From Desulfurococcales archaeon (lineage in GTDB: Archaea > Thermoproteota > Thermoprotei_A > Sulfolobales > WAQK01), in contig JALWQH010000052.1 of the NCBI GenBank assembly GCA_027083135.1, positions 43,591 through 107,590 of the forward strand: a stretch of 64,000 nucleotides of DNA, given 5' to 3'. Under the pieces are notes generated by a model. That model ran no database searches. It was not told the DNA's origin and saw nothing but the letters and a program-made list of their open reading frames with translations. Both the position numbers and the translations under genes were made by a program. Positions 1 to 64,000 of the stretch are shown here, piece by piece (the first letter of the stretch is position 1; the number at the start of each line of letters is the position of its first letter).

Positions 1-51
1 CCTCTCGTTGAAGGGAGGGTTTATAGGGATAATTAAAAATAGTGTGGGAGC

Positions 52-744
52 CTAGAACTCAAGCTTCTCGCCGGGTTTAAGTACGGCTATTTTTGTGGGG
101 AGGCCTTTCTCCTCAACTCTCCTTTTAAACTCGTCTGGTGTCCCTGTGAGCATGGGGAACGTGCCGTAATGCATTGGTATGGCTATCCTAGGCTTAAGCA
201 TTTCAACAGCCTTGGCAGCCTGGTAGGGATCCATGGTGAAGTGCCCTCCTATGGGAAGCATGGCAATATCTATTTTGTACAGCTCTCCGAGCAGCGCCAT
301 CTCCGCGAATAGGCCTGTGTCGCCTGCATGATATATTGTTGCCTCTTTGCCTAGAAGCATGACGCCTGTAGGGGATCCTCTCTCAGCACTATGCAGCGCA
401 GGGGTCAGCATTATCCTTGTCCCAGCAACGTTCATGGGGCCTCCTATATTACCTCCGATAATCCTATCCTGAGGAATGCCCTTCTCGCCTGCGAGTAGGG
501 CTAGCTCATATATTGCGGCGAACACTGCCTTAGGGTTTGCTTTCAGCAAGTCTATGGCCTCGCCTAAATGGTCGCCATGATCATGTGTAACAACCACTAT
601 GTCGACATTACCTGTGTAGTCCTTAAGGGATGCCACGCTTTTAGGGTTTGAGAGCCAGGGATCAATGAGTATTCTCCTACCATCCAGCACTACTTCGAAG
701 GCCGAGTGGCCTAGATATCTCACATACCCCATAATTTCCACCAT
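52..744 (-). CDS. Metal-dependent hydrolase, metallo-beta-lactamase superfamily (UPF0173-like)
   Basis: HSAFEV..ILIDPWLSNP and THDHGDHLGEA metal-binding motif, HYGTFP C-terminal region. Confidence 0.88.
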   Translation of the reverse strand: MVEIMGYVRYLGHSAFEVVLDGRRILIDPWLSNPKSVASLKDYTGNVDIVVVTHDHGDHLGEAIDLLKANPKAVFAAIYELALLAGEKGIPQDRIIGGNIGGPMNVAGTRIMLTPALHSAERGSPTGVMLLGKEATIYHAGDTGLFAEMALLGELYKIDIAMLPIGGHFTMDPYQAAKAVEMLKPRIAIPMHYGTFPMLTGTPDEFKRRVEEKGLPTKIAVLKPGEKLEF

Positions 745-817
745 TCTTTAAGGAGGCGGAGTAGGAAAAAATATTTCGCCTGAATGTTAGAGTGGGTTCC
801 CGCAGAGGCGCTGGGCT

Positions 818-1720
818 TTGGACAGCAAGGTTCTCGAGAAATACATTGAGGCTGGGAGAATAGCCTCAAGGGTGAGGGATGAAGCCCACCGTTACGTTAG
901 GCCTGGAGCCAGGCTTCTAGACGTATGTGAGGCCATTGAGAACAGGATAAGGGATATGGGGGGGCAGCCTGCCTTCCCATGCAACATATCGGTAAACGAG
1001 GTCGCAGCGCATTATTCCCCGCTGCCGATGGATAACTCCACTATTCCTCCAGGAGCAGTGGTTAAGATAGACCTAGGAGTTCATGTAGACGGCTATATCG
1101 CTGATACTGCTAGGACAGTTGTTCTAAGCCCGAGATACGAGGATCTAGCCGAGGCTTCCCGCAGAGCATTGAATAGGGCCTTAGAGATGGTTTCAGACGG
1201 GGTGAGATTCAGGGATGTCGGCAGGGTTATAGAGGAAACCATAAAGTCAATGGGTTTCAAACCCATACGCAACCTCACAGGCCACAGCCTGGATAGGTAT
1301 ATCATTCATGCTGGTGAATCGATACCCAACGTATATGAGAGGCTTGTGATGGGGAGGTTCCGTGCAGGAAGGGCTTACGCCATAGAGCCCTTCGCAACTA
1401 ATGGCCTGGGATTCGTGGTTAACGACAGGTATGTGGGCATATATTCTCTGGCCAAGGCTAGGGTTAAAGGAGTGTCAAGCTTTGATAGAGAGGTATTCGA
1501 GGCTGTGAAAAACAGGTTTAGAACCCTGCCATTCACTCCTAGATGGCTTCTGGATCTCGGTGAACCACGAGATGTTGTGAGGAGTGTTGAGAGGCTTGCC
1601 TCTAGGAAGGCTTTCCACAGGTATCCAATACTGGTTGAGGCTGGGGGAGGAATGGTTGCTCAGTTCGAGCATACATTAGTGGTTCTGAGAGATGAGGTTA
1701 TAATAACCACGAAATCCTGA
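818..1720 (+). CDS. map: Type II methionine aminopeptidase (TTG start)
   Basis: M24A fold motifs: FPCNISVNEVAAHYSP, KIDLGVHVDGYIADTART, GHSLDRYIIHAGESIPN, AIEPFATNG. Confidence 0.93.
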   Translation: MDSKVLEKYIEAGRIASRVRDEAHRYVRPGARLLDVCEAIENRIRDMGGQPAFPCNISVNEVAAHYSPLPMDNSTIPPGAVVKIDLGVHVDGYIADTARTVVLSPRYEDLAEASRRALNRALEMVSDGVRFRDVGRVIEETIKSMGFKPIRNLTGHSLDRYIIHAGESIPNVYERLVMGRFRAGRAYAIEPFATNGLGFVVNDRYVGIYSLAKARVKGVSSFDREVFEAVKNRFRTLPFTPRWLLDLGEPRDVVRSVERLASRKAFHRYPILVEAGGGMVAQFEHTLVVLRDEVIITTKS

Positions 1721-1767
1721 TTAACCGGGGTATACGGGTTAGCCTTAGGGAAAGTAGGGTGTAGCAT

Positions 1768-2865
1768 GTGCCGGCAGGAGCCGCTGACTGGATAACGGCT
1801 ATATCGAACCTGGCCTTCATGATCATATTCCTCCTCATATTCCTTGGATTCAACCAGAAGTTCCAGGTTTACATATGGGGGAGGAATATCAGGGCCAGGC
1901 TAGCCATACTTGAACGCTACGCTAAGGAGTCGCGGGAGAAGGCTGAAAAAATGTTCAGCCAGGCTGGAGCAGAGAAGCCTAAGGAGGCTATGGATAAACT
2001 TGTAGAATACTTTGTGATAGAGCCTGTATCACTGGAGCCTACGGATATTATTAGGAGACTTGAACATGTCCTGAACATCAGGGAAAAGCGGTTTAAAGGC
2101 GTGGTGGAGCGCTTCGCCCCTAAGGCCTCGGAGGTTGAGCGGAGCATAATAGAGACTGCCGCTGAGATAAGCGCAGCCCTCAACTTCCTCTACAAGATTG
2201 TGAGACACTACCTCCTCTTCGGCGAGAAGACGAACAACTGGGTTCTAATAATGCAGCTTGAACTCATAATGCCGCAGCTTGTGAAGATGGCTGAAACGTA
2301 CTTCAAAGCCATGGATACATTTATTGAGGGAAAGCCTGTTGGAGACGGGCTGGGCCCCCTAGTTGCATACCGCCTCATAGGGACAGGTAATGCTAGGAGC
2401 ATAGCCGAGGACACTGTTATGGCTGAAATAGGCTTCGAGGGCCGCAAGCTAATAGTTGTTAAGGCTAAGGGGCCTGGAAGCAGTGTTGGGAAGCCAGGCG
2501 AGGCTGTTGCAAAGATTGCTGAGAGGCTTGGAGGAGACTTATCCATGATAATAACGGTTGATGCTGCCCTTAAGCTCGAGGGAGAGGAGACTGGAAGCAT
2601 AGCTGAGGGCAGTGGGGCCGCAATAGGTGATCCCGGGCCTGAGAAAATAAAAATCGAGAGGGCTGCAGCCAGGTATAATATCCCTCTAAGAGCCATAGTG
2701 GTTAAGATGGCTATGGAGGAAGCCATCCAGGAGATGAAGGAGGAGGTTGTGAAGGCTGCTGACAAGGTTGTAGACATGATCAAGGACATAATATTAAGTG
2801 AGACCAGGGAAGGCGACAGGATATTGATAGCGGGAATAGGCAACACTATTGGAATAGCTCAGTGA
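1768..2865 (+). CDS. Archaeal DUF1512-family protein with N-terminal TM helix
   Basis: N-terminal TM followed by an archaeal conserved region resembling DUF1512; recognised from memory. Confidence 0.7.
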   Translation: MPAGAADWITAISNLAFMIIFLLIFLGFNQKFQVYIWGRNIRARLAILERYAKESREKAEKMFSQAGAEKPKEAMDKLVEYFVIEPVSLEPTDIIRRLEHVLNIREKRFKGVVERFAPKASEVERSIIETAAEISAALNFLYKIVRHYLLFGEKTNNWVLIMQLELIMPQLVKMAETYFKAMDTFIEGKPVGDGLGPLVAYRLIGTGNARSIAEDTVMAEIGFEGRKLIVVKAKGPGSSVGKPGEAVAKIAERLGGDLSMIITVDAALKLEGEETGSIAEGSGAAIGDPGPEKIKIERAAARYNIPLRAIVVKMAMEEAIQEMKEEVVKAADKVVDMIKDIILSETREGDRILIAGIGNTIGIAQ

Positions 2866-2866
2866 G

Positions 2867-3166
2867 GTGACAGTGATGGGGGGGCAGGATGCATGGTGGT
2901 TCATGAGCCTCCTTGCACTCATATTCCTCGCTGCCGCGAGCCTCACACCCCTTCTAACACCGAGAAAGAAGGAGGAAAAATGGAAGAGTATAACGAGGGT
3001 TAAATGCATGTCATGCGGCTACACTGAGGAGAGAGACTTCACCAAGGGAGACTATGTGGGTAAAATAGTTGGTAAGTGCCCTAAATGCGGAGGACAGCTA
3101 GTAGTTGATGCGATATTCAGGCGTAAGGAGGAGCCCTCTAAGGCTGACAGGCAAGGCAAGCTTTAA
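2867..3166 (+). CDS. Small membrane-anchored zinc-ribbon protein
   Basis: N-terminal TM, then CMSCGYTE...CPKCGG zinc ribbon. Confidence 0.7.
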   Translation: MTVMGGQDAWWFMSLLALIFLAAASLTPLLTPRKKEEKWKSITRVKCMSCGYTEERDFTKGDYVGKIVGKCPKCGGQLVVDAIFRRKEEPSKADRQGKL

Positions 3167-3193
3167 TAACCATACAGCATTCCAGAGGATTTC

Positions 3194-3321
3194 GGCCCGA
3201 CCCGGCCATAGCGGCCGGGCAACACCCGGACTCGTATCGATCCCGGAAGTTAAGCCGGCCGCGTTGGGGCTCCCCGTATGGTCCGAGAGGCCATGCAGGG
3301 GCCCCAAGCCGGGATCGGGCC
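3194..3321 (+). rRNA. rrf: 5S ribosomal RNA
   Basis: GCCCGACCCGGCCATAGCGGCCGGGCAACACCCGGACTCGTATCGATCCCGGAAGTTAAGCCGGCCGCG... with complementary ends (ggcccgac / gatcgggcc) and canonical CCGGAAGTTAAGCC. Confidence 0.95.
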
Positions 3322-3371
3322 ACAAAGCCGTTATCCACGCCTTAAAGATCAGCTTCCTATAGGAGTAGGCT

Positions 3372-4310
3372 TCACTGCCATGAAGATGATAGTTCTATCA
3401 TTTTCTCCAGCAGCATTACTCCGTTCTGCATGCTCACCTTTATTGATTCTGGGCTCCAAGGCGAGCCTGTTAGGCCGCTATCAGATATTACAGCTATTTT
3501 TATGAATGGTATGCCTAGCCTGTAGCATGTTAGGCCGAAGCCGTAGGCCTCCATCTCCTCAGCATCTGTTCCAAGCTCCTCATGTATTCTTTCAATATAG
3601 GTGCTGTTAGCAGTCCATATGTCGGCTGAGGCTATGGTTCCGTTAAGCCATACTTTAGGCTTGTATGGCTTCTTTGATCCTATTAGATCTGCTGGTGTTT
3701 CTGGAAGCTTTATGGCCTCTGCGGCTCTTGAAGCTAGGCTTAATAGTTTTGCTGAGCAGTTGAGGTATAGGAATTTCATCCAAGTGGTGTTTGGAAACGT
3801 TATGCCTAGCCTCATGTATCTCCACTTAGTATAGCTTGTATACATCCTGTTGCCATAGGGAATTATTCTAGCAGCAACTATGACGTCGCCTGTATCATGG
3901 TTAAATGCGTGGCTTCCAGAAGTACCTATATCGACAAACCATGTCACATTGAATAGAATGTGAGTCGCCTCCACAGCTCCTGCAGCAGCCTCCTCCCCTA
4001 TTCCTGAGATAACCAGTACTACAGGCTTGCCCGCCATTATACCAGTAGTGAAATTGTAGCCGAGGGCTGCGAAACTCCTCTTATTAGTAATCCTGCTTAG
4101 AACATATTTTGCCTCAGAGGGCATGGCTACAAGGATGCCTACTCTAGGAGTATTATCGTAGAGTGCCACGAATTCTGCATTGCCTCCCAGCACCTTCTCG
4201 GCGCCCCTAGTGTTCACGCCGTACTTGTAGCCTGCATAGAAGAAGCCTATAACAATAACCACTATAAATAGGGATAAATAGAGCCTCCTACCCCTCACAT
4301 CCCCCACCAT
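3372..4310 (-). CDS. Nucleoside phosphorylase/MTA-SAH nucleosidase superfamily protein with N-terminal membrane anchor
   Basis: N-terminal hydrophobic helix, VGILVAMPSEAKYVL, ISGIGEEAAA, GTSGS, EMEAYGFGLTCYRLGIPF. Confidence 0.78.
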   Translation of the reverse strand: MVGDVRGRRLYLSLFIVVIVIGFFYAGYKYGVNTRGAEKVLGGNAEFVALYDNTPRVGILVAMPSEAKYVLSRITNKRSFAALGYNFTTGIMAGKPVVLVISGIGEEAAAGAVEATHILFNVTWFVDIGTSGSHAFNHDTGDVIVAARIIPYGNRMYTSYTKWRYMRLGITFPNTTWMKFLYLNCSAKLLSLASRAAEAIKLPETPADLIGSKKPYKPKVWLNGTIASADIWTANSTYIERIHEELGTDAEEMEAYGFGLTCYRLGIPFIKIAVISDSGLTGSPWSPESIKVSMQNGVMLLEKMIELSSSWQ

Positions 4311-4448
4311 GCTTCACACTTAACACACATATAATTAAAGATTACTTTGAATACATGTTTAAAATTTACATATATGATTAAACATCCATACCAGCCGTTG
4401 GGGTAAGATATTATTCCGTGGGGCTTACAGTGTGACTGGCGCTGGACT

Positions 4449-6032
4449 TTGAGGGTTGTAGGCCTAGTTAATGGGAGAATATACATATCATATAGGCCGC
4501 TTAGAAAGGCTGAGGGGCTGGTCTTCTCCTCGGGGAGAATACTGTATGTAGGCTCATCTGAGAAGGCCGGAGATATTGCGAGGAGCCTTGGAGGAGTTGT
4601 AAGGGATCTTGAGGGCAGGGTGGTTACGCCTGGCTTCATAGATGTGCATATGCATGCTGATGGCCTAGGCCTAGCCTTAAGATCACTGGATCTCAGGGGT
4701 GTTCGCTCCATAGCTGAGCTAAGGGAGAGGCTTAGAAAATATTATGAGGAGCATGGCGAGGCATCCTGGATTATTGGCAGAGGCTGGGATCAAGAGTTAT
4801 TCGCTGAGAAAAGGTGGCCTACCCGCTGGGATCTAGATGACATTGCTCCAGACAAGCCTGTCCTGCTTGTCAGGGTATGCGGGCATGCAGCCGTAGCTAA
4901 TACTAAGGCCCTAGAGGCTGCAGGACTACTCGAGAATCCTCCAGGCGACCTCGTGTTTAGGCGGGATGAGGAGGGCAGGCTTACAGGCCTAGTCGTAGAG
5001 CATGGTGTAGGATACTTGAGATCCAAGGTTGAATTCACTGATGAAGAGGCTGAGAGAATGCTGGAGGAGGCGATGATGCATGCAGCCTCTCTTGGAGTCA
5101 CAACCCTCGGCTTTGTTTCCTGTAGTCCTAGGATGCTGGGCCTGCTTGAGAAGATTAGGCTTAGGCTAGGCAGACTGCCTGTGAGGATTAGAGTATACCT
5201 CTCCAAGGATGCTGTCGAACCGCTCCTGAAGCTGGGTTTGAGGAGGGGGTTAGGCGGCCCATACCTTAAGATCATGGGGGTAAAGCTTTTCACTGATGGA
5301 TCCCTGGGCGCCAGAACGGCCCTGCTCTCAGAGCCATACGAGGATGATCCTGCAACGAGCGGTGTAGCTGTAGTAGGAGAAGAGGAGCTTGAAAGCCTAG
5401 TAGAGAGGATTAGCAGGGCGGGCCTACAGCTAGCCGTACACGCCATAGGAGATAAGGCCGTTGACATGGTTCTTAAAGCCTACTCAAAACTGGGGGAAGG
5501 AGTTGTTAGGATGCGTCACAGAGTGGAGCATGCCTCCATACTGAGGCCAGAGCAGGTTAAACTCATGGCGGAGCTGGGAGCAGCCGCAGCGGTGCAGCCC
5601 CGCTTCGCAGTATCCGACTGGTGGGCTGTGCAGAGGCTGGGGGAGAGGAGAGCAGCCTGGATATACCCCTTCAAAACCATGCTTAAGGCAGGCATACCCC
5701 TAGGATTCTCAACGGATGCTCCTGTAGAGCCCCTTAACCCATGGGAAACAATCTATGCTGCTGTAACCAGAGGCGAGGCTGAGGGCGTAGAGCTAGCATC
5801 ACTTACACCTCAGGAGAAACTGGAGATAGGTGAGGCGCTTGACGCCTACACTAGGGGATCAGCCTACCTCCTCCACGAGGAAGACATGATTGGAGAATTA
5901 AGGCCAGGCATGTATGCCGACCTCGTAGTGCTGGATAAAGACCCCTTCGAGGTGGATGCAAATGAGCTTAGAAGAATCAAAGTGCTGGAAACAGTGGTGG
6001 GAGGAGAAACCGTGTACAGAATTAATGGTTGA
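4449..6032 (+). CDS. Amidohydrolase family protein (YtcJ/Amidohydro_3-like)
   Basis: GFIDVHMHADGLG, GRGWDQELF, FTDGSLGARTALL, RHRVEHASIL, STDAPVEPLNPWETIYAAVTR. Confidence 0.9.
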   Translation: MRVVGLVNGRIYISYRPLRKAEGLVFSSGRILYVGSSEKAGDIARSLGGVVRDLEGRVVTPGFIDVHMHADGLGLALRSLDLRGVRSIAELRERLRKYYEEHGEASWIIGRGWDQELFAEKRWPTRWDLDDIAPDKPVLLVRVCGHAAVANTKALEAAGLLENPPGDLVFRRDEEGRLTGLVVEHGVGYLRSKVEFTDEEAERMLEEAMMHAASLGVTTLGFVSCSPRMLGLLEKIRLRLGRLPVRIRVYLSKDAVEPLLKLGLRRGLGGPYLKIMGVKLFTDGSLGARTALLSEPYEDDPATSGVAVVGEEELESLVERISRAGLQLAVHAIGDKAVDMVLKAYSKLGEGVVRMRHRVEHASILRPEQVKLMAELGAAAAVQPRFAVSDWWAVQRLGERRAAWIYPFKTMLKAGIPLGFSTDAPVEPLNPWETIYAAVTRGEAEGVELASLTPQEKLEIGEALDAYTRGSAYLLHEEDMIGELRPGMYADLVVLDKDPFEVDANELRRIKVLETVVGGETVYRING

Positions 6033-6235
6033 ATATTATCCTGCCACTATTTCTGATAATGGTTTTCTCTAAGTACATGGATTCTCATACTTCTCACAGG
6101 CATCGTGGACTGCATCGAAGGAGACAAGGGTATTCAGCTCCTAAGAAGCAATAATCACGGGGAGATCAAGGGTTCAGTCGAATAACATATGAAGTCTTCC
6201 AGGGATCCCATAACTTTAGGGCATGGAGATGTTAG

Positions 6236-6280
6236 GTTTGCTTGGTGGGGCCGCGGGGATTTGAACCCCGGACCACGGGG
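6236..6280 (-). repeat. 45-bp perfect direct repeat copy of the tRNA-Pro 3' region (distal att-like site)
   Basis: gtttgcttggtggggccgcggggatttgaaccccggaccacgggg is identical to 7494-7538 inside and just past tRNA-Pro. Confidence 0.95.
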
Positions 6281-6423
6281 CTCCAGCAATATGCCAGGTT
6301 CTATTCAGCAGGCATATAGCTGATATGCCAAGTTAGTAAAGTGATGTTCAACTAGTGTTGTCAAGTCAGCTATTAGCTAAAACTTGATATGCCACGACAT
6401 GGCATTTATTATCATGGGTACGT

Positions 6424-6825
6424 CTATGTAGTTCTGCTATGGGGTTGTCTCTCTATCTTCTCTTTTACGTACTTTAGCGCTTCCTTAAATGCTTCTTCAA
6501 TTTCTCCAGGATAATGGTATGGCTTTACTATATGATCGTGTTTTTCGTGGAAGTGATGAGGAAAAGTTGATATATGTCTATGTGCTTCATGTGGTGTATT
6601 ATCCCATCGATATATGGTACCATCTATGTGACGCCTCTCCCAATGTATGGCGTATCTATTAGGCAGTCTCCGCGAAATCCATACATCAATAAAGCTTTCA
6701 TCGATGAAGTATATTCTTAATTTACCATACACTATCTCTGTATCAATAACTATTTCTGGATATAAGCTGATAGCAAGCTCTCTAAGCCTCTCAAGTATCT
6801 CATCCATATTATCGCTTTCACTCAC
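6424..6825 (-). CDS. TumE/DUF6516-like toxin
   Basis: YGKLRIYFIDESFIDVWIS...YAIHWERRHIDGTIYRWDNTPHE..HISTFPHHFHE pattern of the DUF6516 family; ATGA overlap with upstream gene. Confidence 0.7.
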   Translation of the reverse strand: MSESDNMDEILERLRELAISLYPEIVIDTEIVYGKLRIYFIDESFIDVWISRRLPNRYAIHWERRHIDGTIYRWDNTPHEAHRHISTFPHHFHEKHDHIVKPYHYPGEIEEAFKEALKYVKEKIERQPHSRTT

Positions 6826-7118
6826 TCCCTTGTGCCCTCCAATTCCTCTAAAAGGTTCTTTAACTTCTCCTCTCGGTCAAGTAAGTAATCGAGACGAGTA
6901 AGATCCTCAAAGACCTTTGTTTCCTCTAGTTCTCCTCGCCTAATCTTCTCGTCAAGTTCTTCAATACTCGATACACCGTATCGAGCCATAATGAGTTTAG
7001 ATTCCGACTTAACATGTCTAAGCTCGGATAAAATATACTGGCGTAACGCTTCTCTTTCTAGTACATCCTCTTCAACGCCAAGTATCTTAGATGCCCTTTT
7101 ATATAATAGACTAGCCAA
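6822..7118 (-). CDS. Putative cognate antitoxin (TumA-like small coiled-coil protein)
   Basis: Precedes and overlaps the DUF6516 gene; small charged helical protein with RYGVSSIEELDEKIRRGELEE. Confidence 0.55.
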   Translation of the reverse strand: MASLLYKRASKILGVEEDVLEREALRQYILSELRHVKSESKLIMARYGVSSIEELDEKIRRGELEETKVFEDLTRLDYLLDREEKLKNLLEELEGTRE

Positions 7119-7228
7119 TTCCTAGCACCATCGTCTCTAATTATACTTTAAGATGCCAGCCCTCATAATTCTAACGCTAAGACTTTAAACCCTAACGATG
7201 CAACACATTGTAATAATCCACTAATGTA

Positions 7229-7365
7229 TTAAGCTTCTTCCACTATTACACTTATTGTCATGCTACTTATCTCGCTTGAGAACCCACCTATACCCTCTTT
7301 ATCTCTGATTTTAATTTCTTCAATAAGCTCATAGAATTCTTTGAAAACATAACTATTCGAGCCTC
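7229..7365 (-). pseudogene. Startless ORF remnant inside the tRNA-Pro island
   Basis: Minus frame reads GGSNSYVFKEFYELIEEIKIRDKEGIGGFSSEISSMTISVIVEEA* directly after a stop codon, with no usable start until late. Confidence 0.4.
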
Positions 7366-7500
7366 CTCACTTTCCTAAGTCTGTTTTATTGGAAAATCAA
7401 GACACAAGAGTTCATGTGCGATACGCCAGTCTAAAAATGTAGTATGCCAGGTCACCTAGCATCGATTAGAAGTATGGAGAAGCAAGTATATGTGTTTGCT

Positions 7501-7578
7501 TGGTGGGGCCGCGGGGATTTGAACCCCGGACCACGGGGGCCCAAGCCCCGCATCCTGGCCAAGCTAGACGACGGCCCC
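7501..7578 (-). tRNA. tRNA-Pro (TGG), CCA encoded
   Basis: Cloverleaf: acceptor GGGGCCG/CGGCCCC, anticodon arm CGGGG-CTTGGGC-CCCCG, T arm CGGGG-TTCAAAT-CCCCG, ACCA. Confidence 0.95.
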
Positions 7579-7592
7579 CATAATCTCTGAGG

Positions 7593-7985
7593 TTACCGGG
7601 CTTGGTTTTTAGTGTTGCTGGTTTCCCTCCTATGCCTATGCTTATAGTATATGTGTAGCGCTAGGGCCAGTGGGCTGTTTAATCTTAGGCCGCAGATGGG
7701 GCACTGAGTCTGCTCTCCGATCTCCTCAAGTATCTCCTGGATCTCCTTTGGCTCAACCTGCACTCCTTGAGGCTTGAGATCCGCTATATCTCCAGCTAGC
7801 TGCGATGTTCCTATTAGGTACCATTTCCTCTGTGTTCTAAGCTTTATCTCTTCTCCGGTGTATAGGTATATGACTATGTAGCTTCCCCTCGATCTATCTT
7901 CGAAGGACACATATTCGACGGGGATCCCTGCCTCTCTCAGCTCTCTTAGAAGCTCTGTGGCCATGGTGTCCCTATACGTGCTCAT
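7593..7985 (-). CDS. Uncharacterised protein with C-terminal C2H2-like zinc finger
   Basis: CPICGLRLNSPLALALHIYYKHRH. Confidence 0.55.
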   Translation of the reverse strand: MSTYRDTMATELLRELREAGIPVEYVSFEDRSRGSYIVIYLYTGEEIKLRTQRKWYLIGTSQLAGDIADLKPQGVQVEPKEIQEILEEIGEQTQCPICGLRLNSPLALALHIYYKHRHRRETSNTKNQAR

Positions 7986-8098
7986 AGCCTACACCCTGTT
8001 TCGGAGGCTGGGCTGAGGCTACGCATATATAAGTGCTGTGCTCCTAGAATAACTACCTTTTAATTTAGTGGGCCCTGCATTGTTCTCGGTGATATATT

Positions 8099-9178
8099 TT
8101 GCCTGCATACAGGGATAGGAGAATCAAGGTTATTGGAAAGGCAGGTGTTAATGCCCTGGTTATAGGGTATCCAGCTAACATGAGGTATCTTGTAGGAGTG
8201 GGGCTTGAGACCTATGAGAGGCCCTGCCTACTCCTGGCTAATAGGGATCACGCTATATTGCTTGCCCCTGAACTAGAGGCTGAGAGAGCTCGGAAAGCCT
8301 CCGTTAACGACTTAATACTCTATGGAGATGACGATAATCCTTATCGAATAGTGGCTGAAGCCTTGGAGGACATGGTGCCCAGGAAAGGCGTGGTAGGCTT
8401 TGACGGATGGATGCCCCTTAAACACTATATACGTATAGTGGAGAACCTGGATGTGAGGACAGTCTTGGTGGATGAGGCGCTGTATAGTGTTAGAGAGGTT
8501 AAAGATGAGGAGGAGATAAGGATTCTACGCCGATCTGCTGATCTCCTACAGGAGATCTTTGAGCGCATTCCAGGATTATTGGAGAAGGGTATAAGTGAAG
8601 CAGATCTGGCATTTGAGCTTGCAAGAATTGCTGCTGGGAGGGGGGCAGAGGATGCCCATGCACTCGTCCAGTTCGCTGAGAACTCAGCTATACCTCATCA
8701 CACGTATTCTGCGAGAACTCTGAGGCAAGGTGAACTCGTGTTGGTTGACATGGTTCTAAGCCTGAATGGATACTACTCAGATATAACCAGGATGTTCAGC
8801 CTCGGAGAGCCTCCTAGAGAAGCCGTCAAAATAGCTAGAATAGTGGGTGAGGCTAACAGGGCTGCACGGCTTAAAGCGTCACCAGGTGTTAAGGCAGGCA
8901 TAGTTGACGAGGCGGCGCGCCGCGTGATAGATACGGCAGGATATGGGGATTATTTTACTCATCGTACAGGCCATGGACTGGGATTAGAGGTTCATGAAAG
9001 ACCCTTCATAGCCCCTGGAAGCAGCGTGGTCTTATCTGAGGGAATGGTATTCACAGTGGAGCCAGGAATATATCTGACAGGACGCTTCGGGGTTAGAATA
9101 GAGGATGACGTGGTGGTCACGGAAAATGGTGTAGAGGTTCTGACAGGCAGGTTGCCTAGGAAAATAATTGCTGTCTAG
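8099..9178 (+). CDS. pepQ: Xaa-Pro peptidase (M24B)
   Basis: VDMVLSLNGYYSDITRMFSLG, HRTGHGLGLEVHERPFI, GMVFTVEPGIYL, RIEDDVVVTENG. Confidence 0.92.
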   Translation: MPAYRDRRIKVIGKAGVNALVIGYPANMRYLVGVGLETYERPCLLLANRDHAILLAPELEAERARKASVNDLILYGDDDNPYRIVAEALEDMVPRKGVVGFDGWMPLKHYIRIVENLDVRTVLVDEALYSVREVKDEEEIRILRRSADLLQEIFERIPGLLEKGISEADLAFELARIAAGRGAEDAHALVQFAENSAIPHHTYSARTLRQGELVLVDMVLSLNGYYSDITRMFSLGEPPREAVKIARIVGEANRAARLKASPGVKAGIVDEAARRVIDTAGYGDYFTHRTGHGLGLEVHERPFIAPGSSVVLSEGMVFTVEPGIYLTGRFGVRIEDDVVVTENGVEVLTGRLPRKIIAV

Positions 9179-9741
9179 GAGCCTGGCCTGGCCCAGGGCT
9201 TCTTATTAAACATTATTTCAAGTGCTCTGAGAAAAGCATCCTCATCGTAGGCTTCATCAATTCTCCAAGGCTGCGGTTCAACCCTATAGCCTATCCTACT
9301 CCAGAAATACTGCTTCACCTCGTCCTCAGGAGCTGTTATAAGCCACGAGAGTACTGATAATTGTCTTCCAATGCTTTCCACTGAAGCCTCTCCGAATATC
9401 CGTAGAAAACCCAGCATTACTGAAGCATCTACGGGGGGCGGGGCTCTCAACCAGCTTCTAACCCAGAAGGTTTCATGAAGCCTGTGAACCCACATCTCCT
9501 TACCCTTCTTCACAGCAGGCCTTACAAAGGCCTCCCACAGTGCATCCTCAGCTACATGTGCGAGAACCCCTCCAATATAATTCTCAGGTAGTTTGAAAGC
9601 CTCGTAGAATCCTCCCCCCACCAGGTACATCCTTCTATGAAGCACAGTCTTAGCAGGCTCCAAATCACAGGCAAAGGAGATTAAAGCATCTTTCTCACTC
9701 ATAAATTTCTTTGTGAGAAGATAATGTAGGTATGTATGCAT
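9175..9741 (-). CDS. Conserved hypothetical protein
   Basis: Long ORF with coding-like composition; not recognised. Confidence 0.55.
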   Translation of the reverse strand: MHTYLHYLLTKKFMSEKDALISFACDLEPAKTVLHRRMYLVGGGFYEAFKLPENYIGGVLAHVAEDALWEAFVRPAVKKGKEMWVHRLHETFWVRSWLRAPPPVDASVMLGFLRIFGEASVESIGRQLSVLSWLITAPEDEVKQYFWSRIGYRVEPQPWRIDEAYDEDAFLRALEIMFNKKPWARPGS

Positions 9742-9760
9742 GAACCCTCAGCCTGTGCTT

Positions 9761-11197
9761 TCATATTGTGTTATTTTTCTTGGTGTAGTAGTATGCTGCT
9801 GCTGGTATTATGATGATTATTATGATGGTTGCAGCCCAGAGGCCAGCAGTAGAAGCACCCCTCTCAACAGTCTTGGTCAATGTGCTTATGGAAAGCGTAC
9901 TGGATACAATGGTTCTTGTCACCGTGGTTGTCTTGCTAGTTGTTGTGCCTGTACTGCTAGTGGTGGTTTTGCTGTGAGTACTAGTGGTCGGCGTGCTCGT
10001 CGTGGTTTTCATGGTAGTTGTGGTGGTCTTGCTGGTTGTGGTGGTTCTACTTGTCGCAGTACTCGTAGTCGTAGTAGTCGTGGATGCAGTGCTACTAGTA
10101 GTCGTAGTAGAAGTAGTGGAAGAAGCAGCAGTACTCGTAGTCGTTGTAGTGGTGGTGCTTGGCGTTATTTTGCCTATGAGGGTATCGTATATGGCCTTCC
10201 ATATTAGGGGATCTCCTCCGTCAAGCCTCCATACAGCCACTCCGGGGAGCTTGTATTTTCTAGCTATGATGGCCTTGTAGACCACTGTTTCATGGTCGTT
10301 GTAATATATGGCTGTAGTACCTAGATCCAGGTATTTTTCCTTGTATGTCTGGTCGAATACGGGTTTCAATCCTCTCTCTTTGATTAGGTTGGAAATGTAG
10401 TCGTACATATGCCAGTCAACAAGTTTACCGTCTTTCGTCCACTCCCATCCATAGGATGGTATGCCCATCAGGAGCTTGTTTCTGGGAATATAGTTGAGGG
10501 CATATTTTACGCAGGCTTCAACCCAGCTTGGAGGTGCTACGGGTCTGGGGACTCCTTTAAGCTCATAGTAGTCGTAGGTCATTATCATAATGTAGTCTAC
10601 CCCTGATTGTCCAAGAGCCTTGTAATCGTATGCTCCTAGGAAGCTGTTAGTCGAATATGCCATGCGTTTTGCAGCCACATCTACTGTGAGCTTGAGGCCT
10701 GCCTTATGGAATACGTAGGCTAGTCTGCTTAGAAACTGGGCGAAAGTCTGAGCGTCTTCAAGCATAGGGGCTTCGAAATCTATGTTAAAGCCATTATACC
10801 CGTAGGTCTGTGCTATTTTTATCAGGGTGCTTGAGAAGTTATGGAAGGCTGCTGGATTAGTGAAAAGCTGATGCATTCTTTCAGGCACGTTGCTTACAAC
10901 CATTGGGTGAATCTTTATCCCATACTGGGAGGCCAGGTTGATCAGGTTTAGATCATTAGCACCGCGATCAGTGAATACCCCTATGCTTCCATTATCCTTG
11001 AGGACGAACCAATCGGGCGATATCCAGCTTATGTACTCATGGTTCTCCTTGATCACATCATATACCTGGGGAGTAACCTTGTAGATCCATGCTACTACTA
11101 GGGGCTTAGTCGAGCTGCTGGCTCCATAGGTTAGGTGTATTCCCGGTGCTAGGGAGATCATTATAAGGACAGCCAGCATACACGCATACTTGAACAC
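9761..11197 (-). CDS. Secreted/surface-anchored GH18-type glycosidase (YaaH/chitinase-like) with Thr/Ser-rich stalk and C-terminal TM
   Basis: Signal-like N-terminus, YGYNGFNIDFEAP (GH18 DxxDxE-like motif), IMIMTYDYYE, GIPSYGWEW, Thr-rich stalk, C-terminal TM helix. Confidence 0.8.
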   Translation of the reverse strand: MFKYACMLAVLIMISLAPGIHLTYGASSSTKPLVVAWIYKVTPQVYDVIKENHEYISWISPDWFVLKDNGSIGVFTDRGANDLNLINLASQYGIKIHPMVVSNVPERMHQLFTNPAAFHNFSSTLIKIAQTYGYNGFNIDFEAPMLEDAQTFAQFLSRLAYVFHKAGLKLTVDVAAKRMAYSTNSFLGAYDYKALGQSGVDYIMIMTYDYYELKGVPRPVAPPSWVEACVKYALNYIPRNKLLMGIPSYGWEWTKDGKLVDWHMYDYISNLIKERGLKPVFDQTYKEKYLDLGTTAIYYNDHETVVYKAIIARKYKLPGVAVWRLDGGDPLIWKAIYDTLIGKITPSTTTTTTTSTAASSTTSTTTTSSTASTTTTTTSTATSRTTTTSKTTTTTMKTTTSTPTTSTHSKTTTSSTGTTTSKTTTVTRTIVSSTLSISTLTKTVERGASTAGLWAATIIIIIIIPAAAYYYTKKNNTI

Positions 11198-11338
11198 AGC
11201 TCTACACCCTGATAGGATAGGGAGGGGTGAGTAAAGTATCTTGAATAATTACTTTACATGTATGGAACTTGTTGTTCTTGACACTACTTTATTTAGAGTC
11301 AGGGAATACGCTCTAAAAGAACAGGGTAATAGTGGGAG

Positions 11339-13255
11339 GTGTGTGGGTTCTTGATTAAGGATAGGATAAAAATAATCGGTATGAGTGTAATACTAGCAGT
11401 AATGCTGTTGTCCTTGATCTCCCCCTCCATAGCTCATGCACAGCAGAAAGAGACAGTATTGAAGGTTGGTATTCCTGGAGAGATCGATAACTTCAACCCG
11501 CTCATAGGGCTCTTCGGCGCAGCAGGCTATATTAGAGGCCTGCTGTTCGATACACTGCTCATAATGCCATCTAATAGGAGCTACTGCCCCTGGCTTGCTC
11601 AGAGTTGGACGGTTAACGAGAAGAACTTGACAATAACCTTTAAGCTCCGCCCCAACCTGAAATGGCATGACGGCCAGCCGCTGACAGCTAAGGATGTTGA
11701 GTTCACATTCAACCTAATCATAAACTCCAAGTACACGCCTAAGCTGGATAGATGGAACCTCCACAACTACATAGCCTATGTTAAGGCTATTGACAACCGT
11801 ACTGTGGTCTTCAAGCTGAAGGAGCCGTTTGCTCCTATCCTATGGTACATAGGCCTGTTAATACCTGTGCTACCCGAACATATTTGGAGCAAAGTTGATC
11901 CAACAACGTTTAAGAACACGGAGCATCCTATTGGAAGCGGTCCATTCAAGTTTGTGAAGTATACTCCAGGCGTATCAGTAGAGCTTGAGGCGTTCGATGA
12001 CTATTTTGCAGGCCGCCCCAAGATAGACAAGTTGATCATAGGACTATATAAGAGCACTGACAGCGTCCTGCTAGACCTTCAGGCAGGAGCCATAGACGCT
12101 ATTGCAGGCATGACTGTGGCCCCGGAGCTTGTGCCAACACTACTCAAGGATCCCCATATAAGAGTAGTGATAAGGCCTGACCTAGGATACATAAGGTTCA
12201 TGGGCTTCAACCTAGACAAATATCCCTTCAATGTGAGGGAGTTCAGGGAAGCCGTGGCATACGCCATAGATAAAGACTATATTGTTAAGACAGTTATGCT
12301 AGGATATGCTGACCCTGCAGCAGATGGCTGGGTTCAGCCGATCCAGGGCATATGGTATAATAAGGCCATAGGCTATAGGAAGCAGAATCTCACTAAGGCT
12401 ATGCAGATACTTGACTCCATAGGCTTCATAGATAGGGATGGAGACGGTATAAGGGAGACGCCTAATGGCACTAAGCTAGAGTTCACGCTGTTGACGCTGG
12501 CAGGCAGAACAGAGTTCGAGAGGACTGCTGAGATAATTGCAAACTGGCTTAACCAGATAGGAATAAAGGTGAAGGTTGAGGCCTATAGCCTTGGCACAGT
12601 AGACCATAAGGAGGGTGTAGGAGACTTCGACATGGGACTCATGGGTGTGGGAGGCCTTACAGCTGAGATAGATTACTATCTATACCCAAGGTTCCACAGC
12701 AGCGGCGCACCACCCATAGGCAAGTATGCGCCTAGAAACTGGTTTAGATATAGGAACCCTGAGGTAGACAAGCTGCTAGAGGAGCAGAGAACAGAGCTTA
12801 ACCTCACTAAGAGGATACAGATAGTCTACAAGATACAGGAGATCATAGCCCACGACATACCAGTAGTGACACTATATGTGAAGAGATATGTAACCGCCTA
12901 TAGGACTGACCGCTTCGTCAACTGGAATGAGAAGGAAGGACCTGCAAGCAAGCTATCACTACTGCAGGTTAAGCCTAGGGGGCCAGCAACAGTAACAACA
13001 ACTAAGACAGCCACCTCTGTGACAACCTCAGTTGTCACAACAAGCAAGGTCTACACAACTGTTGTAAAGACAACGATAAGCGGCACACCTACAACCGTTG
13101 TTAAGACCATGACCTCTGCCACAACCTATACGACCACAGTGCCAGTAACCTACACTAAGAAGACGGGGATAAGCACCGCTGCGGCCATAGGAATCGCAAT
13201 AATAATAGCAATAATTGCCGCAGCAATAGCATACTGGGCTGCTAAACGGGGATAA
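11339..13255 (+). CDS. ABC transporter family 5 (oligopeptide/dipeptide) substrate-binding protein, Thr-rich linker and C-terminal TM anchor
   Basis: WTVNEKNLTITFKLRPNLKWHDGQPLTAKDVEFTFNLI, HPIGSGPFKFVKY, FREAVAYAIDKDYI. Confidence 0.93.
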   Translation: MCGFLIKDRIKIIGMSVILAVMLLSLISPSIAHAQQKETVLKVGIPGEIDNFNPLIGLFGAAGYIRGLLFDTLLIMPSNRSYCPWLAQSWTVNEKNLTITFKLRPNLKWHDGQPLTAKDVEFTFNLIINSKYTPKLDRWNLHNYIAYVKAIDNRTVVFKLKEPFAPILWYIGLLIPVLPEHIWSKVDPTTFKNTEHPIGSGPFKFVKYTPGVSVELEAFDDYFAGRPKIDKLIIGLYKSTDSVLLDLQAGAIDAIAGMTVAPELVPTLLKDPHIRVVIRPDLGYIRFMGFNLDKYPFNVREFREAVAYAIDKDYIVKTVMLGYADPAADGWVQPIQGIWYNKAIGYRKQNLTKAMQILDSIGFIDRDGDGIRETPNGTKLEFTLLTLAGRTEFERTAEIIANWLNQIGIKVKVEAYSLGTVDHKEGVGDFDMGLMGVGGLTAEIDYYLYPRFHSSGAPPIGKYAPRNWFRYRNPEVDKLLEEQRTELNLTKRIQIVYKIQEIIAHDIPVVTLYVKRYVTAYRTDRFVNWNEKEGPASKLSLLQVKPRGPATVTTTKTATSVTTSVVTTSKVYTTVVKTTISGTPTTVVKTMTSATTYTTTVPVTYTKKTGISTAAAIGIAIIIAIIAAAIAYWAAKRG

Positions 13256-13266
13256 GATAGCCTGGT

Positions 13267-14256
13267 GTGAGGGAGACTCCCAAAATGCCATCCTCTTTTT
13301 TGGTACGGAGGTCAATTAGACTCATCATAACATTCTTCATTATAGTTATCCTAGACTTCCTTCTCCCCAGGCTTATGCCTGGAAACCCTGTGGCAATACT
13401 CGTCAAGCAGAGCGGGCTGCCGGACTCAGCTATCCAGCAGCTCACAAAGCAGTTTGAACTGGATAAACCTTTGTATGATCAGTTCATAGCATACATAGTT
13501 AACCTCTTCAAAGGTAACTGGGGGTATAGTTACAGGTATTATCCTACACCGGTGAAGGACCTGATATTTCAGAGGCTTCCATGGACGCTCCTGCTGCTCG
13601 GCACGTCCTCGATAACCGTCTTTCTCTTCGGCGTTTTTCAAGGCTTTCTGGCAGGATGGAGACATGGAACCAAGACTGATTCAACCATAACGCTCGTAGC
13701 GGTCCTAGTATACGCTATACCCTACTACTGGCTTGCACTAGTGCTTCAATACTTCTTCGGATACAAGCTTAAATGGCTGCCTACATCTCAGGCCTTAACG
13801 TTTGGAGCAGTATATCATAATTTCCTAGACTATGCCTTAGATGTGGCTCGGCACCTTGTGCTGCCTGTAACAGCTATAACGCTCACAGCATATGCTGCAT
13901 ACACGCTTGTTACGAGAAACACCATGATAGATGTGCTTGGAGAGGACTTCATAGTCACAGCTAAGGCTAAGGGTCTTCCTGAGAGGAAAGTTATGTGGCA
14001 TGCTGCTAGGAATGCTATGCTACCCCCTGTCACTATGCTGGCAATAAGGCTTGGACACATGGTTGGGGGAGCAGTATTCACGGAGACAGTGTTCTCGTAT
14101 CCCGGAGTAGGGCTACTCATCTATGAATCAATAATCTACAAAGACTACCCGGTGCTTAACGCTGCATTCTTCATTCTAGCTATAACCGTGATCATTGCCA
14201 ACTTCATAGCAGACCTGCTATATGCATGGCTTGACCCCAGGGTGAGATATAGATGA
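13267..14256 (+). CDS. ABC transporter permease (DppB/OppB-like)
   Basis: IVILDFLLPRLMPGNP, EDFIVTAKAKGLPERKVMWHAARNAMLPPVT. Confidence 0.93.
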   Translation: MRETPKMPSSFLVRRSIRLIITFFIIVILDFLLPRLMPGNPVAILVKQSGLPDSAIQQLTKQFELDKPLYDQFIAYIVNLFKGNWGYSYRYYPTPVKDLIFQRLPWTLLLLGTSSITVFLFGVFQGFLAGWRHGTKTDSTITLVAVLVYAIPYYWLALVLQYFFGYKLKWLPTSQALTFGAVYHNFLDYALDVARHLVLPVTAITLTAYAAYTLVTRNTMIDVLGEDFIVTAKAKGLPERKVMWHAARNAMLPPVTMLAIRLGHMVGGAVFTETVFSYPGVGLLIYESIIYKDYPVLNAAFFILAITVIIANFIADLLYAWLDPRVRYR

Positions 14257-15149
14257 CCAGGATCACGCTGAGCGAGGAGAGAAAGGAGAGCATTACCAAG
14301 CTTCTACATGGACTATACTATATCTTCATAAAGGATAAAAAGGGCTTACTAGGCTTCACCATAATTATGGGCTTCGCCATAATAGCTATCTTTGCTCCCC
14401 AGCTAGCCCCCTATAATCCGCGTGCAATGATTGGAAGGCCGTTTGAGCCTCCCAGCCACAAGCATCTCCTAGGAACCAATGATGTTGGGCAGGATATTCT
14501 CAGCGAAGTCATATATGGGACAAGGGTGAGCTTCTATGTGGGGCTGACAGCCCCTACGATATCCACTATAATAGGCCTTCTCCTAGGTCTGGCTGCAGGG
14601 TACATGGGTGGCAAGATCGATGAGCTTATCTCAGGCTCCATAGACGTGATGTTAGCCATACCTGGCTTACCATTAATCATAATACTTGCAGCGTATCTGG
14701 GGCAGAGCCTCAACAACATTATACTAGTATTAGCGATAACAGGCTGGGTAGGTGTGGCTAGAGTCGTACGATCTCAGGTTCTAAGCATAAAGGAAAGACT
14801 ATATGTTGAGGCTGCAAGAGCGGTAGGTGCAAGTGACTCTAGGATCATGCTTAACCACATTCTTCCCAACGTAATGCCCCTTATGGCTGCCTATGTGATC
14901 CTAGGGGCAACCAGCGCTATACTGACTGAGGCTGGGCTAAGCTTTCTAGGACTAGGCGATCCCACGGCTATTAGCTGGGGCCAGATACTTCACCATGCGC
15001 AAGTGAAGCATGCTCTTCAGCTTGGATTATGGTTGTGGGCCATAGTGCCAGGCTTAATGATAGCTCTAATGGGAATGGGCTTCACGCTGCTAGGCATGTC
15101 GATGGAGGAGTACCTTAACCCCAGGCTTAGAAGCTACCAGGCAGCCTAG
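14253..15149 (+). CDS. ABC transporter permease (DppC/OppC-like)
   Basis: HLLGTNDVGQDILSEVIYGTRVSFYVGL, YVEAARAVGASDSRIMLNHILPNVMP. Confidence 0.93.
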   Translation: MTRITLSEERKESITKLLHGLYYIFIKDKKGLLGFTIIMGFAIIAIFAPQLAPYNPRAMIGRPFEPPSHKHLLGTNDVGQDILSEVIYGTRVSFYVGLTAPTISTIIGLLLGLAAGYMGGKIDELISGSIDVMLAIPGLPLIIILAAYLGQSLNNIILVLAITGWVGVARVVRSQVLSIKERLYVEAARAVGASDSRIMLNHILPNVMPLMAAYVILGATSAILTEAGLSFLGLGDPTAISWGQILHHAQVKHALQLGLWLWAIVPGLMIALMGMGFTLLGMSMEEYLNPRLRSYQAA

Positions 15150-15151
15150 CC

Positions 15152-16690
15152 CTAATCATTAAAACAAGTATGTCCTGAAGGAAGTTTTTCGCTTAAAGTT
15201 ATGGGTAGCCTGCCTTTAGGCCTGCATCTCCCTTTAATCAGGTTGAAGAGCGCTTTCAGGGAACAATACCTGTAGCTGTAAGCTGCTACTACAACCTTAT
15301 ATCCGCTTAGATCTACTTGTCTAAGCCACACAGGATTTCCAAGCGATACCAGCATCCATCCTCTGGGCGGAAGCCTTGATAAATCCCCGGCCGAATAGAA
15401 TAACACTATCATTCTCTCAGGCTCTAGTTTCCCTGCACCTAGCCTGACGCACTCAGCCTTTATTCCCGTCTCACGAGCGATGCCGCACGCCGATATAACT
15501 CCTCCGGCTCCTGCTACGGGTGAAGGGGCGTTAAGCCTAGGAGGATAGGTTATCAGAGGCTTTGAGGGAGGATTACCGAGTTTGCTGCATCCTCTAATTA
15601 CCGTGAGAGCCCTGCAGGCCTGCTCAACGCATTTTTCAACATGTTTCTTGGAGCCTACTATTTCTTCAGGCCTGCTTGAAGGCTTTATTCTTAGCCGCTT
15701 GGCCAGCATCTCCCTCCTAGTAATGCTGGCCTTCAGCCTATCCTCATCTACGTCTCCTCTCAGAACCAGTTTAAGCATTCTGTCATAGGCTCTCTTCTGA
15801 ACCCTGAGCGTATGGGAGAACATTATTATGTCTAGGCCTGCCTTTAATGCCAGGTCTACTATCTGCTCTGGAGTATACCTGGATGCCACGGCCTTCATCT
15901 CCATGCAGTCTGATACTATTAGGCCGTTAAACCCCATGTCTCTAACCATGTTTACAGCCCTGGCCGAGAGACTTGCAGGAACCTTTGAGTCAATCGCATC
16001 CACGAGTATGTGTCCAAGCATGACTGCATCAACTCCTCTCCGCACAGCGTATCTGAAGGGGGCTACATGCTCCTCCAGCTCTAATGCACTTAGCCTCACC
16101 CTAGGTAGATCATAGTGTGAATCAATGATCGTTGATCCATGGCCGGGGAAATGCTTGGCAGTAGCACCTACGCCTGAGGAGTGCAGCCCTTCTATGAAGG
16201 CTGCCCCCAGCTTTGATACGAGTTCAGGGTTCTCTCCAAAGCTTCTTTCGCTCACAACGCTGCTTTCAGGCTCCTTAAGCACATCGAGGACTGGTGCCAG
16301 ATCTAAGTTTATACCCATTGCTGCAAGCTCTCTTCCAATGATCCCTCCAGCCTGCCTCGCCTCGCTCTCCAAGCCTATAGCCCCTAAAGCCATGTTTCCA
16401 GGCATAGGTGTAGTGTACCTAGGCATTCTGAGAACCATTCCACCCTCCTGGTCAACCATTATGAGGGCTCCGCTAAGCCCCCGGCTCCTCACGTGCTCAT
16501 CAATGCTTCTAGTGAGAATTGAGACCTGCCGAGGATCTCGGAGATTCCTATTGAATAAGACTATGTTAGGTATATTCCACTCGGCAATGACCCGGCGTGC
16601 ATGATCGTCTTTCAGGCTTACTCCATCGAAGCCGAAGGCAAGCATACTACCCGCAATATCCTCGGGTTCAAAAATACCCGTGGACCTCAC
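15152..16690 (-). CDS. GH3 beta-N-acetylhexosaminidase (NagZ-like)
   Basis: MVDQEGG, NLDLAPVLDV, RSFGENP, KHFPGHGSTIIDSHYDLP (NagZ-type Asp-His dyad), GLIVSDCMEMKAV. Confidence 0.88.
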   Translation of the reverse strand: MRSTGIFEPEDIAGSMLAFGFDGVSLKDDHARRVIAEWNIPNIVLFNRNLRDPRQVSILTRSIDEHVRSRGLSGALIMVDQEGGMVLRMPRYTTPMPGNMALGAIGLESEARQAGGIIGRELAAMGINLDLAPVLDVLKEPESSVVSERSFGENPELVSKLGAAFIEGLHSSGVGATAKHFPGHGSTIIDSHYDLPRVRLSALELEEHVAPFRYAVRRGVDAVMLGHILVDAIDSKVPASLSARAVNMVRDMGFNGLIVSDCMEMKAVASRYTPEQIVDLALKAGLDIIMFSHTLRVQKRAYDRMLKLVLRGDVDEDRLKASITRREMLAKRLRIKPSSRPEEIVGSKKHVEKCVEQACRALTVIRGCSKLGNPPSKPLITYPPRLNAPSPVAGAGGVISACGIARETGIKAECVRLGAGKLEPERMIVLFYSAGDLSRLPPRGWMLVSLGNPVWLRQVDLSGYKVVVAAYSYRYCSLKALFNLIKGRCRPKGRLPITLSEKLPSGHTCFND

Positions 16691-16694
16691 CTCT

Positions 16695-16716
16695 CATGCA
16701 CAGTATACTGTGCATG
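16695..16716. promoter_or_regulatory. Perfect 22-bp palindrome (candidate operator) between divergent genes
   Basis: CATGCACAGTATACTGTGCATG equals its own reverse complement. Confidence 0.6.
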
Positions 16717-16772
16717 CTATTTTGCTTTTAATTTTATATGCCATGCTACATTAGGTTTTTACATGGGTTACA

Positions 16773-17744
16773 ATGCTTGTAGAAACACGTAAGGTTATAT
16801 CGGCTGGCAGGCGCTCCAGAGCCGTAACGCTCCCTAAGAAATGGGTTGTTGAGCACGGGGTGAAGCCCGGAGACCCTATGGAAATAGTGCTAGAGGAGGA
16901 CGGCTCTCTTAGAATACGGCCGTTGAAGACCTCTCCAGCCACACCCATGGTAAGCGAGGTATTCGTAGAGAAGCCTGGCAGCAATGTCAACGATATAGTG
17001 TTCACGCTGATAGGATACTATGTTAATGGGTATAATGTGGTGGTGATGCCTCCATCCCCGCAGGTATATGAGGCTCTCTCCAGGCTTGAAGACATGCTTA
17101 TAGGAGTATTATACATTGATCTAGGAGAGCAGGTCAAGGTTAAATTCATAGTCTCGGAGGGTAAGATAGGATCGTACGAGATAGCATCAAGGCTTGCAGG
17201 CCTGCTTTCAAGGCTCTCCAGCAAATATATGGATTCCCTGGAAACAGGTAGCATGATGGACCTCAATGATGTTCTCCGCATTGAAAGCGAGGTTGACAGG
17301 CTATATTATTTAGGACTAAGAGTACTTAACACCGAGCTTACTAGAAGCATAGCTGAATGGCATATCAAGGAGTATGTCAGGCTCTCATCGATGAGAGTAG
17401 CGCTTAAAGTCATGGAGGATATATCTGATGCTTTTGACCGTAGCACTAGGACAATACTTAGACTAGGCTTAGGCATAGTGAGTGAAGAATACCTTAAGAT
17501 ACTGAGAAGCGTCTCTAAAATAGTGGTTGATGCTGCCCAATCCTTCCTGGAGCTAGATAGACTCAAGGCTAGCAGAATACTTAAACTCAGAATAGATGTG
17601 AAGAAAGATCTAGTCGAATTCAAGAAAAAAGCATCTGTTGAAACTCAGATGCTTATATCAGAGCTTGAAATAATGCTGGCTCTAGCAGCAGATCTAGCTG
17701 AAATAGCCATAATGGATTCCATAACAAGCAGAAAGCATGCATAA
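16773..17744 (+). CDS. PhoU-like regulator with N-terminal AbrB/SpoVT-type DNA-binding domain
   Basis: RKVISAGRRSRAVTLPKKWVVEHGVKPGDPMEIVLEEDGSLRI followed by PhoU-like helical repeats. Confidence 0.82.
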   Translation: MLVETRKVISAGRRSRAVTLPKKWVVEHGVKPGDPMEIVLEEDGSLRIRPLKTSPATPMVSEVFVEKPGSNVNDIVFTLIGYYVNGYNVVVMPPSPQVYEALSRLEDMLIGVLYIDLGEQVKVKFIVSEGKIGSYEIASRLAGLLSRLSSKYMDSLETGSMMDLNDVLRIESEVDRLYYLGLRVLNTELTRSIAEWHIKEYVRLSSMRVALKVMEDISDAFDRSTRTILRLGLGIVSEEYLKILRSVSKIVVDAAQSFLELDRLKASRILKLRIDVKKDLVEFKKKASVETQMLISELEIMLALAADLAEIAIMDSITSRKHA

Positions 17745-17954
17745 GGATAAAGGGAGCCTACCTACAAGTACACTAGCATACAGACCTTTAGCCTCCTCTT
17801 ATGCGAGTACTATTCAATTCAACAAAACATGGATCCTCCGATTACAACTAGGTATAAAATGCAGAGATGCCGGTGGGAGTAGCCTGCAGGATGCAGGAAG
17901 CGGAAAATAGTATAATAAACACATGCATATCATGTTTCAGGGAAGGGTGGAATC

Positions 17955-19751
17955 ATGGACGCCCGTCTAGCCGCATCTGTGGCAATAATAGTGTTAATAA
18001 TAGTAGCTTCTGCTTCAGCCATATATCTCCGGTCTCGTAGAACGGCATCCACGACAACTTCAAGCAGTCCGAGTAGCCTGCCTCCTTCCACAATTACCTC
18101 AACTACAAGTACATCTATGGCTGCGCGTACAAGTACGTATAGTACGAGAACCACTACTAGCACTACTATCACGACAACCACTATATCATCATCGAGCACC
18201 ACTACAACTACTCATACTACTCCGAGTCCAACTACTACCATGACAACTAAAACACCAACATTCACCACAACCAGCACCACCACGATGACCAGTACTACAA
18301 CCACTATCTCGAAACCCAGCCTCTCCCAATACCTTGCTAGGCAGATCAACGGGCTGCTTGAACTCTACCCTGAACTCAATCTTAACGCAACAGGCATACT
18401 TATCACCACTCTGAACGGAACAGTATTGTACTCGCTTCACCCCCATGAACCTCTCATACCAGCATCAAACATGAAGCTCCTAACAGCAGCGGCGGCTTTA
18501 AAGTACCTTGGGCCAGACTATAAGTTCAAGACGGTCTTCATAGTCACAGGGAAAATCGAGAACTCCACGCTTCACGGAGACATAATAGTTAGAGGCACAG
18601 GGGATCCCACCCTTGTTAGCGGCGATTGGGCTGATGAATGGTCACATAAGGTTGCCTACCTCTACGATACTGAGCACCTCTTAGATGATGCTGTGAAGCC
18701 CTTAGAGAAGCTAGGAATAAAGCGTATCGATGGAAACATAATAATAGATGACTACTACCTTGACCACCAGTGGGTTAACCCTACCTGGGAGAAGGAGGAT
18801 CTCTCACACTGGTATGCTGCTCAGATAGGGGCCCTTGGAATAAACAGGAATATCGAGCTGCTTGAACTATACCCGCAGCCTTCAGGCAAGGTCAAAATAA
18901 AAGTCGTGCCTGACGTCGGCTACATCAACGTGACCTTCGCTGGAAGAGTAGTGAAGAGCAGCAGCGATGTAAAACAGTGGGCTGTAGAGGTCAGAGAGCC
19001 TGGGACAAATAATGTTAAAATAGTCGGAGATCTTCCCATGGATATAGATGTCTACTACCTATCTGTAACGGTTAATGATCCAGGTATGTATTTTGGAGCA
19101 GTATTCAAGAAGGTCCTAGAGGATCATGGGATAAAGGTTATGGGAGGAGTCAAGCGGGCTAATACTACTGGGTGGAAGAATCAGACGATCACTGTGATAA
19201 CTCTTCAATCAAAGCCTCTTAAAGATATTATAAGATTAATGCTTAAGAAGAGCCTTAATCTCTACGCAGACCACCTCTTCAAAGTTCTAGGAAAAGTAGT
19301 GGTAGGCGAGGGCTCCTGGAAGGGAGGCTCTAAGGCTGTGGAAAAAATGCTGAGGGATCTGAGCATAATGGAGGATGGAGTTAAAATAGTTGATGGTTCA
19401 GGGCTCTCCAGGGAGAACAGGGTTACTCCAAGCCTCCTAGTAAATTTGCTGCGCATATATGCAGGTAATAAGATCCTCTATAATTCCCTGCCCATAGCAG
19501 GCTGGGACGGCACGCTTAAGCATAGGATGCTGGACACCCCTGCTGAGGGTAACTTAAGGGCTAAGACAGGAACCCTCACAGGAGTATCAGCTCTTAGCGG
19601 CTATGTTAAAACCAGGGATAATGTAACACTAGTATTCTCAATGCTGTTCAACGGCTTCCATGCAACAGCGCACAAGGTTAAATACGAAATAGAGGACTAT
19701 ATAGGGGCTCTTCTAGCAGACATAAATACATCTAAGTACAAGGTGCCCTAA
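17955..19751 (+). CDS. S13-family D-Ala-D-Ala carboxypeptidase/PBP4-like protein with N-terminal TM and Thr/Ser-rich stalk
   Basis: Active-site motifs SNMK (SxxK), KKSLNLYADHLFK (SxN), AKTGTLTGVSALSGY (KTG). Confidence 0.9.
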   Translation: MDARLAASVAIIVLIIVASASAIYLRSRRTASTTTSSSPSSLPPSTITSTTSTSMAARTSTYSTRTTTSTTITTTTISSSSTTTTTHTTPSPTTTMTTKTPTFTTTSTTTMTSTTTTISKPSLSQYLARQINGLLELYPELNLNATGILITTLNGTVLYSLHPHEPLIPASNMKLLTAAAALKYLGPDYKFKTVFIVTGKIENSTLHGDIIVRGTGDPTLVSGDWADEWSHKVAYLYDTEHLLDDAVKPLEKLGIKRIDGNIIIDDYYLDHQWVNPTWEKEDLSHWYAAQIGALGINRNIELLELYPQPSGKVKIKVVPDVGYINVTFAGRVVKSSSDVKQWAVEVREPGTNNVKIVGDLPMDIDVYYLSVTVNDPGMYFGAVFKKVLEDHGIKVMGGVKRANTTGWKNQTITVITLQSKPLKDIIRLMLKKSLNLYADHLFKVLGKVVVGEGSWKGGSKAVEKMLRDLSIMEDGVKIVDGSGLSRENRVTPSLLVNLLRIYAGNKILYNSLPIAGWDGTLKHRMLDTPAEGNLRAKTGTLTGVSALSGYVKTRDNVTLVFSMLFNGFHATAHKVKYEIEDYIGALLADINTSKYKVP

Positions 19752-19941
19752 AGAATACTAGGAACATGTGATGCCATGTAATGCATTGTTCTTTTAAGGC
19801 TCCATATAATTTCAAGAGGAGCCCTACCCTGAAGAAGCTGGAGGAGATTTGCCTTCACACCCATAATGTTGTTAGGAATCCATATATTCTAGAGGATGGA
19901 TTAATATTCCCCTAATATTAGGGCTAAGCTTGGGGAGAGGC

Positions 19942-20208
19942 ATGGTGCGCGTCAGACTAGTTGCAACGCTTCGCTCTGAGGCAGGGATAGATGAGATCGA
20001 GATAAATGGTTCGGGAATGCTCATGGACATACTTGCTGAGGCTAGGAGAAAGATCCCTGTGTTGAGGAGGGTTATAGGGGAGGAGGGGGAGCCTAAGCCC
20101 ACGGCACTTATACTTGTAGATGACGTTGACTATAGGCTGCTTGGGAAAAAATTAAGGATTGGCAGGGATAGTGTGATAACAATAATACCTGTCATTCATG
20201 GTGGTTAG
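19942..20208 (+). CDS. MoaD/ThiS/SAMP-like ubiquitin-fold protein ending in Gly-Gly
   Basis: Beta-grasp-like sequence with C-terminus IPVIHGG; the track ORF begins at 19930. Confidence 0.7.
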   Translation: MVRVRLVATLRSEAGIDEIEINGSGMLMDILAEARRKIPVLRRVIGEEGEPKPTALILVDDVDYRLLGKKLRIGRDSVITIIPVIHGG

Positions 20209-20210
20209 GA

Positions 20211-20810
20211 TTGCAGGAGGTTCCTAGCTTCCTTAACGTCAGCTGGGACGATATAGATGAGCTCTCCCTAAGCCTGGCTGAACGCATAATCTCATCGGGA
20301 TTCAAGCCTGACGCTATAGTAGGCATAATGCGTGGAGGCTGGATACCGGCTAGAATACTAGCCGATCTCCTTGGAGTCGATATTCTTGACGCCATAGAGA
20401 TAAAATTCTATAGAGGTATTGGTGAAACACGTGAGAAACCCGTAGTCACCAGGCCCCCCCTCTCAGATCTCAGGGATAAATCTGTCCTACTAGTAGATGA
20501 TGTGTCTGATACTGGTAAGAGCCTGTCAGTAGCCGTGTCAGCATTAGTTCTTCTAGGGCCGGCGCGTATAAGAACAGCTACACTGTACATAAAGCCATGG
20601 AGTATGAGCGTGCCAGACTACTATGCCGCTAGCACTGAGTCATGGATTATTTTCCCATGGGAGAAAGGAGAGATACTGGGAGAAATAGCCGAATATGCAT
20701 CCAAGCTAGGCGAGGATCCCCTGGACTTCGCTGTGCATAGACTAGGCTTCCAGCGGGAACATGTTAAACGTATTTCCAGGGTCAGGGGGCTCGAGATCAT
20801 TGATAATTAG
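20211..20810 (+). CDS. Phosphoribosyltransferase
   Basis: IVGIMRGGWIPARILADLL and PRPP motif VLLVDDVSDTGKSL. Confidence 0.9.
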   Translation: MQEVPSFLNVSWDDIDELSLSLAERIISSGFKPDAIVGIMRGGWIPARILADLLGVDILDAIEIKFYRGIGETREKPVVTRPPLSDLRDKSVLLVDDVSDTGKSLSVAVSALVLLGPARIRTATLYIKPWSMSVPDYYAASTESWIIFPWEKGEILGEIAEYASKLGEDPLDFAVHRLGFQREHVKRISRVRGLEIIDN

Positions 20811-21339
20811 GGCTGAGACCTCAGGCTGGAATGATCTCTGGGTTCTAGCAGTACTTATACGCCTTCCACCCAGCAGGGCTGAGGAGCATGCCCTAAGAAT
20901 AATTAAAATAGCGGATGATAGAGGACTGCCTTACACGCAGGTTGTCAGGCCTGAAGCATTAGTCGGCCCCCTTCACGTCTCCATAGCTTCTGTAACGGCT
21001 TATAGAAGACATAGCGCTGGGAAAGGCATAGCCCGATCCCCGTCAATCGAGCTTCTACTGAGACTTGCCGGAGAGAGGCAAGTATCCAGAGCTCTAGGAA
21101 AACTTGGTGTAAGGAGAGGTGCAGAGCAGGCCTGCCTCATATCGGTCTCACACTTTAGAGAAAAGATGCATAGCTTCCTAGAAGGCGAGCTAAAGAACAT
21201 GTTGCTAGGTGAGTGCAGGTGGGGTGGGATCAAAGCAGCGGCTCTTTACGGCTTTAACCCCGAATCCTGCATCAGCCCCGAGAAGAGATGCGCGGAAATA
21301 CGCGCAGCATCCATGGCGGTGAGACCCGAAGTATCATGA
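20761..21339 (+). CDS. Cgi121-like KEOPS complex subunit
   Basis: RSPSIELLLRLAGERQVSRALGKLGVRRGAEQACLISV resembles archaeal Cgi121. Confidence 0.65.
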   Translation: MLNVFPGSGGSRSLIIRAETSGWNDLWVLAVLIRLPPSRAEEHALRIIKIADDRGLPYTQVVRPEALVGPLHVSIASVTAYRRHSAGKGIARSPSIELLLRLAGERQVSRALGKLGVRRGAEQACLISVSHFREKMHSFLEGELKNMLLGECRWGGIKAAALYGFNPESCISPEKRCAEIRAASMAVRPEVS

Positions 21340-21412
21340 AGTTCTCAGCAATGCTTTAAGCCTGAGACTTTTCAGAGATATATCTGTGGATACACTGTTA
21401 GGGGGGTGCATC

Positions 21413-21505
21413 ATGTTCGAAGAGGAAGAGTGGTGGGAGGAAGAGGAAGAAGAAGAGGAATGGTGGGAAGAGGAGGAAGAGGAAGAAGAATGGGAGGAAT
21501 TCTAG
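21413..21505 (+). CDS. 30-aa Glu/Trp-only repetitive microprotein MFEEEEWWEEEEEEEEWWEEEEEEEEWEEF
   Basis: ATG ORF not in the track, GGGGGGTG purine stretch just upstream, GAA/GAG alternation across decapeptide repeats. Confidence 0.55.
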   Translation: MFEEEEWWEEEEEEEEWWEEEEEEEEWEEF

Positions 21506-21573
21506 GCCTGAATAGTCAGCCTTATTCTTTAACAGCTTACCCTGCATATCATCCTATGTAGATTTAAGGAGTG

Positions 21574-21630
21574 CTCAGATGATGCTGATCCTCATCCCCT
21601 AGGATCAGAGCCGTCACCACTCATCATAGC
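21574..21630 (-). ncRNA. Candidate C/D box sRNA
   Basis: Minus strand ATGATGA(C)-GTGGTGACGGCT(12 nt)-CTGA(D')-TCCTAGG region-GGATGAG(C')-GATCAGCATCAT(12 nt)-CTGA(D); both spacers are 12 nt. Confidence 0.65.
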
Positions 21631-21748
21631 TGCTATGAAGACAATCATCTTCATAGGCTTTAAACAATTAAATGCTCTCTCCGGATTCCTCTCTAGATAT
21701 TTGTCCTGGCCTCATAAGACATATAGTTAAGCCAACTATTCCCCTGGT

Positions 21749-23575
21749 ATGAGGCCTGGAGACAGCAGGGGGATAGAGATGAGGGTTGCGGCAATAGACT
21801 ATGAGCTCTGCAAGCCCAGCAAGTGTGGATTAGAGTGCATAAGGTTTTGCCCTGTTAATAGGATGGGGTCTAAGGCAATAGAGCTTAGCCCTAGTGTTGG
21901 AGGCAAACCTGTAATATATGAGGATACCTGTATAGGGTGCGGAATATGCGTTAAGAAATGCCCCTTCAAAGCCATAAGCGTTGTAAACCTGCCCGAGGAG
22001 CTGGAGGAGGAGGCTGTACATAGATATGGTGTCAACGGCTTCAAGCTTTTCAGGCTTCCCACTCCTAGGAGGGGAAAGATCCTCGGCATCATAGGTAAGA
22101 ATGGAACGGGGAAGACAACAGCTCTCCGCATACTAGCAGGAGAACTTAAGCCTAATCTTGGAAGAATAGGTGAAGAAGCATCATGGGATGATGTTCTAGA
22201 GCACTATAGGGGCACAGAGCTCTACGACTACTTCAAGCTGATAGTGAATGGGAGGATGAGGGTAGCCCACAAGATACAGCATGTGGACAGGGTGGCCAGA
22301 TACGTTAAGGGGAGTGTTAGAGAACTATTAGGGAGAGCTGATGAGAGAGGCCTGGCCTCAGAGCTGGCTGAGAAGCTTGGCTTAAAAGAGATCTGGGATA
22401 GGGATATAAGGAAGCTTAGCGGTGGTGAGCTGCAGAAGCTCCTCATAGCCGCGGTTGTGTCAAAGGATGCTGAGGCATACTTCTTCGATGAGCCTAGCAG
22501 CTACCTGGATGTTAGGGAGAGGATAAGAGTGGCCAAGATCATTTCAACAATGCTTCCCGCCAACAAATACATATTAGTTGTGGAGCATGATCTCGCAATA
22601 CTTGACTATCTCTCTGACCTGATCTCAATAATCTACGGCGAACCAGGCGTTTATGGAATAGTGTCAAGGCCGTATGGCTCAAGAGCAGGTATAAACCACT
22701 TCCTCACCGGCTACCTGCCTGCAGAGAACATGAGGATCAGGCCGACCCCCATAAGGTTCCATGTAAGAGCCTCTGCCCCTGCGAAAAGCTCTGCTCCCCA
22801 AACATACTTAGAGTGGAGCAGCATGGAGGTTAGGCTGGGCTCCTTCACCCTAAGCATCGAAGGTGGGGAGGCTCTTAGAGGAGAGGTTGTTGGAATAGTG
22901 GGTCCTAACGGCATAGGCAAGACAACATTTATCCGCGTCCTGGCAGGCGAGGTGAAGCCCATTAAAGGTAGTGTAACATGTAGTGGACTCGAGATGAGCT
23001 ATAAGCCACAATACGTTTCACCAGATATGTATGAGGGTAAAACAGTTGAGGAGGTTTTACGCGATGCTAACCCTAACTCCCTGGCAAGCGGCAGCTGGCT
23101 TTACACGGAGCTTATACGTAAGCTAGGTCTTCCAAGACTTCTAGAACGCGATGCATCAAGCCTCAGCGGCGGCGAGCTGCAGAAGCTGGCAGTGGCTGAA
23201 GCCTTAGCAAGGGAAGCCGACATATACTTGCTCGACGAACCCTCAGCCTACCTCGACGTGGAGGAGAGGCTCACAGTTGCAAGAATTATAAGAAGGCTCA
23301 CAGAGGCCCGCGGCATAACAGCCTTTGTAGTGGAACACGATGTATCTATACAGGACTTCATAGCCGACAGGCTAATGGTGTTCAGAGGGGAACCAGGAAT
23401 ACGGGGAGAGGCATCAAGACCTCTCAGCCTCAGGCAAGGCATGAACACGTTCCTCAAAGACCTAGCCGTAACCTTCAGAAGGGATCCCGAGACAGGCAGG
23501 CCCAGAATAAATAAGGAGGGAAGCCATCTCGACAGACTTCAGAAAAAGAAGGGAGAATACTACTATGCCGTCTAA
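21749..23575 (+). CDS. Ribosome recycling/biogenesis ATPase ABCE1 (Rli1)
   Basis: N-terminal Fe-S cluster CxxCxxxCIGCGICVKKCPF, twin ABC domains GKNGTGKTT and GPNGIGKTT, two LSGGELQK signatures. Confidence 0.97.
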   Translation: MRPGDSRGIEMRVAAIDYELCKPSKCGLECIRFCPVNRMGSKAIELSPSVGGKPVIYEDTCIGCGICVKKCPFKAISVVNLPEELEEEAVHRYGVNGFKLFRLPTPRRGKILGIIGKNGTGKTTALRILAGELKPNLGRIGEEASWDDVLEHYRGTELYDYFKLIVNGRMRVAHKIQHVDRVARYVKGSVRELLGRADERGLASELAEKLGLKEIWDRDIRKLSGGELQKLLIAAVVSKDAEAYFFDEPSSYLDVRERIRVAKIISTMLPANKYILVVEHDLAILDYLSDLISIIYGEPGVYGIVSRPYGSRAGINHFLTGYLPAENMRIRPTPIRFHVRASAPAKSSAPQTYLEWSSMEVRLGSFTLSIEGGEALRGEVVGIVGPNGIGKTTFIRVLAGEVKPIKGSVTCSGLEMSYKPQYVSPDMYEGKTVEEVLRDANPNSLASGSWLYTELIRKLGLPRLLERDASSLSGGELQKLAVAEALAREADIYLLDEPSAYLDVEERLTVARIIRRLTEARGITAFVVEHDVSIQDFIADRLMVFRGEPGIRGEASRPLSLRQGMNTFLKDLAVTFRRDPETGRPRINKEGSHLDRLQKKKGEYYYAV

Positions 23576-23665
23576 ACATATTCTACTCCTGGCTATTCTA
23601 TATATAGGTGAGAAAGTTTTAAAGCAATGGTACACGTCAAATATATATCTGACAAGGTGATTTGA

Positions 23666-24700
23666 GTGAAGCCGTACTACATAGTAGTGCTTGCAGCCAT
23701 TATAGGTATACTAGTATCAACAGTCCCTGCAGTAGCCTCCCCTCATAACACGGATACGGGATCATATTATAACGGCGTAGTGTTTCAGGGAAGCAGCCTT
23801 AGAGTAGGGCTTAATGATTACGGCGTTCTAGGAGTATATAATACTAGCCTAGGTGCAGTAGGTTTCCAGTATCCTATAGGCTCATCTTACGAGAGCCTGG
23901 CTACAGGATGGTGGGGTGACGGGTGGTCCATATTCTACGGCTCCTCAAGCGCAGGTTTCTCCCCAAGCGATGATGCTTGGGGGACTATTAGTGGGGTCAC
24001 CCCTCAGGTAGCCTATGCTAGAGGCATAGATGGAGCAACGCTTACAAGCACCATAGAGACCAGTGACGGTGCGATTAGAATAACCACAAAGATACATGTA
24101 TGGAATACTAGGAAATACGTGGTTGCCGATATAGTGATAACCAATATAGGCTCCACCACTCTAAGCAACGTTGAGTTCAAGAAGATAGTTGACTGGGATG
24201 TATGGGAACCGTATACTGGCTCCTATGATGATTACTGGGGCATCGACTCCCGCATGCCGCAGCTGCACCTAACCGTGGCATTCCTCAATACAAGTATAGC
24301 TCCGGGAACAGTGTACATGGGTTTTGCCTCAACTCCAGGTCCAAATGCTGTTGACTTATACTGGGATGACTATACTTCTAGGGGCATAAGCTCCCCTACA
24401 GTAGTTTACCTCGACTCGAATGGCGCATCTCCCTCCGCTCCCTTCGATGGTGCAGTCGTATATGATTGGATTCTCGGTGACATGGCTCCCGGAGAATCTA
24501 GAACAATACGCGTAGTATATGCTGCAGGCAATAATTTAGGCGAGCTGGAGACCAATATAGCTGACGCTCTATCTGCAACGGTGGGTGGAAGTCTAGTTAC
24601 ATCTGGGAGAAATATTACATCTCTAATATACATGCTTCCTATAACGATGCTTGCAGTACTGGCTGCAGCGCTTTATGCACGTAGTAGATTCAAAGCCTGA
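23666..24700 (+). CDS. Uncharacterised secreted surface protein with C-terminal TM
   Basis: N-terminal signal peptide, beta-rich extracellular body, C-terminal hydrophobic helix with Arg/Lys. Confidence 0.65.
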   Translation: MKPYYIVVLAAIIGILVSTVPAVASPHNTDTGSYYNGVVFQGSSLRVGLNDYGVLGVYNTSLGAVGFQYPIGSSYESLATGWWGDGWSIFYGSSSAGFSPSDDAWGTISGVTPQVAYARGIDGATLTSTIETSDGAIRITTKIHVWNTRKYVVADIVITNIGSTTLSNVEFKKIVDWDVWEPYTGSYDDYWGIDSRMPQLHLTVAFLNTSIAPGTVYMGFASTPGPNAVDLYWDDYTSRGISSPTVVYLDSNGASPSAPFDGAVVYDWILGDMAPGESRTIRVVYAAGNNLGELETNIADALSATVGGSLVTSGRNITSLIYMLPITMLAVLAAALYARSRFKA

Positions 24701-24762
24701 GTTTTTCTAAAATACCTTTATTTTTAAACCTTTATCTCAGATCATTCTAGTGGCCGGAATCA

Positions 24763-25575
24763 ATGTTCTTCAATCCTCTTGATAGGAAGCCTATAGGTAG
24801 AAGCGGCGAGCATGTGTCTGCTATTGGTATAGGTACCTGGGGCATTAGGGATTATGGCAGGGCTGAGGACACGTTAGCAATGCTTCCCGAGTACGGCATA
24901 GATAATATAGATACTGCGGAGATGTATGGTGGGGGATTAGCTGAGAGGCTTGTGGGAAGAGTTCTAAGGAGAGTTGGCAGGGATAGGTTATTCATAACCA
25001 CTAAGATGCTGCCCTACCATCTCTCCTCAAGGGATGAAGTAATATCTGCTGCTAAAGCCTCGCTTAAAAGGCTTGGCGTAAGCCAGGTGGATCTATATCT
25101 AATACACTGGCCTAATAGGGAGATCCCTATTTCAACACAGGTTAGGAATTTTGAGGCGGTGTATGAGGAAGGTTACGCCAGGTATATTGGGGTCAGCAAC
25201 TTTGATGTCGGAGAGCTTGAGGAGGCTATGCATTCAACCAGGATAGCTGAGATAGTTGTTGACCAGGTTCGCTACAGTATTCTGAGACGGGATGTAGAGT
25301 GTTCTCTCCTCCCATACGCGGTGAGAGAGGGCATCACTCTGCAGGCATACACCCCCCTCGAGCATGGAGCCGTGGCTAGCCATGAGGCTGTGATCAAGGC
25401 TGCTAGAAGAGTTGGAAAAACACCTATACAGGTTGCATTAAACTACCTTATATCTAAGCCTAGGGTGATAGCCATACCTAAAACTGAGGATCCGGGGCAT
25501 CTAAGAGAGATTGCTGGCTCCATGGGTTGGCGGCTTCCAGCAGATCTGCTGGAAGCGCTCTCACATATTGTTTGA
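24763..25575 (+). CDS. Aldo/keto reductase
   Basis: IGIGTWGIRDYG, NIDTAEMYGGGLAERLVG, DLYLIHWPN, IGVSNFDV. Confidence 0.94.
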   Translation: MFFNPLDRKPIGRSGEHVSAIGIGTWGIRDYGRAEDTLAMLPEYGIDNIDTAEMYGGGLAERLVGRVLRRVGRDRLFITTKMLPYHLSSRDEVISAAKASLKRLGVSQVDLYLIHWPNREIPISTQVRNFEAVYEEGYARYIGVSNFDVGELEEAMHSTRIAEIVVDQVRYSILRRDVECSLLPYAVREGITLQAYTPLEHGAVASHEAVIKAARRVGKTPIQVALNYLISKPRVIAIPKTEDPGHLREIAGSMGWRLPADLLEALSHIV

Positions 25576-27528
25576 TGAGGCCTCTCCTAATAGATGCTTG
25601 TCGAACCATTCTTTTATCGCCTTAATCCTTGCCACTCTTCTCCTAGGCTTGCCGCTGCGGCTTAGATTATGGTTCTCCTCTGGGAACAACAGCATTTTAA
25701 CTTCAACTCCCTTCTCCTTTAGTGCTGTGTATAGTTGTAGTGCTTGGTCTAGCCAGCATCTATAGTCTTCTAGGCTGTGTATTATTAGGAGGGGCGTCTC
25801 AACACCATCAACATACCTCAAAGGACTCCTAAACCAATACTCCTCATGACTACGCCATGGCGGTAGACCTCTCCCAATCTGCTCCTTATTATAGTAGAAG
25901 CCTATGTCGGTTGTCCCATACTTGCTTGTCCAGTTGCTTATGGATCTCTGGGTGACTGCTGCTTTGAACCTGTTGGTGTGGCCTATGATCCAGTTCGTCA
26001 TAAAGCCCCCATAACTACCACCAGCAACCCCTGCCTTACCAGGATCAAGCCCTATGCCTACCATGGCATCATACACGTCCATGAGATCCTGATAATCCTT
26101 GTCTCCGTATCCTCCCCTAATATCAGCGAACTCCTCACTATAACCGTCGCTCCCCCTAGGGTTTGGTAGGATGAGGGTATAGCCTGCGCCGCTAAGCACG
26201 TGGTATTCATGCATGAAGCCGCATCCATGCATCATCTTAGGGCCTCCATGAATGTAAAGTACCCATGCTCCATTAGGCTTTACAGCTGGCTCCAGGATCC
26301 AGGCATCTATGCTGAGCCCATCCCTCGTTCTAACATCTATGCGTCTCTGCCTCCCCAAAACTCTGCGCTTAACCCAGGTCTCAGTGTGCCTGGTAAGCCT
26401 CTTAGCCTCGCCTCCTTCCAGCAGGTATAGTTCTTTAGGGGATGCTGGATCCATGTAGGTGTATGCTAGTACCCTCCTTCCAGCTGAAAACTCGTCCACT
26501 ACGCCGCAGTCTGGGGTGATCACAGGTTCCACTTCTCCCTCAGGGCTGGCTCTGTAGAGATGCGTTCTCCCCGCATCTGAGATTTGAAAGTATATCCACT
26601 TGTCCTCAGGCCATGCAATGTTTTTAGAGCAGGAGGGGCCTCGCACATCGCTTCCAGCAGTATTAAGAGCATTTCTCCTAAGCCTACATGTAACGCATTT
26701 AGCCTCACGGCCTCTAAGGTTGATCACATGTACCTTGTAGTGGGATGCGAAGCCTTTCCCAAAGCTCCTAGCAATAACCGCAAGCATGTCTCCCCGAGGG
26801 CTCCACTCTATTGATACAATGGAGTATCCTTCCAGCAGCCTCTCCTCGGAACCTGTTTCAAGGTCAAGCACCATGAGTCTCTGTAAGTGGGGCTTAAGCT
26901 CATCATAGGTTCTCGCATAGGCTATCTTACCTCCATTGGGGCTTACAGCGTAGGAGGATATGTCGAAGGATCCGTGAACCAGCTCCTCTATCCTGCCTGA
27001 AGGCACCTCAACCCTATAGAGACCTGTAAACCTGTCGAAGATGAATCCCTCCCCGTTAAACCATACGGGGAGCCTGGAGACCTCCAATACATCCCTGTCA
27101 CGATAATCCTTCCATCCCCCTCCTCCTAGGGGAGCTCTGCTTAAAGCATAGATAAACCTGCCTTCAGGATCCCATGAGAGGCTGCTTGCCCCATGCCTAA
27201 TTACTGCAAGCTTCCATGCCTCCCCTCCCTCCCTACGTATAAGCATAATCTCTGATCCCTTTCCATCATCAGGGCTTCTAAGAAATGCCAGCATAGTTCC
27301 ATTAGGATTCCAGGCTGGACACTTATCGCTGGTTCCTCCAGTTAAAGGCCAGGTCTCTCCACCGTGATCTACGAGCCATATGGATGACTCGTACCTATTC
27401 TTATCCAGGTTGATCCTTGTTAAAATGTAGGCTGTTAGCCTTTGATCAGGGCTTAGAACAGGGTTTGAAACTAGAGGCAGCTCGCCTAGATCCTCTGCTT
27501 TAACCGTGTTCTCAGCCAATATCCTCAC
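25561..27528 (-). CDS. S9C-type acylaminoacyl-peptidase/prolyl oligopeptidase
   Basis: YIHGGPKMMHG, GGSYGGFMTNW nucleophile elbow, HSLEDYRCWLDQALQLYTALK, beta-propeller N-terminus. Confidence 0.93.
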   Translation of the reverse strand: MRILAENTVKAEDLGELPLVSNPVLSPDQRLTAYILTRINLDKNRYESSIWLVDHGGETWPLTGGTSDKCPAWNPNGTMLAFLRSPDDGKGSEIMLIRREGGEAWKLAVIRHGASSLSWDPEGRFIYALSRAPLGGGGWKDYRDRDVLEVSRLPVWFNGEGFIFDRFTGLYRVEVPSGRIEELVHGSFDISSYAVSPNGGKIAYARTYDELKPHLQRLMVLDLETGSEERLLEGYSIVSIEWSPRGDMLAVIARSFGKGFASHYKVHVINLRGREAKCVTCRLRRNALNTAGSDVRGPSCSKNIAWPEDKWIYFQISDAGRTHLYRASPEGEVEPVITPDCGVVDEFSAGRRVLAYTYMDPASPKELYLLEGGEAKRLTRHTETWVKRRVLGRQRRIDVRTRDGLSIDAWILEPAVKPNGAWVLYIHGGPKMMHGCGFMHEYHVLSGAGYTLILPNPRGSDGYSEEFADIRGGYGDKDYQDLMDVYDAMVGIGLDPGKAGVAGGSYGGFMTNWIIGHTNRFKAAVTQRSISNWTSKYGTTDIGFYYNKEQIGRGLPPWRSHEEYWFRSPLRYVDGVETPLLIIHSLEDYRCWLDQALQLYTALKEKGVEVKMLLFPEENHNLSRSGKPRRRVARIKAIKEWFDKHLLGEASSNNM

Positions 27529-29408
27529 CTTTCCTCGTGGTGCTCGAGCCCCAGCTTCTCACGGAGCCAGCGGATCTTATACTCGTATCTTTTCCTACGG
27601 TGCCTGGGTTCAGCAAGCCTGCTGTGCCCGTGGCTTCCCTTAGTGAATACTAGTAGTGTTGTATCCTTCCCCCTCATGGCCAGTGAGACATGCATTGAAA
27701 GGGCCTGGTCTATGAAGCACCTATAATCCTCCAAGCTATGTATGAAGAGTATGGGTGTCTCCACATCATCGACGTGGAATGCAGGGCTCTTCTCCAAATA
27801 GCCTCTTAGATTATCATGGGGAGTACCGCCTATTTGGTCAGGATCAAACCAGTAGCCTATATCACTTGCCCAGTAATCAGCAATCCAGTCTCCTATGCCG
27901 TTCTCGCTCACCGCTGCCTTAAACCTCTTGGTCTTGGTCACCATGACATTCGTCATGTATCCGCCATAACTTATCCCTGTTACAGCCATCCTATCCTCAT
28001 CGATCCAGCCTTCATAATTCTCTAGGACTTTATCTAAGAAGGCCATGAGCTGTGCGTAGTCTTTGTCTCCGTATCCTCCCCTAATATCAGCGAACTCCTC
28101 ACTATAACCTGTGCTTCCACGGGGATTCGCGTAGGCGACTGCAAAGCCTTGTGAAACCATTAGTTGCATCTCGGGGTGGAAGAAGTAGCCGTACATTCCT
28201 TTAGGCCCGCCATGCACGTAGAGTATGAGGGGGTGCTTCCCATTCTTCTCGGGCAGCATAATCCACCCATCCACCCTATCTCCACCATGCTCTACTACTA
28301 GATGCTGGGGCTCGATCAGCCGCCTCTCCTTTACAATCCATTCATTAAACCTCGTCACGCCTACGCGTCTTCCATCAGCATGCAAGTATACTTCAGGAGG
28401 CCTTGTAGGAGATGATGCTATGAAGCCTGTCACCCCGGAGTTGCTGTGGGCTTCATGCACATATTCCCCGTGCTTAGTGATAGGTTCCACAGCGTCATCG
28501 GACACTGAGGCCAGCAGGCTTGAACCAGCATCCTCGTAGACTATTAGAGGCTTATGATCAAGGCTTCCAGCAATACTCCTAACATTTCTGTCCAGCATCC
28601 TGCATGTAAGGCATACAGGCTTCTCATCAAGCATCCATAACTTGTGATGTGAGGATATGCCTATCTCGCCCCTATGCATGAGGGCATGCAGCCTGCCCTC
28701 CAGGCATCTTAACATTGATATAGAGTAGCCTTTAAGCACCTCTTCTTCAGAGCCGTCCGTCACATTGATCTTCACAAGCCTATGCCTCGTAGGATCACGC
28801 CAGTCAATCGGCTCAGCGTAGAACACTGTTTCCCTGCATGCTTCGGCAGCCACTATTATGTTGGGGGAGGAGGCTAGGAGCCTTGTCCTCCCCGACCAAA
28901 CGTCTAGGAGCCTTACCTCGTAGCTAAGACCTGCTATAAGCCCCTCCCTGTCGAACCATAATGGAAGCCTATCAGTAGCCACGTAGTCGCCATCCTCATC
29001 GTAGAAGCCCTTCCTTGGGGCAGGGGCAACTATAAGCAGCGACCCCTCACTAAACCATTCCAAATGCTTGACACCATGCTTAAACCATGCCAGCCTCCTA
29101 GGCTCCCCTACACCGCTCCACAGGAAGACTCCTACACCCTTCTCCTCCTCTCTTACCCCCCGCCTACTAGTGAAGGCAAGCATATTCCCGCTTGGACTCC
29201 ATCTAGGCTTCGAGTCTCCCTTACCTGTCAGGAAGGCTTTAGCCCCGTCTTTACGGATAATGTGCACCTCAGTGTAGTTCTCGTTTTTGGCGAGATCGCT
29301 TCTAGAAGCTATGAATACCAGATCCCCCTTAGCTGAAACCCTTACATCTGACGGTATTATGAGGCTTAAAATATCCTCAACCGATAAGCCTGGCTTCATA
29401 CCTGTCAT
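27525..29408 (-). CDS. S9 family peptidase, tandem paralogue of 25561-27528
   Basis: YVHGGPKGMYGYFF, GISYGGYMTNVMV, HSLEDYRCFIDQALS; 4-bp overlap with the next gene. Confidence 0.92.
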   Translation of the reverse strand: MTGMKPGLSVEDILSLIIPSDVRVSAKGDLVFIASRSDLAKNENYTEVHIIRKDGAKAFLTGKGDSKPRWSPSGNMLAFTSRRGVREEEKGVGVFLWSGVGEPRRLAWFKHGVKHLEWFSEGSLLIVAPAPRKGFYDEDGDYVATDRLPLWFDREGLIAGLSYEVRLLDVWSGRTRLLASSPNIIVAAEACRETVFYAEPIDWRDPTRHRLVKINVTDGSEEEVLKGYSISMLRCLEGRLHALMHRGEIGISSHHKLWMLDEKPVCLTCRMLDRNVRSIAGSLDHKPLIVYEDAGSSLLASVSDDAVEPITKHGEYVHEAHSNSGVTGFIASSPTRPPEVYLHADGRRVGVTRFNEWIVKERRLIEPQHLVVEHGGDRVDGWIMLPEKNGKHPLILYVHGGPKGMYGYFFHPEMQLMVSQGFAVAYANPRGSTGYSEEFADIRGGYGDKDYAQLMAFLDKVLENYEGWIDEDRMAVTGISYGGYMTNVMVTKTKRFKAAVSENGIGDWIADYWASDIGYWFDPDQIGGTPHDNLRGYLEKSPAFHVDDVETPILFIHSLEDYRCFIDQALSMHVSLAMRGKDTTLLVFTKGSHGHSRLAEPRHRRKRYEYKIRWLREKLGLEHHEER

Positions 29409-29521
29409 CGCGTCCTAAGTCTCCGCAACCTGTATAAATATATGTGGGGAAATATTGTGAGCACAGTGCCTGCTAAGAGGAGCCTACACACGGGTTTAGA
29501 TTTAATGAAGCACCATGTTAC

Positions 29522-29800
29522 ATGAGCATGGGGGGAGAGGTGAAGATAAGGTTCTACGGGATGCTTAGAGATTATGCAGGGGTTTCTGAGCTGAGCCTTA
29601 GGCTTAACGGGGAAATAAGTGGTGATGAGCTTCTGAGAATGCTTGTCGAGAGGCTTCCAGGATTACGCGAGGTCTTGGATTCTGCTGGAATGGAGAGGCT
29701 TGGCATAGTGATCCTGGTTGGCAATAAACCCTATGATAATAGGAGGCTTATAGGCGATGAGGCGGTGGTTGATATACTGCCTCCTGCGTCGGGTGGATAG
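29522..29800 (+). CDS. moaD: MoaD-family sulfur carrier
   Basis: Ubiquitin-fold sequence ending DILPPASGG, adjacent to moaE. Confidence 0.88.
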   Translation: MSMGGEVKIRFYGMLRDYAGVSELSLRLNGEISGDELLRMLVERLPGLREVLDSAGMERLGIVILVGNKPYDNRRLIGDEAVVDILPPASGG

Positions 29801-29802
29801 CT

Positions 29803-30264
29803 ATGGGAGTAGTGGTCAGGCTCACCGAGGATAAGGTTGATCTAGGTAGGCTTGCAGGGGAGTTAGCGTCAACCACCTCTATGAAGGGGGCAGGTGCCTT
29901 AGTAGTATTCATGGGTTTCGTTAAAGGAGTGGTTGGGGGAGCAAGGGTAAAGGAACTAGTCTATGAGGCCCATATCCAGTACGCGTTGGATAAGCTGAGG
30001 GAGATTGGAATAAATGCTGAGGAGAAATACAAGCTGCATGAGGTCGTTATCATCCACAGGGTCGGCAGGATCCAGCCAGGCGAGCCTACAGTATATATCC
30101 TAGTAGCCGCTGAGAGTAGAAGAGAGGCCTTCAAGGCGGCTGAAGAGATCCTTGAGAGAGTTAAGCATGAAGCCCCCATATATAAGCTTGAGCGAAGGGA
30201 GGATGGTGAATACTGGGTTATGGGTGATGGGAGAAGGATTAGGAGGCCTAGAAAACAGGCATAA
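29803..30264 (+). CDS. moaE: Molybdopterin synthase catalytic subunit
   Basis: GALVVFMGFVKGVV, IIHRVGRIQPGEPTVYILVAAESRREAF, KHEAPIYKLER. Confidence 0.93.
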   Translation: MGVVVRLTEDKVDLGRLAGELASTTSMKGAGALVVFMGFVKGVVGGARVKELVYEAHIQYALDKLREIGINAEEKYKLHEVVIIHRVGRIQPGEPTVYILVAAESRREAFKAAEEILERVKHEAPIYKLERREDGEYWVMGDGRRIRRPRKQA

Positions 30265-30329
30265 AGGAGAGCATTAGTATCCGCCCCCACTTCGACACGC
30301 TATTATAATTCCAGGGAGATTACAGGGTA

Positions 30330-31316
30330 GTGGAGAAGCAGGCCTTGAGGCTGAGTAATAGTGAAATAGTTGGAGAAATAATTGAGGCTGAGCATCGGAT
30401 AAGAAAATATATTCGTGAAACACCTGTGGAGTACTCCCCACACCTCAGCAGCATTACGGGGGTGGAGGTTTACTTAAAGCTTGAGAACATGCAGGTTACA
30501 GGCTCCTTTAAGATTAGAGGAGTATTAAACAAGCTTCTCTCCCTCAGCCATGAAGAAAGGCGGAGAGGAGTGGTGACAGCATCTACCGGGAATCATGGAG
30601 CAGCATTAGCCTATGCTGCAAGGATCCTGGGTATAAGGGGAGTAGTGGTTCTTCCGAAAACCGTGCCCGAGGACAAGGTACGCGACATTGAGGCTTACGG
30701 CGCTGAAATAATAGTTCATGGAACTGATAGCCTTGAGGCAGAGCTATATGCTAGGAGACATGCTGATAGGCATGGAATGACATATGTATCTCCCTATAAT
30801 GACATTCATATTATTGCAGGTCAGGGGACAATAGCTTTAGAGCTGCTTAGGCGGCTTGGAAGCATTGACGCGGTACTTGTGCCTGTAGGAGGCGGAGGAC
30901 TCATCTCAGGTATTGCAGGCTATCTTAAAGGGAAAGGGTTAAGAGTGGATATTTATGGATGCCAGCCCTCCAGCTCTGCTGTAATGTATGAGAGCCTACG
31001 GGCTGGGAGAGTAGTGCAAATACCCTATAAGCCAACGCTTGCCGACGGGGTTGCAGGAGGAGTTGAGCCGGGCTCCATAACATTAGAGCTGTGTAGAAGA
31101 TATGTCGATGGATTCTACCTGGTAGAAGAGGGGGAGATAGCTGATGCTATCAAACTCATGGTTGAATACCACCACATGCTGGTTGAGGGGGCAGCAGCTC
31201 TACCCATAGCAGGCCTCATCAAGTCAGGAGACACGTTCAAAGGAAGAAGAGTGGTTTTAATCGTAACTGGGAGGAGAATAGGCTTGAAGACTCTGCAACA
31301 TATAATGTGTTCCTAG
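30330..31316 (+). CDS. PLP-dependent threonine/serine dehydratase
   Basis: LKLENMQVTGSFKIRGVLNKL, TASTGNHGAALAYAA, PVGGGGLISGIAGYLK. Confidence 0.93.
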   Translation: MEKQALRLSNSEIVGEIIEAEHRIRKYIRETPVEYSPHLSSITGVEVYLKLENMQVTGSFKIRGVLNKLLSLSHEERRRGVVTASTGNHGAALAYAARILGIRGVVVLPKTVPEDKVRDIEAYGAEIIVHGTDSLEAELYARRHADRHGMTYVSPYNDIHIIAGQGTIALELLRRLGSIDAVLVPVGGGGLISGIAGYLKGKGLRVDIYGCQPSSSAVMYESLRAGRVVQIPYKPTLADGVAGGVEPGSITLELCRRYVDGFYLVEEGEIADAIKLMVEYHHMLVEGAAALPIAGLIKSGDTFKGRRVVLIVTGRRIGLKTLQHIMCS

Positions 31317-31324
31317 CCTACCGT

Positions 31325-31732
31325 TCATACCCGTTTATCCCTGCAGCCTCTATCCCCGAACTCCTCCTTCTCCCTCCAGCCCTCATCTGTTCTCAGCCTC
31401 CCCTCAAGGAAGGCCTGAAGAACATCCCCCACTCTTCCATGTACTCCCTGCACAACCTTTATTCCAAGCTCCTCAAAATACTCTAATGCTCTTCTCCCAA
31501 CACCGTAGGCTAGCACTACGTCCCCCCCATGCTCCTTAATGAATTCTGGCAGCGCTCCGGGCCAATGCTCCCTATAGGGTGCAGGGACAACCTCAACGTT
31601 CATCACCTTTCCTTCAGCCACATCTATGAAAGTATAGTAAGGTGTATGTCCGAAATGCCTGCTCACATAGCTGTCCAGACCCCTGTCATCAGTGCTGGGG
31701 ACAGCTATCCTCATATCAGCCCACCAACCCAC
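31325..31732 (-). CDS. NifX/NifB C-terminal-like (dinitrogenase iron-molybdenum cofactor biosynthesis domain) protein
   Basis: MRIAVPSTDDRGLDSYVSRHFGHTPYYTFIDV, YGVGRRALEYFEELGIKVV. Confidence 0.82.
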   Translation of the reverse strand: MGWWADMRIAVPSTDDRGLDSYVSRHFGHTPYYTFIDVAEGKVMNVEVVPAPYREHWPGALPEFIKEHGGDVVLAYGVGRRALEYFEELGIKVVQGVHGRVGDVLQAFLEGRLRTDEGWREKEEFGDRGCRDKRV

Positions 31733-31845
31733 ATATCAGGCTACAGGGATTTATAGCGTTCCTTTCAGGCTGGCACCAATCTCCATATCAGGAGCCTCGG
31801 AATACTAAATAACCATAGCCCGGATACTGATGCTGGTAGAATTCC

Positions 31846-32445
31846 ATGGCCAGCCATGCTGGCAGAGCCAGAGGGATTAAGGAAGAGGTGTATAAGGCTA
31901 GAAGAAAATATCTCTCCGCTTTCAACACGGCATTGATAATCATCCTAGCCGTCCTGCCCTGGATCTATTATTCGAGGCTTCCTGAAATAGTGCCAACACA
32001 CTGGAACTGGGAGGGACAGGTTACAAGTACTGGTTCAAGCTTCAACACCATGCTTTTATTATCACTGGTCATGCCTCTCGCCAATATAATCATAGAGGCA
32101 ATATACTTGGCGCGCTGGAGGATTCTCAGAGGTTACCCCTACCTGATAAACCTGCCTGCGATAACGGTGCTGCTGGGCAGTGAGAGGATAAGTCCCCATG
32201 ATAAGAGGAGGATTATTGAGGATGTCTTCACAGTTATGCTTATGGTCGGAGTACTCGTGGGGATTTATCTCCTAGTCTTAGAGATAGGCATTCTGGAATC
32301 CATGAGGACAGGGGTAGAGCCTTCATGGATGCTTCCCTACACCATAATTGGAGCAGTAGCTATAATTATACCCCCCCTAATGATGTATAGGAGAATATAC
32401 AGGGAGGAAATCCTACCTCTACTCGGAGAGAGGAAAGGACTATGA
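31846..32445 (+). CDS. DUF1648-like integral membrane protein
   Basis: RLPEIVPTHWNWEGQV pattern of DUF1648 plus several TM helices. Confidence 0.7.
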   Translation: MASHAGRARGIKEEVYKARRKYLSAFNTALIIILAVLPWIYYSRLPEIVPTHWNWEGQVTSTGSSFNTMLLLSLVMPLANIIIEAIYLARWRILRGYPYLINLPAITVLLGSERISPHDKRRIIEDVFTVMLMVGVLVGIYLLVLEIGILESMRTGVEPSWMLPYTIIGAVAIIIPPLMMYRRIYREEILPLLGERKGL

Positions 32446-32524
32446 GCCTCAGCAGGATGATCCTCAGAGCCCCCGGCATCAGCTTATTATTTGAAACCTA
32501 ATTAATAAGTGTCGGGAGATCCAC

Positions 32525-32854
32525 GTGGAGCTGTACGATGTGGAGGATTTCTGGAAGTTTAAGCTCAGAGTAGGCAGAGTTGTGAATGCTGAGAAGCTTA
32601 GGAGGACGAGGAAGCTGCTTAAACTAGAGGTGGATTTTGGAGACGAGAGGAGGACAATAATAACAGGCATAGCTGACCAATACTCCCCCGAAGATCTTCA
32701 GGAGAGAAAGTTCATATTCCTCCTAAACATTAAGCCCAGGAAGTTTTCAGGTGTTGAGAGCAGGGGGATGCTCCTAGTAGCAGAATCGGAGGAAGGTGAG
32801 GTTTACCTCATCCCCGTGCCTGATGATATACCTACAGGGATCAAAGTATGGTGA
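32525..32854 (+). CDS. Methionyl-tRNA synthetase beta subunit (tRNA-binding OB fold)
   Basis: DFWKFKLRVGRVVNAEKLRRTRKLLKLEVDFG...SRGMLLVAES. Confidence 0.9.
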   Translation: MELYDVEDFWKFKLRVGRVVNAEKLRRTRKLLKLEVDFGDERRTIITGIADQYSPEDLQERKFIFLLNIKPRKFSGVESRGMLLVAESEEGEVYLIPVPDDIPTGIKVW

Positions 32855-32898
32855 CCTTTTACCTGAGACCGCTGTTGACTCTGCTGATCACTATGAAT

Positions 32899-34329
32899 TT
32901 AATCCTCCTCATTTTTCCTGCTTTTCTCTCCAAACATCTTGGATTTAACGTATCCTTTGAGAGCCCTGTAGGCGATGTCCCATATGGTCTTGAGCCTGCC
33001 CTTCCTTATCTGGCTTAAAATGAATCTAGGCCTTAGGTAAAAGCTCCGATACGCCCAACTTATGATCTTGAAGAGATCCTCTCTTCTAAAATGGAATCCC
33101 CTCATAACAGGATAGATTGTAGTATAGTAGTCCCAGTCCGTTATTTCTATGAGGTTGTGCTCCTTAGCCATGTAATATAGGGGTGTTCCAGGATATGGTG
33201 TTGCAACGGTGAATTGAGCATAGTCTACTCCAAGCCTCTCAGCGAATTTCACAGTGTTCTTCATGTCGTCTATGGTCTGCCAGGGGAAGCCTAGTATAAA
33301 GCTTCCAGCACTCTCTATGCCTGACTCCCTGGTCCATTTAACAGCGTTGATCACCTGTTTCATTGTTATGCGTTTCCCTATTTTCTCTATATCTTCATCC
33401 TTGTATGACTCTACTCCATAGTATATTGTAGTGCATCCAGCCTCCTTTAACCGTTTAAGCATCTCCGGGGTAACGCTGCTCACCCTTGAGCCACAGGTGA
33501 ACGTTATGTCTAGGCCACGCCTCTTAATCTCATCTGTCAGGTCGAACACCCATTTCCTTATCAATGTGAGCTCATCGTCGGAGAATACGACTATGTTTGT
33601 CTTATACTTCTCCACTGCTTTCTCTATTTCATCCACGACTTTCTCCACGCTTCTAATCCTATACCTTCTCCCCCAGAAGTAGCTGGTGGTGCAGTATATG
33701 CATCCATAGGGGCATCCCCTACTAGCCATCACGTGTATTATCTTTATAGGCTTGTCGAACAGCGTGTACTTGTCCATGGGTAATAGGTGCCTGGCAGGCT
33801 CTGGAAGCTCGTCTATGTTCCTTATCAATGGCCGTGGAGGAGTTGCCTTCAGCCTCCCCTCCTTATCCCTGTAGACTAGGCCTTTAACCTGCTTAGGCTC
33901 CTCGCCCATACCTCTGGCTTCAAGATGCTCCACTAGTTCCAGCATAGTGTATTCTCCTTCACCCACTGCAACATAATCTGCACCGTTTTTCAAGGCCTCC
34001 TCATACATGAATGAGACATGCGGGCCTCCCATAACTACAGGTATATCGCTGTCAGCCTCTTTAACCCTCCTTGCAACAGCGTATCCTCCCTTAACGGTAG
34101 GTGTGACAGCTGAGATCCCCACAACATCAGGGTTTTCTGCGAGAACCGCTTTAGCCGCATCCTTCACGCTCATTTCAAGCGATGCTGCATCAATTATGCT
34201 GACCTTGTGTCCAGCCTGCTCCAATACTGCGGCAATGTAGGCCAAGCCTAGAGGAGGGGCTCTAACCCCTATACTCTGATATATCTCCAGCTTCCTCAGG
34301 CCAGGGGAGTATAGGAGCGCTACCTTCAC
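32899..34329 (-). CDS. B12-binding domain radical SAM protein
   Basis: N-terminal cobalamin-binding-like domain, RGCPYGCIYCTT radical SAM CxxxCxxC. Confidence 0.92.
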   Translation of the reverse strand: MKVALLYSPGLRKLEIYQSIGVRAPPLGLAYIAAVLEQAGHKVSIIDAASLEMSVKDAAKAVLAENPDVVGISAVTPTVKGGYAVARRVKEADSDIPVVMGGPHVSFMYEEALKNGADYVAVGEGEYTMLELVEHLEARGMGEEPKQVKGLVYRDKEGRLKATPPRPLIRNIDELPEPARHLLPMDKYTLFDKPIKIIHVMASRGCPYGCIYCTTSYFWGRRYRIRSVEKVVDEIEKAVEKYKTNIVVFSDDELTLIRKWVFDLTDEIKRRGLDITFTCGSRVSSVTPEMLKRLKEAGCTTIYYGVESYKDEDIEKIGKRITMKQVINAVKWTRESGIESAGSFILGFPWQTIDDMKNTVKFAERLGVDYAQFTVATPYPGTPLYYMAKEHNLIEITDWDYYTTIYPVMRGFHFRREDLFKIISWAYRSFYLRPRFILSQIRKGRLKTIWDIAYRALKGYVKSKMFGEKSRKNEED

Positions 34330-34343
34330 CTTTAACTGCCCCT

Positions 34344-35855
34344 CTACCTCTTAGGCACGGGTGCTAGGGGTTGCACCTCCACATTGGGCTTAGGTATTTT
34401 GTCCCAATACTCCTTGTTTAAAATGCATCCTGGATCAGGGGCTGTTATATCCCTGAAGTACGCGTATGCCCTGGCCCTGCATCCACCGCACACATACTTG
34501 TAGGGGCATTCAGCACAGTATCCTTTGAGCAGGCTTCTATCCCTGAGAGTCTGGAGCACGGGGGATTCCTCCCATATCTCGCGGAAAGACTTCTCCCTGA
34601 GGCTTCCCACCTTTATCGGGAGGAACACGCATGGAACCACGTCCCCGTTGGGCTGGAGGCCAGCGTATATTCTCCCAGCCCCGCATCCCCCGACAAACTC
34701 TGCGAGAGCGTTGACTATCTTGTTCTCACCTATATAGAAGTGGGTGGGTGAAACCTCCTCTCCCTGACTTTCCTCTAATACTACTCTAGCATACTGTGGA
34801 GCGGTGCTCTCGATCTCCAGATGCCTGTGCTTCATCTCCCTGTAAATGGTTTTTAGAAACTCCTCCCTCTCCTCGGGTGTTAGGTCCAGCCAGGCGTAGT
34901 CTTCTCCCCTCCCTGTGGGAACGAAGTTGAAGAATATCACTCTATTCACACCTATATCCTCGGCGAGATCCAGTATGTCTTCAACCTCGTTTATGTTCAT
35001 CTTGGTGATAGTGGTGGCCATGCCGTTATTGACTCCCAGCTTAACAGCGTTTCTAAGAGCCTTCACAGCCTTCTCCCATGCCCCGGGAACACCTCTGAAC
35101 CTGTCGTGGACTTCAGGCTTAGCACTGTCAACGCTTACCTCCACGTATCTAAGCCCTGCATCCACGGCTTTCTTCAGGTTATCCATGTTCGCGAAGAATG
35201 TTCCATTAGTGGCTACTGATACATATATGTCCCTGTCAGCCAGCTCCCTCACTATCCTGTAAAAGTGCGGATGTATGGTCGGCTCTCCGCCGCTTAGAGC
35301 CACTGCGGCTACTCCTGCCTCATCCAGCTGTCTCACCACCTCCAGCTTCTCCTCAAGCGTCAACTCGTCTGGCAGGGGTTTGTCAGCCCTCTGATAGCAG
35401 TGTATGCATCTGAGATTACACATATTGGTGAAGTTCCATACAATTAGGAATGGTGCAGGCATCTTCTGAGGCACTGTTACACCGTATTTTGCAAGCCCCT
35501 CAACCACTAGGGATACACCACGCCTCACCGCTGGATCCCTGACCCCTTCCCGGGCGCTCTCAAGGTCTCCTTTAAGAACCCATAATCCAACCCTTATTGT
35601 AGCTCTGATAAGCCAGCTTAGAAATCTGGCTGTCACGGGGCATCCGTAAACCTTAGAGCCAGCGAAGGCTGAGAGCGCATGGAATAGTATTGTTTGTTCT
35701 CTGCATCTTTCCCCCTCCTCACAGCACTTAACCCTCTTAGCACCAGCTCTAAGGTAAGCCCTGGTGGCAGGATTATTGAACACCATTCTTATCCCTGTCA
35801 GTAGTCTCCCAATATCAGCCTTCTTCTCAGCCTTTCCACTGCCATTAACACCCAT
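34344..35855 (-). CDS. Radical SAM/SPASM domain protein
   Basis: NMCNLRCIHCYQ, GGEPTIHP, C-terminal SPASM cysteines GYCAECPYKYVCGGCRARAY. Confidence 0.92.
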   Translation of the reverse strand: MGVNGSGKAEKKADIGRLLTGIRMVFNNPATRAYLRAGAKRVKCCEEGERCREQTILFHALSAFAGSKVYGCPVTARFLSWLIRATIRVGLWVLKGDLESAREGVRDPAVRRGVSLVVEGLAKYGVTVPQKMPAPFLIVWNFTNMCNLRCIHCYQRADKPLPDELTLEEKLEVVRQLDEAGVAAVALSGGEPTIHPHFYRIVRELADRDIYVSVATNGTFFANMDNLKKAVDAGLRYVEVSVDSAKPEVHDRFRGVPGAWEKAVKALRNAVKLGVNNGMATTITKMNINEVEDILDLAEDIGVNRVIFFNFVPTGRGEDYAWLDLTPEEREEFLKTIYREMKHRHLEIESTAPQYARVVLEESQGEEVSPTHFYIGENKIVNALAEFVGGCGAGRIYAGLQPNGDVVPCVFLPIKVGSLREKSFREIWEESPVLQTLRDRSLLKGYCAECPYKYVCGGCRARAYAYFRDITAPDPGCILNKEYWDKIPKPNVEVQPLAPVPKR

Positions 35856-35970
35856 TTTGAACTACCTAGTTATAATAAAGATCGAATTTAAGCCTTTAGC
35901 AATACTTGTAGATTCCATGTACGGGATTAAAGGCATTTTTCAATGCAACTTGTATACTGTAGGCATGATG

Positions 35971-36627
35971 CTATTCTTTAAGCCATCTTAGTATCGGTGA
36001 TACTTTGAGAAGCTCCTCCTCCCTTTCAGGCATGTAGGGGAGTATGAGGCGTAGAATACCTCTCCATCTTTTAAGATAGTTCAGCAGCTCTCCTTCAAGC
36101 CTTCTCAGCATCCTCCTATTATCATACATTTTCAGTATTCCTCCAAGGGTTCTCTGCACTGATCCCGGGTCATACGTCTCCATCAGCTTTGCAAGCCTTA
36201 TGATGTTTATTCTTATGATGTTCCCTTCTATTCTTCCAGCGAGCCTGAGATATATTGCGTGGGAGTGGGGAGAGAACACTGTTTCCAGGCTGCGGGCGTC
36301 TATTCTATCCACAGGGATGAGCCTGTCTCCACATCTCAGCTCCCTTACAGGCCCCACTATGTGCTCCACCTCTATCTGGAAATTCGTGTTAAGATACTTA
36401 TAGACAGGTATGCTGGCCATGCCTAGGGGCAGGTCTTTCCAGAAGCTTCGAACGGCATACTGGTATAAACCTAGGCTGTAGAGCATTCCAGTTGTGGCTG
36501 TAGGAGGATCTATGCATCTAAGCCTCTCACCATAGCAGCATTCAAGTAGGGCTGTTATGGCCTTGCCAAGTATCTCTATGTTTCTCTTCTTTCCAGCCCA
36601 TCTAACTATACCCTGATCAATTATCAT
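35971..36627 (-). CDS. Conserved hypothetical protein
   Basis: Long ORF co-oriented with the two radical SAM genes; not recognised. Confidence 0.55.
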   Translation of the reverse strand: MIIDQGIVRWAGKKRNIEILGKAITALLECCYGERLRCIDPPTATTGMLYSLGLYQYAVRSFWKDLPLGMASIPVYKYLNTNFQIEVEHIVGPVRELRCGDRLIPVDRIDARSLETVFSPHSHAIYLRLAGRIEGNIIRINIIRLAKLMETYDPGSVQRTLGGILKMYDNRRMLRRLEGELLNYLKRWRGILRLILPYMPEREEELLKVSPILRWLKE

Positions 36628-36723
36628 GTGCAGCCACTCACGGCTTGCTGGAACATGCCCAGATCTATGAGGTATATTGGCGAATATATTAGTGACGGCT
36701 GATGGAGGATTACCTGGCAGGTT

Positions 36724-37956
36724 TTACAAGGCTAGGATCAGTAGCATGGAGGCTAATAGTGCGGTTCCCAAGACATCGGCTATGCTTGTAAGTATAGGGG
36801 CAAGCACGTTGTCGGGATCTACTCCCAGGTTGAATGAGACTAGGGCTGTATAGTATGTTATGATGGATACGAGTATGGTGAGTATTAGGCCTGCCGATAT
36901 GACTGCCGCCATTACTTTAAGGCCCCATAGAGAAGTGGCTCCACCCCAAAGAGCCATGAGGTATCCGAAGGCTCCTAAGGAGCTGAATATTATTAGAGCA
37001 TGCATAATGTTTACGGCTAATTGTACTAGAACCCACCTGTCACGTGGAGCCAGGCTAAGCGTCACTCTGCCCAGGTGGAGGGATGTTGAAAGCCGGGCTG
37101 AGAACCTAGAGGCTATGGCTCCACCATCCTCTAGGAAGGCAGGTATCACGGCTAGTATGCCTGCACCAGCTATGATCTTCCCCATGTTGGCTAGGAGTAT
37201 GATGCCTGCAGCCGTGCTGAGCGTGGTGGATGCTATTATGGCTAGAAGGTTCTGTCTAAGTATCTCCCACGCCCTCCTATAGGATCCTCTGAGTCTTACT
37301 TTGAACACTATGATCAGCGACATGCATGCGGCTGCTCCTAGGAGGCTAAGTATCACGGCTAGCCTTGCCTTCAAGGGAAGCCTCAGGGAGGCCTCGTATC
37401 CGAGCACTATGGTGGGTATGGTCACAATGTCTCCGAAGAGAGTGGCTATGGGGGCCACCACGTTGTCGGGATCTATGCCTCTCCTGAAGGCCGTGAAGGC
37501 AAGCCAAGTTGTAGCTGTAACCATTAGTGGCGCTGCGATCAGCGCTGATGATAGTGCTGTTAGAATGGTGGTGGATGCATCCATCCCTCTCTCAGCGTGG
37601 AGACCCCAGGCTGCAAGCATGGTCAGCAGGCCTATCCACGTATTTATGCTTATGAGTATGGCGAGCAATGCTGCCAGCTCTTCTCTGATCATTTTTTTAG
37701 CTAAGCCTAGGTGCAGAAGAGTTCCAAGCCTCGAACCATAGCTTGAATACACGTCTCCTCTAGCATCACTCGCCGCGGGGAGGAGTGCTAGGAGTATGGG
37801 GGCTGATCTTATTACGGGGGAGAAGAACTGGAGGAAGAAGCCTGAAACATAGTCGCCGAGATTGCAGAGTATGAGGGAGAGAGCTCCCTCCACGAAGTCC
37901 TTCCGCTCCTCACCCCCCCATATCCTCCTCAGCGGTCTTCCAGGAATGCCCCGCAA
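36724..37956 (-). CDS. MgtE/SLC41-like divalent cation transporter with two MgtE membrane domains
   Basis: Duplicated DPDNVVAPIATLFGDIVTIP / DPDNVLAPILTSIADVLGTALL; SRLGTLLHLG. Confidence 0.85.
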   Translation of the reverse strand: MRGIPGRPLRRIWGGEERKDFVEGALSLILCNLGDYVSGFFLQFFSPVIRSAPILLALLPAASDARGDVYSSYGSRLGTLLHLGLAKKMIREELAALLAILISINTWIGLLTMLAAWGLHAERGMDASTTILTALSSALIAAPLMVTATTWLAFTAFRRGIDPDNVVAPIATLFGDIVTIPTIVLGYEASLRLPLKARLAVILSLLGAAACMSLIIVFKVRLRGSYRRAWEILRQNLLAIIASTTLSTAAGIILLANMGKIIAGAGILAVIPAFLEDGGAIASRFSARLSTSLHLGRVTLSLAPRDRWVLVQLAVNIMHALIIFSSLGAFGYLMALWGGATSLWGLKVMAAVISAGLILTILVSIITYYTALVSFNLGVDPDNVLAPILTSIADVLGTALLASMLLILAL

Positions 37957-38134
37957 CTCCCCGCAGCCTTGAATACATAGCTATCTTCATCGCATTTAAA
38001 TGAGGCAACGTGGTAGAAGGGGAGTTTGCCTCTGGAACTTACCTCGTAGTTAAAAGCCAAGATGCATGCGGGGCCTCATGGAAGCGTAGCGCTAGGTTTT
38101 CTGGAGGCATTGCCAGACGGTGAGGCGTAAAGTT

Positions 38135-38734
38135 CTATGGAGACTTTGATTGATGTTTAAATGGCATCTGGCTTATGAGGATCTCCACGTATTTCTCTGC
38201 AGGGATATCGGGGGGAGGTCTGAGCACATAGCAGAGGAGGGCTCCGAAAAATGATCTTATAGCCACCCTATATCTGGGATCAGCTGATCCGAAAACCCTT
38301 GCTGCTACGCTTTGCACACGCTCCCTGCATATCTTCCTAACCTCCTCCCTTATGCGGGGGTAAACTGTCTCAGATGATAATGTGTGGAAAAGCAGGTTCT
38401 TGAGGACCTCGTCCCTATATTTGTCCAGGTATCCTCTGCCTATGCATCTAAGCAGCTCTGCGCCCTTCAGCTCTCTGCTAAGGCATTCTTCTATTATGTC
38501 GGCGGGCAGGCTTCTATGAGCAACCTCAAGTATCAGCTCATCCTTGCTTCTAAAATACCAGAATACCAGTCCCTTTGACACGTCTGCCTCCATGGCTATG
38601 AGCCTTACAGGGGCCCTGAAGAAACCGTACTTTGAGAAGACATGCATGGATGCCTTAATGATTTTTTCACGCACCTCTTCACTATAACTCGTCTCCCTGC
38701 CTTCTCTTCCAGGCTGTACCTCTGTTCTCCTCAT
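38135..38734 (-). CDS. TetR-family transcriptional regulator
   Basis: REKIIKASMHVFSKYGFFRAPVRLIAMEADVSKGLVFWYFRSKDELI helix-turn-helix. Confidence 0.9.
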   Translation of the reverse strand: MRRTEVQPGREGRETSYSEEVREKIIKASMHVFSKYGFFRAPVRLIAMEADVSKGLVFWYFRSKDELILEVAHRSLPADIIEECLSRELKGAELLRCIGRGYLDKYRDEVLKNLLFHTLSSETVYPRIREEVRKICRERVQSVAARVFGSADPRYRVAIRSFFGALLCYVLRPPPDIPAEKYVEILISQMPFKHQSKSP

Positions 38735-38800
38735 ACTACCACCAATACGTGTTGGGAAAATATTTGCGGTGGGATGGTATTATTCGTTGCCTGCATCCCC

Positions 38801-39925
38801 CTAGGAGCCATTAGAATGCTTCAGGATCCTGTGGATCAATGGGGCTGCAGCTATGTAGGCTATGGCTATCACGGGCTGTATTGCAGGCACCAGTGCTGCG
38901 GGAAGCGCTGCTGCGGGTCCTATGGCCATTACAGCCATGGCTGCCGCCACGCTTTCATTTTTCGTCATAGCTATGAACACTATTCCCATGTGGTCCTCGT
39001 ATCTCATCCTGATAGCCTTGCTGAGCGCTAGGAGCAGCGATATTACTATGCCGTATACTACGAGCTGGGCTCCTATTATGTCTGCAGCTATTACGGGCTT
39101 CTTCACGAGTAGTCCAGCCTTGTTTGCAATCAGCATGAATATTAGTATCAGCATGAACAGCATGGTTGCTAGGGAGAGGTAGGGTTTGAGGCTTCTGCTT
39201 ATCCTGCCCTCAATGCATTCCACAGCGTCTTCTAGGCGACTTATGAAGTCCTCTATTCCGTCGACGAATGGTATGTTTTTACAAGGCATTTCAACCTCCT
39301 TAGATTTAAGCAGTATTCTGGCCCTCCGCTTCACCATATAGTACCTGGTAAGCTGGCCTAGAATAAAAGGCGTCACCAAGGCTATTGTGACTGATTCCGC
39401 CAGCAGGCTTACAGGAATACTCACTGACACGCTGGTAGCGTAGAAGCCGACATAGAGGGGTGCGGCGACGACTGCTCCTATAATGCTGAGTATTGCCAGC
39501 ACTGTTGCAAGCTCAACATTGCCTTCAGCCAGCATCACGTAGGCTATTGAGGCGCTTGAAGCTGGAACAGCATTAGCTGCGACGAATCCTATTCCAACCT
39601 CCCTGTGCCCAATGTAGCCTGCCGCGAACATGGCTACTAGGGGGGCTACGAGGAATACTAGGAGCAGGCCTATAGTAGTCTCCCAAACCTTCACCCTAAG
39701 CTCCGAGCCCATCTTCTCAGCTCTAAGCTGAATCATAGAGGGATACAGTGTTGCCACAGCTAGTGATAGTATAAGCATCTTCACCTGCTGTATATGGGCC
39801 TTGAAGAACCAGGCATAATGATAGCCTATAGGTATAGCCACCACTATGTCCAGCAGCACGTATAGCAATAGGTATTCTCTGAGGTGGGATGCAAGCCTCA
39901 GCGTTCTTTCCCCCACACTACTCAC
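38801..39925 (-). CDS. Bile acid:sodium symporter/ACR3-like transporter (BASS superfamily)
   Basis: About 10 TM helices, MTKNESVAAAMAVMAIGP and NAVPASSASIAYVMLAEGN motifs. Confidence 0.75.
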   Translation of the reverse strand: MSSVGERTLRLASHLREYLLLYVLLDIVVAIPIGYHYAWFFKAHIQQVKMLILSLAVATLYPSMIQLRAEKMGSELRVKVWETTIGLLLVFLVAPLVAMFAAGYIGHREVGIGFVAANAVPASSASIAYVMLAEGNVELATVLAILSIIGAVVAAPLYVGFYATSVSVSIPVSLLAESVTIALVTPFILGQLTRYYMVKRRARILLKSKEVEMPCKNIPFVDGIEDFISRLEDAVECIEGRISRSLKPYLSLATMLFMLILIFMLIANKAGLLVKKPVIAADIIGAQLVVYGIVISLLLALSKAIRMRYEDHMGIVFIAMTKNESVAAAMAVMAIGPAAALPAALVPAIQPVIAIAYIAAAPLIHRILKHSNGS

Positions 39926-39960
39926 CCATTCCGTATCAAAAGCTCAGGAGTTATAAATTT

Positions 39961-39975
39961 ACCGACTGGTCAGTC
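39961..39975. promoter_or_regulatory. Candidate TetR-type operator upstream of the BASS transporter
   Basis: ACCGACTGGTCAGTC with IR GACTG-GT-CAGTC, next to a TATA-like aaatttataa on the minus strand. Confidence 0.5.
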
Positions 39976-40056
39976 AAACCATATGGTCAATACTGGGATA
40001 AGGGTTTTGAGGGGGCTCTGCTCAAAATGCCTGGCAGGGATATGTGGGGCTAGGGC

Positions 40057-42630
40057 TTGGCTGAAACCAGGGTCTACATGGTCTTCCCCGTTGGCTATGC
40101 TCATATAGATAGTGAGTGGCTGTGGGGGTTGGAGGAGGCGCTTGAAGCCTGCAGGCTCACTTTCGAGAACACGCTGAGATTGATGGGGAAGCATGACTTC
40201 ATCTTCGCTGAGGGCTCCTCCCTATACTACGAGTTCCTGGAGAAACGTTACCCTAGTATTTATGGTAGGGTATTGGAGGAGGCGCGTAAGGGGCGTTGGA
40301 GGATCTCCGCTGCCTCCTACCTGGAGTTTGATGCTAATATGCCGTCAGGCGAGTCTCTGCTGAGGCATCTCCTCTATGGTTCAATGTACTTTAATAGGCG
40401 TGGCCTTTCAGCCCAGGTGTTCTTCCTACCTGACTCCTTCGGCTTTCCAGCCACTCTCCCTAAGATCCTGGCAGGCTTCGGGGTTAGATTCTTCGCCACA
40501 TATAAGCTGAGCTGGAATGACACCAATGAGCCACGCTATAATGCCTTCCTATGGCGTAGTCCTGGAGGATACGAGGTGCTGGCATACTTGCTGCCTGGAA
40601 GCTATAGCGACTATCTGTCAAGCATTAGGAGGATACTCTTGAACATTCATACGCAGGTGAAGAAGCAGGGGATACCGGTGGTTCTCCAGGTCTTTGGAAG
40701 AGGGGATCATGGGGGAGGCCCCGAGGAGGAGGAGCTCCTCAACTTAGAGGAGTGGCGTGGGAGACATTCGTCCCTCCTAAACATCACTAGGGGTGGCATG
40801 GAGGAGTTCTTCAAGTATCTTGACAAGCATCGCGGCAGGCTGCCAGTCATAAATGATGAGCTGTACCTGGAGTTTCACCGCGGGGCCTTCACTACAGGTA
40901 GGCTGGCTAAAAAGCTGAACAGGCTTAATGAGAGCCTAGTATTAGAGGCTGAGAAGCTCTTCTCCCTTCTTGAAACCCTAGGCTGGGCTGAATACCCTGA
41001 GGACAGGCTGCATGGAATCTGGGAGATGATCCTGGTTAGCCAGGGCCATGATGCACTCCCAGCAACAGTGACAAGGGGCGTCTATGGTAATGTTGTTCGA
41101 AGGGGGGTAGAGTCATACAGGTTGCTGTTAAACATTATTCACAGAGGCTTAGAGGAGGCGGCAGGGAAAACCTGCTCCAAGTACATTGTCTTCAATCCTC
41201 ACAGCTGGAGTTCCTCCACTTACATAAGGGTTAAAGAAAGGCTTAGCGGGATCCACCAGGAGCTGGGCGACGGTTCAAGCCTAGTCTACGTGGATAATAT
41301 GCCTCCACTGGGATTCAAGGCTTATAGAGAGCCTGGAGACAAGCCTAGAGGCAAAGTGAGGGCCTGGAGGAGCGGGGAAAACTATGTGCTTGAAAACGAG
41401 CATATAAGGGCAATTATCTCAGCCAGTAAGGGGTGGATTACAAGCATATATGATAAGGCTAATGAACGCGAGGTTTTAAGGGGTCCTATTAGGCTGCGGG
41501 TGATGTGGGACTACCCGACGCCGCTTAGATGGTCGGCTGCACCTGCAGTCCTCTTTGATGCATGGGAAGCCTACTATAATGAGGGTTTAAACAAGTATTT
41601 CCACAGGGATTTAAAGGCTTATAGAAGCTTCATCTCTGAGAAAGGGCCTCTCTACGCCTCCATCACCATGATGTACAGGTATAGGCAGCCTCTCGCAGGG
41701 AGCTCGGTATTCGAGGTAGAGGCAGGATTATATGCTGGTAAGCCCTACCTGGAGCTCAGGTTCAAGGCTTATTGGAGGGCGCGTCACAGGTTCTTGAAGC
41801 TCCTAATACCCCTTAATACTGGTTCAAAGGAAGCCTTGTTTGAAACACCTTACGGTGCTGTGAGGAGGATGGATTCATGCCTAACCCGTAACCCTGTTAA
41901 TAAGGCTAGATACGAGGTCTGCGGGCATAGATGGGTTGATGTATCAGACAGGGATCATGGTACCGCGGTGATTAACGACTCAATATACGGGTTCAGCTGG
42001 TGTAACAGGGTGCTGGGAGTAAGCCTGCTGAGGGCCCCCACCCCTCCCGAGAGAGAAGTATTAATGAGACTGGTAGAGGAGAACAAGAAGATGCAGGCAG
42101 AGTTCAGGGATATTAGCCTGCGACGCTCAGGTAAGGCTAGGAGGCTTGCATTAGCCATCACATTATGGCTCCAGTCAGCCGTCCGAGAGCTTCTATATTC
42201 AAGTAAGCTTAAACCAGTAGACCAGGGCTACCATACAGCCACTATATGGATATACCCCCATAGAGGAGACTACGTTAAAGGAGAAGTCGCTACGTACGCA
42301 GCAGAACTCAATACACCCTATATAATGCATAGGCATGAGGGCTACATGAATGGAGTTAACGAGGGGTTCAGTCTTCTTGAAGTTAAGCCTAGTCACGTTC
42401 AACTCGTAGCGGTAAAGCCATGTGAACACATGAAATGCCTTGCAGCAAGATTGTTTAATACATCATACAAGAGCCTCAGAGCACAGATAATATTAACTGG
42501 GAAAATTAGGAGTATTCAGGAAGCCAGTCATGCTGAGACACCCGTAAGAAAGCCCCAAGTATTGAAAGGAGAAACTTTCACCATGGAATTCAAGCCCTAT
42601 GAAGTTAAGACCATTCTATTGCGGTTATAG
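40057..42630 (+). CDS. GH38 alpha-mannosidase-like glycoside hydrolase
   Basis: GYAHIDSEWLWGLEEAL, FFLPDSFGFPATLPKIL, WEMILVSQGHDALPATV. Confidence 0.88.
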   Translation: MAETRVYMVFPVGYAHIDSEWLWGLEEALEACRLTFENTLRLMGKHDFIFAEGSSLYYEFLEKRYPSIYGRVLEEARKGRWRISAASYLEFDANMPSGESLLRHLLYGSMYFNRRGLSAQVFFLPDSFGFPATLPKILAGFGVRFFATYKLSWNDTNEPRYNAFLWRSPGGYEVLAYLLPGSYSDYLSSIRRILLNIHTQVKKQGIPVVLQVFGRGDHGGGPEEEELLNLEEWRGRHSSLLNITRGGMEEFFKYLDKHRGRLPVINDELYLEFHRGAFTTGRLAKKLNRLNESLVLEAEKLFSLLETLGWAEYPEDRLHGIWEMILVSQGHDALPATVTRGVYGNVVRRGVESYRLLLNIIHRGLEEAAGKTCSKYIVFNPHSWSSSTYIRVKERLSGIHQELGDGSSLVYVDNMPPLGFKAYREPGDKPRGKVRAWRSGENYVLENEHIRAIISASKGWITSIYDKANEREVLRGPIRLRVMWDYPTPLRWSAAPAVLFDAWEAYYNEGLNKYFHRDLKAYRSFISEKGPLYASITMMYRYRQPLAGSSVFEVEAGLYAGKPYLELRFKAYWRARHRFLKLLIPLNTGSKEALFETPYGAVRRMDSCLTRNPVNKARYEVCGHRWVDVSDRDHGTAVINDSIYGFSWCNRVLGVSLLRAPTPPEREVLMRLVEENKKMQAEFRDISLRRSGKARRLALAITLWLQSAVRELLYSSKLKPVDQGYHTATIWIYPHRGDYVKGEVATYAAELNTPYIMHRHEGYMNGVNEGFSLLEVKPSHVQLVAVKPCEHMKCLAARLFNTSYKSLRAQIILTGKIRSIQEASHAETPVRKPQVLKGETFTMEFKPYEVKTILLRL

Positions 42631-42733
42631 TTTTAAAGCAGACATCAACAAATTATTATTGAGAAAGTATCTATCCCTGCCAAATTCTCCAAGATTCTAT
42701 GCGGGCGTGTGTTGCATGAAGAGAATAAGGTTC

Positions 42734-45205
42734 TCAGAAGGATCTTCTGAATAGGACAGGGCCTTCGAATATCCTATAAACCATTATTTTCACAGCATCA
42801 CTTATCGCGAACCATAGGAGAGCATATGCCCATATGAAGCCTGCAACCCATAGAGGTATAGGCGTAACTAGTCCTATTCCTAGAATAGCAACAGCCGTTG
42901 CCGCAATCTTAGTTATAACTGCTGCTGAGAGTAGCCATTTCCCAGGCCTTATGCTCCAGAAGGGGCCTTTCGTCCTGGTTACAAATATTGTGAGGTGCCC
43001 TGCTACTGCTAGTTTCAGAAATATGAATGTCTGCAATGCTGCTAGATGCTTGCTTGGAGAAAAGCCGAACACTGCTATGCCTATATATAATGCTAAGAAA
43101 CTACTTACCAGTCCTGTTAGACCTATTGCCGTGGAAAGGGCTAAGACATGCGGTATATTCCATTTTTCAGGCCTCTTACTTATCTTAACATTATCGTAGG
43201 CTATGGCAAGTATCGGCAGGTCGTTGAGAAGCGCAAGCAGTATTATCATTACGGGAGTTATCGGATAAAAATTGAAGGCCAGTATAGCGAATGTTATGAA
43301 GAACAGTATCCTTATCGTCTCTGTTATTCTGTAGATAACGTAGCTGTACATTCTCCTAAAAGTCTCTCTAGCAGCCACTATGGCGTCTTTGATGACTGAG
43401 ATCCCCTGTGCAAGCAGCGCTATGTCGGAGGCAGCTCTAGCTGCATCTGTTGCGCCTGCGACAGCTATGCCTACATCAGCTTTTTTCAACGCTGGGGCAT
43501 CATTGACGCCATCCCCTGTCATAGCTACAGCGTGCCCCGCTCTTTGCAGGGCATCTACGATCATGTACTTATGCTCAGGCATAACCTCGGCAAAGCCATC
43601 GGCCTCTTCGATCATTCTTGTCTGCTCGCTTATATGCGCCTTCCTAAGCTCATCAGCCGTATAGATCCTGCTGCCTATGCCTACAAGCCTCCCTATTTCT
43701 CTTGCTATAGCTACATGGTCCCCTGTTATCATTTTCACCTTAATGCCCATCTTCTTTATCTCTCTGATAGTCTTAGCAGCATCTTTCCTTGGAGGATCAT
43801 AGAGTGGCACTAAGCCAAGATATACCCACCTGTCTCCATATGTCCTGGCTACACCGATCATCCTATATCCTCTTTCAGCATACTTATCAACGATTGCAGA
43901 GACCTTTTCGGCCAGCTTCTCTGAGGCTCCTGTAAGGCTGAGTATTACTTGAGGAGCACCCTTAGCCACCCTGAACTCCTCGCCTTTAGGTGATCTGACT
44001 CGAGCCTCAGTTCTCTTGGTTTCAGGGTCAAAGGGCTTGAATTTTATTTGCTTATACTCTGCATACTTCTCTTTTAATCCATATTTACCGAGCGCCTCCA
44101 GGACGGCCAGGTCTATGGGATCCTTGTCCTCCTCTCTTGAAGCAAGCGCGGCATATAGTATCACATCCTCTATCCTAAGCCCTTCAGCCAGAGGTTCGGG
44201 ATCAATTATTGTAAGCTTATTTACAGTTATAGTTCCAGTCTTATCAGCACATAGGGTATCTACCCCAGCTAGCTCTTCAATGGCCACTAACTTAGTGACT
44301 ATTGCCTGCCGTCTAGCAAGCTCGTAAGCTCCTATAGCCATGGTTATGGAGAGTACTGCAGGCAATGCTGCAGGAATAGCTGCAACAACTAGTATTAGGG
44401 AGAACTTGGTTAACTCGATTATATTCATCCCTCTACGTATTTCTACCAGGACTACTAGGGAAACAAGGATCAATGTTAACAATATCAGGTAGTCTCCGAT
44501 CCTAAGGATCAGTTTTTGATACTTGCTAATGGTCCTAGCCTTCTCCACAAGTTCCACTGTTCTACCAAAATACGTGTTTAACCCTGTAGCCACGACAATG
44601 CCTGTCATCTCACCTCTCTTGACCAGTGTCCCAGCATAAGCGACATCGCCTACCTTCTTCTCAACGGGTATCGATTCACCTGTTACGACAGACTCATCTA
44701 TCATTGCATATTCTCCTTCAACAAGTTTAACATCCGCGGGCACTATGTCCCCAAGCCGTATCCTAACAACATCTCCTGGAACCAGTTCCTTTGCTGGAGC
44801 AGTAATCCACCTACCATCCCTCAGGATCCTTGTGGTGAGTGATAGCTTCTTCTTAAGATAGCTGATGATGTTTTCCGCCTTGTGCTCCTGCCAGAAGCCT
44901 ACAATACCATTAACCAATAGGAGGGCAAGGATCATGGAGAAATCTACCCAGTGCCTAATAGCCACTGAGAGAATTGCCGCTGCCTCAATCATCCAGGGTA
45001 TAGGCCCCCAAAAATAGCCTAGAAACCTGACTATAGGGTTAACCTTTTTCTCAGGGATCTCATTGGGCCCGATTTCTTTAAGCCTCTCAACGGCATCCTT
45101 GGAAGAAAGCCCTGATTCAAGTGATGTGCATAGCCTGCTGATAACATCGTTAATGCTCAGCTTCTCAGCTTCATCGGCCCTAATGTACCGGGCTTCACAT
45201 TCCAC
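42734..45205 (-). CDS. P-type (P3A) plasma-membrane H+-ATPase
   Basis: DESVVTGESIPVEK, DTLCADKTGTITVNKLT, KMITGDHVAIAREI, MTGDGVNDAPALKKADVGIAV. Confidence 0.95.
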   Translation of the reverse strand: MECEARYIRADEAEKLSINDVISRLCTSLESGLSSKDAVERLKEIGPNEIPEKKVNPIVRFLGYFWGPIPWMIEAAAILSVAIRHWVDFSMILALLLVNGIVGFWQEHKAENIISYLKKKLSLTTRILRDGRWITAPAKELVPGDVVRIRLGDIVPADVKLVEGEYAMIDESVVTGESIPVEKKVGDVAYAGTLVKRGEMTGIVVATGLNTYFGRTVELVEKARTISKYQKLILRIGDYLILLTLILVSLVVLVEIRRGMNIIELTKFSLILVVAAIPAALPAVLSITMAIGAYELARRQAIVTKLVAIEELAGVDTLCADKTGTITVNKLTIIDPEPLAEGLRIEDVILYAALASREEDKDPIDLAVLEALGKYGLKEKYAEYKQIKFKPFDPETKRTEARVRSPKGEEFRVAKGAPQVILSLTGASEKLAEKVSAIVDKYAERGYRMIGVARTYGDRWVYLGLVPLYDPPRKDAAKTIREIKKMGIKVKMITGDHVAIAREIGRLVGIGSRIYTADELRKAHISEQTRMIEEADGFAEVMPEHKYMIVDALQRAGHAVAMTGDGVNDAPALKKADVGIAVAGATDAARAASDIALLAQGISVIKDAIVAARETFRRMYSYVIYRITETIRILFFITFAILAFNFYPITPVMIILLALLNDLPILAIAYDNVKISKRPEKWNIPHVLALSTAIGLTGLVSSFLALYIGIAVFGFSPSKHLAALQTFIFLKLAVAGHLTIFVTRTKGPFWSIRPGKWLLSAAVITKIAATAVAILGIGLVTPIPLWVAGFIWAYALLWFAISDAVKIMVYRIFEGPVLFRRSF

Positions 45206-45353
45206 TAGCTCCCACCATGGTATACTGGTATCAGCTAGGCTTAGCGATCATTATCTTCGACAGAATCCATCTCAGCAATCATTAATTAACCGATCGCAAC
45301 TAGCATTTAATAAGCCTGCATAAAAATGAGCATCACCATACGGGTGCCCAGTA

Positions 45354-45677
45354 GTGGTCTGGAACATAATAATCTTCAAACAGCGGCTATCCTCCACGTT
45401 AAACAGGCTAAGGGAAGCTTATGGGATAACATGTAACCTCTCCGTCGAGGAGCTTACAAGCTATCTGGAAGCTCCCTCCTACGAGGATGATACGCTGAGC
45501 ATGGCTGAGATTCTAGGCGATGAACTCCTACTTCTACATGAGGTTGCAGAAGCCTGTATTCTCAAAGCGCAGGGCTATGCTATAAGCAGGAATACTGTGA
45601 TATCAGCCTATCCTGCCACATACGGGGCACACTTATCGGCTATGGAGGTGGAGTTGGAGGAGGCAACAGGGATATGA
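45354..45677 (+). CDS. Conserved hypothetical protein (possible N-terminal part of a split gene)
   Basis: ORF with coding-like composition; ATGA overlap with a short downstream ORF. Confidence 0.55.
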   Translation: MVWNIIIFKQRLSSTLNRLREAYGITCNLSVEELTSYLEAPSYEDDTLSMAEILGDELLLLHEVAEACILKAQGYAISRNTVISAYPATYGAHLSAMEVELEEATGI

Positions 45678-45790
45678 GGTGTAGGGATCTGGCTAGCTAT
45701 CTGGAGGACCCAATGCTTCCTGGAGAATTAAGGCCAAAGGTATATAGCTTGCTAGAGAAATACTGCCATTCCTCTGGGAAACAAGCATAA
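45674..45790 (+). CDS. 38-aa ORF MRCRDLASYLEDPMLPGELRPKVYSLLEKYCHSSGKQA, coupled to 45354-45677
   Basis: Read by hand; ATGA overlap, alternative frame continuing protein-like sequence. Confidence 0.45.
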   Translation: MRCRDLASYLEDPMLPGELRPKVYSLLEKYCHSSGKQA

Positions 45791-45900
45791 GGGCCTTCAT
45801 GGCCGAGATTAGTATTAATTAGGCAAAATGCGTGGAATCATGACCTCCGAACTAATGTTCCTACAAGAAGCATTATTTTCGCAAAACATTTTTAAACAGT

Positions 45901-46491
45901 GTGATGCCGGATGTTAGGAGGTGTTGCATAACGGCTAAGCCTAGACCTATGACTAGGCAGGCGCTTCTCTCGGCCTTTGCCGGGGAATCGATGGCGCATA
46001 TGCGGTACCTGGTGTTCGCTGACAGGGCTGACCGTGAGGGCTACCCTAGTGTTGCAAGACTATTCAGGGCTGTGGCATATGCGGAGCAGGTACATGCTGG
46101 AAACCATTACAACAGGCTTAAAGAGTTCGATGAGGATGCTGAAGTATATGCAGGGACCCCCCTGGGGCCTGGAAACACTTCTAAGAACCTCTCACTAGCC
46201 ATAAGGGGCGAAGAGTTTGAGGTTGAGGAGATGTATCCCGCATACATAGCAGTGGCTGAAGCTCAGGGAGACAGGACCTCGGCAACCAGCTTCAAATGGG
46301 CTCTGGAGGCAGAGAAGATACATGCAGAGATATTCAAGGAGGCTAAGAAACATGTGGATAAAGGTGAAGACATGCCTCTTACGGGCAAGATATGGATATG
46401 TCCTGTATGCGGATACACGTATATAGGATCCAGGCCTCCTGAAAGATGCCCTATCTGCGGTGCCCCGGGAGAGAAGTTTACGGGCTTCTAG
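45901..46491 (+). CDS. Rubrerythrin
   Basis: Ferritin-like diiron motifs and C-terminal rubredoxin-like CPVCGYTYIGSRPPERCPICGAP. Confidence 0.95.
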   Translation: MMPDVRRCCITAKPRPMTRQALLSAFAGESMAHMRYLVFADRADREGYPSVARLFRAVAYAEQVHAGNHYNRLKEFDEDAEVYAGTPLGPGNTSKNLSLAIRGEEFEVEEMYPAYIAVAEAQGDRTSATSFKWALEAEKIHAEIFKEAKKHVDKGEDMPLTGKIWICPVCGYTYIGSRPPERCPICGAPGEKFTGF

Positions 46492-46526
46492 GCCCTAGCG
46501 CCAAATATTTTCAACCTAGATGAACT

Positions 46527-46561
46527 TTCTCCAGGGCCTTCAGTCTGAAGGCCCTGGAGAA
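46527..46561. repeat. Perfect 35-bp hairpin palindrome (17-bp arms, 1-nt centre) between convergent genes
   Basis: TTCTCCAGGGCCTTCAG-T-CTGAAGGCCCTGGAGAA. Confidence 0.95.
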
Positions 46562-46623
46562 GCTTCCACCTATAGCTCTTGCAGGAAACACCACGATATT
46601 GTTTCTACTAGGGCTTCCACGCT

Positions 46624-47646
46624 CTAGGTTAGCCTCATTGACGCCTTCTCGTAGATCGGGTCAAGAAACCTGTAGTTCTTTATTATGGATAGTCTTTCCA
46701 GCCTCCGAATAGTCCTGGTCAAGGAGGCTTTAGGTATGGATTCCCCCTCCTTCTCCTCTATATAGCTGCGGATTGCACTCCATGAGCGGGCCCCGCTTGA
46801 AACAGCTTTGAGTATAAACTTCTCCCTTCTGCTAAGCGTGCCTAGCTCCTTAAGGGCTAGTTGGACAGCGATCTCCACTATCCTATCAGTATTTTTATCC
46901 CCGTTGATGTATGATCTGCCGAAGAAAACAAGCCATCCTACTATTCCGTCGAATAGCTCTACTGCCTCCTCAAGTATGCTTTCATCCACCATGATTCCTG
47001 CCTCCCGGAATCCCTTCTCAAGGAACTCCATTGACAGTCCCCTACTGAACCTGCTGACTTCGAGCTCGGCAGCATATCTCCCATAAAGAGGTGATTCAGG
47101 GTTCCCTATGCCTAGGAAGCCTCTCAGTAGGCCTATCTCTGAGCCTGTTAATACTACTGATATGTTGTCTAGGTTATCATAAACGTATGCAAGAGTATCC
47201 CTCATCTCGACTAGTAGGGGTGGCCTAAGCCTCTGAGCCTCATCGAAAACCACGGTAATTCTCTTACCAGCCTTGTTAAGCTCCTCTAGGAGGCCTAACA
47301 TACTTATAGAATCTCTCCCCCTCCACTTAAACTCCACCCCAACGCCTGTGATTCTAATACCTCTTATTCCCTGTAAAATCTCCTTTAACCCGCCTAAAGA
47401 TCCCGAAAGGCCTTTACTAAGAGCCCTATATAGATCAGCTTCCCTTCTAACCCCCCTCATATCAACATATATGCCTGTTCGATCGCTTAGAAACGACTTA
47501 ACGAGGGATGTCTTTCCTATCCTCCTAATCCCTAAGACAAGGATAAGCGGCTCACCCGCCTCTACATGCTGCTCGAGGAACGCTAATTCCCGCTCCCTGT
47601 CGAATAGTTCATCCCTACTGCACTTAGGCCTAGGATCAAAGAGCAT
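46624..47646 (-). CDS. Archaeal AAA ATPase (PF01637-like)
   Basis: FDRERELAFLEQHV, VLGIRRIGKTSLVKSFL Walker A, VVFDEAQRL Walker B, C-terminal wHTH-like region. Confidence 0.88.
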   Translation of the reverse strand: MLFDPRPKCSRDELFDRERELAFLEQHVEAGEPLILVLGIRRIGKTSLVKSFLSDRTGIYVDMRGVRREADLYRALSKGLSGSLGGLKEILQGIRGIRITGVGVEFKWRGRDSISMLGLLEELNKAGKRITVVFDEAQRLRPPLLVEMRDTLAYVYDNLDNISVVLTGSEIGLLRGFLGIGNPESPLYGRYAAELEVSRFSRGLSMEFLEKGFREAGIMVDESILEEAVELFDGIVGWLVFFGRSYINGDKNTDRIVEIAVQLALKELGTLSRREKFILKAVSSGARSWSAIRSYIEEKEGESIPKASLTRTIRRLERLSIIKNYRFLDPIYEKASMRLT

Positions 47647-47647
47647 G

Positions 47648-47680
47648 GTTCCGCCTCGAAACCAAGTTCCGCCTCGAAAC
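47648..47680. repeat. Two 15-bp tandem repeats (18-bp period) at the AAA ATPase start
   Basis: gttccgcctcgaaac-caa-gttccgcctcgaaac. Confidence 0.9.
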
Positions 47681-47857
47681 TAATAAAGCCATATGCTTTG
47701 TCTTATCAGAAGCAGTTCTAATAGTCCGCTGGCCAGTCTCACTGTAGGGATGAGGATTCTGCTCAAACACGTTAAAACACGTGTACTATAGAGGCCATTA
47801 GGATTGCCGTATAGTTATTATCTTTGTTCACATGCTCCACAGGCATAGGGGATTTCT

Positions 47858-48646
47858 ATGGAGCTTAGTCTGGCAGGCCTGGCGATCGCGCTGATAATAG
47901 GGTTGCTGGCGGGAGCTGTGACAGGGCTTACTGGTGCTAGTGGGGTAATAGTTGTTGTCCCTCTTCTCAGCATACTTCTTAATCTATCGGTTCACCAGTC
48001 AATAGGTACAAGCCTCCTGGTGGACGTCATAGCATCTACAGGAGCCCTCCTAATATATCGCAGGTATGGGAACGTGGAGCTAGTGGGGCTTTTAATGGCC
48101 TTTGGCTCGGTTCTCGGCGCCCAGCTTGGAGCCATGCTCTCAGCATATACTCCTGAGAAAGGTCTTGGAGGAGCTTTTGGACTCTTTCTAATACTCACAG
48201 GATTAGCTACATATAGGAGCGGAGGCGAGGGAGCCCTCCTGGCTAGGCTGCCCAGACTTAATGCTTCAAGCATGAGGGGATCGTGGAGGACTATCATAGC
48301 AGTGGGGATCGGACTAGCTATCGGAGTGACAGCAGGGGTTTTTGGAGCAGGTGGCGGGATGATGTTCCTCATAACCCTGCTCCTAGTCTTCAATATGCCT
48401 CTACACAAAGCGATCGGTACCTCCACATTAACCATGTTGATCACAGCTCTCTCAGGGGTTCTAGGATACATGGCCCACGGATACCTGCGTCCAACATACG
48501 GGTTAATGGCAGGCATAGGCGCTATAATAGGCAGCATAACCACAGCTGGACTAGCTAACAAAGCCTCAGAGAAGACTTTGGCGAAAACTGTTGGAGTACT
48601 CTTCATTACTCTTGGACTAGTAATGCTGGGCCTTAAAGGAAGATGA
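47858..48646 (+). CDS. TauE/SafE-family permease
   Basis: GAVTGLTGASGVIVVVPLLSILLNLSVHQSIGTSL and GVFGAGGGMMFLITLLLVFNMPLHKAIGTSTL duplicated motif. Confidence 0.93.
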   Translation: MELSLAGLAIALIIGLLAGAVTGLTGASGVIVVVPLLSILLNLSVHQSIGTSLLVDVIASTGALLIYRRYGNVELVGLLMAFGSVLGAQLGAMLSAYTPEKGLGGAFGLFLILTGLATYRSGGEGALLARLPRLNASSMRGSWRTIIAVGIGLAIGVTAGVFGAGGGMMFLITLLLVFNMPLHKAIGTSTLTMLITALSGVLGYMAHGYLRPTYGLMAGIGAIIGSITTAGLANKASEKTLAKTVGVLFITLGLVMLGLKGR

Positions 48647-49023
48647 CAGGAACATAAAGCTAATTCCATAATACATCATAGTTCTAAAGCCTCTTCCTTA
48701 TGCACAGCATGCTTGATGAACCAATATGCTCCTGATGCATACCCCCATGAAATCAAGCCCAGCTAAAACAGCAAACCAAAATAAATACTAACAGCCCTCC
48801 CTGCTGGAACACTTTACGGAGAAGCCGCCAGAATTGGGAATAGAACCCTGGCTCCGAAGGCTGACACTATAAATACTGTTACCCCATGGATCTATGGAAA
48901 AGGTGATAATTCCAAGGGGTTATACCATTAGGTTAACGAATGGGGCACCCTTACACTAGTATTGATGTTATTCGTTGTTCTTTTACCTTTGTGGTGTATT
49001 CATTTAGGCTTGCATGTTAAACT

Positions 49024-49250
49024 ATGCTATCTGTGTGTGCTGCGTCTCGTGAGGTGAGGGTTAGGGTTCCTTCTCATTATGTTGGTAGAGTTGAGGAGAG
49101 GTTAGTCTAGCCTATGCTATCGACCTTTTCCTGCATGAAGTTGTGAGGGTTGAGTTGCCGCCGATCTGGCTGACGTGCAGCTCTACGATTTTCCCGTAGA
49201 ACTACGTGGAAGGGAAATCCACGCCTACCCCTATAGTGATGAGGAGCTAA
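49024..49250 (+). pseudogene. Decayed antitoxin-like plus nucleotidyltransferase-like remnants
   Basis: Frames read MLSVCAASREVRVRVPSHYVGRVEERLV* / SLAYAIDLFLHEVVRVELPPI.. / DLADVQLYDFPVELRGREIHAYPYSDEELM*. Confidence 0.4.
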
Positions 49251-49407
49251 TGTGAGTGTTAGAAATCGGATAGCGAGCCAGCCGAGTACATAGTGCTGAA
49301 GTCAAGCCTCGTTATAGTTCTCGTAATCATAAACTTATTAGACATCCTAATAGGATTGTTCTCGAAGGTTATCGTGCCTCCTACAGTCTAATGTCATGGG
49401 ATGCTAA

Positions 49408-50439
49408 ATGAGGGATCAAACCCCTTACCTTGTCTACTTAGACTTCCTCATCACGATAATAGGTGCCTTTGCTATATACTCGACAAACTTCATAGCATAT
49501 ACTAATGCTGTTCCCATATTTGGAACTATTTATGGCATTGTTATAGTCACACGTGGATTCGTACCCTTACTGCTTCACAGTGAACGGCTTTTCAAGACGC
49601 TGCCATTTATCCACCTACTCTTCCTATTCCTAATAATCACGTTGGCCTTACTTCTCAACAACATTACAATCTATCTTATGGGAATATCAATCTCTGCGTT
49701 GCTCGGTATTTATACTGGAGGCTACATATACAATCTAGAGGTAAGCTGGTCTAAACACCTAAGAGATCCGTCAAAATTCTTTCCACTAGTCTCAGGTGCT
49801 GAGGCCGCTGCATTCCTCATAGCGCCGATACTCACATATATAACACCAAATAAGATGATCTTCCTCGCAATCCTATCAGTGTCCACTGCTCTCGGGCTCG
49901 ATTTTCTCTTATATTTTGCTCGTCTTGGTGGCGCTGAAATAAAGCCTAGATTCTTCTCCGGGGAGCTAGCATTAATTAGGAAAGCCGCTCCTCTTACAGT
50001 ATTAGCGGCTTTCAACTGGTTCTTACAGTACCTCTGGATGGGGATGGTGTTTGAGCTTGGAGCTAGACAAGGCATATCGGGTTTCCTGGTGTCTATAGGG
50101 GTTGAACTTGAAACAGCCACATATATGGCTATCCAGTTCATTATCAGTAGGAGAGGTCTTAAGAAGCTAGCAAATATGAGGACTGTTTCTATGTTAATGG
50201 CTGTCTATGCTCTGGTCGCGATATCGTTTGCTTCCCTCATTTTCGTGGAGCTAGGCCCAATTATATTCTTCCTCATTTTACTTGCTCTAGCGGTTTCGTC
50301 CAGCCCACTTGAGCCTCTCATTAATACACTTGTCTCGTTTACTAACCGTGCTCCCGAGATCTCTACTATTGTCCTAAGCTTCAACTATATAGGAGGCGGG
50401 ATTGGCTATACCTTATCCTCGCTTCTACTCGGAATCTAA
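49408..50439 (+). CDS. Polytopic membrane protein (MFS-like)
   Basis: About 10 predicted TM segments; no decisive motif. Confidence 0.55.
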   Translation: MRDQTPYLVYLDFLITIIGAFAIYSTNFIAYTNAVPIFGTIYGIVIVTRGFVPLLLHSERLFKTLPFIHLLFLFLIITLALLLNNITIYLMGISISALLGIYTGGYIYNLEVSWSKHLRDPSKFFPLVSGAEAAAFLIAPILTYITPNKMIFLAILSVSTALGLDFLLYFARLGGAEIKPRFFSGELALIRKAAPLTVLAAFNWFLQYLWMGMVFELGARQGISGFLVSIGVELETATYMAIQFIISRRGLKKLANMRTVSMLMAVYALVAISFASLIFVELGPIIFFLILLALAVSSSPLEPLINTLVSFTNRAPEISTIVLSFNYIGGGIGYTLSSLLLGI

Positions 50440-50866
50440 CTGTGCTCTAAGAGGATTTCCATCTCAGGCTCTCAGGGTACGCTAGATGCGATTATTCCTA
50501 TCGGAAGTTCCCCGCATCATTAGCCATTATTGCGGTTACCTAAGACTGGCTCCTACCACATCGCCTCAAAGCCTCGCATCGAAGGTTACTAGGGCGGTGA
50601 AGAAGGTGTGCATATTCAGTACTAGCTTGTCTATGATCTCCATTATACAGTTGGTCTATCGTCCTCATAATACGTTTGAGTACTGGCCAAATACGTCGCA
50701 AAATGAAATAGTAATGATATATAGTGGATGCCTGTTGAGCACTGTCTTAGAGGACTGGTACCTTTACACCTTAGCTGGAAATTCGCACTGGGCTAACTAT
50801 GGTGCAATAAGCTACTCTGTATCTTTGCAAGAAAACATTCTGGCTCTCTGAAGAGCTAAAGAAGTC

Positions 50867-51064
50867 ATGTTGCCTTCAAGAAATCATAAGGGTTTATTGA
50901 AGCCTCTTGAGCCCGTGGATTTTGAGGAGGGGGAAGAGCTAGTTGTTGTAGTGCGAGATAAGAGTTTCTACAAGCTAGCCCTATCAACAACGTATGAAGC
51001 CAAGAGGGATGCAGACAAGATCCTAGAGGAGGTTCTTAAACGTGGCAGGGAACTCTACCAGTAG
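50867..51064 (+). CDS. Orphan AF2212/DUF104-like antitoxin
   Basis: KGLLKPLEPVDFEEGEELVVVVRD signature; no adjacent toxin ORF. Confidence 0.6.
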   Translation: MLPSRNHKGLLKPLEPVDFEEGEELVVVVRDKSFYKLALSTTYEAKRDADKILEEVLKRGRELYQ

Positions 51065-51469
51065 GCTTCAGATAGCCGAAATAATCGAAAATACTCATAT
51101 TGGTTTGTAATGGGCCTGCCAGAGATTAGGGGATCGGGCAACTGTGGCTCCCGGAGCCTGTACTAAATACCATTGTCCCACAGTCCTCTATTGTTTTGGG
51201 ACAATTTCTAACTCATTTATACTGTGTAGGGTAATGCATGGAACACCCATGTATCAGTATTGTGGATTCCCTCTTAAACTCTATTTTATGATTATAAGTA
51301 TTAAAAACATAGAAATATTAATATTCTGAAACTAAGATGTTTTAAACAGAAGCTTTAAAGAGTTATCAATGATTGATGAGAAACACACTAATACATTTAT
51401 TTTGAATTTTTCTATCTGTAGGACCTTAAAGAAATATAGCACTGTAATACCCTCTAAGTAAGATGAGGC

Positions 51470-51730
51470 ATGGGGGTATCCATGAAGATGGTGCTACTAC
51501 CAGGATACAAATGGCTCGAAGTGGTGCCAGGAAGGCGTGGTGGCAGGCCAACCGTTAAAGGAACTCGTGTAACAGTTGATGATATCCTTGAGGCATTGGC
51601 TAACGGTTGGAGCATTGAGGAGGTCTCAGAAAACTACAAGATACCCCTAGAGGCTGTCTATGAGGCTCTACGCTTTGCCCTGGAAACTCTGAGAAAAATC
51701 GAGGTGGTCGCAGTCGAAGCTACTAGCTGA
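51470..51730 (+). CDS. DUF433-family antitoxin
   Basis: RRGGRPTVKGTRVTVDDILEALANGWSIEEVSENYKIPLEAVYEALRFA. Confidence 0.88.
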   Translation: MGVSMKMVLLPGYKWLEVVPGRRGGRPTVKGTRVTVDDILEALANGWSIEEVSENYKIPLEAVYEALRFALETLRKIEVVAVEATS

Positions 51731-52075
51731 TGAAAACATACCCTGGCCCCTCATAAGACTCCTCCGGAACATAGGGATAGACATAGTATGGATACCAGAG
51801 ACGGACGGTGTATCGAGGCATAAGCGATAAAGAATATAGTAGGCCTAGCTAACAGTAACGGAAGAATCGTACTGACACGGGACAGCGACTTCTTAGGAAT
51901 GAGTTTAAGGAGAAAGATAGAGTATGGGCTTATCTATATTGCAGAGCCAGCAAGAAAAGACAATCTTGTAAGGCTCTCTAGAAACATTGCCAGAGCCTTA
52001 GAGTATCTTGAGAGAAAGCCTCTTATGGCAATAGCCACATCCACTACTATAGAGCTACACCATCTTATACCGTAA
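51711..52075 (+). pseudogene. Frameshifted DUF5615 (PIN-like) toxin
   Basis: SKLLADENIPWPLIRLLRNIGIDIVWIPETDGVSRHKR* then GISDKE and VGLANSNGRIVLTRDSDFLGMS...IELHHLIP* in other frames. Confidence 0.78.
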
Positions 52076-52160
52076 CCTCTAAGCCGTCAGAACAATCAGT
52101 ACACATCATAGATAGAACCCTACTATTATTAAACATGCTACCAACTAACCTGATATAACG

Positions 52161-52238
52161 TGGCGGGCCCGCCGGGATTTGAACCCGGGACCTCCGGCTC
52201 CGGAGGCCGGCGCCCTATCCTGGCTAGGCTACGGGCCC
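52161..52238 (-). tRNA. tRNA-Arg (CCG), CCA encoded
   Basis: Acceptor GGGCCCG/CGGGCCC, anticodon arm CCGGC-CTCCGGA-GCCGG, T arm CCGGG-TTCAAAT-CCCGG, GCCA. Confidence 0.95.
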
Positions 52239-52272
52239 CTGTTAGGATTTTATAGTGCGTAGCGGAATAATG

Positions 52273-52995
52273 TTATTGTTTTGGCTGCATTGCTGATGCC
52301 ATTTCCACTATTTTTTCGTAGGAGTCTTTGGCTTTGACTATGGCTGATGCTACTAGTACGCCTTTTGCTCCCAGCCTTATGGCTGCGGCCACGTCTTCCC
52401 CGCTTGTTATGCCTGCTCCTGCCAGTACTGGTAGCTGGGGGTTTATCTTGTGCACCTCGCTGAGGGTCTCGGTTATGACTTCGGGTTTAGCCCTGGATAC
52501 GGGGATCCCTGTTCCTATTAGTTCTGGGGGTTCTATTGCTAGGAGGTCTGGCTTCAATGCAGCGGCTGCTGCTGAGGTTCGAGGAGTATCGCTGCATACA
52601 AGTGTGTGGAGGCCTTTGGCCCTGGCCTTCTCAAGCAGGTGTGAGAGGTCTGCCAGCTTCAGTCTATGCTCGCTGTGGTTGAGGAGTACTCCTATTGCAC
52701 CTGCCTCCAGCACTGCTTCTAGGGGGATCCAGCCTGTATGAGCTCCAGGCTCGACTGGATCAACATGCTGCGCGAAGACTGGGAGCTCTATGCTCTCAGA
52801 TATTGTTCTCAGCTCAGTGTATGGTGGTATAAGTATTATCGATACTCCGGTTTCCCTTGCAGCCTTCTCGGCGGCGCGGGCCAGCTCCAACGCCTTCCTG
52901 CCGAAAGAATAGGGGTAATAGGCCTTGAAGTTTATGGCTAGTATAGGCTCCTCAAGCATTATTAAACGCCTCTCAGCATGGCTTATACTTGTCAC
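52273..52995 (-). CDS. tpiA: Triosephosphate isomerase (archaeal type)
   Basis: ILAINFKAYYPYSFG, GVLLNHSEHRLKL, AIEPPELIGTGIPVSRAKPEVI, GAKGVLVASAIVKA. Confidence 0.95.
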   Translation of the reverse strand: MTSISHAERRLIMLEEPILAINFKAYYPYSFGRKALELARAAEKAARETGVSIILIPPYTELRTISESIELPVFAQHVDPVEPGAHTGWIPLEAVLEAGAIGVLLNHSEHRLKLADLSHLLEKARAKGLHTLVCSDTPRTSAAAAALKPDLLAIEPPELIGTGIPVSRAKPEVITETLSEVHKINPQLPVLAGAGITSGEDVAAAIRLGAKGVLVASAIVKAKDSYEKIVEMASAMQPKQ

Positions 52996-54131
52996 AGCAT
53001 CTTGCTCCTCTCTTTATGTACTCCCTTGGGAGCCTCCTCCACCTTCTCGAAGCGGTCCGCCAACCTCTCCAGCACTTGTGGCAGGGTCGTGTACTCCATT
53101 TCCTCTGGTCCGAGTCTGTGAGGCATGAATGGCCCATGCCTCCTCATGTAGTCGGCTATCTGCTGGGCCAGCCTCCTAGCCTCATCGAAGGCTGGGTCTG
53201 CGAACAGGTCTGCTGGGCCTACCAGCCTGCCGTTCTTAACCTGCCATCCCAGCGCAATTATTCTGGGAGGCCCGTCGAACCTCGTGCACTTGGCATCCTT
53301 CATGCCTACAGGCATGAGTGGGCCGTGATGGCTTCCCCTCATCCATCCTGCAACTAGGTGGGGGAAGCTGAAGGGCTCCAACACTTCTCCAACTGCAGGC
53401 AAGCCGTGCTGGGCTCTCACTATGGCGACAGGGTCATCCTTACCTATATATTTGCCCGCTATCAGATTGAGCCTCTCGCTGCTCACCACTGCTGCTAGGA
53501 GCCCATCCTTCCTGTAAATCCTCTTGATAACGTATCTGGCGGGGGTGCCTATGAGGGCCAGTATATCATATAGTTCTTCAGGCGCGTTAAGGGTGACAGC
53601 CTTGCCTTCATAGACGTCGAGTATCTGGAACCTGAAGCCGTCATGCATTCTGGGGTCAATCACCAGGCCTGCAGTATTGAAGGGATCGGCGAACACCTTG
53701 TATAATGGCAGGTTGAAGGCACCGGGCTCCGTCTTATCCGCGTGGAAGGTTATGATGGGTTCTGACGGCCTCTCCTCTATCTCCATCTCGGCTACACCTG
53801 GCCCCAGCCCCCTAACATTCCCTGAGAAAGCCTCGGATAGGAGGTCCTGGCCCGCCGCATATAGTCCGAGATCCCTGGCAACATTCGCGGCAGCCTTGAA
53901 TGCCTCCCACGCCAAGCCGTGGATCTCAGGGCTATTCTCACCCTTACCATGAGTCATTATGAGCTGAATATCGTCGCCAACATGCGTGACATAGAAGTCT
54001 ATTATCACGCCTTTAGACTTAGCCTCCGCTAGAACCCTGCTGGCAGCGGCCATGGTGTCAGGATGCGCTATATGGTGGCCTGCAAGCGAGCCTATATCGG
54101 CTTTTATCACGCTTATAGTTATCTTACCCAT
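52992..54131 (-). CDS. fbp: Fructose-1,6-bisphosphate aldolase/phosphatase (FBPase class V)
   Basis: KITISVIKADIGSLAGHHIAHPD, THVGDDIQLIMTHGKG, ADKTEPGAFNLPLY; start moved to the internal MGKITIS Met. Confidence 0.95.
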   Translation of the reverse strand: MGKITISVIKADIGSLAGHHIAHPDTMAAASRVLAEAKSKGVIIDFYVTHVGDDIQLIMTHGKGENSPEIHGLAWEAFKAAANVARDLGLYAAGQDLLSEAFSGNVRGLGPGVAEMEIEERPSEPIITFHADKTEPGAFNLPLYKVFADPFNTAGLVIDPRMHDGFRFQILDVYEGKAVTLNAPEELYDILALIGTPARYVIKRIYRKDGLLAAVVSSERLNLIAGKYIGKDDPVAIVRAQHGLPAVGEVLEPFSFPHLVAGWMRGSHHGPLMPVGMKDAKCTRFDGPPRIIALGWQVKNGRLVGPADLFADPAFDEARRLAQQIADYMRRHGPFMPHRLGPEEMEYTTLPQVLERLADRFEKVEEAPKGVHKERSKML

Positions 54132-54195
54132 ATCTAATCCCCTCCTCTCAGGATGTCTAAGCCTAGTATAAGGAGTATTGGTGGTGGCTCTTAAA

Positions 54196-55167
54196 CTATG
54201 AGGTTTTGGAGGCCTTGAAGCATGGCTGCCCATGCTTCCTCAGGATCCTTGTACCACTATTGCATTCAACTACTTCTAACCCTCTCTTCAGATGCCCTAT
54301 TCTGGCCTCTAATCCCCCATGCTCCACGAATCTTATTGATGCTAGAACCTTAGGCCCCATGGATCCAGGCTTAAAATGGCCTTCCTCATAATATTTCTTG
54401 GCCTCCTCTATAGTCATCTCGTCGAGCGGGGTAGCCTGCGGTGTACCGTAGTTCAAGTATACTTTCTCCACATCTGTAAGTATGATGAAATGTCCTGTTC
54501 CAAGGGCTGTTGCAAGCCTCTCCGCTGCGAGATCCTTGTCTATGACTGCTTCAACCCCCCTCAAACCATTATTCTCCCTGACAACGGGTATTCCGCCGCC
54601 TCCTGATGCCACCACTATCCAGCCATCATCTACCAGTTTTCTCACAGCCTCCTTCTCCACATTGTCTACGGGATCAGGGCTTGGCACCACTCTTCTCCAC
54701 CCTCCTCTAGGATCGGGTTTAACCACCCATCCCTCTCTCTCCGCCAGTTTCTCAGCCTCCTCCTTGGAGTAGTAGGCTCCAATATACTTGGATGGATTAT
54801 TCCAGGCTGGATCATCTCTGCGTACTACAACCTGGTTTACCAGGGCTACGACGCCTTTAACCTTGTCTAGGAGGCCTCTCCTGGCAAGCTCGTTGTCTAT
54901 GGACTGCATGAGAAGGTATCCCAGCCATCCCTGAGTCATGGCTCCAGCTATGTCCAGGGTCATGGGGGGTATTTTGTCCCGGAGTGACTGCATCCAGAGA
55001 TCTATGACTCCGACCTGGGGGCCGTTGCCATGGGTTAATACGACCTTGTATCCCCTCTCCACGAGGCTTGCCACCATGTCGGCGACTATGTAGGCGTTCC
55101 TCCAATATTCTTGGGGGGTCCCCCTATCACCCTTAGACTGGAAGGCGTTTCCTCCAAGAGCTATTAG
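54196..55167 (-). CDS. arcC: Carbamate kinase
   Basis: LIALGGNAFQSKGDRGTPQEYWRN, THGNGPQVG, ASGGGGIPVVREN, VIDKDLAAERLA, GSMGPKVLA. Confidence 0.93.
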   Translation of the reverse strand, partial: LIALGGNAFQSKGDRGTPQEYWRNAYIVADMVASLVERGYKVVLTHGNGPQVGVIDLWMQSLRDKIPPMTLDIAGAMTQGWLGYLLMQSIDNELARRGLLDKVKGVVALVNQVVVRRDDPAWNNPSKYIGAYYSKEEAEKLAEREGWVVKPDPRGGWRRVVPSPDPVDNVEKEAVRKLVDDGWIVVASGGGGIPVVRENNGLRGVEAVIDKDLAAERLATALGTGHFIILTDVEKVYLNYGTPQATPLDEMTIEEAKKYYEEGHFKPGSMGPKVLASIRFVEHGGLEARIGHLKRGLEVVECNSGTRILRKHGQPCFKASKTS

Positions 55168-55305
55168 CATGAAGAGTGGATCCCTCCTCAGCATCAGCAC
55201 CAAGACCGCTATACGCCTAGCATCAAATAAATAGTTGACCTGGAGAACCATGGAAAAACTTTTCTTAAACATTATTCACAATATGTTTGGAGGTGGGCCT
55301 TAAAC

Positions 55306-55677
55306 ATGCTTACACTACTATTAATGATGGAGTCGTCGAGCGTCAGCGCTGGAAGCATGATATCCTCCATACTTAGCGATCCTAGAGGCGCCTTAGCATT
55401 CATAGTGCAGCTGCTGCTTGGAATAGGGCTGGGATACTATTCCATCAAGATAGTGAAGTACTTGCTAGCATTGATCTCCATACTGGTTATCGGGATCATG
55501 CTTAATGCATGGAGCCTGAGCCATGGAAGCGTTAAAAGCACTATTCAGAGCATAGGGGAGGAGTGGAGTAAGGTTTACCCCGTTCTAAAATCGCTTGCAG
55601 CAGCCCTCGGCATCCTAACCATAGGTCCAACAGCGCTAGGATTCTTCATAGGAATAGTGCTGGCCATGAGGAAGTAG
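55306..55677 (+). CDS. Small integral membrane protein
   Basis: Several TM segments. Confidence 0.55.
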   Translation: MLTLLLMMESSSVSAGSMISSILSDPRGALAFIVQLLLGIGLGYYSIKIVKYLLALISILVIGIMLNAWSLSHGSVKSTIQSIGEEWSKVYPVLKSLAAALGILTIGPTALGFFIGIVLAMRK

Positions 55678-55897
55678 CATTAACACCTCTCCCACCCTCT
55701 ACGCTTGTTCCCCGCTAAGATTATTCTATAGCTCGGAGTCTCCGGATCCCAATTCCTGCTGAAAATGCATGGTGGGAGCAGCCATGCCTGGAATTATGTC
55801 CCGTCAAGCTTACAGCAGTACTTCCTTGCTCCAGCTACGATACCCTATATTTTGATACAAGAATATTTGGGGCTAGGACGCGCCTGGGCTTCCATGC

Positions 55898-57856
55898 CTA
55901 TGCTATGATCCTGCCTGTGTCGTCCAGGATACTATAGCCTGGCAGATTTCTGAAAACCTCCGCTGCGTGTTCTCTCAGCGCTGAGGCGAATTTGGAGACG
56001 CTTGCCTTGCCTAGCCTCTCCCTAGGCACGGCGAAGTCAAGTATTTCTCTGCCTAGAGGTATGAAGCCGAGGCGGTAGATCCTTGCAGCGGCCTCTATGC
56101 CTACTCCAATATCAGCTCTTCCCTGAGCCACTGCGGCGGCTACTGCTGTGTGTGTTCTAACCTCATATGTGTAGCCGGGAATTTTCCAGGGATCTAGCTG
56201 TACTCCCAGCTTCTCAGCAGCTTTTCTGAGGCCTATGTCTATGAAGGTCCTGGTTCCTGAACCCTTATTCCTATTAATTATGCGGGGCTTCTTGGCCAGT
56301 ATGTCTTCGAAGCTCCTTATACCTAAGGGATTATTCAGAGGTACTATGAAGCCTATGATCCTGGCGTAGCCTCTGATCAGGGCTACTTTTCCACTTAACC
56401 CAAGCTTATCTAGCACGGGTTTATTATACTCCCCTGACTCCTCGTCGAGTAGATGGGTTGGAGCTATGTCTGCCTCACCCCGGGCGGCAGCGTAGAGTCC
56501 TCTAAGCGAGCCCACGCTGATTATCTTGGCGTTCTTCAGGAGGCCTGCCGCACTCAGTATTCTTGGAAGAGCCATGTCGTGGCTTCCTATGATGACTGGA
56601 TCTGAGGCTCCCTTGTAGCCTGGGAAGACCCTTACGATAACCTCGTCCCCCTCCTCCAGCAGCTCTACTTTCTCGTCGACGTGTATGTATCCGTCAGCAT
56701 CCCCCAGGGGGGATATGGCTCCCGAGCTAGTTGTCACTGGGTATGCTAGCATTCCACTTCTTCCCTCGACGAGGTAGACTGGTATGAGCCAGGCTCTACC
56801 CTTACCTACACGCATCCTGTATGGAAACCTAGCCTTAACGGTCTTCTCCTCACCGATCCTATATCCGGCTAGCCTGGCTATCAGGGGGGCCACAACCCTA
56901 TGGAAAACCATTGTGCTTGAGAGGGGGAAGCCTGGAAGCCCTACAGCCAGCTTTCCATCTATTACTGCGATAACGGTTGGCTTGCCTGGCTTAACCTTTA
57001 ATCCATGGATCACTACTCCAGGCTTCCCGAGGGAGTCGAAGACCCTGTAGATCATGTCTCCTAGCCCCGCTGAAGTGCCCCCAGAGGTCACAACAACATC
57101 GCTTTTCTCCAATGCCTCTGAGATCCTTTTTCTCACAATGTCCTCAACGTCTGGGAGATGCCCCTCATAAAAGGCTTCGACACCCATGCTGCGTAGCGTT
57201 GAGACAACGAGATAACTGTTAACATCATAGACCTTACCCTCAGCCAGCTTTCCGCCTGGGGTTATTACCTCATCCCCCGTGGAGAATACTGATACTCTTG
57301 GGGCTCTGTATACTTTAACCGTGCTTAGGCCGAGGCCTGATAACAGTCCTATATGCTTGGGTTCAAGCACTGTTCCACGTCTCAGCACTATGTCTCCCAC
57401 AGCTATGTCGCTGCCTGCATGGGCTATGTTCTCTCCAGGCGCAGCGCTCCTGTACACCAGCACGCGGCCGCTCCTCCTCTCAGTATACTCCTCCATCACT
57501 ACTGCATTGGCTCCTCTCGGAATCATGGCTCCAGTGGCTATCTCTGCAGCCTCTCCTGCCCTAATCTCAACGCCGGGTTTTTCCCCAACCTTTATACTTC
57601 CCTTAACGATCAGTATGGCGGGATGCTCCTCATCAGCTCCATACGTGTCCTCAGCCTTAACAGCATAGCCGTCTACCTCTGAGCGATCAAATGGTGGGTG
57701 ATCTATAGGGGAATAGATATCCTCTGCAAGCACTCTCCCATAGGCTTCGAGGACAGGCTTCTCCTCTACTCCAAGGGGCTCTAGTTTAATGTATCTTGAA
57801 AGTATTCTTTCAACCTCATTTATAGATACGAGTGAGTGGAAGAGCTTTCTACTCAA
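55898..57856 (-). CDS. moeA: MoeA-family molybdopterin molybdenumtransferase fused to a C-terminal PBP-like domain
   Basis: DRSEVDGYAVKAEDTYGA, FSTGDEVITPG, VTSGGTSAG, GLPGFPLSS; C-terminal NRNKGSGTRTFID / GRADIGVGIEAAAR PBP-like region. Confidence 0.9.
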   Translation of the reverse strand: MSRKLFHSLVSINEVERILSRYIKLEPLGVEEKPVLEAYGRVLAEDIYSPIDHPPFDRSEVDGYAVKAEDTYGADEEHPAILIVKGSIKVGEKPGVEIRAGEAAEIATGAMIPRGANAVVMEEYTERRSGRVLVYRSAAPGENIAHAGSDIAVGDIVLRRGTVLEPKHIGLLSGLGLSTVKVYRAPRVSVFSTGDEVITPGGKLAEGKVYDVNSYLVVSTLRSMGVEAFYEGHLPDVEDIVRKRISEALEKSDVVVTSGGTSAGLGDMIYRVFDSLGKPGVVIHGLKVKPGKPTVIAVIDGKLAVGLPGFPLSSTMVFHRVVAPLIARLAGYRIGEEKTVKARFPYRMRVGKGRAWLIPVYLVEGRSGMLAYPVTTSSGAISPLGDADGYIHVDEKVELLEEGDEVIVRVFPGYKGASDPVIIGSHDMALPRILSAAGLLKNAKIISVGSLRGLYAAARGEADIAPTHLLDEESGEYNKPVLDKLGLSGKVALIRGYARIIGFIVPLNNPLGIRSFEDILAKKPRIINRNKGSGTRTFIDIGLRKAAEKLGVQLDPWKIPGYTYEVRTHTAVAAAVAQGRADIGVGIEAAARIYRLGFIPLGREILDFAVPRERLGKASVSKFASALREHAAEVFRNLPGYSILDDTGRIIA

Positions 57857-59115
57857 CCCTTCTCCCTCTCCAAGGGGTTTATCAGGATTACACGTACCTT
57901 CTCACCCGCCTCATACCCCTCCACATGCTCGGGAACCACTAGTATCCCGTTACCTCTCACCAGGGTTGACAATATTCCAGATCCCGTGATCCTCAGGGGC
58001 TCAACGCATAGTTCTCCGCCACACTCGTAGACCCTTACCCTGAAGAAAGATGTATAGCCGACAGCGTTTGCAAGCCTCCGCGTAAGCCTAGCCTCCACCA
58101 CAGGGCTTTCAGGCAGACGGGCTTCAAGCAGGCCTGTCACCACAGGTGTGACCACGGCTTCAAGCGCAGCCAAAGCGGCTACTGGGAAGCCTGAAACCAT
58201 GAAGACTGGTTTCCCATGCACTACTCCTATGCTTGTGGGTCTTCCAGGCCTCATGGCTATCCCCCTAATAATAATTCTTCCCAGCCTCTCCACAACCCTG
58301 GGCACAATGTCTCCGCTGCTAACCCCTGTCCCACCCGTGGTAACTATATAATCGTACCTGGAGGCAGTGTCCCTCAGCTTTAGGTAGAGATCCTCCTCCC
58401 TGTCTCCAACTACCCCTAGATAGGATGGCTCGCCTAGCCCTTTCTCCCTGAGGTAGCTTGATACTAGGAGTGCAGTACTGTTGTATACTCTCCCAGGCGG
58501 TGGAGGCCCGCCATCCCCCAGCTCCACAACCTCGTCTCCCGTGGATATTATCGCTGCTCTCACTCTAAGCGTCTTAACCCTGCTTATACCCAGGGATGCA
58601 AGAGCCCCTATATGCCAGGGCCTAATCACTGTCCCCCTCCTAACTACAGGTTCACCCTCCTCGAAGTCCTCACCCCTCCTAGATACATTGCCCCATACTG
58701 GCACCCCCCTGTACACCAGTATTCTATTCCCTCTCCTCTCAGTATCCTCGTACATCACTACTGCATTGGCTCCAGGGGGGAGCGGAGCGCCTGTAGCTAT
58801 CTCGGCGGCCTCGCCTCTCCCTATGCTTGGAATAGAGGATGGATCACTATCAACGGATACTCGGGTAACTACTTGGAGTTCGGCTGGGCTGCTGGGAGTA
58901 GCTCCATATGTATCCTCAGCCCTAACAGCATAGCCGTCGACAGCCGACCTGTTGTTTAAGGGTAAGCTGTAAGGAGCATACACGTCCTCCGCCGCTATTT
59001 TTCCTAGGGCCTGTGTGAGGGGCTTTTCCTCCACCCTAGGATTCAGGGATAATTCTCTCAGCGCCATTTTCACAGCATCATCCAGGCTTGTCAGCTTGTG
59101 TAGGAAGCCCTGCAT
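57853..59115 (-). CDS. moeA: MoeA-family molybdopterin molybdenumtransferase (second paralogue)
   Basis: NRSAVDGYAVRAEDTYGA, IISTGDEVVELG, VTTGGTGVSSGD; likely start at internal MQGFLHKL. Confidence 0.92.
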   Translation of the reverse strand: MQGFLHKLTSLDDAVKMALRELSLNPRVEEKPLTQALGKIAAEDVYAPYSLPLNNRSAVDGYAVRAEDTYGATPSSPAELQVVTRVSVDSDPSSIPSIGRGEAAEIATGAPLPPGANAVVMYEDTERRGNRILVYRGVPVWGNVSRRGEDFEEGEPVVRRGTVIRPWHIGALASLGISRVKTLRVRAAIISTGDEVVELGDGGPPPPGRVYNSTALLVSSYLREKGLGEPSYLGVVGDREEDLYLKLRDTASRYDYIVTTGGTGVSSGDIVPRVVERLGRIIIRGIAMRPGRPTSIGVVHGKPVFMVSGFPVAALAALEAVVTPVVTGLLEARLPESPVVEARLTRRLANAVGYTSFFRVRVYECGGELCVEPLRITGSGILSTLVRGNGILVVPEHVEGYEAGEKVRVILINPLEREKG

Positions 59116-59128
59116 CCCCTGCCTACAC

Positions 59129-60634
59129 CTATATCTTCTTATCCAGGTATTTCCTCCTAAGGTATTCTGCAAAGTGCTCCGGGTTTATCTCCTCTCCGAA
59201 GCTCCTCTTCAACAGCTCCTTGGGAGCATAGGTGGAGCCCCAGTGGTGAACCTTCTCCTCAAGATATCTGCGTATAGGCTTGAAGTCCATGTCTAGCACG
59301 TGTTCATAGATGTTAAGCTCGCCTGACATGTGGCTCCACACCTGGGCTGCCACCACGTTGCCTAGAGTGTAGGTGGGGAAGTATCCTATGCTCGCCATGC
59401 TCCAATGTATGTCTTGGAGAACGCCGTCGGCATGCCCCTTAGGCCTCACTCCCAGTAGGCGTTCCATCTCATCGTTCCAGGCTTCAGGCAGGTCTCCTGC
59501 CTTCAGCTCTCCTTCAATCATCAGCTTCTCAAGCCTGTATCTCAGAAGTATATGGAGATTATAGGTGACCTCATCAGCCTCTGTGCGTATGAGGCTAGGC
59601 CTAACAGTGTTAAAATACCTGTAAATCTCCTCGGCGTCGATGTCTCCCAGTATTCTCCCTAAATGCTTCTTGATTAGGGGGTGGAATGCCTGCGTGAATG
59701 CCTTGGAACGGCCTATCATGTTCTCCCAGAACCTGCTCTGCGATTCATGTATGCCTGCTGATACTCCCCCGCTCAGCGGCGTTGTCTTCAGCCTCTTATC
59801 AATCTGGAGCTCGTAGAGGGCGTGGCCGAACTCATGGATCGTGCCTAGCAGGCTTCTCTTGAAATCGTATCCCTCATATCTCGTCGTGATCCTCACATCA
59901 TCTATACCTATCCCTGTTGTGAAGGGGTGGGCTGAGACGTCGAACCTGCCTCTCTCCCCCAACGGGTATCCCAGGATTCTTAGAATCTCCTCGTTAAGCC
60001 TCCTGGCATCCTCCTCGCAATAGCGTGCTTCCTCCAAAGGATGTTTCTGAGGATAGTATCCCTCGGAGAGAACCTTGTCTAAGACTTCTCTTATAACAGG
60101 CTCTATGATGCTGAATACTCTATCCATGTCGCGTGTAGTGAGTCCCTCCTCGTAAAGGTCTAGCAGCGCGTCGTACGGGTGCTCCTCATAGCCCAGATGC
60201 TCCGCCGCCTCTCTTTCAAGCTCTATTATTCTCTCCATGTAGGGCTTGAATACGGAGTAATCATTCCTCTTCTTAGCTTCAAGCCATGCTCCCCGAGCCT
60301 CCTGGCCCAGCCTCGCCAGCTCTCCTACGAGGCTTGGGGGGAGAGCCTTAGCTATCCTTATGCTTCTTGAAAGAACCCTGATGACTCCGCGCTCATAGTC
60401 GTTGAGGCCTTCAAGCCTGCTGGCCTTATCTACGAGTTCAACTAGCTTCGGGTTGAGGGTGAGTTCTTGTGCAAGCATGGTGAGTTCTCCCGTGGCTATG
60501 CTCCTCTCCTCCAATCCTCTGGGAGGCATGTATGTCTCAGCATCCCAGCCCATAAGCGATAAAGCGTGGTGCAGGGCCCAGATACGCCTACTTAGGCCTA
60601 GTATCTCCTTCACCAAGGGGTTTTGGAAGGACAT
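59129..60634 (-). CDS. Carboxypeptidase Taq (M32)
   Basis: TTRYEGYDFKRSLLGTIHEFGHALYELQ (HExxH-type motif), HESQSRFWENMIGRS. Confidence 0.94.
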   Translation of the reverse strand: MSFQNPLVKEILGLSRRIWALHHALSLMGWDAETYMPPRGLEERSIATGELTMLAQELTLNPKLVELVDKASRLEGLNDYERGVIRVLSRSIRIAKALPPSLVGELARLGQEARGAWLEAKKRNDYSVFKPYMERIIELEREAAEHLGYEEHPYDALLDLYEEGLTTRDMDRVFSIIEPVIREVLDKVLSEGYYPQKHPLEEARYCEEDARRLNEEILRILGYPLGERGRFDVSAHPFTTGIGIDDVRITTRYEGYDFKRSLLGTIHEFGHALYELQIDKRLKTTPLSGGVSAGIHESQSRFWENMIGRSKAFTQAFHPLIKKHLGRILGDIDAEEIYRYFNTVRPSLIRTEADEVTYNLHILLRYRLEKLMIEGELKAGDLPEAWNDEMERLLGVRPKGHADGVLQDIHWSMASIGYFPTYTLGNVVAAQVWSHMSGELNIYEHVLDMDFKPIRRYLEEKVHHWGSTYAPKELLKRSFGEEINPEHFAEYLRRKYLDKKI

Positions 60635-60678
60635 GGTGTTCTCCGCTCTACCATGGTAGGCTTGGCGGATTATTAAGG

Positions 60679-62055
60679 GTGAGGTGGGCAATGCTCTTAT
60701 CCCGCAGACGTCACGATGTGCAGTGGTGCTTAGATGTGGATGTGGTTGAACTTTTAGCGAGGCTTGTAAGCATTAATACTACTAATAATCCAGCCAGGAA
60801 TATTAGGCCTGGGAGAGAGTGCCCCGAGTTCATAAGGGATACCCTGGCCTCCTGGGGCATTGAGTCGAGGATCATTGAGGTGAACGGCTACTACACCGTG
60901 TTTGGATCCCTGGGCTCTGGGAAGCCCAGAGTAATGTTTCAGGCACACTTTGACGTTGTGCCTGCTGATCCCTCCGAATGGAATACTGATCCCTTCAAGC
61001 CTGTGATCAGAGATGGACGCATGTATGGCAGGGGGGCAGCTGATGATAAGGGGAATGTTGCTGCAGTCATGTTCGCCCTCAGAAGCCTGGCTGAAATGGA
61101 GGGAAAGCTGGGTGGAAGAATACTATTCGCCTTCACAGGTGATGAGGAGGTAGGCGGAGCTAATGGAGCAGGCTATGTCTCACGGATGCTGGAGGAGAGG
61201 GGGGAACTCCCCCAGTATTTAATCAACGCTGATGGGGGGATGATGATCATTGTTAGGAGAAGGGCAATATTCAGCGCTGTGCTGGAAGTTAGGGGCGAGA
61301 AGGAGGAGAGGAGGGGCAGTATAGGTAGAGCTGTGCTGGAGGCCCGTACACCCGTCTTTGAGACAAGGCATGCGGCATACATTATGCCTCTCGTCGACAC
61401 TCATCCCCTGGTCGCAGCATCCCATTTGCTGCGCACCAGGATGCTTAGTGCAGTGAAGCTTAGTGGAAGCTTCTTGAAGAGCAATGTTGTCCCTGCAAGA
61501 GTGGAGCTCATATACGCTGAGCCTGGGGATGGTAGGGTAGAGGTGGATGCAGGCCTCACAAGCATGCTGCAGATGATTGTACCCCTGGTCAGGGCGCCTG
61601 TTCCAGCAGACCTTTACAGCGATTTCGGCGTATCAATAACGCCCAACATGTATAGCTATGATGGCAGCGTTCACAGGCTTGTATTCGATGTGAGGGCCAT
61701 GCTGAGAGATAAGGGGAAGCTTGAGAACGTGCTCCGCAGCGTTGTGGAGGAGAATAATCCTGAGGCTGAGCTGAGGGTTGAGGGCAGAGGCCTATACCTG
61801 TATACTAGCCCCAAGTCCATCATAGTCGCAGCTCTTAGAGAAGCCTCTAGGAAGAATGGGGTGGAGGTAAGTGTTGCTGAAGGTGCGGGAGCCTCTGATT
61901 CACGCTACTACTCGCCGCTAGGCGTAGAGGCAGTTGACTTTGGGCCGCGGGGCGGGTCGATCCATGGCCCCAATGAGTATGTTGAGCTGGATTCTCTACG
62001 CAGGCTTGTAGACATATATAGGGATGCTGCTCTAAGGCTTATGTCCTCAGAGTGA
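60679..62055 (+). CDS. M20-family peptidase (ArgE/DapE-like)
   Basis: MFQAHFDVVPADPSEWNTDPFKPVIRDGRMYGRGAADDKGNVAA, FTGDEEVGGANGAGY. Confidence 0.92.
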   Translation: MRWAMLLSRRRHDVQWCLDVDVVELLARLVSINTTNNPARNIRPGRECPEFIRDTLASWGIESRIIEVNGYYTVFGSLGSGKPRVMFQAHFDVVPADPSEWNTDPFKPVIRDGRMYGRGAADDKGNVAAVMFALRSLAEMEGKLGGRILFAFTGDEEVGGANGAGYVSRMLEERGELPQYLINADGGMMIIVRRRAIFSAVLEVRGEKEERRGSIGRAVLEARTPVFETRHAAYIMPLVDTHPLVAASHLLRTRMLSAVKLSGSFLKSNVVPARVELIYAEPGDGRVEVDAGLTSMLQMIVPLVRAPVPADLYSDFGVSITPNMYSYDGSVHRLVFDVRAMLRDKGKLENVLRSVVEENNPEAELRVEGRGLYLYTSPKSIIVAALREASRKNGVEVSVAEGAGASDSRYYSPLGVEAVDFGPRGGSIHGPNEYVELDSLRRLVDIYRDAALRLMSSE

Positions 62056-62069
62056 ATTTTTCTGCAGTC

Positions 62070-62597
62070 CTACCAGGGCACTTTTTTCCACCCAGCCTTA
62101 TATGCAGCATAGTTTGTAGCATAATGCAGGATCACTGTTAACACGAGCAGCATGGTGAAGCCTGCTAAGCCTATGTCAGCCATGCCTAACAGGTACGCCA
62201 GCCCCACGGAGAATAATAGGAAGTCAAGCTGATCGAGAAGGGGTGCGGGAGCCCCAGGCCTAAGCCCCATCCTCCTCTTAGCAAAGGAGCCCAGCAGGTC
62301 TCCAAGCATAGCCCCCACAGCCAGCACGAATCCCCTTACAACAATGATAAACGGGTCACTGCAGAAAAACGCTTCAAGCATACCTACAAGAGTACCTGTA
62401 GCCACACCTGCAAGAAACCCCTCAACACTCTTACTATCACCGAGAAGCCTCCTACCATCCCTGAAAAACCTACCACCATCAATAGGGTGAAGCCTACCAC
62501 CATAAAACCTTGAGAAAACCACGGGGGCACCATTAGCAGCATAGGCTGGGAGCACAAACCACACAGCATATAGGAGCTCCCACGTCAAACCACCCAT
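62070..62597 (-). CDS. carS: CDP-archaeol synthase (DUF46)
   Basis: YAANGAPVVFSRFYGGRLHPIDGGRFFRDGRRLLGDSKSVEGFLAG; start set at internal MGGLTWELL because the track ORF N-terminus lies over tRNA-Val. Confidence 0.9.
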   Translation of the reverse strand: MGGLTWELLYAVWFVLPAYAANGAPVVFSRFYGGRLHPIDGGRFFRDGRRLLGDSKSVEGFLAGVATGTLVGMLEAFFCSDPFIIVVRGFVLAVGAMLGDLLGSFAKRRMGLRPGAPAPLLDQLDFLLFSVGLAYLLGMADIGLAGFTMLLVLTVILHYATNYAAYKAGWKKVPW

Positions 62598-62693
62598 ACT
62601 GAAGGCCCACACAACATGGAAACGCAGCAAATTAAAACCTACGCTCACAACCAACAATACCCTGGGGTCAGAAACCCATAGGCTCCTGCAGGT

Positions 62694-62773
<80 letters not shown>

Positions 62774-62878
62774 CTAAAACAATGTCCTAGGTATTTCCTG
62801 TTTACATTTGTTTGGGAGGGGGATCCAAGTCAAGTTATTATCTTCTACCTATAGTAGTAACACCTGGTGCTTTGAAGA

Positions 62879-63064
62879 GTGTCAGAAATAGAGGGTATTG
62901 TTAAGGGCGGTGTGATTATCCCGCTGAAGCCTTTGAAGGAGCTGGAGGGTAAGAAGATCAGGATAAGGATAGTTGATGTGGAGAGCATTGATGCGGAGAA
63001 GCTCTATTCATATCTTAGGCTTTTAAGGGAGGGTGAAGATGCCGGGAACCTCTTCGAAATATAA
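62879..63064 (+). CDS. AF2212/DUF104-like antitoxin
   Basis: VKGGVIIPLKPLKELEGKKIRIRIVDVE, overlapping the MazF-like gene. Confidence 0.72.
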   Translation: MSEIEGIVKGGVIIPLKPLKELEGKKIRIRIVDVESIDAEKLYSYLRLLREGEDAGNLFEI

Positions 63065-63386
63065 CCAGGGTGATATTGTTATCTTAGAACTTCCGTTCAC
63101 AGATCTGCTCGGCTCTAAACTAAGACCTGTCTTAGTATTGAATGCTGTAGGCCTGGGAGAGGACATGATAGTAGCCAAGATAACCAGTCATTCTGGCCTG
63201 TATAGAGTGCCAGTAACACAGTCAGATTTAGCCGCTGGCCTGTTAAAGAGGGAGCCAAGCTATATAGATTGCTCAAGCATTTTTACTGTAGAGAAGAAAC
63301 TAGTGGTAAAGGCAGTAGGTAGGCTAACCGATGAGGCCTTGCTTAAGGTCAAGGAGCAATTAAGAATTATCTTCAACTTGGAGTAA
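63039..63386 (+). CDS. MazF/PemK-like toxin
   Basis: YNQGDIVILELPFTDLLGSKLRPVLVLNA typical PemK/MazF N-terminus; likely start MPGTSSK inside the track ORF. Confidence 0.88.
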   Translation: MPGTSSKYNQGDIVILELPFTDLLGSKLRPVLVLNAVGLGEDMIVAKITSHSGLYRVPVTQSDLAAGLLKREPSYIDCSSIFTVEKKLVVKAVGRLTDEALLKVKEQLRIIFNLE

Positions 63387-63560
63387 GGAACACTCTTAAC
63401 TCAGAGAATAAAATGCCTTGCTCGATGGCATGCATACCTGATGATATTTAGTTTAAGAAGATATATAATATTGACACCTGATCCGATATTCATCTTCAAG
63501 CATGAATATTATTATGTGTAATGTATGCATAGGTCTTAGTGCTCCCACATGACGAGGCTG

Positions 63561-63585
63561 CGGGGTTCAAGTCCCCGCGGGCCCA
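63561..63585 (+). repeat. 25-bp perfect repeat of the tRNA-Val 3' end (distal att-like site)
   Basis: cggggttcaagtccccgcgggccca is identical to 62746-62770. Confidence 0.95.
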
Positions 63586-63817
63586 TCAAACTTATATATC
63601 CATACCTAGATTCCAGGTATCATCCAAGGATAACTATGTATAAATAGTACTAGCATGTCTCTGCCGCTATCCATGAATTAGCCCAGGATTACAGATTATG
63701 TGGTGGTCTACTTTGTGGGCTATATTTCCGCATCATTGATCTTATCTGCTTCTCTGCCTGCTATTATGGTCATTCTTTTACCCGCGAAACTCGTTTTGGG
63801 TGTCCCTGGTTGGCTGG

Positions 63818-64000
63818 TTGAGTGAGATCGTTCTCCGCGGCTGGCTTGCGAGGCGTGTGGGGGAGGAGGCTGAGAAGCTGGGGGTTAGTGTTGAGGAGTA
63901 CTTGGTGGAGCTGCTCAGCCAGGGCCTCGACCCCAAGGATAAAGCCCTAAAATACCTTGAAGCTGCAGAAGACCTGCTGGAAGAGGCTAGAGAGAAGCTA
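63818..64000 (+). CDS. PaREP1-like protein, truncated by the window edge
   Basis: TTG-start frame MSEIVLRGWLARRVGEEAEKLGVSVEEYLVELLSQGLDPKDKALKYLEAAEDLLEEAREKL. Confidence 0.55.
   Translation, partial: MSEIVLRGWLARRVGEEAEKLGVSVEEYLVELLSQGLDPKDKALKYLEAAEDLLEEAREKL

Follow-up and report, generated by a model that had tools for sequence, protein, structure and literature searches.

A predicted surface and uptake module for peptidoglycan scavenging in a Sulfolobales archaeon

Gene content of the locus

The window, i.e., the whole 64,000-nucleotide stretch of DNA analyzed, originates from a Sulfolobales archaeon and carries a group of genes predicted to serve glycan and peptide hydrolysis at the cell surface, uptake, and regulation. 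All the genes named in the original prediction are open reading frames at the positions given below, with family matches far above chance. The first of them, on the minus strand (9761..11197), encodes a surface GH18 glycosidase of the YaaH/SleL/YdhD type (PF00704, E=3e-27). The anticipated NIDFE motif is present as GFNIDFE at residue 136, within NGFNIDFE, and the catalytic DxE of the DxxDxDxE-type motif is kept. The protein is predicted to comprise an N-terminal hydrophobic segment, a Thr/Ser stalk of up to 88% Ser/Thr, and a C-terminal transmembrane (TM) segment. Its closest solved structures are 5jh8, 4wiw, YdhD, YaaH, and a cortical-lytic enzyme, with most classical chitinases ranking lower, and the top match is annotated as a probable chitinase.

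The GH18 gene is divergent from the gene for a family-5 (Opp/Dpp) solute-binding protein (SBP; SBP_bac_5, PF00496, E=6e-91) on the plus strand (11339..13255), and the inverted repeat GTAAAGTA..TACTTTAC in the region between them (11231..11257, no strand) is possibly a regulatory site. The SBP has a predicted N-terminal hydrophobic segment, a stalk, and a C-terminal TM segment. It is followed on the same strand by the genes of two BPD_transp_1 permeases, one OppB-like (13267..14256; PF00528, E=2e-41) and one OppC-like (14253..15149; PF00528, E=3e-29, with OppC_N). The ABC system proposed earlier is thus present as an SBP and two permeases, and the ATPase part of the set is missing: neither the open reading frames nor a domain search of the locus revealed an ABC ATPase gene. 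In one relative ATPase genes adjoin a different Opp operon.

On the minus strand (15152..16690) lies the gene of a GH3 beta-N-acetylglucosaminidase (PF00933, E=1e-71) with the dyad KHFPGHGSTIIDSH of the KHFPGHGxxxxDSH type at residue 179. Its closest solved structures are GH3 N-acetylglucosaminidases and B. subtilis YbbD/NagZ, the top match being the N-acetylglucosaminidase 6k5j. The earlier assignment to a NagZ-like GH3 agrees with these data; the name "NagZ-like" is kept here because the protein scores 189 bits against the NCBIfam beta-N-acetylhexosaminidase equivalog model PRK05337, under its cut-off of 207 bits. No signal or TM segment is predicted, so the enzyme should be cytoplasmic.

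The divergently oriented neighbor on the plus strand (16773..17744) encodes a regulator of the AbrB-PhoU type. The AbrB/MazE domain is recognized by Pfam (PF04014, E=1e-11), and the PhoU half of the proposed regulator, undetected by Pfam, is supported by an AlphaFold2 model (pLDDT 87) whose C-terminal half best matches PhoU proteins in the PDB. This protein probably regulates the module, and the perfect 22-bp palindrome CATGCACAGTATACTGTGCATG located between the GH3 and regulator genes (16695..16716, no strand) is a candidate operator. An operator shared across pathway loci was considered and rejected: no second close copy of the palindrome was found in the window or in the pathway loci L076 and L114, and therefore no regulon is drawn.

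The last gene, on the plus strand (17955..19751), encodes a surface S13 DD-carboxypeptidase/endopeptidase (PF02113, E=4e-106). As with PBP4 and DacC, the S13 domain is full, the SxxK/SxN/KTG motifs are complete (SNMK171, SLN433, KTG537), and the score against the PBP4 model TIGR00666, 315 bits, exceeds the cut-off of 107.8; the closest solved structures are DacC (1w5d) and E. coli PBP4 (2ex2). PBP4-like carboxypeptidase activity, as proposed originally, is thus predicted from sequence. Unlike PBP4 and DacC, the protein has a predicted N-terminal TM segment and a long stalk of up to 80% Ser/Thr, and its host presumably has no murein. Stalks and hydrophobic or TM segments are accordingly predicted in all three proteins for which surface anchoring had been suggested, GH18, SBP, and S13. 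No wall-binding domain was recognized by Pfam in GH18 or S13.

Candidate intracellular MurNAc genes elsewhere in the genome

The same genome encodes, on other contigs, candidates for the intracellular steps of murein salvage. On contig C43 the genes of AnmK, an S12 protein, a SIS protein, and NagA form a cluster, and GlmS is encoded one gene beyond it. The exo-beta-N-acetylmuramidase NamZ is encoded on contig C9 (NamZ_N 184 bits and NamZ_C 137 bits, with cut-offs of 27 and 25). EF-2-like and thermosome-like genes on these contigs show them to be archaeal. NagA scores over its cut-off, and the best named model for the S12 protein beside AnmK is PBP4B.

AnmK belongs to the anhydro-MurNAc kinase family (PF03702, E=1e-93) and is above the cut-off of one NCBIfam AnmK model (452 vs. 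387) and below those of others. Among solved structures it scores 254 bits with levoglucosan kinase and 188 bits with AnmKs. Despite this ranking, a levoglucosan kinase was judged unlikely from the neighboring genes and the diagnostic residues: at 12 of the 14 positions separating the two enzymes the protein has the AnmK residue. The context with NagA and S12 favors anhydro-MurNAc as the substrate.

A search for MurQ in this genome returned SIS matches that were weak and partial, with none at full length; true MurQ occurs only in G009 and G010 and in none of the Sulfolobales. The SIS protein of the AnmK cluster is predicted to take its place. The characterized member of its family is NagS, the GlcNAc-6-P dehydratase SCO4393, and for relatives of about 30% identity from beyond the Streptomycetaceae a lack of NagS activity is reported (PMC12680351). 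The archaeal protein matches NagS along its length (158 bits) and keeps eight of nine NagS active-site residues, and eight of the nine are invariant across eight archaeal SIS proteins; its predicted structure, with a pLDDT of only 69, also matches MurQ structures. Its gene, unlike that of NagS, is grouped with those of AnmK and NagA, and this context suggests that it acts on MurNAc-6-P. In this genome each step of murein salvage thus has a candidate, that for the etherase being a prediction, except the MurNAc-L-Ala amidase, for which a search for Amidase_2-type proteins found none.

Distribution and linkage in related archaea

Co-occurrence was assessed in 229 genomes of the class, with kinship handled only by collapsing to genera. 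AnmK is found in 17 of them, and Desulfurococcaceae archaeon AG1 is a carrier of AnmK. Close SBP orthologs are present in 11, all of which have AnmK or NamZ (p=4e-14); in the ten genomes other than the host, each AnmK- or NamZ-positive, these orthologs are at 57–72%. At the genus level the association of AnmK with the SBP has p=2e-7. NamZ occurs in 11 genomes, nine of them with AnmK (p=3e-10). GH18 orthologs were counted only above about 220 bits, many weaker matches being matches of the Thr/Ser stalk; all five genomes with such strong orthologs have AnmK, and the orthologs in G146, G139, G171, and G020 are at 40–44%. The NagZ-like GH3 and S13 are rare, in three and two genomes, respectively, all AnmK-positive; both are too scarce to carry statistics of their own, and for S13 p=0.07 when the host genome is left out. 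G227 and G228, which belong to the same family as the host, do not have the system, nor does more than 90% of the class.

Two further families were rejected as pathway markers. The AbrB-PhoU family, in 77 genomes, is wider than the pathway and too widespread to be specific, and the SIS family, over its cut-off in 40 of the 229 genomes, many without AnmK, marks a superset of the pathway genomes.

Linkage in the relatives brings the two parts of the system together. A single contig of G018 carries both regulator-SBP-OppB-OppC-BadF kinase and GH84-SIS-S12-AnmK-NagA-GlmS, and in G017 the order is GH84-NamZ-kinase-SIS-SBP-OppBC-regulator-AnmK-S12. In G139 GH18 adjoins an SBP 72% identical to the window's, and G020 has the order GH18-GH84-AnmK-regulator. 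In G146 GH18 is fused to Amidase_2 (a muramoyl amidase) and GHL10, and the fusion, a full Opp system, an M19 dipeptidase, and NamZ lie within about 20 kb. G010 has NagZ, an S66 LD-carboxypeptidase (LdcA), and M19 on one contig, with its true MurQ elsewhere in the genome, and a Bathyarchaeota contig carries NamZ-NagA-AnmK. Regulator homologs are found near SIS, AnmK, SBP, or GH18 genes, and permease orthologs adjoin the SBP ortholog. The orthologous transporter operon of two relatives includes a BadF-type (N-acetylglucosamine-kinase-like) sugar kinase; what is taken up may therefore be amino sugars or muropeptides and not simply oligopeptides, the SBP being a candidate binder of either.

Co-occurrence in other genomes had been put forward as a check of the original prediction. 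The exact gene set does not behave as a unit, given the rarity of S13 and the NagZ-like GH3, and pathway membership of these two is therefore less certain, being supported by their position beside the other genes and by what is known of their families; the SBP, GH18, and the regulator family do co-occur or are linked with AnmK or NamZ genes.

Proposed pathway and alternative explanations

The locus probably supplies the extracellular and import steps of a pathway for scavenging peptidoglycan (murein). From the genes described we infer the substrates, flux, and regulation of such a pathway as follows. The surface-anchored GH18 would cut glycan strands of bacterial wall debris, and the surface-anchored S13 would open or trim its D-Ala cross-links. 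The stalked SBP with OppBC, energized by ATPases encoded elsewhere, would import the fragments. In the cytoplasm the NagZ-like GH3 and NamZ would take GlcNAc and MurNAc off non-reducing ends, and the S12 PBP4B-like protein may act on a peptide or related bond. AnmK would phosphorylate 1,6-anhydro-MurNAc to MurNAc-6-P, from which the NagS-like SIS protein, in an etherase role standing in for MurQ, would eliminate D-lactate; NagA and GlmS-family enzymes would then yield GlcN-6-P for central metabolism. Scavenging of bacterial cell walls, the first of the readings suggested originally, is strongly supported: the same genome encodes AnmK, NamZ, NagA, and the PBP4B-like protein, and relatives show co-occurrence and linkage of the SBP, GH18, and regulator families with these genes.

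Many of the same proteins could also serve the utilization of chitin, chitooligosaccharides, or the GlcNAc of N-glycans, with GH18 cleaving a GlcNAc polymer, the ABC system importing chitobiose-like sugars, and GH3, GH84, the BadF kinase, and NagA processing GlcNAc. All of these enzymes are GlcNAc-acting, the top solved matches of GH3 and GH18 are the N-acetylglucosaminidase and probable chitinase mentioned above, and NagS itself uses GlcNAc-6-P (PMC12680351). Such a function is nevertheless unlikely, as it leaves unexplained AnmK, NamZ, the PBP4B-like S12 neighbor, and S13, as well as the GH18-Amidase_2 fusion and the MurQ and LdcA of the relatives. The gene linkage across relatives favors murein scavenging over both chitin use and self-turnover. 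The latter, i.e., turnover or remodeling of a surface glycan or S-layer glycoprotein belonging to the archaeon itself, had been another of the readings suggested originally. The enzymes are predicted to be at the cell surface, and a chitobiose core, possible in Thermoproteota N-glycans, would be open to attack by GH18 or GH3. The system is missing, however, from G227 and G228 of its own family and from most of the class, though S-layers are general, and the partner enzymes come from families that specifically target muramic acid or the cross-links of murein, which makes this disfavored reading the least probable of the explanations considered.

Surface display and patchy distribution would also suit an antibacterial weapon, the attack named in the original prediction, in which GH18 and S13 damage living competitors and uptake is secondary; archaeal peptidoglycan hydrolases are able to kill bacteria, and scavenging was left open by the authors (PMC12352652). 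In the window the proteins are anchored and lack recognizable wall-binding domains, and what is conserved of the system, the importer and the intracellular route for MurNAc, points to nutrition, so that a weapon appears improbable. Slightly less probable again is a chance neighborhood, with the peptide importer, GH18, GH3, and S13 gained by separate transfers and having no joint function. S13 and the NagZ-like GH3, which are rare and do not travel together, would fit it, but the SBP and GH18 are found together with AnmK or NamZ in several genera, and several genomes show linkage among them.

Relation to known systems

The closest known system is bacterial peptidoglycan recycling and MurNAc catabolism, comprising NamZ/YbbC and NagZ/YbbD of the B. 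subtilis murQ region, murQ-murP-yfeW of E. coli, and the AnmK-MurQ-NagA route. NamZ, the NagZ-like GH3, AnmK, a PBP4B-like S12 protein, and NagA are all present in the archaeal genome, and its S12 gene adjoins that of AnmK as yfeW adjoins murQ in E. coli. Unlike in bacteria, MurQ is lacking in Sulfolobales, with the NagS-like SIS protein in its place, import would proceed by an Opp-type ABC system and not by AmpG or MurP, and the ectoenzymes are held on Thr/Ser stalks. The archaeon should make no murein, and the pathway must therefore be one of scavenging.

The bacteria-killing archaeal peptidoglycan hydrolases of Strock et al. 2025 (PMC12352652) are similar in that murein-active families are displayed by archaea. 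Those enzymes are modular, with wall-binding domains, and killing was tested in haloarchaea; Thermoproteota are not mentioned in the main text of that paper. The present system differs: it includes an importer and, inside the cell, a predicted route for MurNAc, and no wall-binding domain was recognized in the enzymes of the window. We found no paper in the open-access literature on archaeal AnmK, NamZ, or MurNAc catabolism.

Significance

Bacterial cell walls hold a large store of organic matter, and whether archaeal peptidoglycan hydrolases serve killing or feeding is left open by the one study of them that was found (PMC12352652). An encoded importer and intracellular MurNAc route in presumably murein-free organisms points to feeding. 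The wider proposal, that bacterial murein provides part of the nutrition of Sulfolobales and some other archaea through a dedicated MurNAc pathway of bacterial origin, in which the NagS-like (UPF0309/PRK02947) SIS protein replaces MurQ as the MurNAc-6-phosphate lyase, we regard as evenly poised between right and wrong. The genes named here make it testable in thermophilic archaea, supply candidate heat-stable murein enzymes, and predict a function for an uncharacterized SIS family.

Genes of the locus and their surroundings

All seven genes that the original prediction placed in the locus at 9761–19751 of the window were confirmed, with their motifs intact. The genome that holds them, whose relatives within the same order are Desulfurococcales/Sulfolobales archaea, is of 1.75 Mb in 57 contigs and 99.6% complete; the window lies on contig C52. 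According to the predicted topology, the GH18, the family-5 solute-binding protein (SBP) and the S13 protein, each with a Thr/Ser stalk, form the surface or membrane side together with the two permeases OppB and OppC, and the NagZ-like GH3 and the AbrB-PhoU regulator, whose C-terminal half is predicted to fold like PhoU, form the cytoplasmic side. The sequences closest to the GH18 are 5jh8, 4wiw, YaaH, YdhD and a cortical-lytic enzyme; spore-wall enzymes make up several of these, whereas ChiA/ChiB-type chitinases are distant. The closest relatives of S13 are DacC and E. coli PBP4. The stalk and C-terminal anchor of the GH18 have matches of 65–94% identity in several other stretches of the genome (contigs C20, C21 and C17), as if anchors had been exchanged between surface proteins.

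Two adjacent S9 prolyl-oligopeptidase-family genes (25561–29408) and M24, M32 and M20 peptidases elsewhere in the window suggest that the host is a peptide-feeding heterotroph. A further glycan-degrading enzyme, a complete GH38 alpha-mannosidase, is located 20 kb from the locus (40057–42630), and two MoeA-family genes lie in tandem at 55898–59172, one of them ending in a PBP-like (PF12727) domain.

Distribution and linkage in related genomes

Among 229 genomes of the class the whole set is not conserved as such. Full-length S13 occurs only in the own genome and G146, the NagZ-like GH3 only in the own genome, G009 and G010, and strong GH18 orthologs in G146, G139, G171 and G020. Reading the neighbourhoods of these matches altered the picture: beside them lie a GH18-Amidase_2 fusion (G146), a member of the anhydro-MurNAc kinase family, AnmK (G020), and murein LD-carboxypeptidase S66 with an M19 dipeptidase (G010), and regulator homologs are found near the matches in G146 and G020. 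A 909-aa protein of G146 (Desulfurococcales MAG KUA_Bin18; L057:7834–10563) comprises TM, GH18, N-acetylmuramoyl-L-alanine amidase (Amidase_2) and GHL10. AnmK is present in 17 of the 229 genomes, among them the own genome and all those in which GH18 or S13 or NagZ gave a strong match; Zestosphaera tikiterensis NZ3 and Desulfurococcaceae archaeon AG1 are named carriers. The membership of S13 and GH3 rests on adjacency and family function, not on statistics of their own.

SBP orthologs (57–72% identity) occur in 10 genomes besides the own, the remaining homologs reaching at most 39%. All 11 genomes with the ortholog carry AnmK or the exo-N-acetylmuramidase NamZ, as do 19 of the 229 (hypergeometric p = 4e-14; 5e-13 with the own genome removed). 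At the genus level, a collapse that is the only handling of shared ancestry, p = 2e-7 both for AnmK versus SBP and for GH18 versus SBP.

G018 carries on a single contig a regulator-SBP-OppB-OppC-BadF kinase block and a GH84-SIS-S12-AnmK-NagA-GlmS block, both also present in G019 on separate contigs. One contig of G017 groups GH84, NamZ, BadF kinase, SIS, SBP, OppB, OppC, regulator, AnmK and S12. In G146, NamZ, the GH18-amidase, a SIS protein and a ROK kinase share about 20 kb with an Opp system that includes ATPases. In G139 the SBP ortholog adjoins GH18, and a Bathyarchaeota contig carries NamZ-NagA-AnmK. In seven pathway genomes (G021, G139, G147–G151) a regulator homolog and a SIS gene are no more than about 3.4 kb apart, a proximity seen in none of the other genomes compared. 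Near the SBP ortholog of G146, G148, G150 and G151 (L222–L225), PxpA/PxpB/PxpC (5-oxoprolinase)-like genes, a nitrilase-like protein and an SSS symporter were read by eye.

Intracellular genes

The neighbours of the own AnmK are NagA, a SIS protein and an S12 protein (best named model PBP4B); GlmS lies one gene beyond them. NamZ, with both domains, is on a separate contig. EF-2-like and thermosome-like genes on these contigs make bacterial contamination an unlikely source. Since levoglucosan kinase structures give the own AnmK a higher score than AnmK structures do, 14 positions conserved among bacterial AnmK homologs and different in levoglucosan kinase were compared. At 12 of the 14, the TGA motif close to the C-terminus among them, it has the AnmK residue, an indication rather than proof, as the bacterial set was annotated by homology. 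In a tree built by a quick method without bootstrap, 13 Sulfolobales sequences group with two more from archaeal MAGs in a single clade (SH-aLRT 99) set among bacterial ones; those of G007–G010 and Bathyarchaeota stand outside it, which suggests that AnmK moved from bacteria more than once. The AnmK of a Brockarchaeota MAG contig (L130) nests next to the sequence from Desulfurococcales MAG EvPrim.Bin15, through either recent transfer or mis-binning.

The etherase MurQ, which takes lactate off C3 of MurNAc-6-P, was found in G009 and G010 only. Each of the 13 AnmK-positive Sulfolobales genomes encodes a PRK02947/UPF0309-family SIS protein that passes the cut-off. NagS, a characterised relative of this family and of MurQ, dehydrates GlcNAc-6-P across C2 and C3; its distant homologs are reported to lack NagS activity (PMC12680351). 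Eight of nine NagS active-site residues are invariant across eight archaeal SIS proteins; the remaining one, N228, corresponds to H in the own sequence. We predict MurNAc-6-P as the substrate, although the occurrence of the family in many genomes without AnmK counts against this.

Function of the system

Chitin use would account for the GlcNAc-acting part of the system only and appears improbable; killing of bacteria as the main function is less probable still. Enzyme activity, flux and regulation in the proposed murein/MurNAc salvage pathway are what we infer. The muramic-acid-specific families point to scavenging, since the own genome should have no murein. As these families co-occur and are linked with the importer and GH18 of the window, scavenging of bacterial walls, one of the original proposals, is the best reading of the locus and the intracellular genes together.

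Follow-up and report, generated by a model that had tools for sequence, protein, structure and literature searches.

Gene content of the locus

The window, that is the whole stretch of 64,000 nucleotides that was analysed, corresponds to positions 43591–107590 of contig C52 in a 1.75-Mb, 99.6% complete archaeal genome assembly. The features at the locus are as follows.

20211–20810, + strand: phosphoribosyltransferase-domain protein, part of an upstream block common to relatives (domain match, gene order)
20761–21339, + strand: Cgi121-like protein (KEOPS subunit), upstream neighbour, which also adjoins the ORF in several relatives (Pfam CGI-121 at E 1.2e-4, which narrowly misses the curated cut-off)
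21375–21384, + strand: AT-rich AGATATATCT, a tentative TATA-like element ~30 nt 5' of the ATG (sequence only)
21401–21408, + strand: GGGGGGTG, likely Shine-Dalgarno element, with GGTG at 21405–21408 (GGTG is enriched there across the family)
21413–21505, + strand: W/E microprotein ORF MFEEEEWWEEEEEEEEWWEEEEEEEEWEEF, ATG to TAG (family conservation, codon bias, Shine-Dalgarno signal)
21749–23575 as listed ORF, + strand: ABCE1 ribosome-recycling ATPase, downstream neighbour (Pfam, Fer4_RLI and ABC domains)

The original prediction had described an ORF of 30 codons using Met, Phe, Glu and Trp alone, and a frame with this composition was found at exactly 21413–21505. Its product has Trp at positions 7, 8, 17, 18 and 27, and its two WW pairs stand 10 residues apart. 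The purine-rich stretch reported before the ATG is GGGGGGTG, the GGTG of which ends 4 nt 5' of the start codon. The placement of the ORF between a Cgi121-like gene and ABCE1 was confirmed by Pfam matches for both neighbours. Homology of ABCE1 to relatives begins only at about residue 9–11 of the listed ORF, and its true start is therefore probably the ATG at 21779. No C/D sRNA, which had been proposed beside the ORF, was detected there with Rfam at gathering thresholds.

A finder for acidic/aromatic short ORFs returned nothing besides the W/E ORF in the 64-kb window, and (GAR)6 occurs elsewhere in the 1.75-Mb genome at three places only, which puts the ORF far beyond chance. AlphaFold2 predicted a single helix for the peptide (pLDDT 96); this is weak evidence, as such models are common for Glu-rich chains. 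Elsewhere in the window, an archaeal protein with an N-terminal stretch rich in Thr and Ser is encoded at 17955–19751 (+); it belongs to Peptidase_S13 (E 3.6e-106), the D-Ala-D-Ala carboxypeptidase 3 family.

Distribution of the W/E family

The original prediction had suggested looking for W/E ORFs near ABCE1 in relatives, and this search proved positive across a phylum. Scanning ABCE1 and 1.5 kb on either side in relatives revealed W/E-only ORFs in 13 of 29 loci, an example being MIFEEEEWWEEEEEEEWWEEEEEEEEW from the same family as the window genome. Within the order, the strict pattern TGG(GAR)6N{0,6}TGG matched 91 of 216 genomes and the reversed pattern, used as control, matched 0 of 216. 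The relaxed pattern EEEW(x)EEE was present in every genome of families f1 (3/3), f2 (16/16), f3 (11/11), f4 (3/3), f5 (4/4), f8 (10/10) and f10 (28/28); the counts for f9, f6 and f7 were 4/5, 7/29 and 0/3.

The Sulfolobaceae-like family f11 appeared nearly empty with the relaxed pattern, but only because its members contain Asp. These include MVFEEDWEEEFEEFEEEEDWEEEEDWEEEW (TTG start) in G041 and G031, MIEEDWEDIEEEDWEDIEEEDWEEEEW (TTG start) in G022 and MEEEWEEDLEEEEWEDELDEDWEEEEW in G012 and G059, all immediately 5' of ABCE1 (at ~50 nt in G041). The Sulfolobaceae have thus retained a W/E gene just 5' of ABCE1 though its sequence has diverged.

For an unbiased check, ~1.3 kb 5' of ABCE1 was inspected in 40 genomes (39 outside the order) with their families spread, taken from a phylum-wide ABCE1 search. 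A W/E(D) ORF was clear in 16 and doubtful in one more, in all cases on the ABCE1 strand and mostly less than 600 nt away; no W/E ORF was present in these ~1.3 kb in the genomes sampled from f17, f23, f26, f32 and others. Altogether at least ~145 distinct members were recovered, extending from Desulfurococcales and Sulfolobaceae to Bathy-, Brock- and Methanomethylicota archaea. Among the matches listed, named records add Bathyarchaeota, Brockarchaeota, Methanomethylicota, Wolframiiraptor and Thermoproteaceae MAGs, and there are also a few possible Asgard members. Bacterial matches among those listed were mostly unrelated frames or the tails of larger proteins. A viral origin was considered and rejected: the pattern matched eight viral contigs, yet the ORF finder gave one acidic ORF in them, which is not of the W/E family.

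Two different W/E genes were found in G199 (L309 and L310), one 5' of ABCE1 and the other not. The Pyrodictiaceae MAG S141_metabat2_scaf2bin.116 also has two (L098 and L145), each 5' of an ABCE1 copy, which may represent two strains in one bin.

Evidence for a translated gene

Codon usage was examined in 138 distinct coding sequences, in which GAA (1678) and GAG (1600) are used to a similar extent and Asp codons are rare (81). Among equal-length pairs with at most four residue differences, which are not independent of one another, nucleotide differences at codon positions 3, 1 and 2 number 463, 85 and 71. Single pairs give the same picture, with third-position against other changes of 20 to one (L011/L012), 10 to 0 (L087/L113) and 10 to 0 (L227/L228). 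In a non-coding purine tract, A and G would replace each other at every codon position; the third-position bias speaks for coding. GGTG occurs within the last 20 nt 5' of the start in 68 of 136 members, compared with three of 136 in the preceding 20 nt, and its commonest spacer to the start is 6–7 nt. TATA-like motifs were found 5' of many other members, in a survey made without a control.

In the window ORF itself the repeat copies are 82% identical and differ in their choice of GAA or GAG, in line with the earlier argument that they are not the product of recent slippage; across the family, changes likewise sit at third codon positions. A purine-tract or slippage artefact was ruled out by this codon-position divergence. 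The broader notion, that the ORF is not a gene and that a purine-rich repeat is maintained by slippage or by a function at the DNA or RNA level, could draw on the low complexity of the sequence and the purine richness of the strand. Against it, A and G replace each other at third codon positions only, codons for Trp are retained, start, stop, Shine-Dalgarno element and C-terminal Trp are kept, and the reversed control is without a match in 216 genomes; we regard it as highly improbable. The family shows the marks of a translated conserved small protein, with start, stop and ribosome-binding signals retained, synonymous-biased divergence and conservation across genera. The ORF almost certainly encodes a real microprotein that is translated and belongs to an archaeal family spanning a phylum.

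Composition of the family members

The 145 distinct members are 18–64 aa long (median 31) and consist of 66.8% Glu, 13.9% Trp and 3.3% Asp, with no Cys, no His and a total of two Lys/Arg past residue 12; the median net charge is -22. A C-terminal Trp or Phe is found in 114 of the 145, against 26 expected from composition. Trp directly precedes the stop in 99, and 95 end in EEEW. All members contain a Trp-centred acidic motif, since the search was built to require it.

Successive hydrophobic residues are spaced by 1 or spread over 4–9 across the family. The decapeptide periodicity of the original prediction holds for the window ORF and fails as a family trait: Trp spacing is irregular among members, making the ten-residue step a peculiarity of that ORF. 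A simple decapeptide repeat, or an amphipathic helix with one Trp face, was rejected on the same irregular spacings and on a periodicity spectrum that had no clear excess over gap-shuffled controls.

It is conceivable from the poly-Glu composition that these peptides bind metals or other cations, or serve as acidic solubility or thermoprotective factors, in either case with no specific partner. Lacking Cys and His, they could bind hard cations at most, and the costly conserved Trp, the C-terminal Trp and the linkage to ABCE1 would all be left unexplained. We consider this improbable.

Genomic linkage to ABCE1

Linkage was assessed in 129 distinct coding sequences that had been found by pattern and not via ABCE1. 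ABCE1 lies less than 1 kb away in 59 of these (53 of 103 when at least 1 kb of flank is present on both sides), being downstream on the same strand in 43 and upstream and divergent in 14; we estimate from ~1,800 genes per genome that a random gene would be expected so near to ABCE1 in far fewer than 1% of genomes. The gene order S17e – phosphoribosyltransferase – Cgi121 – W/E ORF – (TFS) – ABCE1 is recurrent, parts of it being shared by lineages that range from Desulfurococcales to Methanomethylicota, and the linkage may be a legacy of ancestral gene order and not a sign of common function. No other gene is found beside the ORF as often as ABCE1, or in as many lineages. Of the roles suggested at first, namely metal binding, nucleic-acid mimicry and binding at the membrane interface, the first and the last are made less likely by this conserved linkage, which speaks for a role on the translation apparatus. 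The original view of a real microprotein in a translation context is strongly supported by phylum-wide conservation. A neighbouring PCNA was discarded as a candidate, the 240-aa proteins of the ABCE1 cluster being transporter-type ATPases.

In many lineages ABCE1 follows directly 3' at 40–520 nt, which, with Trp standing right before the stop in most members, would suit a cis-acting sensor: an acidic nascent chain ending in Trp would pause or destabilise ribosomes and so couple ABCE1 expression to recycling capacity. Acidic residues in the first 30 aa are known to pause ribosomes, which is relieved by the ABC-F protein EttA, also on the leader MgtL (PMC11282234), and ribosomes are destabilised by acidic runs (PMC9718836); these precedents, however, are bacterial or eukaryotic. 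Acidic leader peptides such as MgtL resemble the W/E ORF as short acidic ORFs 5' of a gene (PMC11282234), but the W/E ORF has no co-directional downstream gene in several lineages, the next gene being convergent in the Desulfurococcaceae-like f10, part of f6 and Wolframiiraptor, where the ORF is thus by itself. Other families carry an equally conserved gene far from ABCE1 (f4, f5, f24, f38, most of f6 and Saccharolobus-like genomes). That the gene is detached, or its downstream neighbour convergent, in several lineages argues against a purely cis-acting leader, and we judge the sensor unlikely.

TFS and S17e are the other neighbours within 1 kb (30 and 29 distinct members, respectively), and in some lineages they are linked nearly as often as ABCE1. 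A tentative alternative is a trans-acting acid-aromatic peptide whose main partner would be a basic protein other than ABCE1 or the 30S subunit, with the effect of shielding nucleic acid from that partner or displacing it; candidates for such a basic protein are a chromatin protein, RNA polymerase/TFS or free ribosomal proteins. The strong negative charge and several Trp would fit this, as would the ABCE1-detached members, which have the same composition. Histone-chaperone acidic domains with aromatic anchors offer a comparison, and a precedent is the acidic domain of APLF, in which an acidic chain bearing aromatic anchors binds to basic proteins (PMC9328677). The APLF segment is like the W/E peptides in type of composition, but it is a domain of a multidomain eukaryotic protein and no sequence relation is claimed. 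What this alternative does not account for is the position of ABCE1 as commonest neighbour, retained in more lineages than any other.

Two further observations concern ABCE1 genes. In f22 (G227, G241, G248, G255, G268 and G319) the match to ABCE1 does not begin until about query residue 58–66 and lies in an open frame of ~925 residues, as though the iron-sulphur part had been exchanged or another domain added at the N-terminal end. In genus g89 of f20 (G225, G232, G253 and G267), ABCE1 has one in-frame TAG each, which may stem from recoding of the stop, from a frame join or from an error.

Comparison with known proteins

In agreement with the first reading, which recognised no family, typical members had no match in Pfam-A (at E-value limits of 1 or 10) or NCBIfam, where HMMER low-complexity treatment limits sensitivity. 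PDB sequences gave no match with either a single member or the family profile as query, low complexity again limiting sensitivity, and the peptide strings were not found in the full text of the open-access literature. By sequence comparison, then, what is new is the microprotein family and its composition, which matches no family in the libraries searched.

The closest functional parallel is offered by the N-terminal acidic motif of eIF3j/Hcr1, which like the W/E members places Trp next to acidic residues and has a link to ABCE1, that of the W/E members being gene linkage alone. In yeast this motif comprises W37, D38 and EEEE40–43; its conserved Trp is held by a pocket in the RRM of eIF3b, and leaky scanning results when the key Trp residues are mutated (PMC2824034). 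eIF3j is functionally linked to Rli1/ABCE1 and helps recycling (PMC12794334; PMC7196836). Unlike the W/E peptides, the motif belongs to a larger protein that binds the eIF3b RRM, and with the eIF3j (Hcr1) Pfam profile no match to typical members was obtained at these E-value limits. To our knowledge, eIF3 is absent from archaea.

DSS1/SEM1 proteins are small, acidic, extended and Trp-containing, with ~70–90 aa, Asp-rich motifs and a C-terminal helix. The W/E members are also small and acidic with Trp, but they lack these Asp-rich motifs and the C-terminal helix, and neither the DSS1_SEM1 profile nor SEM1 chains in PDB gave a W/E match, with sensitivity limited by low complexity. The C-terminal tail of SSB is an acidic stretch with a terminal aromatic residue bearing a free carboxylate; it resembles the W/E peptide in its acidic character and aromatic end, but is the tail of a DNA-binding protein, while the W/E peptide is stand-alone and repeat-like.

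LysW/ArgW carriers are recognised by a Cys-pair zinc ribbon and a C-terminal EDWGE. No Cys is present in the 145 members, typical ones have no zinc ribbon, and EDWGE occurs inside some members and is not C-terminal there. Three proteins that combine a LysW-like zinc-ribbon head with a W/E-rich tail, L134 (5592 ff., +), L221 (1462–1686, -) and L154 (170 ff., +), were excluded from the set; their hosts are two Thermoproteota genomes and one Thermoflexus (bacterial) MAG. In the Chloroflexota proteins L119, L138, L143 and L177, a head with Cys (CHYxDC...) is joined to an acidic W/E/D tail, a like tail composition in unrelated hosts. The recently described proteins aS33 and aS34 of the S. solfataricus 30S subunit were rejected as candidates, aS33 having ~80 residues with zinc motifs and both being known UniProt entries (PMC11698992).

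Possible role and significance

The existence, coding nature, conservation and gene linkage of the W/E family are supported by the data. For its function, the reading we prefer, with a probability of roughly 0.38, is that of a trans-acting acidic peptide with Trp anchors which binds a basic surface, most likely of the ABCE1–30S recycling machinery. The gene arrangements suggest action in trans, which the convergent downstream gene in Desulfurococcaceae and Wolframiiraptor would fit. The peptide would form a highly acidic rod or coil with several Trp anchors, usually ending in -EEEW, and its Trp residues would dock into hydrophobic pockets of the basic surface as acid-aromatic ligands do. With ABCE1–30S in ribosome recycling and re-initiation as the most likely target, it may modulate subunit splitting or release, comparable to the acidic Trp-centred N-terminus of eIF3j/Hcr1 around Rli1/ABCE1. 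Weighing against ABCE1 as the target are the position of the gene away from it in many families, the linkage to TFS and S17e, and the many archaea that have ABCE1 without a W/E gene (the f17, f23 and f32 samples).

More speculatively, the family could represent an undescribed translation factor of Thermoproteota (perhaps also Asgard), a Glu/Trp protein of ~30 residues that would bind ABCE1 or 30S and control recycling as a free-standing counterpart of the acidic-Trp motif of eIF3j. If the eIF3j-like reading is true, the mode of action would itself be a variant of an already known kind, and the novelty would lie in the family and its composition.

That a protein of nearly two residue types is under purifying selection across a phylum is surprising in itself. 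Such genes would tend to escape tools, owing to low-complexity masking and the skipping of very short ORFs. The conserved small protein described here hints that the archaeal translation machinery has a small partner which has gone unrecognised, and its linkage to ABCE1 opens the question of archaeal ribosome-recycling partners to direct test.
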